Shown: in pieces, positions 1 through 35,583 of the stretch
How the letters are laid out: each line of letters begins with the position of its first letter
How positions within the stretch are numbered: the first letter of the stretch is position 1
Assembly: GCA_036376135.1 (NCBI GenBank)
Contig: DASVAW010000011.1
Span: 1-35,583, forward strand
Direction: 5' to 3'
DNA: 35,583 bases
Source of the DNA: Candidatus Polarisedimenticolaceae bacterium
Lineage (GTDB): Bacteria; Acidobacteriota; Polarisedimenticolia; Polarisedimenticolales; DASRJG01
Notes under the pieces: generated by a model
The model's database searches: none
Seen by the model: only the letters and a program-made list of their open reading frames with translations
What the model was told of the DNA's origin: nothing
Made by a program: the position numbers and the translations under genes

Positions 1-117
1 CGCAACGTGAAGTTCGTGCTCGACGTCCACCACACGTCGTTCGAGGGAGGCGCCGCCGCCGGCGCCGATCGACCCTCCGAAACCGCCCTGATCACCCGCG
101 CCCAGGTGGCGTTCTAG
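1..117 (+). CDS. C-terminal end of an outer-membrane porin (phosphate-selective porin O/P-like), partial
   Basis: The window opens inside a gene in frame 1. It contributes 38 residues and a TAG stop at 115-117. The tail has alternating polar and hydrophobic residues and ends [10 protein letters not shown] terminal Phe on a last beta-strand is the usual outer-membrane insertion signal. The pattern with an HTSFEGG turn followed by RPSE and a last strand resembles the end of the OprO/OprP porin family. The sulfate-binding protein gene follows after 19 bases, so the porin may supply oxyanions to that transporter. Family assignment rests on a short tail and is tentative; that it is the end of an outer-membrane barrel is more secure. 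Confidence 0.55.
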
Positions 118-136
118 ACCCCGGGGAGGCACACCG

Positions 137-1126
137 ATGAAGCGCATCGTCTCGATCCTCGCCGCGCTGCTCCTCGCCGGAGCGTCGCAGGGCGCCGACA
201 AGATCGGCCTGCTCAACGTCTCCTACGACCCGACGCGTGAGCTCTACAAGGACGTCAACGCCGCCTTCGCGAAGACGTGGAAGGCGAAGACCGGGCAGGA
301 CGTCGAGGTCCAGCAGTCGCACGGCGGCTCCGGCAAGCAGGCGCGTTCGGTGATCGACGGCCTCGAGGCGGACGTGGTGACCCTCGCGCTCGCCTACGAC
401 GTCGACGCGATCGCGAACGCCGGCCTCCTGTCGCGCGACTGGCAGAAGCGGCTGCCCCGCAACGCGTCGCCCTACACGTCGACCATCGTCTTCCTCGTCC
501 GCAAGGGGAACCCCAAGGGGATCAAGGACTGGGACGACCTCGCGCGCCCGGGGGTGGCGGTCGTGACGCCCAATCCGAAGACCTCGGGGGGGGCGCGCTG
601 GAACTACCTCGCCGCCTGGGGGTGGGCGCAGCGCAAGTTCGGCGACGAAGCGAAGACCCGCTCCTATCTGAGCGCGCTCTTCAAGAACGTCCCGATCCTC
701 GACACCGGGGCGCGCGGCGCCACGACGACTTTCGTCGAGCGCGGGATCGGCGACGTGTTCCTCTCGTGGGAGAACGAGGCGCTTTTGGTCGTGAACAACC
801 TCCCGGGCGGGAAGGACAGGTTCGAGGTCGTCTACCCGCGGCTGAGCATCCTCGCCGAGCCCCCGGTCGCCGTCGTCGACAAGGTCGTCGCGCGGCGGAA
901 GACCGGCGAGCTGGCGAAGGCCTACCTCGAGTTCCTGTACACGCCGGAGGGTCAGGCGCTGGCCGCGAAGCACTTCTACCGGGCGCACGACCCCGCGGCG
1001 GCCGCGTCGTTTCCGAAACTGGAGCTGCTCACGATCGATCGCGATTTCGGGGGCTGGGCGAAGGCGCAGCAGACCCACTTCGCGAACGGGGGCACCTTCG
1101 ATCAGGTTTTCCAGGCGGGACGCTGA
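137..1126 (+). CDS. sbp: Periplasmic sulfate-binding protein of the CysPTWA ABC transporter
   Basis: This 329-residue protein should capture sulfate (or thiosulfate) in the periplasm and deliver it to CysT/CysW. A signal peptide covers about residues 1-19 (KR, then a Leu/Ala core, with ASQG-AD at the likely cut). The mature part carries the family pattern [26 protein letters not shown] and [21 protein letters not shown]. These line the anion pocket in Sbp/CysP proteins. The start ATG has a GGGGAGG ribosome site 7 bases upstream. Length is normal for the family (about 330). CysT starts 3 bases after the stop. Sbp and CysP cannot be told apart by eye. Confidence 0.93.
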
Positions 1127-1129
1127 CCC

Positions 1130-1945
1130 ATGGCGAGGCGGCGGCTTCCCGGGTTCGGGCTGTCGATGGGGTTCACGCTGACCTACCTGTGTCTGGTGAT
1201 CCTGATCCCGCTGTCGATGATCGTGCTGAAGACGTTCTCGATGACCTGGGAACAGTTCGTCGCCATCATCACCTCCCCCCGGACGCTCGCCGCCTACCGC
1301 CTCAGCTTCGGGGCCGCGCTCGCCGCGGCCCTCGTCAACCTCGTCTTCGGGGTCCTGCTCGCCTGGGTCCTCGAGCGCTACACCTTCCCGCTGAAGCGCC
1401 TCGTGGACGGGATCGTCGACCTGCCCTTCGCGCTGCCGACGGCCGTCGCGGGGATCGCGCTCGCCGCGGTGTACGCGAAGGACGGCTGGATCGGCCGCTG
1501 GCTCGTGCCGTTCGGGATCGAGGTCGCCTACACCCCGCTCGGCGTCGTCGCCGCCCTCGTGTTCGTGGGACTCCCCTTCGTCGTCCGCACCGTGCAGCCG
1601 GTGCTGCGGGATCTGGACCCGGCGATCGAGGAGGCGGCGGCGAGCCTGGGGGCCGGTCGCGCGGTGACCTTCGTGCGCGTGGTGCTGCCGGCTCTGATGC
1701 CCGCGGCGCTGACGGGATTCGTGATCGCCTTCGCGCGCGGCCTCGGCGAATACGGCTCGGTGATCTTCATCGCCGGAAACATGCCGATGAAGTCCGAGAT
1801 CACGCCGCTTCTGATCATGATCCAGCTCGAGCAATACGATTACGCGGGGGCGGCGGCGATCGCGTTCGTTTTCCTCCTCGCCTCCTTCTCGCTCCTGCTC
1901 GCGGCGAACCGCCTGACGCTGCGGCAGGAGAAGCTCGAAGGCTAG
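1130..1945 (+). CDS. cysT: Sulfate ABC transporter permease CysT (CysU)
   Basis: This 271-residue inner-membrane permease has about six hydrophobic segments. It pairs with CysW to form the sulfate channel. The coupling loop that contacts the ATPase is visible near residues 160-190: EEAAASLGAGRAVTFVRVVLPALMP, the EAA motif typical of binding-protein-dependent permeases. The segment ARGLGEYGSVIFIAGN is characteristic of the CysT/ModB group. The ATG lies 3 bases after the sbp stop and cysW begins 4 bases after the cysT stop, so the three genes form one operon. Confidence 0.93.
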   Translation: MARRRLPGFGLSMGFTLTYLCLVILIPLSMIVLKTFSMTWEQFVAIITSPRTLAAYRLSFGAALAAALVNLVFGVLLAWVLERYTFPLKRLVDGIVDLPFALPTAVAGIALAAVYAKDGWIGRWLVPFGIEVAYTPLGVVAALVFVGLPFVVRTVQPVLRDLDPAIEEAAASLGAGRAVTFVRVVLPALMPAALTGFVIAFARGLGEYGSVIFIAGNMPMKSEITPLLIMIQLEQYDYAGAAAIAFVFLLASFSLLLAANRLTLRQEKLEG

Positions 1946-1949
1946 GGCG

Positions 1950-2768
1950 ATGCAGGAATCGCGGCTGTTCCGCTGGGCGCTGACGGCGATCGCGATCGCC
2001 TTCCTCGCCGCGTTCCTGCTCGTGCCGCTCGCGGCGGTCTTCTTCAACGGCCTGCGGGAGGGGTTGCGGGTCTACGCCGCGGCGGTGACCGAGCCCGACG
2101 CCCTCGCCGCCATCCGGCTCACGCTCACCGTCGCGGCGATCGCCGTCCCGCTCAACGTGCTCTACGGTCTCGCCGCCGCCTGGGCGATCGCCAAGTTCCG
2201 ATTCCCCGGACGGAATCTCCTGGTGACGCTCATCGACCTGCCCTTCAGCGTGTCGCCCGTCATCTCCGGCATGGTCTTCGTCCTGCTCTTCGGCGCCCAG
2301 GGGCTGTTCGGATCGTTCCTCATCGACCGCGGCTGGAAGATCGTCTTCGCCCTCCCGGGGATCGTGATCGCCACGATGTTCGTCACCGCGCCGATCGTCG
2401 CGCGGGAGCTGATTCCGCTCATGGAGTCGCAGGGGAGCGAGGAGGAGTACGCCGCGCTCACCCTGGGGGCGAGCGGCTGGAAGACGTTCGTCCTCGTCAG
2501 CCTCCCGAAGATCCGCTGGGGGCTGATGTACGGGACGATCCTGTGCACCGCACGGGCCATGGGGGAGTTCGGCGCGGTGTCGGTCGTGTCGGGCCACATC
2601 CGCGGCCGGACGAACACCCTTCCCCTCCACGTCGAGATCCTCTACAACGAATACCAGTTCACGGCGGCGTTCGCGGCCGCGTCGCTCCTGACGCTCCTGG
2701 CGCTGGCCACGCTCGGGGTCCAGTCCTGGCTCGCGTGGCGCGGCGAGCGGCGCCCGCGGGTGAAGTGA
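1950..2768 (+). CDS. cysW: Sulfate ABC transporter permease CysW
   Basis: This 272-residue multi-spanning permease is the partner of CysT. It shows the CysW pattern DLPFSVSPVISGMVFVLLFG, the EAA-type coupling loop (EEEYAALTLGASGWKTFVLVSLP) and ARAMGEFGAVSVVSGHIRG. Start and length are normal. In most bacteria cysA, encoding the ATPase, comes next. Here the following gene is a sensor kinase 7 bases downstream, so the ATPase must be upstream of the window, elsewhere in the genome, or shared with another transporter. Confidence 0.93.
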   Translation: MQESRLFRWALTAIAIAFLAAFLLVPLAAVFFNGLREGLRVYAAAVTEPDALAAIRLTLTVAAIAVPLNVLYGLAAAWAIAKFRFPGRNLLVTLIDLPFSVSPVISGMVFVLLFGAQGLFGSFLIDRGWKIVFALPGIVIATMFVTAPIVARELIPLMESQGSEEEYAALTLGASGWKTFVLVSLPKIRWGLMYGTILCTARAMGEFGAVSVVSGHIRGRTNTLPLHVEILYNEYQFTAAFAAASLLTLLALATLGVQSWLAWRGERRPRVK

Positions 2769-2775
2769 GGTCCGC

Positions 2776-4791
2776 TTGCGCGCACCGCGATTGAGTCTCC
2801 TGCTGATCCTCCTGAGCACCGCGCTCCTGGTGCTCGCGATCGGCGCGGTGTCGTGGTCGGCGTCGCGCGTCCTCGGGAGGATCGCGGAGGAGCAGGCGCT
2901 CTCCTCGGCCCGCGTCGGCGCCGCGGACGCCGTGAACGCCCTCCAACGCGAGCAGGACACCCTGGCGACCGACGCCGAGCTCCTCGCGGAGCGCCCGACG
3001 CTGAGGGCCCTGGCGGCGAGCCGCGACCGCGCCTCGCTCGAGCGCGTCCTCGACACCTTCCGGCGGACCTCGCACCTCGACCTGTGCGCCGTGATCGTGG
3101 ACGGCGCGATCGTCGGGGCGGCCGGCGGGGCGGTCCCCGACGAGCTCCTGGCGCTCGCCCACCGCCGCGTCCGCGTCTCCCTGACGCTCGACGACGCGAA
3201 GCGATCCGCCCGGATCACCTCGTTCGCCGAGGTCTCCGGCCATCCGGGGGCGGCGGTCCTCGTCTCGGACACGATCACCCCGACGAACGACGCCTCCGTC
3301 CGGCTCTGGAGCCGCGATGCGATCGAGCGCCAGGGGTTCGGCCCCCGCTCCCCCCTCCGCGAGGCCGCGCTGCAGGCCGGCGAATCGACCAGCCGCAAGC
3401 TCCGCGAGGAGCGCGCGCTGGTCGCCGTCGTTCCCGTCCGCAGCGCCGGCGCGATCGTGGGCATCGCGGAGGCGGAGGTCCCCCTCGATCGCGCGATCGC
3501 CGAGCGCAAGCGCTGGGTCCGCGACGTGCGCCGCATCGCGCTCGGGGTTCTCGCGCTCACCGTCGCCGGGAGTTTCCTTCTGGGCCGCTACCTCGCCGGT
3601 CCGATCGAGGAGATGACGAAAGCCGCGCAGCGCATCGGCCTGGGCGACCTCGAGACCCCGGTTCCGTCCGTGGCCGGCGGCGAGCTGGGCTCGCTCGCGC
3701 GCGCCCTGGACGAGATGCGCCTGCGCCTGCTGGAGCAGAGCCGCCAGCTCGGCCGGCGTCGCGCGGAGAGCGACGCGGTCCTCTCGGGAATCGTCGACGG
3801 CGTCTTCGCGGTGGACGGCGAGCGTCGCATCCGCCTGCTGAACCCGCGCGCCGCGAAGCTCCTGGGGATCACGCCGGACGAGGCGCTCGGCCGATTCTGC
3901 GGCGACGTGCTCCGGCCGATGGGCCCCGACGGCGTCCGGCCCTGCGAGGAGCATTGCCCGATCCTGGAGGCGCGCGCCGGAGGGCGCGCCCGCGCGGTCG
4001 AGTACCTCGAGCCCCGCGAGGGGACCAAGCTCACGATCGTGGTGACGAGCGCCCCGCCGGTGGAAGGGAGCCAGATCCAGCTGGTCCGCGAGGAGATGGA
4101 GGTCGAGACGACACGGCGCCTGCGCGACACGGTGGTCGCGAACATCTCGCACGAGTTCCGGACCCCGCTCGCGGCCCAGCTCGCGTCGATCGAGTTGCTG
4201 CGCGACCGGATCGGCGACCTCCCGCTCGACGAGGCGCGCAAGCTCGTGCTCTCGATGGAGCGCGGCGCGCTGCGCCTCACGCGCCTCATCGACAACCTGC
4301 TCGAGAGCGTGCGCCTGGACTCCGGGGAGCGCGGGATCCGGAAGGCCGAGGTCGACCTGGACGCCGTCGTCGAGGAGGCGGTCGAGTCGATGCGCCCGCT
4401 GCTCGACCAGCGCCGCCAACAGGTGCTCGTCGAGCTCCCCCATCCCCTCCCCACGGTCGTCGGGGACGCCCCGCGCCTCGTCCAGGTCGTCGTGAACCTG
4501 CTCGCCAACGCGAACAAGTTCGCCCTGGAGGGAACGACGATCCGGATCGGGGGCGCCGTCGAGCCCTCCGGCGTCACCCTCTGGGTGGAGGACGAGGGGC
4601 CGGGCCTTCCCGAGGGGGACGACGACACCGTCTTCGAGCGATTCGTCCGCCGCGCCGGCGAGGAGCCGGAGCAGAGCGGGATGGGCCTCGGCCTCTGGAT
4701 CGCGCGCTCGATCGTCGAGCGGCACGGGGGGCGGATCTACGCCGCGACGGTGGAACGCGGCGCGAAGATGTGTATCGTCCTGCCGACATGA
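2776..4791 (+). CDS. Membrane sensor histidine kinase (periplasmic sensor, HAMP, PAS, HisKA, HATPase)
   Basis: This 671-residue protein starts with TTG 7 bases after cysW, with GTGAGG upstream. A first membrane helix spans about residues 7-27 and a periplasmic sensor about 30-250. A second helix lies at about 252-274, followed by HAMP (about 275-325) and a PAS domain (about 330-430). HisKA has the phospho-acceptor His459 in NISHEFRTPL. The ATPase domain has an N box (NLLANANKF, about 574-582), DEGPG and GMGLGL. The PAS domain holds Cys375, Cys390 and Cys394 in a pattern seen in other PAS-type kinases, possibly for redox or metal sensing. The response-regulator gene overlaps by ATGA. The signal is unknown; the position behind sulfate genes hints at oxyanion or sulfur control. 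Confidence 0.9.
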   Translation: MRAPRLSLLLILLSTALLVLAIGAVSWSASRVLGRIAEEQALSSARVGAADAVNALQREQDTLATDAELLAERPTLRALAASRDRASLERVLDTFRRTSHLDLCAVIVDGAIVGAAGGAVPDELLALAHRRVRVSLTLDDAKRSARITSFAEVSGHPGAAVLVSDTITPTNDASVRLWSRDAIERQGFGPRSPLREAALQAGESTSRKLREERALVAVVPVRSAGAIVGIAEAEVPLDRAIAERKRWVRDVRRIALGVLALTVAGSFLLGRYLAGPIEEMTKAAQRIGLGDLETPVPSVAGGELGSLARALDEMRLRLLEQSRQLGRRRAESDAVLSGIVDGVFAVDGERRIRLLNPRAAKLLGITPDEALGRFCGDVLRPMGPDGVRPCEEHCPILEARAGGRARAVEYLEPREGTKLTIVVTSAPPVEGSQIQLVREEMEVETTRRLRDTVVANISHEFRTPLAAQLASIELLRDRIGDLPLDEARKLVLSMERGALRLTRLIDNLLESVRLDSGERGIRKAEVDLDAVVEEAVESMRPLLDQRRQQVLVELPHPLPTVVGDAPRLVQVVVNLLANANKFALEGTTIRIGGAVEPSGVTLWVEDEGPGLPEGDDDTVFERFVRRAGEEPEQSGMGLGLWIARSIVERHGGRIYAATVERGAKMCIVLPT

Positions 4792-5462
4792 AGATCCTCG
4801 TCGCCGACGACGACCTCGACCTCGCCGAGCTCGTGGCCTACGCCCTGCGGGGAGCGGGGTACTCCGTGGTCACCGCTCACGACGGCAAAGCCGCGATCGA
4901 CACCTTCCGCAACGAGAGCCCCGACCTCGTCGTCCTCGACGTGAACATGCCGCACTTCTCCGGCTTCGAGGTTCTCGAGAAGCTGCGCGAGACGACGTCG
5001 GTCCCCGTGATGATGCTCACCGTCCGCTCGAGCGAGGAGGACCAGGTCCGCGGCCTCGATCTCGGCGCCGACGACTACCTCACGAAGCCGTTCAGCCCCA
5101 GGACGCTGCTGGCCCGTGTGCGCGCGTTGTTGAGGCGGGGCGGCGCCGAGCGGCCGGGGAACCTCGAGGCTGGGGATCTCGTGCTCGACTTGTCCACGCA
5201 CGAGGTGCGGGTGGCGGGGGCCGAGGCCGTGAGACTGACCTCCCTCGAGTCGCGCCTGCTGCAGCTGCTGCTCGCCAGCTCCGACAAGCCGTTGCACGCC
5301 GACGCGCTCAGCCGCCAGATCTGGGGGGCGCGCGGGGTCGGCGACAAGCAGCTGCTCAAGCAGCTCGTCCATCGCCTGCGGAGGAAGATCGAGAAGGACG
5401 CCGCGGATCCCCGGCGGCTCGTGACGGTGCCGGGGGTGGGGTATCAGCTGAAATCGACCTGA
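4788..5462 (+). CDS. OmpR/PhoB-family response regulator
   Basis: This 224-residue cytoplasmic transcription factor is the evident partner of the kinase just upstream, whose stop it overlaps by ATGA. The receiver domain (about 1-118) has the acidic triad ADDD at 6-9, phospho-acceptor Asp51 in VVLDVNMP, Thr78 and Lys100 in TKPF. The C-terminal winged helix (about 127-222) has LTSLESRLLQLL, then HRLRRKIEKD as the likely recognition helix and VTVPGVGYQL as the wing. All key residues are present, so it should be phosphorylated normally. Its targets are not visible. The adjacent sulfate operon is the obvious candidate, by inference. Confidence 0.93.
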   Translation: MKILVADDDLDLAELVAYALRGAGYSVVTAHDGKAAIDTFRNESPDLVVLDVNMPHFSGFEVLEKLRETTSVPVMMLTVRSSEEDQVRGLDLGADDYLTKPFSPRTLLARVRALLRRGGAERPGNLEAGDLVLDLSTHEVRVAGAEAVRLTSLESRLLQLLLASSDKPLHADALSRQIWGARGVGDKQLLKQLVHRLRRKIEKDAADPRRLVTVPGVGYQLKST

Positions 5463-5469
5463 GCCGAGT

Positions 5470-6860
<1,391 letters not shown>

Positions 6861-6864
<4 letters not shown>

Positions 6865-7610
6865 CTCCCCAATTCCCCCCACCCCTCGAAGACCTCGTTC
6901 AAGGCGACCTCGATCTCCTTCACGACCGCCCCCTCGAACTTCCTCGCCTTCTTCGGATCGGGATCCGGCGCCCCGTCCCCGTTCTGCTCCGGCTTGTCGA
7001 GGATGATCGTCGCGGGGAAGGGGCGCGTGCGCACGCCGAAGCGCCGCGGCACGCGTCGCGCCTTCACCAGCGCCTTCGCATCCACGAGCGTCGGATCGAT
7101 CGCGATCACCATCGCGCTCTCCTCGACCCCCGCGTGCCCGGACGTCCGCTCGCCGTAGACCGCCTTCGAGGCGTCGGCGGCCATCCCCCACCACTCGATG
7201 GCGGCGGCGAACGCCTTCTTCTCGTTCCACAGGCGCGCGACGACGTCGGCGACCTCGCTCGACTGGCCGCCGTGGCCGTTGAGGATCACCACGCGCCGGA
7301 ATCCGGCGTCCACGAGCCCCGCGCACGCCTCGAGCAGGTACGCGCGGAAGGTCGCCGATGAAACCGTCGTCGAGCCGGGGTACGGAAGCAGCGAGTTGGT
7401 CACGCCGTAGGGGATCGACGGCGCGATCAACGCGTCAAACTTCGGAGCGAGGATCTCCGCCAGGTTCTCCGGGATCAGCGTGTCCGTCCCCAGGGGGAGC
7501 GCTCCATGCGCCTCCACCGTCCCCACCGGGACCATCACCAGGTCCGTCTGTTTCGGGACCCTCTCCCGGAACTGGATCCACGACAGGTGATTCAGGTGGT
7601 GGCGGCTCAC
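6861..7610 (-). CDS. Creatininase-family metal-dependent amidohydrolase
   Basis: This 249-residue cytoplasmic enzyme has the creatininase fold pattern. Likely metal ligands are visible: Glu33 and His35 in TVEAHG, Asp43 in LGTDTLIPE, His113 in NGHGGQ and Glu163 in SGHAGVEESA. Family members hydrolyse cyclic or linear amides (creatinine, formamidopyrimidines, mycofactocin precursors), so the substrate is open. GTG 7610 is well supported by AGGAGG 7 bases upstream (7618-7623). The coding region overlaps the 3' part of lnt by 176 bases, which is unusually long. It joins the CPBP gene through a GTGA overlap. Confidence 0.85.
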
Positions 7611-9147
7611 GGCGGGTCCTCCTTCGGGCGACGACGACGACGACCGCGCCGAGCGCGATCGAAAGGTACGCGACGACGTCGCCGATCCGGTCGTAGACGG
7701 TCGGGTCTCCGGCCAGCGGCAGGTCGAGGACGCGCAGGTCCTCCTCGAACAGCGGGGTCTCCTCGAGGAACCGCCCGTGCGGATCCACGAACCCCGAGAT
7801 CCCCGTGTTCGCCGCGCGGACGAACGACGAGCGGTTCTCGATCGCGCGCATCCGGACCGTGTTCGCCGCGTAACGCTGGAACAACGTGCGGCGGAACCAC
7901 GCATGGTTGGTCGCGATCACCTGGAGGCGTGCGCCGGCGTTGCGCAGCTCGCGGTTGAGGTCGAAATACAACTCCTCGAAGCAGACGGTCGCGCCGATCT
8001 TCGTTCCGGCGGCGGGGAGGACGACCCCGCGCGGACCCGGCGTGAATCCGCCGGCGATCCAGCGCAACGCCCCCTTCTTCCCTTCGAGGATGGGGCCGAG
8101 GATCGGGCGGAACGGGACCCCCTCCACGAACGGCACGAGATAGACCTTCGCGGTCCATGCCGGGTCGAGCGTGCCGTCGGGGTGCACCACCATGACGGCG
8201 TTCCAGACCTTGTAGTCGCGCTCGGTCTCGAAGCGGACGTATTCGACGCCGACGAGGATCGTCGCGCCGAACTCCCGCGCGAGCCGCTGCACCTCGGGCA
8301 TCGCGTACGTCTGCGGGCGCGTCGGGTCGTGGTAGACGGCGAGCGGGCGCGCCGTCTCGGGCCAGACGATCAGGTCGGGAACCGACGTACCCGCCCTGCG
8401 CGTCAGCCGGTCGAGGATCCGCCCCTGCGCCTCGTCCGTTCCGGAGTCCATCTTCGTGGCGAGCGGGATGTTCGGTTGTACGAACGCGACGCGCAGCGTT
8501 TCCCCCGAGCCGAAGGTGCGGTTCCACGCCCACGCGTCGTAGCCGAGAACCGCGATCCACATCGCGGCGAGGACGAGCCACGCCCCGCGCCGCCGCGTGC
8601 GCCACGCTTCGTAGATCAGCGCGTTGGTGACCAGGACGAACAGCCCCGCGCCGTAGGGCCCGGTGAGGTCGACGAACTGCACGAGGAACGGCGCTCCCGC
8701 GAGGGTGTGGCCGAGCTGTTGCGCGGTCATCCGGAGGTCGCCCTGCGCCTGGACCCACTCGACGGGGAGCCAGAAGGCGGGGAGGAGCAACGCGAAGCTC
8801 CACCCCGTCGCGCGGCGCGCCCAGGCCAGCGCCATGACGACGCAGGTCGTCGCGGTGCCGAAGATCGCCGCCAGGCCGAACCAGGCGCCGAGGCCGAACG
8901 ACGAGATCCAGAGCATCGAGACCATCCAGTGAAGGATGAGCACGTTGACGGTCAGCCCGAAGACCGCTCCCCCCCGGCGCCAGCGCTTCCAGTCGCCCTC
9001 GAGGTTCGCGTCGATCCAGGCGAGCAGGGGCACGAGGGCGACGAAGTTCAGGATCGGGAGGGAATAGGAGAAATAGGAGACCGCGAGCGCGACGCCCGAG
9101 ACCGCCGGGAGTTTCCACGGGTGGGAGCCGAAGCGCGGGAGCGTCAT
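7435..9147 (-). CDS. lnt: Apolipoprotein N-acyltransferase Lnt
   Basis: This 570-residue inner-membrane enzyme adds the third acyl chain to lipoproteins, using a phospholipid donor. About six to seven membrane helices occupy residues 15-205, followed by a periplasmic nitrilase-type domain (about 218-475). The catalytic triad is intact: Glu264 in VWPETARP, Lys335 in AKVYLVPF and Cys389 in GATVCFEE. A last membrane helix lies at about 488-507. The tail beyond about residue 510 is a Pro/Gly/Asp-rich low-complexity stretch. It is read from DNA that also encodes the creatininase-family protein and is unlike the family. In another frame a stop at 7607-7609 would end the protein just after the helix, overlapping the next GTG start. 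The start ATG lies 5 bases after the ketosynthase stop. Confidence 0.92.
   Translation of the reverse strand: MTLPRFGSHPWKLPAVSGVALAVSYFSYSLPILNFVALVPLLAWIDANLEGDWKRWRRGGAVFGLTVNVLILHWMVSMLWISSFGLGAWFGLAAIFGTATTCVVMALAWARRATGWSFALLLPAFWLPVEWVQAQGDLRMTAQQLGHTLAGAPFLVQFVDLTGPYGAGLFVLVTNALIYEAWRTRRRGAWLVLAAMWIAVLGYDAWAWNRTFGSGETLRVAFVQPNIPLATKMDSGTDEAQGRILDRLTRRAGTSVPDLIVWPETARPLAVYHDPTRPQTYAMPEVQRLAREFGATILVGVEYVRFETERDYKVWNAVMVVHPDGTLDPAWTAKVYLVPFVEGVPFRPILGPILEGKKGALRWIAGGFTPGPRGVVLPAAGTKIGATVCFEELYFDLNRELRNAGARLQVIATNHAWFRRTLFQRYAANTVRMRAIENRSSFVRAANTGISGFVDPHGRFLEETPLFEEDLRVLDLPLAGDPTVYDRIGDVVAYLSIALGAVVVVVARRRTRREPPPPESPVVDPVPGEGPETDGPGDGPGGDGGGAWSAPPGDGHADPGEPGGDPRSEV
7618..7623 (-). promoter_or_regulatory. 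Ribosome binding site of the creatininase-family gene
   Basis: AGGAGG on the minus strand lies 7 bases before GTG 7610. It fixes the start of that gene inside the annotated 3' end of lnt and shows that the long overlap is not caused by a wrong start choice. Confidence 0.7.
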
Positions 9148-9152
9148 CGGCG

Positions 9153-10433
9153 TCAGACGGGCTCGACGACGAGGCAGGCGTTGTGCCCGCCGAAGCCGTA
9201 CGACATCTTGAGGGCGAGGCGCGGCCGCAGCTCGCGCGGCCCGCCGGCCACCACGTCCACCGGGCAGTCGGGATCGGGGTTCTCGTAGTTGATCGTCGGC
9301 GCGACGCGCCCCTCGCGAAGCGCCAGGGCGAGCGCCGCGATCTCCATCGCCCCCGAGGCGGCGATGGCGTGCCCCGTCATCGACTTCAACGCCGTGACCG
9401 GCACGCGGTCGGTGCGCTCCCCGAACAGGCGCCGGAGCGCCCGCGCCTCGGTCCGGTCGTTGGGGATCGTCGAGGTGCCGTGCGCGCTGACGTGTTCGAC
9501 TTCGTCGACCGCACGATCCGCCGAGCGCAGGGCGCGGCGCGCGAGGTCCGCGATCGTCGCGCCGGTCTCGTCGAGCTGGACCATCGAGACGGCGTCGCAG
9601 TTCGCGGCGTACCCGACGATCGACGCGTACGGGCGCGCGCCGCGGGCGCGGGCGTGGGCCTCGCGCTCGAGGACCAGCACCGCCGCCCCCTCGCCGAGCA
9701 CGAACCCGTCGCGTTCCCGGTCGAAGGGACGGCTCGCCCGCCCCGGCTCGTCGTTGCGGGTGGACATCGCGCGCAGCCGGTCGAACCCGAGCATCGCGAA
9801 GGCGTCCTCGTCGTCGACGAGCGCTTCCGCACCGCCCGCGAAGGCGACGTCGGCCTCGCCGTCGCGCAGCAATCTCCAGGCGTCGCCGGCGGCCATCGTG
9901 CCCGCGGCGCAGGCGGTCGCGATCGACTTGCACTCCCCGCGGGCCCCGAGCCGGATCGCCACCTCGGCGGCGGGGGCGTTGGGGATCACCATCGGGAGGC
10001 CCAGGCGACGCGCGCCGACGCGGGTGCGGGTCCGGCGCCAGGTCGCGTGGCTGTTCTCGAGGGTCGTCAGCCCGCCGATCCCGGAGCTGAGGACGACGCA
10101 CGCCCGCGAGGGATCGACTTCACGAAGCCTCGGCCGGTCCCCTCCGTCGAGTCCGAGCCCGGCGTCCTCGACGGCCTCGAGCGCGGCGGCCATCGCGAAC
10201 CAGCTGACGCGATCGAGCAGGGCCGCCTGTCGGCGAGGCAGGCCGAGGGTCGCCGGATCGAATCCGCGCACCGGCGCCGCGATCTTCGTCGCGATGTCGG
10301 TCTCCTCGAGCCAGGGGTGGCCGGGTCGGATCACCCCCGATCGCCCGGCGAGCGCGCCCTCCCAGAAGGCGCGGCGGCCGATGCCGATCGGGCTGACGAT
10401 GCCGATTCCGGTGAGGACGACGCGCTCGTTCAA
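9153..10433 (-). CDS. fabF: Beta-ketoacyl-ACP synthase, FabF/KAS II type
   Basis: This 426-residue condensing enzyme extends acyl-ACP with malonyl-ACP. The Cys-His-His triad with its lysine is intact: Cys175 in TACAAGT, His318 in HGTSTIPND, and Lys350 and His355 in KSMTGHAIAASG. The C-terminal SYGFGGHNA loop is present. The start is TTG 10433, giving NERVVLTGIGIVSPIG as the normal family N-terminus. An in-frame ATG at 10490 would add a non-conserved 19-residue leader inside the probable promoter. No acpP or fabG lies nearby. Instead lnt follows within 5 bases, so this may be a secondary ketosynthase tied to envelope lipid supply. Confidence 0.88.
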   Translation of the reverse strand: MNERVVLTGIGIVSPIGIGRRAFWEGALAGRSGVIRPGHPWLEETDIATKIAAPVRGFDPATLGLPRRQAALLDRVSWFAMAAALEAVEDAGLGLDGGDRPRLREVDPSRACVVLSSGIGGLTTLENSHATWRRTRTRVGARRLGLPMVIPNAPAAEVAIRLGARGECKSIATACAAGTMAAGDAWRLLRDGEADVAFAGGAEALVDDEDAFAMLGFDRLRAMSTRNDEPGRASRPFDRERDGFVLGEGAAVLVLEREAHARARGARPYASIVGYAANCDAVSMVQLDETGATIADLARRALRSADRAVDEVEHVSAHGTSTIPNDRTEARALRRLFGERTDRVPVTALKSMTGHAIAASGAMEIAALALALREGRVAPTINYENPDPDCPVDVVAGGPRELRPRLALKMSYGFGGHNACLVVEPV

Positions 10434-10480
10434 GGAGAGGGAACCTCGCGCCGGAGGAAAAACCGCAGGAAAGACGCCGG

Positions 10481-10490
10481 ATGCTAACAT
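10481..10490. promoter_or_regulatory. Shared bidirectional -10 element between the ketosynthase and CYTH genes
   Basis: The 10-mer ATGCTAACAT reads as an extended -10 on both strands. On plus it is TG-C-TAACAT, with the hexamer at 10485-10490. On minus it is TG-T-TAGCAT, with the hexamer at 10486-10481. On minus a GTGACG -35 candidate lies 17 bases away (10504-10509). The plus start site would fall at about 10496-10497, on the ATG itself, predicting a leaderless CYTH mRNA. Confidence 0.5.
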
Positions 10491-10496
10491 CCGCGC

Positions 10497-11063
10497 ATGT
10501 CCGCGTCACGCGAGACCGAAGTGAAGCTGCCCTTCGAGTCCACCCGCGCGGCGCGGGAGGCGCTGAGCCGCGCCGGGGCCCGCCTCGAGGTGGCGCGCTC
10601 GTTCGAGGACAACCGGATCTACGACCGCGGGGATGGTTCCCTGGAGCGGGACGGGCTCGTCTTGCGACTGCGCGTGGACGACGGCGGCGGGCGGATCACC
10701 TTCAAGGGGCCGGTCGAGGGGGAGCGCCGCCACAAGGCGCGCGTCGAACACGAGACCGTCGTCGGGGATCCCGACGCGGCGCACCGGCTGCTCGAAGGCC
10801 TCGGTTACCGCGTCGCGTGGCGTTACCAGAAGTACCGCACCACCTACCGGCTCCACGACGTCGAGGCGATGCTCGACGAAACGCCGATCGGCTGCTGGGT
10901 CGAGCTCGAAGGCGAGCCCGACGCGATCGATCGCGCGGCGGCCCGGCTCGGCATTCCCCCCGATCGCTACGTGACCGACACCTACCGCGATCTCGCGGTG
11001 CGTCATGCGCGCGAGCGCGGGATCGCCCTCGCCGACCTCGTCTTCGAGAGCGCGGCGCCGTGA
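10497..11063 (+). CDS. CYTH-domain protein (triphosphate tunnel enzyme, CyaB/thiamine-triphosphatase-like)
   Basis: This 188-residue cytoplasmic protein starts with the CYTH signature ExExK (Glu6, Glu8, Lys10). It continues with RIYDRGDGSLERDGLVLRLR and alternating basic and acidic strand residues that line the triphosphate tunnel (TFKGP, RYQKYRTTY, VELEG). Bacterial members hydrolyse inorganic triphosphate or thiamine triphosphate, or make cAMP (class IV cyclase); the substrate cannot be read from sequence. The start is ATG 10497 with no ribosome site, and a -10 element ends 6 bases before it. The stop overlaps the nucleotidyltransferase start as GTGA. Confidence 0.88.
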   Translation: MSASRETEVKLPFESTRAAREALSRAGARLEVARSFEDNRIYDRGDGSLERDGLVLRLRVDDGGGRITFKGPVEGERRHKARVEHETVVGDPDAAHRLLEGLGYRVAWRYQKYRTTYRLHDVEAMLDETPIGCWVELEGEPDAIDRAAARLGIPPDRYVTDTYRDLAVRHARERGIALADLVFESAAP

Positions 11064-12133
11064 GGGCGATGGTGCTCGCCGCCGGCCTCGGCGAGCGGAT
11101 GCTCCCGTTGACGCGCACGGTGCCGAAACCGGCGATCCCGGTTCTCGGTCGGCCGCTCCTGGCGCAGGTGATCTCGAGGCTCGCCGCCGCCGGGGTGCGT
11201 TCCCTGGCGATCAACCTGCACCACCTCCCCGACCGGGTCCGGGAGGTCGCCGAAGCCGCGGTCCCGGCCGGGTTCGAGGAGCTCGCCTTTTTCGAGGAAC
11301 GCGGGACGATCCTCGGCACCGGGGGGGGCCTCAAGAACGCCGAACGGACGCTGCGGGGTCACGGCACGATCCTCGTTCGGAACAGCGATTTCCTCAGCGA
11401 CATCCCCATCGACCGGGCCCTCGAGGCGCATCGCCGGTCGGGGCTTCCCGCGACCCTGGTGCTCGTCCCCGAGCGGCCTGGGTATACCCCCCTCGACGTC
11501 GATGCGTCCGGGCGCGTCAGCTCGATCGGAGGGGAGCCGCCGGCGCCCGCCGGGTCGAGCCGCTTCCGGGGGACGTTCACCGGCCTCCACTTCATCGAGG
11601 AAGAGATCCTCGACCGGCTTCCTTCCGGTCGGCCGAGCGACATCGTCCGGGAGGTGTACCGGCCGCTGGTGGCGGAAGGGCGGCTGGGGGCCTGGATCCA
11701 CCGCGGGCACTGGCTCGAGTTCGGGACGCCCCGGGAGTACCTCGACGGTTCCCTGCAGCTGCTGGACCTTCCGTTCTCGCAGCTGCGCCGCTTCGCGGAG
11801 CCCGATCCGATCCGGGAGTTCCCGAACGCGCGGGTGGCGATGGGCGCCGGTGCGGAGGCGGCCGACCCGGTGGCCAGCCTGAGAGGGCGCGTGGCCCTCG
11901 GCTTGGCGGCGCGCGTCGGGTCGGGGACCCGGATCGTCGATTCCGTCGTCCTTCCGGAGGCCTGGATCGGCCCGGAGGCGCGCTTGGAGCGGGTCGTCGT
12001 CGGTCCCGGAGCCGAGATTCCCGCGGGATTCTCGATCCAGGACGCTCTCCTCTGCGCCGACCCGGGGGACGGATCCGCCGTCCCCCCCGGCGTGGAGAGG
12101 GTCTCGGGACTCCTCGTACGGAGGTTCGCGTGA
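11060..12133 (+). CDS. Sugar-1-phosphate nucleotidyltransferase with left-handed beta-helix tail (MurU-like)
   Basis: This 357-residue protein has a Rossmann-type N-terminal domain with the pyrophosphorylase signature LAAGLGERMLPLTRTVPKP (residues 5-23), which binds the NTP. TGGGLKNA and LVRNSDFL form the sugar/metal site. After about residue 235 comes a tail with hexapeptide-like spacing (VASLRGRVALGLAARVGSG, then VVLPEAWIGPEARLE), probably a short left-handed beta-helix. The adjacent kinase suggests the MurNAc recycling pair MurU/AmgK, in which MurU makes UDP-MurNAc from MurNAc-1-phosphate. Pseudomonas MurU lacks the tail, so a mannose-1-phosphate guanylyltransferase or other activity is also possible. 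GTG start in a GTGA overlap. Confidence 0.8.
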   Translation: MRAMVLAAGLGERMLPLTRTVPKPAIPVLGRPLLAQVISRLAAAGVRSLAINLHHLPDRVREVAEAAVPAGFEELAFFEERGTILGTGGGLKNAERTLRGHGTILVRNSDFLSDIPIDRALEAHRRSGLPATLVLVPERPGYTPLDVDASGRVSSIGGEPPAPAGSSRFRGTFTGLHFIEEEILDRLPSGRPSDIVREVYRPLVAEGRLGAWIHRGHWLEFGTPREYLDGSLQLLDLPFSQLRRFAEPDPIREFPNARVAMGAGAEAADPVASLRGRVALGLAARVGSGTRIVDSVVLPEAWIGPEARLERVVVGPGAEIPAGFSIQDALLCADPGDGSAVPPGVERVSGLLVRRFA

Positions 12134-13113
12134 GCGGGATGCGTCCGGAGCTCGTCGCCTGGCTCGAGGACGCCTACCCCCGCCTCCGCTGGCGGGGCCT
12201 CGCCGGGGACGCCTCCACCCGGAAGTTCTGGAGGATCCTCTTCCCCGAGCAGGCGACGCGGATCGTGATGGACTATGGCGCCCCCTTCGCCGGGGAGACC
12301 GACGACGTGCGACTGTCGCGGGTGTTCCACGAGGCGGGGCTGCGGATCGCGTCGATCGAACACGTCGCTCCCGACCCCGGCTGCCTCGTCCTCGAGGACC
12401 TGGGGGACCGGACCTTCGAGATCGCCCTGACCGGCGCCTCCAGCTCCCAGGTCGAGGACCTCTACCGGCGCGCCGTCGACTTCGCCGTCGCCATTGCGGA
12501 ACGGGGGACGCGGGCGTTGCGACGCTCGGAACGGGCGGCCGGCCCCGCCCTCGACTCCGAGAAGTTCCGATTCGAGATGGACTTCTTCGTCGAGCACTAC
12601 GTTCGCGGGTTCCGCGGCGCCGAGTCGATCGACGAGGCCCTCGTCGAGTCGCTGCGTCAACTCGCCGACGTCGCGGCGGCCAGCCCGCGGGTTCTCTGTC
12701 ATCGCGACTACCACGCCCGCAACCTGATGGTCCTCCGGGACGGCGAGCTCGCGATGGTGGATATCCAGGACGCCCGTTGGGGGCCGGACACCTACGACCT
12801 GGCCTCCCTGCTTCGGGACGCCTACGTCGACCTCGACGAGGAGTTGGTCGTCGAGTTGTGCGAGCGATACCGAACCGGGCTTCCCGATCCTCCCGAGCCT
12901 GGCGCGTTCCGCTCGCGCTTCGGGATCGTCGCCGCGCAGCGGATGATCAAGGCGCTCGGGACCTTCGGCTACCAGGTCCACCGTCTCGGGCGCGACCGCT
13001 ACCGGGAGGCCATTCCGCGCACCGTCCGCAGGCTCTCCCGGCTTCTGCCGACCTCCTCCGTCCCCGCCACGCTCGTGCACGCCATGGAGAGGGCGCGCCT
13101 ACTCGAAACGTAG
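12130..13113 (+). CDS. Aminoglycoside phosphotransferase-fold sugar kinase (AmgK-like)
   Basis: This 327-residue cytoplasmic kinase has a nucleotide-binding N-lobe (GDASTRKFWRI at about 26-36) and the catalytic loop HRDYHARNL (Asp193, Asn198). The metal-binding MVDIQDARWGPDTYDLASLL follows (Asp211). The wording of these motifs matches the AmgK group of anomeric sugar kinases, which phosphorylate MurNAc/GlcNAc at C1 in peptidoglycan recycling. The coupled upstream nucleotidyltransferase would use the product. GTG 12130 starts in a GTGA overlap. The 3' end overlaps the convergent TldE-like gene by 15 bases. The substrate is inferred. Confidence 0.8.
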   Translation: MSGMRPELVAWLEDAYPRLRWRGLAGDASTRKFWRILFPEQATRIVMDYGAPFAGETDDVRLSRVFHEAGLRIASIEHVAPDPGCLVLEDLGDRTFEIALTGASSSQVEDLYRRAVDFAVAIAERGTRALRRSERAAGPALDSEKFRFEMDFFVEHYVRGFRGAESIDEALVESLRQLADVAAASPRVLCHRDYHARNLMVLRDGELAMVDIQDARWGPDTYDLASLLRDAYVDLDEELVVELCERYRTGLPDPPEPGAFRSRFGIVAAQRMIKALGTFGYQVHRLGRDRYREAIPRTVRRLSRLLPTSSVPATLVHAMERARLLET

Positions 13114-14391
13114 CCCCTCGAAGACCAGCCCCGGCGTCACGACCCCCCAGCCGGCCGGACGCGCCGCCCCGACGCCGCCGACGCAGGCCTCCGCCAAGGC
13201 GTGCGGGTGGACCTCCGCGCGGGCGCCCTGGAACACCTCGCCCCGGGACTCTCCCTCCCGGCGCAACCCGTCCAGCTCCAGGATCCAGCGGTCCCGCCGG
13301 ACGGGGTGCAGTCGGATCGCCTGCACCCGATAAAACCGCTCGGGGCGACCGACCTCGGGGGGGTCGAGCACGAGGGTTGTGGGATGAGGCTCGGGGCGGT
13401 CGCGATAGGAGGGTCGCCGGAAGGTCCCCGGCCCGTCGAGCGCCCGCAGGACCTCCCCATCCTCCGCGAGAGCGAGTCGGCCCGCGTCGAATCCGAGGTC
13501 GTCGAACGTCCCGCCGACGAGCCCCCGCGCCTGCAGTGGATCGTCGGACAGGCGCCATCCGGCCCCGACCCGACCGCCCGGTCGCGTCCCGGGGGCGTGG
13601 AGGACGGCGGCGACGGCGGGGACGAGTTGGGCCGCGGCCTGCGGGGTCAACACCCAAGGGAGCAGAGGAGGGCGTTCCGGAAGGCGGGTCGATCCCGGCG
13701 ACGCGTCGAAGTCCTCGGCCCAGGTCCCGGCATCGAGGGAGGCGAAGTCCCGGGCGACGAGAAACCGGGGTCGCTCCGGGGCGTCGGGGAGTGCCCGCCC
13801 GCGGAAGAGCGCCATCGCCCAGGCCCTCCTGCGCCGGCGAAGCGCACGGGTCCCCAGGTCGTCGAGCAGGAGCTCCCAGGTGACCGCCGTCTCGACCCAG
13901 GCATTCGGCTGCGGGGAGGGCGCACGCGCATCGCTCACCCGCTCGGCCAGGAACCCCCACGCCCGCGCGAGCCACTCCGCGAGCTCCTCGGTCGACGGCA
14001 GCTCCGACTCCACCTCGACGTCGACCCGTTCCACCGACTCGTCACGCCACGCCGACGTGGTGGCGGGAGCGTGAAGGGCGTCGTCGAGCGCCCGCCGCAC
14101 GAGGGGCTCGACCGACGATGCGTCGGCGGCGTAGGTCCCCACCGCGAACCCTTCGCCTCGTCGGGCGCGATCACGCACGCGGACCGCCACGCCCGACTCG
14201 GTGCCTCGAATCGTCTCGATACCTCGCCCCGAGTGCGACGCGCGGACTCGCGTCGACTCGCGGATGAAGAGCTCGACGCGCGATCCACGCGCGGAGAGCC
14301 TCGCTCGCTCGAGCCATTGCGAAGCCTCGAGGATCAGGGGTGACGACGACCAGGGTGCGAATAAGGTCAACGCGTTGCTTCTCTGCGCCAT
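13099..14391 (-). CDS. TldE/PmbA-like metalloprotease partner subunit (divergent)
   Basis: This 430-residue protein is weakly but recognisably of the TldD/PmbA family. It has an N-terminal domain with SGRGIETIRGTESGVAVRVRD (about 54-75), where the TldD/E fold binds peptide. It has a middle PWVLTPQAAAQLVPAVAAVL and a C-terminal half with LVGGTFDDLGFDAGR and YRVQAIRLHPVRRDRWILELDG. It has no HExxxH metal site, as expected for the E subunit, whose partner holds the zinc. TldD/TldE heterodimers degrade unfolded peptides and mature some ribosomal peptides. The TldD-like gene lies 46 bases upstream on the same strand. Start ATG 14391 has no clear ribosome site. Confidence 0.7.
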   Translation of the reverse strand: MAQRSNALTLFAPWSSSPLILEASQWLERARLSARGSRVELFIRESTRVRASHSGRGIETIRGTESGVAVRVRDRARRGEGFAVGTYAADASSVEPLVRRALDDALHAPATTSAWRDESVERVDVEVESELPSTEELAEWLARAWGFLAERVSDARAPSPQPNAWVETAVTWELLLDDLGTRALRRRRRAWAMALFRGRALPDAPERPRFLVARDFASLDAGTWAEDFDASPGSTRLPERPPLLPWVLTPQAAAQLVPAVAAVLHAPGTRPGGRVGAGWRLSDDPLQARGLVGGTFDDLGFDAGRLALAEDGEVLRALDGPGTFRRPSYRDRPEPHPTTLVLDPPEVGRPERFYRVQAIRLHPVRRDRWILELDGLRREGESRGEVFQGARAEVHPHALAEACVGGVGAARPAGWGVVTPGLVFEGLRFE

Positions 14392-14417
14392 GCCGCGAGG
14401 AAAGGGATCGAAGTGAT

Positions 14418-14440
14418 TGACAACCTTCTATTTCTTGTCA
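14418..14440. repeat. Small inverted repeat between the TldD-like and TldE-like genes
   Basis: TGACAA (14418-14423) and TTGTCA (14435-14440) are exact inverted copies separated by 11 AT-rich bases, and the right arm includes the TldD-like stop codon. The AT-rich patch is unusual for this sequence. It could be an operator or a weak RNA hairpin controlling the downstream gene. No poly-T follows. Confidence 0.3.
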
Positions 14441-15634
14441 CGCGTGAACTCTGACCAACCCTAGTCGGCATGTCGGCGCGCCGACGCTCACGGCCAGGGG
14501 TTGACCATCCTTGAAACACGTTCCGAGGCAGGTGTCGAACTCGAGATCGTCCGCGATGCAATCAAAGCCGCGCAGCGCCTGCGCCGCCGTCATCGACAGC
14601 AGGCACGGCTGCACCGGTTCTACGATCGCACCGTCGCGGATCAGATCGGCATCGACGACGCGGAACATGGCGCGACCGGTTCGAGGGTCGACCGATGCCG
14701 CCTCCAGGCGGCGCACGAACAACCCCGACGTCACCCCGATCAGCGCATCCTCCGCGCGGTCGCTCCCCGTCGTCACGAACGTGCATCCCATCCGAGGTCG
14801 TGGCGGCTCCGGGAACGACGACCGGCGAAGTCGTCCCGCGCCGAGTCGCTGCGCGACGCGCCCCTCCTCGATGAGCGAGATCGGGACGACCGCTTCCCCG
14901 GTGTCGTCGATCTTCCACGGGACCCGACCCCTTCGGGGGTCGTCGACGATGCGGAGGCCCCTGGGGCCGACCTCCTCGGTCCTCGACGCAAGCCACGACC
15001 CGCCGCGGCTCACCACGTCCTCCTCGAGCGCGTGACCGACGAGCTCGTGGACGATGATGCCGGCGACCCCCGGGGCGAGAACGACGGGCATCACGCCGTC
15101 CGGGGCCGGGACCGCCCCCCCTCTCGCCTTCGCCCGGGCCACGGTCTCTCGAGCGAACCGCTCGAGGTCGGGTTCCCGACCCGGCCGCCAGACGGCATCA
15201 GCGACAGCGCTTCCCCCCTGCCTCAGTCGGACCTCGAGACGGATTCGGCTCCCGCGCCTGCGGTCCTGGGCGGGGGGCACCCCGGGGCGGCCGATCCCGA
15301 TCCGCTGATCGGTGGCGACGTACGTGACGCGGGCGTCCGGCCCGGCGAGGCCCCGGAGGCGCTCCGTCCATCGACGCGCCCCCTCGAGGTCCGGGGCGCC
15401 ACCCGAAACCGACGGGTGCGGGTCGGATTGGAAGGTCAGGTTCGCGCCCTCGGCCCGGCACCAACCCGACGACGTCGCGAGCCTCGAGCGAAGTGGCTCG
15501 CCCCCGATTCCCTCGAGAGTGAGGTCGTGGCGTTGCTCGAGGAAGACGTGTCCGCCCGGGGACAACCCGGCCGCCGCGTCCTGGATCCGTTGAAGGAACG
15601 GATCGTCGAAAACCGCGCCGTTTCGAACGTTCAA
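14438..15634 (-). CDS. tldD: TldD-like zinc metalloprotease
   Basis: This 398-residue protein has the TldD metal motif HELVGH (His196, Glu197, His201) in VAGIIVHELVGHALEED. A C-terminal Cys/Gly-rich segment follows (LGTCFKDGQPLAVSVGAP), where TldD supplies further metal ligands. It is shorter than the usual TldD (about 480), mainly in the N-terminal domain. Two such subunits form a cage that cuts peptides threaded through it. The TTG start is chosen because GGGGAG lies 8 bases before it and conserved sequence follows soon after. It is divergent from the receiver-TonB gene across 124 bases. No precursor-peptide gene is visible nearby. Confidence 0.78.
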   Translation of the reverse strand: MNVRNGAVFDDPFLQRIQDAAAGLSPGGHVFLEQRHDLTLEGIGGEPLRSRLATSSGWCRAEGANLTFQSDPHPSVSGGAPDLEGARRWTERLRGLAGPDARVTYVATDQRIGIGRPGVPPAQDRRRGSRIRLEVRLRQGGSAVADAVWRPGREPDLERFARETVARAKARGGAVPAPDGVMPVVLAPGVAGIIVHELVGHALEEDVVSRGGSWLASRTEEVGPRGLRIVDDPRRGRVPWKIDDTGEAVVPISLIEEGRVAQRLGAGRLRRSSFPEPPRPRMGCTFVTTGSDRAEDALIGVTSGLFVRRLEAASVDPRTGRAMFRVVDADLIRDGAIVEPVQPCLLSMTAAQALRGFDCIADDLEFDTCLGTCFKDGQPLAVSVGAPTCRLGLVRVHA

Positions 15635-15651
15635 GGCCCCGGCTCCCCGCC

Positions 15652-15680
15652 TTGAAAGGCCGCGAGGCCAACCCTATGTT
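15652..15680 (+). promoter_or_regulatory. Sigma70-type promoter of the receiver-TonB gene
   Basis: TTGAAA (15652-15657) and TATGTT (15675-15680) are separated by 17 bases, with 5/6 and 4/6 matches to the housekeeping consensus. Transcription should begin near 15687 and leave a leader of about 72 bases before ATG 15759. On the opposite strand the same spot contains TAGGGT (15676-15671), a weaker -10 candidate for the TldD-like gene. Confidence 0.6.
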
Positions 15681-15758
15681 CTCCGCGGACTGCGCGAGTC
15701 TTTCCGGACGTTCGGCGAGGTCGAGGGTCACGCCGCACGCGGTCCACGGGGTCGCCGG

Positions 15759-17606
15759 ATGTCGAACTATACGCTACTCCTGATCGACTACGAGCCTCGC
15801 AGCATCGAGCGCATGCGCCGGCCGCTCGAGCAGGCGGGCATTCGCGTCGAGGTCGCGACGGACGGAGCCGCAGGACTCGAAGCATTCGAGCGCCTCCAGC
15901 CCGACGCGGTGATCGTCGAGGCGATGTTGCCGAAGCGGCACGGCTTCGAGGTCTGCCAGGAGATCAAGAAGTCCGCGAACGGGAAACGTACCCCCGTGAT
16001 CGTGACCACCGGCGTCTACAAGGGTCGCCGTTATCGCACGCAGGCGATGCACATTCACGGCGCCGACGAGTACCTCGAAAAGCCTCTCACCGACGACCAG
16101 ATCGTGCAGACGGTCAAACGCTTCCTCGCCGATCGGCCGGAACGCCCCGCCGCTTCGCCGGCGAGCACGCCGCACCCCGTCCCCAGCCCCGCCCCGGCCG
16201 CCCCTCGCGCCGCGGCGCCGCCACCGGTCGACTTCGCGGGCGACGACCCCGACCTCTTCGAGATCATCGACGAGTCCCTGGGCGGGCCGAAAGCCCCCCC
16301 TTCGGTCCCTAAGCCCCCGGCACAGGCCACGGCGAGAAGTTCCTCCGTCGTGAGCGACCTCACCGAGGATGAGATCTCCGCGCGCCTCGACGCCCTGCTC
16401 CCGTCGGATCCGACGGTTCCAACCGAGGTGTCGTGGGAATCGGGACACGCCGTCGGCCATCTCGACCCCGTCCCCGAGCCGAAGGTGAGCTCGATCGCCG
16501 TCGCCGAGCCCCCGCTCGTCGAGCCGATCCGGGACGTCGCCGCGGAGATCCTTGCGGATTTCCCCCCGATGCCGGAGGTCGACGGCCTCCCGGACGATCT
16601 CGGGACGGACACGACGAATCTCGACATCGCCACGCCGCGACCCGAAGCTCAGGTCTTCGACTTCGACGCCGGGCGCAGCGCCCGACGGAAGGGACGTGTC
16701 GCCACCGACCCGGCGCCGCCGAAGCCCGTTCCCGAGCTCTCCCGGAGCTCCTCCGCCGTCGCCCCGGTCGTCGAGATTGCCAAGGCGCCGGTCGTCGCGA
16801 CGCTCCCGAACGTCGATATTCCGCTGACCGAGACTTACGAGGCACCCAAACGCGGCCTCCCGATTTGGGTGTGGGTCCTCGCCGTGGCGGGACTCGCCGC
16901 GGGGGGTTACTTCGCGTTCTTCAGGACGCCACCGTCGGCGGCCGACGCCGCACCGGCCCTGGCCTCCCAGCCCGTCGCCCCGGAGCCGACCCCCGACACC
17001 GGCCCGGCCGCGATCGTCCCGCCTCCCGTTTCGGCTTCGGACGCTCCCGCTCGACCCCCGAACCCCGCCCCGGAGCCGGCGCCGGCTGCCGCGGCGACCG
17101 TGCCCCCTCCGGTTCCTGCACCGCAGAACCCCGTCGCCAAGAAACCCCAGGGACCCGCGGCGGCGCCGACGGTACCCGCACCGGCGGCGGCGCTCGCCGA
17201 GAACGTCCCCTCCGCACCCGCGTCCGAAACCCTCGACGACCCGTCGCTGGCCGTCGCCCCGGTGGCCCCGGCGATCGCGGTCGCGGCGCCGCCGAAGCCC
17301 GCGATCCGCGCCGGCGACCTCGTGTCGCTGAACGACGCGGACACGCTTCCGATCGGTCTCGACAAGCCGGCCCCGGAGTACACGACGCTCGCGCGCACCC
17401 GCCGCCAGGAGGGGACCGTCGTGTTCGAGGTGCTCGTCGACGAGACCGGCCGCGTGGTGGACGTCCGCCTCCTTCGCGGCATCGCCGGGTCGGACCTGAA
17501 CGAGGCCGCGATGAACGCCGCGCGGGCGTGGCGGTACAAGCCGGCGGAAAAGGACGGCGTTCCCGTGCGCGTGTGGCGACCGGAGCAGGTCCGCTTCAAG
17601 CTCTGA
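15759..17606 (+). CDS. TonB-family energy transducer fused to an N-terminal receiver domain
   Basis: This is a 615-residue fusion. Residues 1-125 form a response-regulator receiver (LLLID with Asp10, EKPL with Lys108), but the phospho-acceptor position is Glu54 in VIVEAMLP. Residues 126-365 form a Pro/Ala/acidic linker with several short conserved-looking helices (DPDLFEIIDESLG, DEISARLDALLPSD). A single membrane helix lies at about 366-388 (LPIWVWVLAVAGLAAGGYFAF). A Pro/Ala-rich periplasmic spacer follows (about 390-515), then a C-terminal TonB domain (about 520-615) with EYTTLARTRRQEGTVVFEVLVDETGRV and AMNAARAWRYKPA. TonB passes proton-motive energy to outer-membrane receptors. The B12 uptake genes begin 52 bases downstream, so BtuB is its likely client. 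Confidence 0.88.
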   Translation: MSNYTLLLIDYEPRSIERMRRPLEQAGIRVEVATDGAAGLEAFERLQPDAVIVEAMLPKRHGFEVCQEIKKSANGKRTPVIVTTGVYKGRRYRTQAMHIHGADEYLEKPLTDDQIVQTVKRFLADRPERPAASPASTPHPVPSPAPAAPRAAAPPPVDFAGDDPDLFEIIDESLGGPKAPPSVPKPPAQATARSSSVVSDLTEDEISARLDALLPSDPTVPTEVSWESGHAVGHLDPVPEPKVSSIAVAEPPLVEPIRDVAAEILADFPPMPEVDGLPDDLGTDTTNLDIATPRPEAQVFDFDAGRSARRKGRVATDPAPPKPVPELSRSSSAVAPVVEIAKAPVVATLPNVDIPLTETYEAPKRGLPIWVWVLAVAGLAAGGYFAFFRTPPSAADAAPALASQPVAPEPTPDTGPAAIVPPPVSASDAPARPPNPAPEPAPAAAATVPPPVPAPQNPVAKKPQGPAAAPTVPAPAAALAENVPSAPASETLDDPSLAVAPVAPAIAVAAPPKPAIRAGDLVSLNDADTLPIGLDKPAPEYTTLARTRRQEGTVVFEVLVDETGRVVDVRLLRGIAGSDLNEAAMNAARAWRYKPAEKDGVPVRVWRPEQVRFKL

Positions 17607-17620
17607 TCGTCCCCGGTCGC

Positions 17621-17649
17621 TTTACACGCCCGGAAGCGCGCACTAGCAT
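17621..17649 (+). promoter_or_regulatory. Promoter of the btuFCD genes
   Basis: TTTACA (17621-17626) and TAGCAT (17644-17649) with a 17-base spacer match the sigma70 consensus at 5/6 and 4/6. The predicted start site, about 17656, is 3 bases before the GTG start at 17659. The btuF transcript should therefore be essentially leaderless, and no ribosome site fits in between. Confidence 0.6.
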
Positions 17650-17658
17650 CGCGCCGCC

Positions 17659-18528
17659 GTGCGACGACTCCCCGCGTTTGCCGTCGCGTTCGCGCTCGCT
17701 CTGCTCGCGGGGTGCGGCCCGAACGCCCCGGGTCCCCCGACCGGGGCCCACCCGCAGCGCATCGTCTCCCTGTCGCCGGCCCTCACCGAGATTCTCTTCG
17801 CCCTCGGCCTCGGCGATCGCGTGGCGGGGGTCACGAGCTTCTGCGACTGGCCCCCCGAAGCGCGGGAGAAGGCGAAGGTCGGGGGGTATGCCGATCCGTC
17901 GGTCGAGACGATCCTCGGCCTGAGGCCGGACCTCGTGATCGTGAGTCCCGGTCCCGGGAACCGCGACGCGGCCCTGGTGATCGAGCGCGCGGGAATCCGC
18001 GTGCAGGTCGTTCCCGCCGAGACCCTCGACGAGACGTTCGCGGCGTTCCGGCTCGTCGCCGACGCGGCCGGAGTTCCCGAGCGCGGCGCCGCCCTCGCCG
18101 CGGAGGTCCGCTCCCGTCTCGACGCCGTCGCCGCCCGCGTCGCCGGCGCGCCGAAGGTCCGTGCGTTGTTCTGCGTGCAGACCGACCCCGTGATCGTCGC
18201 GGGAGCCGCCACCCTCCCCTCCGAGCTCCTCGAAATCGCGGGAGGCGTCAACGTGGTGCCGCTCCCCCGCTACCCGCGCCTGGGGGTCGAGACGCTCCTC
18301 GAGCTCGCACCCGAGGCGATCCTGCAGTCGCGGATGGACGCCCCCGAGCCGGGAAGCGAAGGGAGCGAGGCGGCGTTCTGGCGGCGCTGGTCCTCGATTC
18401 CCGCGGTGCGCGACGGGCGCGTGTACGTTCTCGAGAATCCGCTGGCCCTGCGGCCGGGACCCCGGGTCGGCGTCGCCGCCGAGCAGCTGGCGGCGCTGCT
18501 CCACCCCGTCGCGGGGGACGCGCGTTGA
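17659..18528 (+). CDS. btuF: B12-binding lipoprotein BtuF-like (ABC transporter substrate-binding protein)
   Basis: This 289-residue protein has a lipoprotein signal ending LLAGC (Cys19). The mature part starts with RIVSLSPALTEILFALGLGDRVAGVTSFCDWPPEA, the usual opening of cobalamin-type helical-backbone binding proteins. EAFW-like SEAAFWRRWSSIPAVRDGRVYVL near the end is also typical. Neighbours BtuC and BtuD follow, and a B12 riboswitch and BtuB lie next, which supports cobalamin over haem or siderophore. GTG start. Membrane anchoring by a lipid is common in organisms that keep BtuF on the inner membrane. Confidence 0.88.
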   Translation: MRRLPAFAVAFALALLAGCGPNAPGPPTGAHPQRIVSLSPALTEILFALGLGDRVAGVTSFCDWPPEAREKAKVGGYADPSVETILGLRPDLVIVSPGPGNRDAALVIERAGIRVQVVPAETLDETFAAFRLVADAAGVPERGAALAAEVRSRLDAVAARVAGAPKVRALFCVQTDPVIVAGAATLPSELLEIAGGVNVVPLPRYPRLGVETLLELAPEAILQSRMDAPEPGSEGSEAAFWRRWSSIPAVRDGRVYVLENPLALRPGPRVGVAAEQLAALLHPVAGDAR

Positions 18529-19523
18529 GCCGCCCCTGGGGAAAACTCGCGCTCCTCGGCGCCGTCTCCGCCGCCGCCGTGGCCGCGAGCGTTGCCTTCG
18601 GTCCTTCCGACCTCGGCTTCTCGGGGCTCGTCGCGGCGTGGCGCGAGGGGGACGACGTCGCACGGCAGATCCTGCTCGACATCCGACTCCCTCAGGTCAT
18701 CCTGGCCGCCCTCGTCGGCGCCGCGCTCTCCGCATCGGGGGCGGCCTTCCAGGCGGTCCTGCGCAACCCGCTCGCCGACCCCTTCATCCTCGGCGTCTCG
18801 GGAGGCGCGGCGCTCGGCGCCACGGTCTCGATCGCGTTCGTCGAGGCCGCGATCGCGTGGAGCACGTGGACCCGCCCCGCGTGCGCCTTCGCGGGCGCCG
18901 TGCTGATGCTCGTCCTGCTGTTCGCGCTCGGGCGCCGCCGCGGCCGCACGGAAACGACGACGCTGCTGCTCGTCGGCGTCGTGCTCAACGCCTTCGCCTC
19001 CGCGCTGATCCTGTTCCTCGCGACGGCCGGCGACCCCGCCCGATTCCAGGAGATCATGCAGACCCTCGTCGGCAAGATGGGCGAGCCTGCGTGGGTCAAG
19101 GTCGGCGTCGTCGCGGGTCTCGTCGCGATGTCGACGGGTGTGTTGACCCTCTGCGGCCACACGCTCAACGTGCTGGCGCTCGGCGAGGAGGAGGCCGGAC
19201 ACCTCGGCCTCGCCGTCGAGCGCGCGACGTGGATCGCGCTCGTCGCCGCGTCGCTCGCGACGGCCGCCGGAGTCGCCTTCACGGGCATCGTCGGGTTCGT
19301 CGGACTGATCGTGCCGCATGCGGTGCGCGCGGTCTTCGGCTCGGACCACCGCCTGGTCGTTCCCGCGTCGGCGCTCGCGGGAGCGGGATTCCTGGCGCTC
19401 GCCGACACCGCGGCGCGGACGCTGACCGCGCCCGTCCAGCTCCCGGTCGGCGTCCTGACGCCGCTCGTCGGCGGCCCGTTCTTCCTCGTGCTGCTCCTGC
19501 GGCGCCTCAGGGATCGCGGATGA
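18525..19523 (+). CDS. btuC: B12 ABC transporter permease BtuC-like (FecCD family)
   Basis: This 332-residue permease has about ten membrane helices. The family blocks are clear: IRLPQVILAALVGAALSASGAAFQAVLRNPLADPFILGVSGGAALGA near the N-terminus and GIVGFVGLIVPHAVRAVFGSDHR near the coupling helices. LPVGVLTPLVGGPFFLVLLLRR stands at the end. It starts with TTG overlapping the btuF stop (TTGA). It ends in ATGA with the ATPase gene, so the three are translationally coupled. Confidence 0.92.
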   Translation: MSRPWGKLALLGAVSAAAVAASVAFGPSDLGFSGLVAAWREGDDVARQILLDIRLPQVILAALVGAALSASGAAFQAVLRNPLADPFILGVSGGAALGATVSIAFVEAAIAWSTWTRPACAFAGAVLMLVLLFALGRRRGRTETTTLLLVGVVLNAFASALILFLATAGDPARFQEIMQTLVGKMGEPAWVKVGVVAGLVAMSTGVLTLCGHTLNVLALGEEEAGHLGLAVERATWIALVAASLATAAGVAFTGIVGFVGLIVPHAVRAVFGSDHRLVVPASALAGAGFLALADTAARTLTAPVQLPVGVLTPLVGGPFFLVLLLRRLRDRG

Positions 19524-20314
19524 CCGCGGCGATCGAGGCCTCGGGGCTTTCCTTTTCTTACCGTCGCGCGCCGGTGTTCCTCGGCTTCGACCTTCGCGTC
19601 GAGCCGGGGACGATGACGGCGCTGCTCGGCCCGAACGGGTCCGGGAAGACCACCTTCGTCCGCCTCGCGGCGGGTTCCCTGCGCCCGGCGGCCGGGCGCG
19701 TGAGCGTCTTCGGCGACGACGTCGCGAAACTCCACCCGCGCGAGCGGGCGCGGCGCCTGGCGGTCGTTCCCCAGGAGTCCCATCCGGCCTTCGAGGCGAC
19801 CGTGCTGGAGATGGTCCTCCTGGGACGGTTCGCCCACCTCGGGTTCCTCGGGCTCGAAAGCGACGAGGACCTGGCGATCGCGCGCGCCGCGCTCGCGCGC
19901 ACGGACGCGTCGCACCTCGCCGATCGTTCCTTCGACGCGCTCTCGGGGGGCGAGCGGCAACGCGTGCTGCTGGCGCGCGCGCTCGCCCAGCAGTCGCGCC
20001 TGCTGCTGCTCGACGAACCGACCGCGTTCCTCGACCTCCAGCACCGGCTCGAGGTCCACGCCCTGCTCGTCGATCTCGTGCGCCGCGACGGGCTCACCGT
20101 GCTCGTCGTGAGCCACGATCTCAACCTCGCCGCGCGGTACGCCGACCGCCTCGTGCTCCTGCGCTGCGGCACGATCGCGGCGGACGGCACCCCCGAGGAC
20201 GTCCTGCGCCCCGATTCGATCCGCGAGGTCTACCGCGTCGACGTGGAGATCGCGCGGGATCCGATGACCGGACGGCCGTACGTCGTGCCGTTGAGGCCGA
20301 CCCCGCCGTCGTGA
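19520..20314 (+). CDS. btuD: B12 ABC transporter ATPase BtuD-like
   Basis: This 264-residue cytoplasmic ATPase powers the BtuC dimer. It has Walker A GPNGSGKTT (about 37-45), Q-loop VPQES, signature LSGGERQRV, Walker B LLLLDEPTAFLD and switch histidine VVSHDLN. The C-terminal REVYRVDVEIARDPMTGRPYVVPL is the usual tail of the iron/B12 importer ATPases. ATG 19520 overlaps the btuC stop. No B12-specific residue can be named; context gives the substrate. Confidence 0.92.
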   Translation: MTAAIEASGLSFSYRRAPVFLGFDLRVEPGTMTALLGPNGSGKTTFVRLAAGSLRPAAGRVSVFGDDVAKLHPRERARRLAVVPQESHPAFEATVLEMVLLGRFAHLGFLGLESDEDLAIARAALARTDASHLADRSFDALSGGERQRVLLARALAQQSRLLLLDEPTAFLDLQHRLEVHALLVDLVRRDGLTVLVVSHDLNLAARYADRLVLLRCGTIAADGTPEDVLRPDSIREVYRVDVEIARDPMTGRPYVVPLRPTPPS

Positions 20315-20320
20315 TAGGGT
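20291..20320 (+). promoter_or_regulatory. Candidate promoter of the riboswitch-btuB transcript
   Basis: TTGAGG (20291-20296) and TAGGGT (20315-20320) are 18 bases apart. The implied start near 20327 lies shortly before the first aptamer stem, giving btuB its own riboswitch-controlled transcript separate from btuFCD. The hexamers are only moderate matches. Confidence 0.4.
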
Positions 20321-20326
20321 CCGGCC

Positions 20327-20516
20327 GTCCTTTCCGGTTCTTTGTCAGCCGATGGGCATTCAGGGAAGCGGGTGAGAATCCCGCGCGGCCCCCGCCACTG
20401 TGACCGGGGACGCCGAAGGCGCGGTCCGACGATTCGGACCCCCACTGGACGGGAACGTCTGGGAAGGGAGCCTTCGAGCGGTTGATCCGGGAGCCAGGAG
20501 ACCTGCCCGTCGGACG
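20327..20516 (+). ncRNA. Cobalamin (B12) riboswitch aptamer
   Basis: The conserved blocks occur in order: AGGGAA then GGTGAGAATCCC (20362-20381), CCCCGCCACTG (20390-20400) and the B12 box GAGCCAGGAGACCTGCC (20491-20507). A long closing stem is visible. CCGATGGGCA (20349-20358) pairs with TGCCCGTCGG (20504-20513) with one G-U. Binding of adenosyl- or methylcobalamin should lower expression of the downstream receptor gene btuB. The outer limits are approximate. Confidence 0.95.
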
Positions 20517-20528
20517 GTGAAGCGCCAT

Positions 20529-20547
20529 TTCGAACGGGAGGTTCGAA
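20529..20547 (+). promoter_or_regulatory. Riboswitch expression platform: hairpin presenting the btuB ribosome site in its loop
   Basis: TTCGAAC (20529-20535) and GTTCGAA (20541-20547) form a perfect 7-bp stem around the loop GGGAG. The loop plus the first stem base is the Shine-Dalgarno GGGAGG, and the last stem base is the A of the btuB ATG. In known translational cobalamin riboswitches the loop of this downstream hairpin docks on the aptamer when ligand binds and hides the ribosome site. No T-tract follows, so control is translational. Confidence 0.7.
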
Positions 20548-22625
20548 TGAGGCACACGATGGGCGGCCGCGCCGCGGCCGCGACCCTTCTCGCATTCTCG
20601 ATTCCCATCCTCGCCGAGGGGGAGCCCGTGCGCGCCCCCGGAGCCGAGGATCGCGTCGTGGTGACCGCGACGCGCGTCGCGGACGTCGACGCCGTCGTCG
20701 AAGAGGTCCCCGCGCACGTCACGGTCCTCGACCGGGAGCACATCGAGCGCTCGGGGGCGAGGACGCTCCAGGACCTGCTCGCCGCCGAGGCGGGGATCGT
20801 CGTGTTCGACCAGGTCGGAAACGCGGTCGAGACGACCTTCGACCTGCGCGGCTTCCGGGGGTCGGGCTGCGCGGTCTACCTCGACGACGTCCGTCTCAAC
20901 GACCCTCGCAACAACGGCCTCTCGCTCGAGACCGTCCCGATCGACGCCGTCGAGCGCGTCGAGATCGTCCGCGGCTCGGCGGCTGCGGTCGCGGGAGCCG
21001 GAGCCGAAGCCGGGATCGTCCGCATCCAGACGCGTCGGGGGGCCGCCCCGGCCCTCGCCCTCCACCTGGCCACCGGAAGCGACGGCCAGGAACGGTACGG
21101 CGTCGACGCGGGGGGCTCGCTCTCCGGATTCGACGGCTTCGTAAGCGCGTCCCACGACGACACCGACGGCTTCCGCGAGAACGCCGGCGGGCGCACGAAC
21201 CGCCTCGCGGGCTCGGTGGGGCGCACCTTCGCCGCCGGCAGGCTCGAGCTCTCGCTCACCGCGACGGACCAGCGCTGGGGGAACCCGGGGGCGCTCACCC
21301 TCGACGAGTGGGCGGCCGACCCCTCCGCGGCCCCCTACAACACCCTCGACCGATCCGAAGGGGACGTCCGGTTCGCCGCGCTGCGCTGGCGCGGCGCGGG
21401 ATCGGGACGGTTCACCTACGTCGCGAGCCTGGGTTGGCGCGACGCCGCGACCGAGGTGCTCTCCACCGGGCGCGCCGCGGCGGCGGGTTTCGGCGGGTTC
21501 TTCCTCGACAGCGACACGAGCGCCTGGAACGCCGCGGCGCAGGGGACGTGGCGCGCCGCGCTCGCCGGCCGGGAGAACACCCTCTCGGTGGGCGTCGAGG
21601 CGCTCGACGGCACGACCGACGCGCTCGGCTGGTTCACCCCGCCCGAGGACCCCGGTTCCGTCGATCGCGCGAACCCGAGCGCGGTGAACGCGATCGACCG
21701 CCGCACGGCCGCCGTCTACGCGCACGACTCGTGGAAGGTCTCCCCGAAGTGGACGCTCACGGCGGGTGCGCGTTTCGATCGGGACCGGCTCGCGTACGAC
21801 GAGGCGGTTCCGGACCCGACACTCGCCGACGCGCGCACCTTCTCCGAGACGTCGCTGCGCGCGGGGGCGGTCTTCGCGCCGGCCCCCTCGTGGACGGTGT
21901 ACGGCGCGTACGGCGAGGGGTTCCTGCCGCCGACGGTCGAACAGCTGTTCGCCTTTCCGACCTTCGGGTCGAACCCGGACCTCGAGCCGGAGCGCTCGCG
22001 CTCGATCGAGGCCGGCGCCCGGTTCCGGCGCGGCGGCGCGTCCGTCGACGCGGCCCTCTTCCGGATCGACACGCAGGACGAGATCGTCTTCGATCCGGAC
22101 TCGCCGCTCGGCCCGTTCGGCGCGAACGTGAACGCGGGGCGCACCCGCCGCCGCGGATTCGAGCTCTCCGCCCGGGCTCCGTTCGGGACGCTCGCGACCG
22201 GGCGCGCCTCGGTGACGCGCGTGGACGCCCGGTTCCGGAACGGTGCCGCGGCCGGGAACACGGTCCCCCTCGTCCCGGGGTGGCGCGCCTCGGCGGGGCT
22301 GGGGCTGCGCCTGCCGGGACGCGTCGAGCTCGGCCTCGAGGCGCAATACGTCGACGACCAGGTGCTCGACAACGACGACGCGAACGCGCAGCAGCGGCTT
22401 CCCGGATACACGATCGCGAACGCGCGCCTGGCGTGGTCGCCCGCCTTCGCGCGGGAGCGCAGCGAGGAGCCGCTCACCCTCTACGTCGAGATGCGCAACC
22501 TGTTCGACCGGGAGTACGCCACACGCGGGATCTACGCGCTCGACTTCACCACGTTCGAGAACGCCGTCTTCGTGACCCCCGCGCCGGGCCGGCGCGTCCT
22601 GTTCGGGCTCGCCTGGAGGCCGTGA
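20547..22625 (+). CDS. btuB: TonB-dependent outer-membrane B12 receptor BtuB-like
   Basis: This 692-residue protein has a signal peptide (about 1-24, [10 protein letters not shown]) and a TonB box at about residues 36-43 (RVVVTATR). The plug domain has [39 protein letters not shown] and [17 protein letters not shown] beta-barrel with alternating strands fills the rest, including the family stretch [39 protein letters not shown] 20547 is chosen because of GGGAGG 5 bases before it and the signal peptide directly after; in-frame sequence further upstream is riboswitch. Length is somewhat above E. coli BtuB (about 600). Cobalamin specificity rests on the riboswitch and neighbours. Confidence 0.93.
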
Positions 22626-22627
22626 CC

Positions 22628-23191
22628 ATGCCGCGACTCACCAAGATCTACACCCGCACCGGCGACGACGGAACGACCGCGCTCGGCGGCGGCCAGCGGG
22701 TGCCCAAGGACGCCCTGCGCATCGAGACCTACGGCACCGTCGACGAGCTCAACTCGACGATCGGCTGCGCCCTGGCGTCGGGGCTCGAGCCTTCGCTCGA
22801 GGAGGAGTTGCGCCGGGTGCAGAACGAGCTGTTCCACCTCGGCGCGGATCTTTGCGTGCTCGAGCCGGACAAGGCGAAGCTCCCCGTTCCCCGCGTGGAG
22901 CCGCGTCACGTCGAGGCCCTCGAGGCGGGCATCGACCGGATGAACGAGAAGCTCGGCCCCCTGACGAACTTCATCCTGCCGGGGGGCTCGCCCGGGGCGG
23001 CGCACCTTCACGCCGCGCGGACCGTCTGCCGCCGGGCGGAGCGCTGGCTCGTCGCCCTCGCACGCGAGGAGCCGGTCAATCCCGAGACGCTGCGGTACCT
23101 CAACCGGCTCTCGGATGCGCTGTTCGTGATGGCGCGATGGGAGAACCGCTGGCGGGGGATCGACGACCCTACGTGGGATTCACGGGCGTAG
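22628..23191 (+). CDS. pduO: PduO-type ATP:cob(I)alamin adenosyltransferase
   Basis: This 187-residue cytoplasmic enzyme converts imported cobalamin to adenosylcobalamin. Family motifs are intact: the ATP-binding [20 protein letters not shown] (residues 9-28), [11 protein letters not shown], and the helix-bundle segments [16 protein letters not shown] and [17 protein letters not shown]. It starts 2 bases after btuB and so belongs to the riboswitch-controlled transcript. Adenosylcobalamin made here would feed back on the aptamer. Its end overlaps the convergent accD by 23 bases. Confidence 0.93.
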
Positions 23192-24077
23192 CGGCGCGGG
23201 CGGTCACCGCCGCGGGCGCCGGGGCCGAGGCGCCCATCATGAACCGCAGCGACTGGATCAGGACCTCGCGCATCTGCGAGCGCTCGACGATGAAGTCGAG
23301 CATCCCGTGCTCCACGAGGAACTCCGCACGCTGGAAACCGACGGGGAGCTTCTGGCGGATCGTCTGCTCGATCACGCGCGGCCCCGCGAAGCCGATCAGC
23401 GCCTTGGGCTCCGCGATGTTGAGGTCGCCGAGCATCGCGTAGGAAGCGGTGACGCCGCCGGTGGTCGGGTCGGTGAGGACCGACACGTACGGGATCCCCT
23501 TCTCGTCGAGGCGCGCGAGGGCGGTGGAGATCTTCGCCATCTGCATGAGGGAGAGCGCCCCCTCCTGCATGCGCGCGCCTCCGGAGCACGAGATCACGAT
23601 GAGCGGCGAGCGTGTCTCGAGGGCCCGCTCGCAGCACCGCGTGACCTTCTCCCCGACGACGCTTCCCATCGAGCCGCCCATGAACCCGTACTCCATCACG
23701 GCGATCACGACCGGTTGGCCGCCGAGCAGCCCCTCGCTGGAGATCAGGGCGTCCTTGAGCCCCGTCGAGCTCTGGTAGTCCTTGATCCGCTTCGCGTACG
23801 CCTTCGTGTCGGAGAAGCCCAGCGCGTCCACCGGGGAGATCTCGGTGTCGAACTCCCGGAACTGGCCGTCGTCGTACAGGCCGGCGAGACGCTCCCGCGC
23901 GCTGATGCGGAAGTGGTAGTTGCACTTCGGGCAGACGTTCGCGTTGGCCGCGACCTCGCGCTTGTAGATGATCTCCTTGCAGTTGTCGCACTTCACCCAC
24001 AGGCCTTCCGGAACCTGGAACTTCCGGTCGGTCGCCTGCGGCTTGAAGGTGGTTTTTTCCTTCTTGAACCACGCCAT
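23169..24077 (-). CDS. accD: Acetyl-CoA carboxylase carboxyltransferase subunit beta
   Basis: This 302-residue subunit carries the N-terminal zinc ribbon (Cys30-x2-Cys33 and Cys49-x2-Cys52). The crotonase-type core has [33 protein letters not shown] and [16 protein letters not shown]. It joins AccA to move the carboxyl group from biotin to acetyl-CoA and make malonyl-CoA. A short Ala/Pro-rich tail follows the conserved part. accA is not in the window. The start lies 12 bases after the glycosyltransferase stop, without a strong ribosome site, suggesting coupled translation. Confidence 0.96.
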
Positions 24078-24089
24078 GGCCCGGAGACG

Positions 24090-25715
24090 CTAACGCCCCT
24101 CCCGGGGACGGTCAAGCGATTCGACGGGGGCTTTCGCCGGGCTTTCGGGAATCGCCGCTTCCTCGAAGACCCGGAACTTCGCGACGCGGCCGAGCTCGCG
24201 CAGGCGCTCGCGGTCCTTCGCGGGGACGATCGCGAGGTCGGCCTGGGCGATCACGAACAACGCACGGTCCCCGCGGCCGAGCCGCTCGCCGACCCGCTCG
24301 GCGGTCTCGAGGTGCTCGGGAATCCGGTCGGCATACCAGGTGAGACTCGGCGCACGGGCGCCGGCGAGGACGACCGGCCTCGCGGGATCGACGAGCGCGG
24401 GAATCGACGCGACCAGCGCGCGAGCGCTCCGCCGCTCCGAGAGCGGCCCCCCCGCCGAGACGATCGCCGCCACGAGGAAGACGGCGGTCGCGATCGCGGC
24501 GCCGCCGTGCACGAGGCGGGGCCGGGCGGCGAGGAGCCCCCACAACCCGGCGATCGACGCGAGGGCGAACGCCGCCGCGCCGACCGCGGCCGCCGGCCGG
24601 AGGTCCTGCTCGAGCTTCAGCGCCGAAGCGCCCCCGAGCCCGACCGCCAGGGACACCATCACGATCACGACGAAGCTCGACGCCCACCGGCGCCGTCGCG
24701 GATACGCGAGCTCCTGCCCGATCTCCCACGTCGCGACGAGCGCCGCCAGGGGGAACAGCGGAAGGATGTAATAGGGCTGCTTGCCCCGGGAGAGCGAGAA
24801 CATCACGATGCCGGCGAAGAGCGCCCCGGCGGCCTGGAGCGCCGTCTGCGCCTCCGGGTCGTTCCGGCGCGCGATCAGCCGCACCAGCCCCGACAGGAGC
24901 GGACCCGCCCAGGGGAGCGCCCCGAGCAGCAGCACGGGGCCGAAGTACCAGGGCGGCTCCACGTGCGCCGTCCCCTCGAGCGACCGCTGCACGACCTCGT
25001 CGTGCAGCAGCGCGGCGACCCCGTCGAAACCGATGCGCTGCACGAACGCGAGCCCCCAGGGGAGCACCACCGCGGCGAAGGCGCCCAGGGTGAACGCCGC
25101 CGTCCGCCGGTGCGGCCACACGTCGCGTCCGGCCAGGGTGCGCCCCGCGAGCATGCAGACGAGGATCGTCAGCGGGCCGACCGGCCCCTTCGCGAGAAAC
25201 GCCAGGCCCGCGAGGGCCCCGATCGCGATCCCGCGCTGGGCGCCGGGGCGGTCGGGAGTCCCGAGGTCGAGCGCGACGGCGGCGAAGACGTGCACCGAGA
25301 GGAGCGCATCGAGCATCCCGATCCGTCCCGAGCCGAAGACGAGCGGCATCGTCGCGAAGACCGCCATCGCCCAGATGCCGCCCTCGTCGCCGAAGCGACG
25401 CCGCGCCACCCAGCCGACGAGCAGGACCGATCCGAGGGTGGCGATCGCGGCGTGCAGCCGCGCGACCCCTTCCCCCGGTCCGGCGACCCAGAAGAGAAAC
25501 GCCTGGATCCAGTGCACGAGCGGAGGCTTCACGAGGCGCGGCCGACCCTCGAACGTGGGGACGACGAGATCGCCGGAGCGCTGCATCTCGACCGAGGTCC
25601 GTGCGAACCGCGCCTCGTCGGGGTCGAGCAGGGCGGAACCGTCGAGGCCCAGCAGCAGGAGGAACGCCGCGGCCGCGGCGACCGCGCGATAAAGCCAGCG
25701 GAGATTGGCGTCCAC
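24090..25715 (-). CDS. ArnT/PMT-like membrane glycosyltransferase (GT-C fold)
   Basis: This 541-residue protein has roughly twelve membrane segments. The first periplasmic loop carries the ArnT/PMT pattern LLDPDEARFARTSVEMQRSGDLVVPTFEGRPRLVKPPLVHW (about 29-69), with the DE pair and KPPL. These enzymes move a sugar from a polyprenyl phosphate carrier to lipid A or another acceptor. A short soluble C-terminal domain ends near FRVFEEAAIPESPAKAP. The GTG start lies 1-2 bases from the predicted start site of a -10 at 25729-25724, so the mRNA would be leaderless. Donor and acceptor are unknown. Confidence 0.85.
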   Translation of the reverse strand: MDANLRWLYRAVAAAAAFLLLLGLDGSALLDPDEARFARTSVEMQRSGDLVVPTFEGRPRLVKPPLVHWIQAFLFWVAGPGEGVARLHAAIATLGSVLLVGWVARRRFGDEGGIWAMAVFATMPLVFGSGRIGMLDALLSVHVFAAVALDLGTPDRPGAQRGIAIGALAGLAFLAKGPVGPLTILVCMLAGRTLAGRDVWPHRRTAAFTLGAFAAVVLPWGLAFVQRIGFDGVAALLHDEVVQRSLEGTAHVEPPWYFGPVLLLGALPWAGPLLSGLVRLIARRNDPEAQTALQAAGALFAGIVMFSLSRGKQPYYILPLFPLAALVATWEIGQELAYPRRRRWASSFVVIVMVSLAVGLGGASALKLEQDLRPAAAVGAAAFALASIAGLWGLLAARPRLVHGGAAIATAVFLVAAIVSAGGPLSERRSARALVASIPALVDPARPVVLAGARAPSLTWYADRIPEHLETAERVGERLGRGDRALFVIAQADLAIVPAKDRERLRELGRVAKFRVFEEAAIPESPAKAPVESLDRPREGR

Positions 25716-25722
25716 GGACCCG

Positions 25723-25729
25723 TATCATA
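25723..25729. promoter_or_regulatory. Shared bidirectional -10 element between the glycosyltransferase and folC
   Basis: TATCATA reads TATCAT on plus (25723-25728) and TATGAT on minus (25729-25724), each a 5/6 match to the -10 consensus. Only 27 bases separate the two start codons. Predicted leaders are about 8 bases (folC) and 1-2 bases (glycosyltransferase). No convincing -35 is visible on either side. Confidence 0.45.
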
Positions 25730-25742
25730 GCGGCCGCATCCC

Positions 25743-26996
25743 ATGGACACGGTTGCCTGGCTCTACGGACTTCAGAAACTCGGGGTCAAGCTCGGCCTCG
25801 ACGGGATCCGCGCGCTGCTCGAGATCGCGGACCGCCCCGATCGCGCCTTCCCTTCGATCCTCGTCGCGGGGACGAACGGGAAGGGATCGGTGGCCGCGAT
25901 GCTCGACGCGATGCTGCGCGCGTCGGGTCGGAGGACGGGGCTGTACACCTCCCCGCATCTCGTCCGCCCGAACGAGCGGATCCGGATCGACGGAGCCGAC
26001 GTCGACGACGCGACGCTGGAGGCGGGGCTCGCGCGCGTGCGCGCCTACTGCGAGCTCGGCCTCGCCGACGCGCGCCTGGCGGCGCACCCGTCGTTCTTCG
26101 AGGTGATGACCGTCGCCGCGCTCGAGTCGTTCCGGGACGCGCGCGTGGACGTCGCGGTCCTCGAGGTCGGCCTGGGAGGACGCCTCGACGCGACGAACGC
26201 GACCGAGCCGGTCGCGGGCGTGATCACCACGATCGGCATCGACCACGTCGCGCAGCTCGGAGCGTCGCTCGAGTCGATCGCGGCGGAGAAGGCGCACGTC
26301 GCGCGGAAGGGCCGACCGCTCGTGACGGGGGTGACGCAGCCGGCGCCGCTCGGCGTGATCCGCGACCACGCGCGAGCCGTCGGCGCGCTGCTCGTCGAGG
26401 CGCACGCCGCGACGCTCCCCGTCGACCCGGGCGAGGTCGGCCTTTCCGGCGCGCACCAGCGCGACAACGCCCGCGTGGCGCTCGTGGCCTTCGAGCGCCT
26501 CGCCGCGGAGATCGGGCTCTCCCCCGACCCGCGCGCGATGCGCGAGGGACTGCGCTCGGTACGCTGGCCCGCGCGCCTGCAGTGGATCGACGGAAGGCCG
26601 GCGATCCTCGTGGACGGCGCCCACAACGAGGACGGGGCGCAGGCGCTCGCCGCCCACCTCGACGGGCTGCGTCGCGGACGTCCGGTGCTGCTGTGCGCCG
26701 CCATGCGCGACAAGGACCCGGCGCGCATCCTCGGACCGATCGTCGCGCGCAGCGCCGCCGTCGTGGTCGCACGGCCGGGGGTGGAGCGCGCCGCCGACCC
26801 GGAAGAGCTCGCCGCGAGGCTCGCGCACCCGGGGCTCCCCGTGGAGGCGTGCGCCGAGGTGGGTGCCGCGCTCCGCCGCGCATGCGAGCTCGCCGGACCG
26901 ACGGGGTGGGTCCTCGTCGCGGGGTCGTTGTACCTCGCCGGGGACGTGTTGCGTACCCTCCAGGGGGGGGAGGGAGCGGGCCCGGTGGCGATGTAG
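25743..26996 (+). CDS. folC: Folylpolyglutamate synthase / dihydrofolate synthase FolC
   Basis: This 417-residue Mur-ligase-fold enzyme adds glutamate to folates (and to dihydropteroate if bifunctional). It has the ATP loop VAGTNGKGSVAAML (about 41-54) and the folate-binding LYTSPHLVRPNERIRI. The metal-site VLEVGLGGRLDATNA, ITTIGIDHVAQLG and C-terminal VDGAHNEDGA are also present. Length is normal. ATG 25743 lacks a ribosome site and probably uses a very short leader. Confidence 0.93.
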   Translation: MDTVAWLYGLQKLGVKLGLDGIRALLEIADRPDRAFPSILVAGTNGKGSVAAMLDAMLRASGRRTGLYTSPHLVRPNERIRIDGADVDDATLEAGLARVRAYCELGLADARLAAHPSFFEVMTVAALESFRDARVDVAVLEVGLGGRLDATNATEPVAGVITTIGIDHVAQLGASLESIAAEKAHVARKGRPLVTGVTQPAPLGVIRDHARAVGALLVEAHAATLPVDPGEVGLSGAHQRDNARVALVAFERLAAEIGLSPDPRAMREGLRSVRWPARLQWIDGRPAILVDGAHNEDGAQALAAHLDGLRRGRPVLLCAAMRDKDPARILGPIVARSAAVVVARPGVERAADPEELAARLAHPGLPVEACAEVGAALRRACELAGPTGWVLVAGSLYLAGDVLRTLQGGEGAGPVAM

Positions 26997-27006
26997 CGGC
27001 CGTCGC

Positions 27007-27012
27007 TACAAT
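27007..27012 (+). promoter_or_regulatory. -10 element of trmB
   Basis: TACAAT (5/6 match) ends 9 bases before the trmB ATG, predicting a start site about 3 bases before the ATG. The -35 region is poor, and folC transcription may also read through. Confidence 0.4.
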
Positions 27013-27021
27013 CGCCGGCCC

Positions 27022-27645
27022 ATGCGCACCCCCAAGCTCGACGCATCGCCGCTGCGGCTGGATCCCGATCGGTCCCTCGAAGGCCTGGTCTGGGCCGAGG
27101 TCTTCGGCCGGTCCGGTCCGGTCGAGATCGAGATCGGGATCGGGAAGGGCCGCTTCCTGCTCGCCGCCGCCGCGGCCCGCCCCGACGTGCTGCACCTCGG
27201 GGTCGAGTGGGCGAACGAGTTCCTCCGGTTCGCGGAGGACCGGTCCGTCAAGCGTGGCCTCGAGAACATCCGGTTCGTCCGCGTGGACGCCAAGGAGCTC
27301 GTCGCCCGTGCGATCCCCCCGGCTTCGGTCCGCGCGTACTACGTCTTCTACCCCGACCCCTGGCCGAAGAAGCGGCACCAGAAACGGCGCTTCATGAACC
27401 CCGGGACCCTCGGAGACCTCGCGCGGACCCTGGAGCCGGGCGGGTGGCTGCACGTCGCCACGGATCACGACGACTACTGGTCGGTGATCGAGCCCCTGGT
27501 GAACCTCCATCCCGACTTCGAGCGGCAGCCGGTTTTCGGCGGGCCCGACTTCCCCGCCGACCCCGCGCAGCCGCTCACGAACTTCGAGGCGAAGTACGTG
27601 GTCGAGGGGCGCAACCGGCACCGCGGTTCTTGGCGGAGGCGATAA
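27022..27645 (+). CDS. trmB: tRNA (guanine-N7-)-methyltransferase TrmB
   Basis: This 207-residue SAM-dependent enzyme makes m7G46 in tRNA. The signature blocks are present: VEIEIGIGKGRFLLAAAAARPD for SAM binding (about 34-55), LGVEWANEFLRF, and the catalytic VFYPDPWPKKRHQKRRFMNP (about 108-127). LTNFEAKYVVEGR recognises tRNA near the end. ATG 27022 is chosen because the conserved fold starts soon after; no ribosome site is present. The gene lies just upstream of tRNA-Trp. Confidence 0.95.
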   Translation: MRTPKLDASPLRLDPDRSLEGLVWAEVFGRSGPVEIEIGIGKGRFLLAAAAARPDVLHLGVEWANEFLRFAEDRSVKRGLENIRFVRVDAKELVARAIPPASVRAYYVFYPDPWPKKRHQKRRFMNPGTLGDLARTLEPGGWLHVATDHDDYWSVIEPLVNLHPDFERQPVFGGPDFPADPAQPLTNFEAKYVVEGRNRHRGSWRRR

Positions 27646-27659
27646 CCCGGTTGTACACT
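27630..27659 (+). promoter_or_regulatory. Promoter of tRNA-Trp
   Basis: TTGGCG (27630-27635) and TACACT (27654-27659) with an 18-base spacer lie upstream of the tRNA and overlap the end of trmB. Predicted start is about 27666, giving a 5' leader of about 18 bases. Confidence 0.5.
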
Positions 27660-27670
27660 GCGCGGGCTTT

Positions 27671-27771
27671 TTCGAGGCTCTGCAGGGGAGTAGCTCAATT
27701 GGCAGAGCACCGGTCTCCAAAACCGGGGGTTGCAGGTTCGACCCCTGTCTCCCCTGCCACACGGCCTCGAA
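27671..27771 (+). repeat. Inverted repeat flanking tRNA-Trp
   Basis: TTCGAGGC (27671-27678) and GCCTCGAA (27764-27771) are exact 8-base inverted copies on either side of the tRNA, 5 and 4 bases from its ends. In the precursor they would form a closing stem. The right arm ends 1 base before the ATG of the next gene. Confidence 0.5.
27684..27759 (+). tRNA. trnW: tRNA-Trp (anticodon CCA)
   Basis: The cloverleaf is complete at 76 bases. The acceptor AGGGGAG (27684-27690) pairs with CTCCCCT (27749-27755). The D arm is GCTC/GAGC. The anticodon stem CCGGT/ACCGG surrounds the loop CTCCAAA with anticodon CCA. The variable loop is short, and the T arm is GCAGG-TTCGACC-CCTGT. Discriminator G and an encoded CCA end at 27759. 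Confidence 0.97.
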
Positions 27772-27772
27772 C

Positions 27773-28297
27773 ATGAAGCTCTTCCTCACCGGGGACCCGG
27801 GTTGCGGCAAGACCACCGCCGTCCTGCGCGTCGTCGAGGCGCTGCGGGGCAGGGTCGCGATGTCCGGATTCGTCACCGAGGAAATGCTGGTCGACGGTCG
27901 CCGCGCCGGGTTCCGGGGTCGCACGCTCGACGGGGCGGTCTTCGAGCTCGCGCGGGCGGGCCGCGCCTCCCCGTTCCAGCTCGGCCCGTACGGCGTGGTC
28001 CTCGAGGGGCTCGAGACGATCGGGATCCCCTCGATCGCGCCGCGCGAAGGCGTCGGTCTGATCGTGCTCGACGAGATCGGGAAGATGGAGTCGTTCTCGA
28101 ACCCCTTCCGCGAGGCGGTCGAGCGCCTGCTCGCGTCGGACCTCCCCGTCGTCGGAACGGTGGCCTCCCACGGGGTCGGCTTCCCGAAGAAGGTGCGTCA
28201 CGACTCCCGCGTGACGCTCGTCCGCATGAACCGCAGCTCGCGCGCCTGGGCCGTCGGGGAGATCCTCCGAAAACTCGGTCCGGAGGTGGGACGATGA
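27773..28297 (+). CDS. THEP1-family nucleoside-triphosphatase
   Basis: This 174-residue P-loop protein has Walker A TGDPGCGKTT (about 6-15), GFVTEE (about 32-37) and Walker B LIVLDEIGKMES (about 97-108). It also has the family pattern VVGTVASHG. THEP1 proteins hydrolyse ATP/GTP in vitro; their cellular role is not settled. The ATG lies 13 bases after the tRNA 3' end without a ribosome site. The mRNA is probably released by 3' processing of the tRNA precursor. The stop overlaps the next start as ATGA. Confidence 0.88.
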   Translation: MKLFLTGDPGCGKTTAVLRVVEALRGRVAMSGFVTEEMLVDGRRAGFRGRTLDGAVFELARAGRASPFQLGPYGVVLEGLETIGIPSIAPREGVGLIVLDEIGKMESFSNPFREAVERLLASDLPVVGTVASHGVGFPKKVRHDSRVTLVRMNRSSRAWAVGEILRKLGPEVGR

Positions 28298-28824
28298 CGA
28301 CGCCGCTTCCCGCATCCTTCGTGGACGCCTTCCCCGCGGGGCTCGCCGTGCTCGACCGCGACGGGCGCGTGCTGCAGTCGAACGCGCGCGCGTCGTGCGC
28401 CGTCGGCGACGACTTCTTCGCCGCGTTCGGCGCGGAGGGGTTCTTCCACGCGGCCCGCGACGGTTACCTCGGAGGGATCGCGAGCGGACGCGTGGACGTG
28501 AGCTTCGAGGGCCGGGGATGCCACGTTCGCGTCGTCGCCTTCGAGGTCGCGGGGAGCCGGTTCGGCCTCGCGTGGCTCGATCCGATGCGGGGCGAGGCGC
28601 GCCTGCTCGCGATCGCGCAGGCGTGGGACAAGGCGCTCGCCCTCGTCGCCGAGGTCCGCCACGAGATCGCGAACCCGCTGATGGGCCTGCTGGGCCAGAT
28701 CGAGCTGCTCGAGATGCGCCCGGACCTCCCCGATACGGTGCGTGCGAAGCTCACGATGATCACCGGGGAAGCGCAGCGCATCCAGGTCCAGGCGGCGCGG
28801 CTCAAGGACGTCAAGCGGATCTAG
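28294..28824 (+). CDS. Small PAS-like/HisKA protein without an ATPase domain
   Basis: This 176-residue soluble protein has a PAS-like fold at about 8-97 (PAGLAVLDRDGRVLQSN, then FFAAFGAEGFFHAARDG). A dimerisation/phospho-acceptor helix pair follows at about 105-176, with His123 in EVRHEIANPLMGLLGQIELLE. The HEIxNPL box is the HisKA acceptor motif. The sequence then ends at KDVKRI with no N, G1 or G2 box of a HATPase domain. It may act as a phosphotransfer protein, receive phosphate from another kinase, or be a decayed kinase. A TAG at 28822-28824 closes the frame. It is coupled to the THEP1 gene by ATGA. Confidence 0.75.
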   Translation: MTTPLPASFVDAFPAGLAVLDRDGRVLQSNARASCAVGDDFFAAFGAEGFFHAARDGYLGGIASGRVDVSFEGRGCHVRVVAFEVAGSRFGLAWLDPMRGEARLLAIAQAWDKALALVAEVRHEIANPLMGLLGQIELLEMRPDLPDTVRAKLTMITGEAQRIQVQAARLKDVKRI

Positions 28825-28844
28825 AAACAGGCTGCCGTCCCCGT

Positions 28845-30788
28845 TCAGTCCGCCCCGCCCATCATCCCGCGCGGCGCGAAGGCCGCGGGACGCGAGGCCA
28901 GCAGCCGCTGCGCGACCGCCGCGGCGGCCGCGGCGTCGGCCGTGCGACCGACCCCGTGGAGGATCTCCGCGTAGTCCTTCCAGATCGCCCCTTCGGCGGG
29001 GGCGCGCCGCACCGCCTCTTCGGCGGCCCGGGCGGCCTCGTCGAGCCGGCCGGCGGCGCCCAGCAGGTACGCACGATTGAGGTGCAGGCTCGCCGTCCAC
29101 GGCTCGATGGCGATCGCGCGATCGTAGAGCGCGAGCGCCCCGGGGACGTCCTGCCGCATGGCGCGGCATCGCGCGAGCTCGGCGAGGAGCCCCGCGTGTG
29201 CCGGGACCGCCGCGACCGTGCGCTCGAGAAGGGTCTGCGCTTCGGCGACGCGACGGCCGGCGAGCAGGATCTGCGCGAGGTTGAGCGCCGCCTCCGCGTG
29301 CGCGGGGTCCTTCGCGAGCGCCGCTTCGAACGAGCGGGCGGCCTCGTCGCGGCGGCCGAGGAATCCGAGGGTGCGGCCGAGCTGGTACCGGATCTCGGCG
29401 TCGTCGAGCCCCGCCTCGATCGCTTCGCGGAACCGCCGCTCCGCCTCCTCCCACAACGTGCGCCGCGCCTGCGGCACGACGTCCACCGCCTTCGAGAACG
29501 CCGCGCGCGCGGTGTAGTACGCGCGATCGGAGGAAGGGAGCGTCTCGAACGCCTCGCCGAGGATCGGCTCGATCGCGTACGAGCCGCGAACGGGCGCCCC
29601 CTCCTTCGACGGGTCCCGTCGGATCCAGTGATCGGTGAAGGTGGTGTGCGGATGGTCGAGCGGCGCGCCGCGCCGCATGTGGCAGCGCACGCAGTCCGCA
29701 TCTGCCTTCGGACAGCTCCCCGCGGGGTGGCAGCGCGCGCACGCGGCGTCGAACGCGTTCTCGGGCCGCTCTTTCGAGTAGACCGACACGTGCGGGTAGT
29801 GGCAGTGGAGGCAGTCGAACTTCCCCGGGCTCTCGAGGTAACAGCGGCTCAGCAGGAACCGGTCGGCCTGCGCGGAGATGCCGAAGTGCGGACCGAGCGG
29901 CTCCCGGTAGCGGAACGGGACGAGGACGTCGCCGAGGTCCATGCCCGGCCGGAACGACTCGAGATCCCGTTCGCGGTGCGCGACGCGCTCGGTGCTCGTG
30001 GATCCTCCGAGGTGGCATTGCAGGCAGACCTGGATCCGGCGCGGCTGCGGAAGCCGCTTCGGATTCACGATCGTCGGATCGGCGCTCCCGGACGGAACCT
30101 CGGCGGTCGTCTTCCACTTCGCGACGTGCGCCGAGCCGGGCCCGTGGCAACGCTCGCAGTCGATCCCCTCGGGGATCGGCTCCCGGAACGCCCCCCGTCG
30201 ACCCGGCACGGCCTCCATCCGCGCGTTGTGGCAGAAGACGCACGACGTCGAGACGACGCGGTTGAAGTAGTCGTTCTTGTGCTCGTACCCCGGGCAGAGG
30301 TCCCAGCCGGGAAGCGCGGGATACCAGCAGACCGGCAGCTGGAACATCGTCCCGCCCGCGACCGTGACGTACGACCGGGAGTGGTTCCCGGACCCCGCGA
30401 CCTGCTGCATCTCCCGCTCGTCGACCGCCCACTCGCGTCCCGAGGCGTCGCGCAGCGACTGGCGCATGAAGAACCGACCGTCCCGCTCGAGCATCCGGTA
30501 GACGAGCCCGCTCCGCTCCAGCTCGACGGTGTTGTTCCGGCTGAAATCCTCGATCGCGCTGGCCTTCGTGAGCGGGTACCAGGAGCGACCCATGCCCGTC
30601 TCGTGGAAGGTCGCCGCGATGTCGGGGTGGCAAGCGGCGCACGCCTGAGGGCCCGCGTACGAGGCCTGCGGAACGTGCGCCACCGGATCGGCCGCCGCCG
30701 GCGCCGTGGGGTTGCTCGAGGAGCAAGCGGCGGCGAGACACGCGAACACCACGATCGCCGTCGCCGCGTGGCAGGAGATCGCCGTCAC
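28845..30788 (-). CDS. Heptaheme cytochrome c / TPR lipoprotein
   Basis: This 647-residue exported protein has a lipobox LAAAC at about residue 24. Seven CxxCH haem sites follow in the first about 350 residues: CAACH, CVFCH, CERCH, CLQCH, CLHCH, CARCH and CVRCH. The second half (about 400-640) is built of TPR units such as EIRYQLGRTLGFLGRRDEAARSFEAALAKDP and AEAALNLAQILLAGRRVAEAQTLLERTVAAVP. Cytochrome-TPR proteins of this kind are common in Acidobacteriota and Planctomycetota genomes, usually without known function. Electron transfer at the membrane is the natural inference. The GTG start overlaps the stop of the exonuclease gene as GTGA. It converges with the HisKA gene, 20 bases apart. Confidence 0.88.
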   Translation of the reverse strand: MTAISCHAATAIVVFACLAAACSSSNPTAPAAADPVAHVPQASYAGPQACAACHPDIAATFHETGMGRSWYPLTKASAIEDFSRNNTVELERSGLVYRMLERDGRFFMRQSLRDASGREWAVDEREMQQVAGSGNHSRSYVTVAGGTMFQLPVCWYPALPGWDLCPGYEHKNDYFNRVVSTSCVFCHNARMEAVPGRRGAFREPIPEGIDCERCHGPGSAHVAKWKTTAEVPSGSADPTIVNPKRLPQPRRIQVCLQCHLGGSTSTERVAHRERDLESFRPGMDLGDVLVPFRYREPLGPHFGISAQADRFLLSRCYLESPGKFDCLHCHYPHVSVYSKERPENAFDAACARCHPAGSCPKADADCVRCHMRRGAPLDHPHTTFTDHWIRRDPSKEGAPVRGSYAIEPILGEAFETLPSSDRAYYTARAAFSKAVDVVPQARRTLWEEAERRFREAIEAGLDDAEIRYQLGRTLGFLGRRDEAARSFEAALAKDPAHAEAALNLAQILLAGRRVAEAQTLLERTVAAVPAHAGLLAELARCRAMRQDVPGALALYDRAIAIEPWTASLHLNRAYLLGAAGRLDEAARAAEEAVRRAPAEGAIWKDYAEILHGVGRTADAAAAAAVAQRLLASRPAAFAPRGMMGGAD

Positions 30789-31591
30789 AACGCCGGAGAA
30801 TGTACCCCGAGAAGGCGCCGGACGAGATCGCCATCCGCGGTCCACGGAAGCTCGGGCTCCTCGACGTCGCGGATCGGCTCGACCTCGAAGGGGAGCTTCG
30901 CCGTGAACCGGTTGTAGACCTCGGCGAGCAGCGGCTTGAGGTGAACCACGTCCTCGAGGCAGTAACGCAGGAGCGACTCCCGCGCGCCGGCGGTGCCGCG
31001 GCGATGCTCGCGCCAGAGCAGCACCGCGAGGAAGCCGTCCGCTCCCTCGATCTCGCTCGATCGGGCGATCCCCAACTGGCGCTCCGCCCCCTTGAGCCCG
31101 CCCTTCACCCCGAGGCGGTGCAGGGGGTAACGCAGGTCGATGTGGTGGAAACGCGAGAAGTCCACGATCGGGAAGGCGCGCTGCAGCACCGGCACGTCGA
31201 AACACAGGCCGTTGTAGGTCACGATCAGGTCGAACGGCCGCAGGGCGTCGGGGAAATCCATGAGGTTCTCCCCCTTCACGAACGCCCACGCCTCCTTCCC
31301 GTCCGAAAGGCCGACGCAGGTGATCGCGTCCCGGACGGGGTCGAGCCCTTCGGTCTCGATGTCCAGGAACGCCGTCCGCCCTTCGAACTCGGGGGCGAGC
31401 CGCCAGTGCTCCCTGCGCGGAAGCGTCCTCGCGGCGAGCTCGGGGTCGAGGTTCGGCTCGATCAGCGCCCGCCACGGATCGCGGGGATGCGCCCCCAGGA
31501 ACGACTCCCAGGTCGTGAAACCCTGGTCCCACAGCCGACGCTCGCGGACCGCGCCGACTCCCGGGACGTGGATGAACGACGACCGGAGCAT
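30785..31591 (-). CDS. RNase H-like DEDD exonuclease (YprB family)
   Basis: This 268-residue protein has the four acidic positions of a 3'-5' exonuclease: Asp and Glu in FLDIETEGLD (about 74-83), Asp in YNGLCFDVPVL and Asp in YCLEDVVHL. The YprB group pattern HHIDLRYPLHRLG stands between. The N-terminal 65 residues (HVPGVGAVRERRLWDQGFTTWESFL) resemble a helix-hairpin-helix used for nucleic-acid binding. ATG 31591 is chosen over an upstream in-frame start because a -10 element ends just before it. Its substrate, DNA or RNA, is not known. Confidence 0.85.
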   Translation of the reverse strand: MLRSSFIHVPGVGAVRERRLWDQGFTTWESFLGAHPRDPWRALIEPNLDPELAARTLPRREHWRLAPEFEGRTAFLDIETEGLDPVRDAITCVGLSDGKEAWAFVKGENLMDFPDALRPFDLIVTYNGLCFDVPVLQRAFPIVDFSRFHHIDLRYPLHRLGVKGGLKGAERQLGIARSSEIEGADGFLAVLLWREHRRGTAGARESLLRYCLEDVVHLKPLLAEVYNRFTAKLPFEVEPIRDVEEPELPWTADGDLVRRLLGVHSPAL

Positions 31592-31597
31592 GACGGC

Positions 31598-31604
31598 TAT
31601 TATG
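31598..31604. promoter_or_regulatory. Shared bidirectional -10 element between the exonuclease and DCC genes
   Basis: TATTATG reads TATTAT on plus (31598-31603) and CATAAT on minus (31604-31599), each a 5/6 match. The minus start site would fall at the exonuclease ATG (31591). The plus start site at about 31610 is 7 bases before ATG 31617. No good -35 is visible. Confidence 0.45.
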
Positions 31605-31616
31605 GGGGTCACACCC

Positions 31617-31982
31617 ATGGATCGAGTCCTCTACGACGGCGATTGCGGGTTGTGCCACCGCGCGGTGCGGTTCGCCCTGCGCCACGACCCCGACGGGACC
31701 AAGTTCCGTTTCGCGCCGCTGCCGCCGGACGGACCGGAGAACAGCGTGGTGGTGATCACCGCCGAGGGGCGGCGGCTGCTGCGGTCGGACGCGGTGATCC
31801 GGCTGCTGGTGCTGGGCGGACCGGGGTGGTCCGCGCTCGGTCACGCGCTGCGGATCGTGCCGCGCCCGATCCGCGACGCGGGTTACCGCGGCGTGGCGAG
31901 GATCCGCCGTCGGCTGTTCCCCCGTCCCGAGGGGTCCTGCCCGGTGATCGACCCCGAGCTGCGGAAGCGGTTCGAACTCTGA
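31617..31982 (+). CDS. DCC-family (DUF393) putative thiol-disulfide oxidoreductase
   Basis: This 121-residue protein starts with the family signature LYDGDCGLCHRAVRFALRHD. The DxxCxxC-like Cys10 and Cys13 are the likely redox pair. It continues with FRFAPLPPDGPENSVVVI and VIRLLVLGGPGW, as in DUF393 proteins. The family has a thioredoxin-like fold, but enzymatic evidence is scarce. ATG 31617 is used; an in-frame ATG at 31602 lies within the -10 region. Confidence 0.85.
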   Translation: MDRVLYDGDCGLCHRAVRFALRHDPDGTKFRFAPLPPDGPENSVVVITAEGRRLLRSDAVIRLLVLGGPGWSALGHALRIVPRPIRDAGYRGVARIRRRLFPRPEGSCPVIDPELRKRFEL

Positions 31983-31990
31983 CGCGCCTT

Positions 31991-31999
31991 TGCTAGACT
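31991..31999 (+). promoter_or_regulatory. Extended -10 promoter of the thiolase gene
   Basis: TGCTAGACT matches the extended -10 form (TG, one base, TAGACT). It would start transcription near 32006 and give a leader of about 35 bases containing GGAGG (32025-32029), 11 bases before ATG 32041. This gene thus has a conventional leader, unlike several neighbours. Confidence 0.4.
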
Positions 32000-32040
32000 C
32001 CCCGTTCTCCCGAATCCGAACTCCCCGGAGGTCGTCTCGA

Positions 32041-33245
32041 TGCGGTTCGAGAACGCGTTCATCCCTTACGGCGGCTACTGGTCCACTCCCTTCTGCAAGT
32101 GGCAGGGGAGCTTCGCGCACCTCAACGCGATCTCCTTCGCCGCCGACACCGCGAAGCGGTTCCTCGACGCCCGCGGGATCGCGCCGACGAGCTTCGACGG
32201 AGTGACGCTCGGGATCACGGTTCTCCAGAAGAGCCAGCTCTACGGCGGCCCGTGGCTCGCCGCGATGCTGGGCGGCGAGGGGATCACCGGGACCATGGTC
32301 TCGCAGGCCTGCGCCACCGGCGCCCGGTCCCTCGCGACCGCGGCCTCCGAGGTCGCGTTGTCCGGGGATCGGACGGTCCTCGCCGTCACCGCCGACCGCT
32401 GCAGCAACGGCGCCCACGTCTACTACCCGAATCCCCTCGGCCCCGGCGGCACGGGCGACAAGGAGGACATCGTCCTCGACAGCTTCGGGAACGACCCGTG
32501 GGCGCGGAACTCGATGATCCAGACCGCCGAAAACGTCGCCGCGGAGGCGGGGATCACGCGGGAGGAGCAGGACGACCTCACCGCGATCCGCTACGAGCAG
32601 TATCGGGCGGCGCTCGCCGACGATTCGGCGTTCCTCAAGCGGTTCATGATCCTCCCCTTCGAGGTGAAGGACGCCTCGGGCCGGAAGGTGATCGGGACCG
32701 TGACCGGGGACGAGGGCGTGTTCGCCACCACGCGGGACGGGCTGCGCGCCCTCAAGCCGGTGCTCCCGAACGGCACGGTGACGTTCGGCAGCCAGACCCA
32801 CCCGGCCGACGGCAACTGCGGCGCGATCGTCACGACGCGCGACCGCGCGAAGTCCTTCTCGAAAGACCCGTCGATCGAGGTTCGTCTCGTCAGCTACGGA
32901 CAGGGGCGCGCGAAGAAGGGGTTCATGGCGATGGCGACCGTCCCCGCGGCCAGGGCGGCGCTCGAGAGCGCGGGGATCTCCCTGTCCGACGTGAAGGTGA
33001 TCAAGACCCACAACCCGTTCGCGGTGAACGACGTCTACCTCGCCCGCGAGCTCGGGCTCGCGTTCGACGCGTTCAATCGCTACGGCTCGTCGCTGATCTT
33101 CGGTCACCCGCAGGGCCCCACCGGGATGCGCCTGGTCCTCGAGGCGATCGAGGAGCTCGCGCTCGCGGGGGGCGGGTACGGCCTGTTCGTCGGCTGCGCC
33201 GCGGGGGACACCGCGGGGGCCGTCGTGATCAAGGTCGGCAAGTGA
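32041..33245 (+). CDS. Thiolase-family acetyl-CoA acyltransferase
   Basis: This 401-residue enzyme has the nucleophile Cys in VSQACATGARSLA (about 85-97). The second-half active-site His lies in KTHNPFAVNDVYLARELGL, and GHPQGPTGMR is the thiolase GHPxGxxG motif. A C-terminal Cys sits in VGCAAGDTAGAVV in place of the usual CxGxGxG. All three catalytic positions are therefore present, though the flanks differ from classical AtoB/FadA. It may degrade or form a specific beta-ketoacyl-CoA. No hydratase or dehydrogenase lies nearby. The downstream thioredoxin-like gene overlaps by GTGA. Confidence 0.88.
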
Positions 33246-33820
33246 GCGAGCCCGGCGCGGCGCGGCGCGACCCGTTCCAGCTCTTCCTGATCGTCGCGTG
33301 CGTCGCCCTCTGCGGGCTCGTGATCGCGCTCGCCGTGCAGAACCGGTCGCTGAAGGCTCAGGTGGCGGAGCTCGAGTCGCGCTCCCACGGAGCCGGCGCC
33401 CCGGTGGACGAGCTGAAGGCCGGCGACTCCCTGCCGCCGTTCGACCTCGCCGCCGCTTCGGGCGAGAAGATCCGGCTCGCCTTCGACGGCAGCGGCGCCA
33501 GGACGCTCCTGCTCGTCTTCTCCTCGACCTGCCCCGCCTGCCAGCAGACCTTTCCGACCTGGAACCGGATGCTCGCCGACGGCACGCCCGACGGCCTGCG
33601 CGTCGTCGGGGTCCAGACGGACCTCACGGGAGGCGCCGCGGCGGAGGTCGCGACCTTCCCGGTCTACGGCTTCGACGGCACCCGGCCCGACGGGTTCTCG
33701 AAGATCCCGTTCATCCCGTGCTCGGCGGTCCTCGACGCGAAGGGGAAGGTCGAATACGTCGTCTTCGGCGTGCTCGACGACGGGAAGCTCGCCGAGCTTC
33801 GGAAAGCCGCGGGAATCTAG
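33242..33820 (+). CDS. Membrane-anchored thioredoxin-like protein (TlpA/ResA type)
   Basis: This 192-residue protein has an N-terminal membrane helix (about 12-32, FQLFLIVACVALCGLVIALAV) and a short coiled stretch. The thioredoxin-fold domain (about 58-192) has the active site STCPACQQTFP (CPAC) and a cis-Pro-like IPFIPCSAV. The fold should face the periplasm and act in disulfide reduction or cytochrome c maturation. An additional Cys follows the cis-Pro region. GTG start in GTGA overlap with the thiolase. A 5-bp hairpin (GCGGT at 33820-33824, ACCGC at 33831-33835) after the stop has no T-tract. Confidence 0.85.
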   Translation: MSEPGAARRDPFQLFLIVACVALCGLVIALAVQNRSLKAQVAELESRSHGAGAPVDELKAGDSLPPFDLAAASGEKIRLAFDGSGARTLLLVFSSTCPACQQTFPTWNRMLADGTPDGLRVVGVQTDLTGGAAAEVATFPVYGFDGTRPDGFSKIPFIPCSAVLDAKGKVEYVVFGVLDDGKLAELRKAAGI

Positions 33821-33862
33821 CGGTCGCGTAACCGCGCGGCCCTGGCCCGCATCGAAGCGGCC

Positions 33863-35281
33863 GTGGAGCGTTACAACGTCATCGTGATCGGCGCGGGCTC
33901 GGGCGGCCTCGTGGTCGCCGCGGGCGCCGCGGGTCTCGGCGCCCGGGTCGCCCTCGTCGAGAAACACAAGATGGGGGGCGACTGCCTCAACTACGGCTGC
34001 GTCCCGTCCAAGGCGCTGCTTCGTGCGGCCAAGGCCGCGCAGGAAGCGCGCGAGGCGCACCGCTTCGGGGTCCGCGGCGTCGCCGACCCGGGGCCGCAGG
34101 ACGCGAAGACGGTGATGGACTGGGTTCGCGCCTGCCAGGCGAAGATCGCGCCGCACGATTCGGTCGAGCGTTTCACGGGCCTGGGCGTCGAGGTCTTCCT
34201 CGGCGCGGGCCGCCTGAGGAACTCCCACGAGGTCGAGGTCGACGGAAAGACGCTCTGGGGCCGCCACGTCGTGATCGCGACCGGCTCGCGCGCCTTCATT
34301 CCCGAGACGCCGGGGCTGAAGGAGGCGGGATTCCTCACGAACGAGACGGTCTTCGACGTCGAGACGCTCCCCGGACATCTCGTCGTCTTCGGCGGCGGCC
34401 CGATCGGCTGCGAGCTGGGCCAGGCGTTCCGCCGTCTCGGCTCGAAGGTCACGATCCTCTCCTCGCGGGAGCACGTGGTGCCGAAGGAAGACCCCGACGT
34501 CGCCGCGGTCCTCGCGAAGCGCCTGCGCGCCGAAGGGATCGAGATCCTCGACAAGGCGAAGGCCGATCGCGTGGAGCTTCGCGACGGGAAGAAGATCGTC
34601 CACGTCGCGGGGCGTGAGCTCGCGTGCGACGCGATCCTCGTCTCGGCGGGGCGCCGCGCGGTCGTCGACGGGCTCGGCCTCGACGCCGCGGGGGTCGCGC
34701 ACGACGGCCGCGGCGTGACCATCGACGCGAATTGCCGCACCAACGTCCCGAACGTCTGGGCGGTCGGCGACGTCGCCGGCCCCTTCCAGTTCACCCACTG
34801 GGCCGGTCACCAGGCGCGCGTGGTGATCCAGAACATCCTCTTCCCGGTGAAGGCGAAGTTCGATGCCGACAACCTCCCTTGGACGACCTTCACCGACCCC
34901 GAGATCGCGCACGTCGGCCTCAACGAGAGCGAAGCGAAACGTCGCGACGTCGAACACGTCGTCGTGAGCTCGGACTTCGGCCACAACGACCGCGCGATCT
35001 GCGACGGCACCGACGCGGACCACTTCGCGAAGGTGATCGCGACCCCGAAGGGGAAGATCCTCGGCGCCACGATCGTCCATCCCCACGCGGGGGACCTCCT
35101 CGCGGAGCTCGTCCTCGCCAAGAAACACGGCATCTCCCTGTCGAAGCTGTCGGGGACGATCCACGCCTACCCGACGCTGTCGGAGATCGGCCGCGCGCTC
35201 GGCGACGCCTACCGCCGGACGACCCTCACGCCGGGCACGAAGGCGAGGCTCACGAAGGTGTACGCATGGCTTCGCCGGTGA
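33863..35281 (+). CDS. FAD-dependent pyridine nucleotide-disulfide oxidoreductase (mercuric reductase/Lpd-like)
   Basis: This 472-residue flavoenzyme has an N-terminal FAD loop VIVIGAGSGGLVVAAGAAGLG and the redox disulfide GGDCLNYGCVPSKAL (CxxxxC). The NAD(P) loop is VVFGGGPIGCELGQAF, and the second FAD motif is VPNVWAVGDVAG. The C-terminal dimer domain has the catalytic HPHAGDLLAE and HAYPTLSE. The C-terminal HAYPT motif is closer to the mercuric-reductase-like and soluble-reductase groups than to E3 of pyruvate dehydrogenase. No mer genes are present. It is grouped with a thioredoxin-like protein and a DedA-like protein, as such reductases often are. GTG start. Confidence 0.9.
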   Translation: MERYNVIVIGAGSGGLVVAAGAAGLGARVALVEKHKMGGDCLNYGCVPSKALLRAAKAAQEAREAHRFGVRGVADPGPQDAKTVMDWVRACQAKIAPHDSVERFTGLGVEVFLGAGRLRNSHEVEVDGKTLWGRHVVIATGSRAFIPETPGLKEAGFLTNETVFDVETLPGHLVVFGGGPIGCELGQAFRRLGSKVTILSSREHVVPKEDPDVAAVLAKRLRAEGIEILDKAKADRVELRDGKKIVHVAGRELACDAILVSAGRRAVVDGLGLDAAGVAHDGRGVTIDANCRTNVPNVWAVGDVAGPFQFTHWAGHQARVVIQNILFPVKAKFDADNLPWTTFTDPEIAHVGLNESEAKRRDVEHVVVSSDFGHNDRAICDGTDADHFAKVIATPKGKILGATIVHPHAGDLLAELVLAKKHGISLSKLSGTIHAYPTLSEIGRALGDAYRRTTLTPGTKARLTKVYAWLRR

Positions 35282-35583
35282 ACCGGACGAAACTCGTCGT
35301 CGGGATCGTCGCGGTCGCCGCGGCGATCGTCGCGATCCGCTTCCTCCCGGTGGCCGCGTGGCTGACGTCGTTCCAGGAGTGGGTGAAGGGGTTCGGCGTC
35401 TGGGGGGTCGCCCTCTACGCGCTGGTCTACGCGGCGTGCACCGTCGCGTTCATCCCCGGCTCGATCCTCACCCTGGGCGCCGGCGCGATCTTCGGTCTCG
35501 CGCAGGGGTTCCTCGCGGTGATCGTCGGCGCGTCGCTGGGGGCGACGTTGTCGTTCTTTCTGGCGCGCGGCGTCCTGCGCGAC
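35266..35583 (+). CDS. TVP38/TMEM64 (DedA-like, SNARE-associated) membrane protein, N-terminal part
   Basis: The window ends inside this gene after 106 residues. Visible are a first helix (LVVGIVAVAAAIVAIRFLP), an amphipathic stretch WLTSFQEWVKGFGVWG and the family core LYALVYAACTVAFIPGSILTLGAGAIFGLAQGFLAVIVGASLGATLSFFLARG. TVP38/DedA proteins are polytopic inner-membrane proteins linked to lipid flipping and envelope homeostasis. ATG 35266 has AAGGTG 6 bases before it. An in-frame GTG at 35278 forms a GTGA overlap with the reductase stop and is an alternative. Genes of this family often adjoin a mercuric-reductase-like flavoprotein. Confidence 0.85.
   Translation, partial: MASPVNRTKLVVGIVAVAAAIVAIRFLPVAAWLTSFQEWVKGFGVWGVALYALVYAACTVAFIPGSILTLGAGAIFGLAQGFLAVIVGASLGATLSFFLARGVLRD

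Follow-up and report, generated by a model that had tools for sequence, protein, structure and literature searches.

The gene at positions 15759-17606 of the window, the 35,583-nucleotide stretch of Acidobacteriota DNA that was analysed, encodes a 615-residue protein in which a receiver head is joined through a long linker and one transmembrane (TM) helix to a TonB C-terminal (TonB_C) domain. The gene stands first in an operon-like array with btuF, btuC and btuD, after which come a cobalamin riboswitch, btuB and cobO. The head reads best as a phosphorylation-dead pseudo-receiver, and the protein is one member of a wide and apparently undescribed Acidobacteriota family in which a pseudo-receiver, in some members a kinase, a TM helix and TonB_C follow one another. 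The best explanation, which we would give an even chance, is that the protein serves as a bitopic adaptor or sensor of the inner membrane, tying together or reporting on the B12 import apparatus, and not as a standard TonB motor arm. This explanation draws on the domains, the topology signature, the loss of the phosphorylation triad, the absence of an ExbB-contact motif and the conserved gene order, and extends from these to predicted binding partners and a predicted direction of information or force.

Domain architecture and the receiver head

The protein is encoded by one uninterrupted open reading frame on the forward strand. Its pseudo-receiver (residues 1-128, positions 15759-16142, with Asp10, Glu54, Thr84 and Lys108) contains a Response_reg match at residues 7-119 (Pfam, E 6e-19, far above cut-off). 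The AlphaFold model of the head is a confident receiver fold (pLDDT 95.6), and matches solved receivers in the PDB, the best of which include VicR, RpaA, YycF and DivK, with FrzS and the constitutively active PhoB D53E/D10A (2jb9) also among the matches. The head is followed by a Pro/Ala-rich linker of 240 residues (129-368, positions 16143-16862), compared in an alignment of 16 members from the order and class. A hydropathy scan found only one TM helix, IWVWVLAVAGLAAGGYFAF (about residues 369-387, positions 16863-16919), preceded by a KR pair, so that the N-terminus and the linker should be cytoplasmic and the TonB_C domain (residues 537-615, positions 17367-17606) periplasmic. The latter was recognised by Pfam (E 6.4e-18, far above cut-off) and by the NCBIfam TonB model, likewise above cut-off; its AlphaFold model is a confident TonB C-terminal fold (pLDDT 95.1), matching FoxA-TonB, TonB and the BtuB:TonB complex 2gsk, and its profile matches PDB TonB chains. 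The single frame, Pfam, hydropathy and AlphaFold thus bear out the receiver-linker-TM-TonB layout proposed in an earlier note on this DNA. A frameshift, chimera or sequencing error joining separate receiver and TonB genes, which that note had raised against itself, was rejected because dozens of other assemblies encode such a fusion as well. Within the linker, the alignment contains one short conserved segment, DLTEDEISARLDALLPSD, near residue 200, predicted to be a docking helix; the same segment is kept as the C-terminal end of receiver-only proteins, including those encoded by receiver-only genes at this locus.

A receiver alignment confirms Glu54 (VIVEAMLP) in the acceptor column, with Asp10 and Lys108 as the earlier note had described, and with Thr84. 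A receiver Asp merely shifted by one residue was ruled out, since the Glu lies exactly in that column. The head therefore has a receiver fold (Pfam, AlphaFold, PDB) without the phosphorylation site, carrying Glu54 where a receiver has an Asp acceptor with its acidic pocket and Lys. An intact triad of Asp10 (or Glu), Asp54 and Lys108 is present in 0 of 53 receiver-TonB fusions, whereas eight ordinary receivers that happen to be encoded in the same loci all have Asp54, and six of them the full triad. The acceptor residue of the kinase-less fusions (n = 25) is Glu in 24 and Gln in one, and that of the kinase-bearing fusions (n = 28) is Ser in 12, Arg in eight, Asp in four, Ala in three and Glu in one; the fusions with Asp at this site lack another catalytic residue. 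This drift among E, S, R, A, Q and D, together with the absence of the triad from all 53 fusions, is the main reason for calling the head a pseudo-receiver. The earlier note had named close homologues with Asp54 and no B12 link as evidence against its proposal; the close homologues lack Asp54.

The same note called Glu54 phosphomimetic, and in a corresponding alternative the residue is a true phosphomimic, which locks the head in the active receiver shape with its output face permanently 'on'. Glu is found at the site not only in nearly all kinase-less fusions but also in most receiver-only proteins, Asp10, Thr84 and Lys108 are mostly kept within the window's order, and a constitutively active PhoB is among the fold matches, all consistent with mimicry; kinase-bearing homologues, by contrast, mostly have Ser, Arg or Ala, and can have Asp at the Lys108 position. 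Furthermore, the best receiver matches outside Acidobacteriota (Anaeromyxobacter and others), which have no TonB domain, have Asp at the acceptor site, so that the change to Glu looks like a loss of phosphorylation. True phosphomimicry is therefore not the simplest reading and seems to us rather improbable, although the near-constant Glu of the kinase-less members could also fit a fixed surface resembling the active state. Such a surface would be compatible with an adaptor function, and both can be true together.

The TonB domain and the ExbB motor

In the TonB motor of E. coli, Ser16 and His20 of the TonB SHLS motif are reported from cryo-EM to contact ExbB, with the His being essential (PMC12215075). 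The window's fusion has a TonB C-terminal domain by profile and structure match, and lacks the SHLS (Ser-X3-His) motif in its TM helix; no mid-TM His was present in any fusion helix compared. In a further receiver-TonB protein, from genome G007, the only His of the TM segment lies at its far end. By contrast, the mid-TM His is retained by most of the short canonical TonBs compared, including four encoded on other contigs of the same genome (C39, C107, C162 and C114) and eight from the order. One exception is an ExbB-linked TonB_C protein on the genome's own contig C1, which has no His in the helix found. No ExbB was detected on the window's contig, or at the 11 fusion loci searched with two query sequences (L183, L184). 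Other contigs of the genome contain five ExbB genes, and four of these have a TonB_C gene no more than 2 kb away. In two further genomes (G006 and G008; loci L130 and L131), where btuB is apart from the fusion gene, ExbB and a canonical TonB are encoded upstream of the riboswitch and btuB, and the His was seen in the G008 TonB. The motor linked to btuB thus looks standard in these genomes, suggesting that the fusion protein is something else.

The earlier note had described the protein as energising outer-membrane uptake. In a corresponding alternative, the fusion would be a dedicated energised TonB for BtuB, driven despite its altered TM helix by ExbBD encoded elsewhere, with the pseudo-receiver regulating or placing it. 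The match of its TonB_C profile and model to genuine TonB domains, including that of the BtuB:TonB complex, the TonB box-like sequence of BtuB and the operon position with btuFCD are what would be expected of such a protein, and the example of Myxococcus GltG (FHA-TM-TonB) demonstrates that contact with an ExbBD-like motor is possible for a TonB protein carrying a signalling head (PMC3169522). Because GltG contacts its motor protein, and because the C1 protein also has no His, a missing His does not prove missing motor coupling. Nevertheless, the lack of a mid-TM His from every fusion, the lack of ExbB at the loci searched and the presence of other ExbB-linked TonBs in the genome make an energising role doubtful, and a dedicated energised TonB unlikely.

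In the adaptor or sensor explanation, the TonB_C domain would bind the TonB box of BtuB and/or BtuF, and the pseudo-receiver and helix would hold a cytoplasmic partner, for which BtuD, CobO or another protein are options. The fusion protein would thereby link, or report the state of, BtuB-BtuF-BtuCD, with the energy for uptake supplied by ordinary ExbBD-coupled TonBs encoded elsewhere in the genome.

B12 linkage and the wider family

The genes that follow the fusion in the window are all on the forward strand as far as cobO. The BtuF-like periplasmic B12-binding protein (17659-18528; Peripla_BP_2, E 1.9e-31; BtuF is its best NCBIfam model, below that model's cut-off) starts 52 bases past the fusion's stop codon. 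It is followed by a BtuC-like ABC permease (18525-19523), a translated frame named by its conserved position after btuF in related genomes and by orthologue similarity, not by profile, and by a BtuD-like ABC ATPase (19520-20314; MTAAIEASGLSFSYRR...), which has a Walker A motif (GPNGSGKTT), an ABC signature (LSGGERQR) and a conserved place in the gene order. The cobalamin riboswitch (20337-20524; RF00174, 96.4 bits, full length) is the only one detected in the genome. Since it stands after btuD, it can by position control only btuB-cobO, and riboswitch control of the fusion gene was ruled out on this ground. The BtuB-like TonB-dependent receptor with the TonB box-like sequence (20548-22625, start codon inferred; TonB_dep_Rec, E 4.2e-55; Plug, E 2.7e-22) is followed by a CobO-like cobalamin adenosyltransferase (22598-23191, start inferred), PduO type by sequence and conserved with the locus in the order by tblastn. 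On the reverse strand, accD (23169-24077, identified from its translation, a conserved neighbour) is convergent, and upstream of the fusion gene are two divergent TldD/PmbA-family genes, including the conserved neighbour at 14438-15634 (PmbA_TldD_3rd, E 1.2e-27). Elsewhere in the window, positions 11063-13113 encode a nucleotidyltransferase and then an APH-family kinase, resembling the MurU/AmgK peptidoglycan-recycling pair, and positions 137-5462 contain an ABC importer set (binding protein and two permeases), then a long frame whose last domains are a receiver and an OmpR-type DNA-binding domain.

Relatives were sought in 100 related genomes, the window's order, 396 genomes of the phylum and named genomes, and the matches make up a family in Acidobacteriota. 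The B12 link noted earlier for the window (fusion gene before btuFCD and riboswitch-btuB) is conserved in 15 genomes from seven families and in two chromosomal settings. BtuF adjoins the fusion-family gene in six genomes (G000, G001, G004, G005, G010 and G013) and kinase-bearing members in eight more (G042, G057, G070, G082, G104, G112, G120 and G143), while in G002 the B12-linked locus is split, its two halves ending two contigs. The flanking genes are tldD/pmbA and cobO/accD in the window's order, and ffh and an S41 protease (upstream) in families f14 and f39; because they differ, the B12 link reflects more than a single chromosome stretch being conserved. In a tree of the receiver (128 columns, with many open forks), the seven B12-linked families sit in one part, with moderate support for their joining (97/73). 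Row L141, which is out of frame, was left out of the TonB_C alignment.

Within the window's order, a close BtuF (55-60% identity) is found in exactly those genomes in which the locus begins with a full-length fusion. In the order's other five genomes, all BtuF copies are distant and encoded elsewhere, and the equivalent position is occupied by a receiver-only gene immediately in front of cobO. These receiver-only open reading frames (L068, L069, L070, L072 and L073) carry the Glu motif and the tail segment too, and were observed 12-54 bases before cobO at loci without btuFCD. The B12-linked member of G010 (L071:1803-2897) consists of a receiver and a TM helix without TonB_C, and ends 84 bases before the btuF match, suggesting that B12-linked members can in some cases dispense with the TonB part. 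Fusion genes away from btu genes are present in G003, G006, G008 and G009, and also in G004 and G010. A family restricted to B12 loci was ruled out: outside the two clades most members are not near B12 genes, some adjoining accD and others neither.

These accD neighbours suggest an alternative in which the family has an accD-related function in envelope growth or lipid metabolism, with the adjoining B12 genes as passengers. At seven loci from several distant families (f15, f31, f44, f46, f66 and f11; loci L050, L054, L062, L067, L077, L155 and L168), accD is on the same strand at most about 0.4 kb downstream, and the window's order, too, has accD close to the locus. However, the B12 linkage persists in f14 and f39, with no accD in the stretches examined there, and in the order a close btuF occurs only together with the fusion. 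We consider the passenger interpretation of the B12 genes improbable, and retain a B12-related adaptor or sensor as the preferred reading for the window's protein.

Of the 53 fusions encoded at the loci sampled, 25 are receiver-TM-TonB proteins, to which the window's kinase-less protein corresponds in form, and 28 carry a Ser/Thr kinase after the receiver and before the TM helix. The kinase domains (Pkinase matches of 1e-38 to 1e-45) retain the glycine loop, the VAIK lysine, HRDxxxxN and an APE-type region, with the DFG recognised by eye, and look intact in sequence. Proteins of about 870-1180 residues with the order pseudo-receiver, Ser/Thr kinase, TM helix and TonB_C occur across the phylum (e.g. 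L049:7969-11481, L052:8518-12012 and L065:9451-12495). A broader proposal, which we put forward tentatively as possible but on the unlikely side, is that the TonB domain acts as the sensor in the periplasm for a pseudo-receiver or Ser/Thr kinase of the inner membrane, reading the state of an outer-membrane transporter (here BtuB) without energising it, and that these proteins form a new trans-envelope signalling class in Acidobacteriota. The restriction of the family to one phylum is provisional, since the scan outside it was pattern-based. Searches of literature titles and abstracts, mainly of openly available papers, for fusions of TonB with a receiver or a kinase, and for TonB or BtuB of Acidobacteria, gave no description. 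The window's protein does not stand alone, belonging to a wide family that is mostly away from B12 genes.

If the adaptor or sensor reading is true, TonB-type domains can also sense or hold receptors in addition to pulling on them, in combination with a cytoplasmic signalling head, and B12 transport at the outer membrane would be linked directly to control in the cytoplasm. It would also caution against labelling every TonB_C protein an energy transducer.

Comparison with known systems

With E. coli TonB and the TonB family (PF03544, TIGR01352), the fusion shares the periplasmic C-terminal fold, the single TM helix and a proline-rich periplasmic stretch. It differs from them in its large cytoplasmic pseudo-receiver and linker, its lack of the SHLS motif and His, and the absence of exbBD from the neighbours found. 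A parallel in layout is offered by the gliding-machine protein GltG (PglI) of Myxococcus xanthus, which like the fusion combines a cytoplasmic signalling domain (FHA), a TM helix and TonB_C (PMC3169522). By contrast, GltG has an FHA domain and not a receiver, and belongs to a gliding cluster with the AglRQS motor and no B12 genes; the window's fusion has no Pfam match to FHA, and its neighbours are btu genes.

The head resembles the pseudo-receivers of two other proteins. FrzS of Myxococcus, to which AglZ has been described as similar, has a receiver fold and functions independently of Asp phosphorylation (PMC1974792). It differs from the fusion in serving polar localisation for motility. To our knowledge, FrzS contains no TM or TonB domain. 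The pseudo-receiver of Caulobacter ShkA is reported to control its own protein and to bind c-di-GMP (PMC7010744). ShkA differs in being a histidine kinase without a TonB domain.

The kinase-bearing members invite a further comparison. Transmembrane Ser/Thr kinases with an extracytoplasmic sensor, such as the PASTA kinases, are known in bacteria. The larger homologues have in common with these a kinase, a TM helix and a periplasmic domain. The window's form differs from PASTA-type kinases in having no kinase, and the larger homologues differ in having TonB_C as the periplasmic domain and a pseudo-receiver at the N-terminus.
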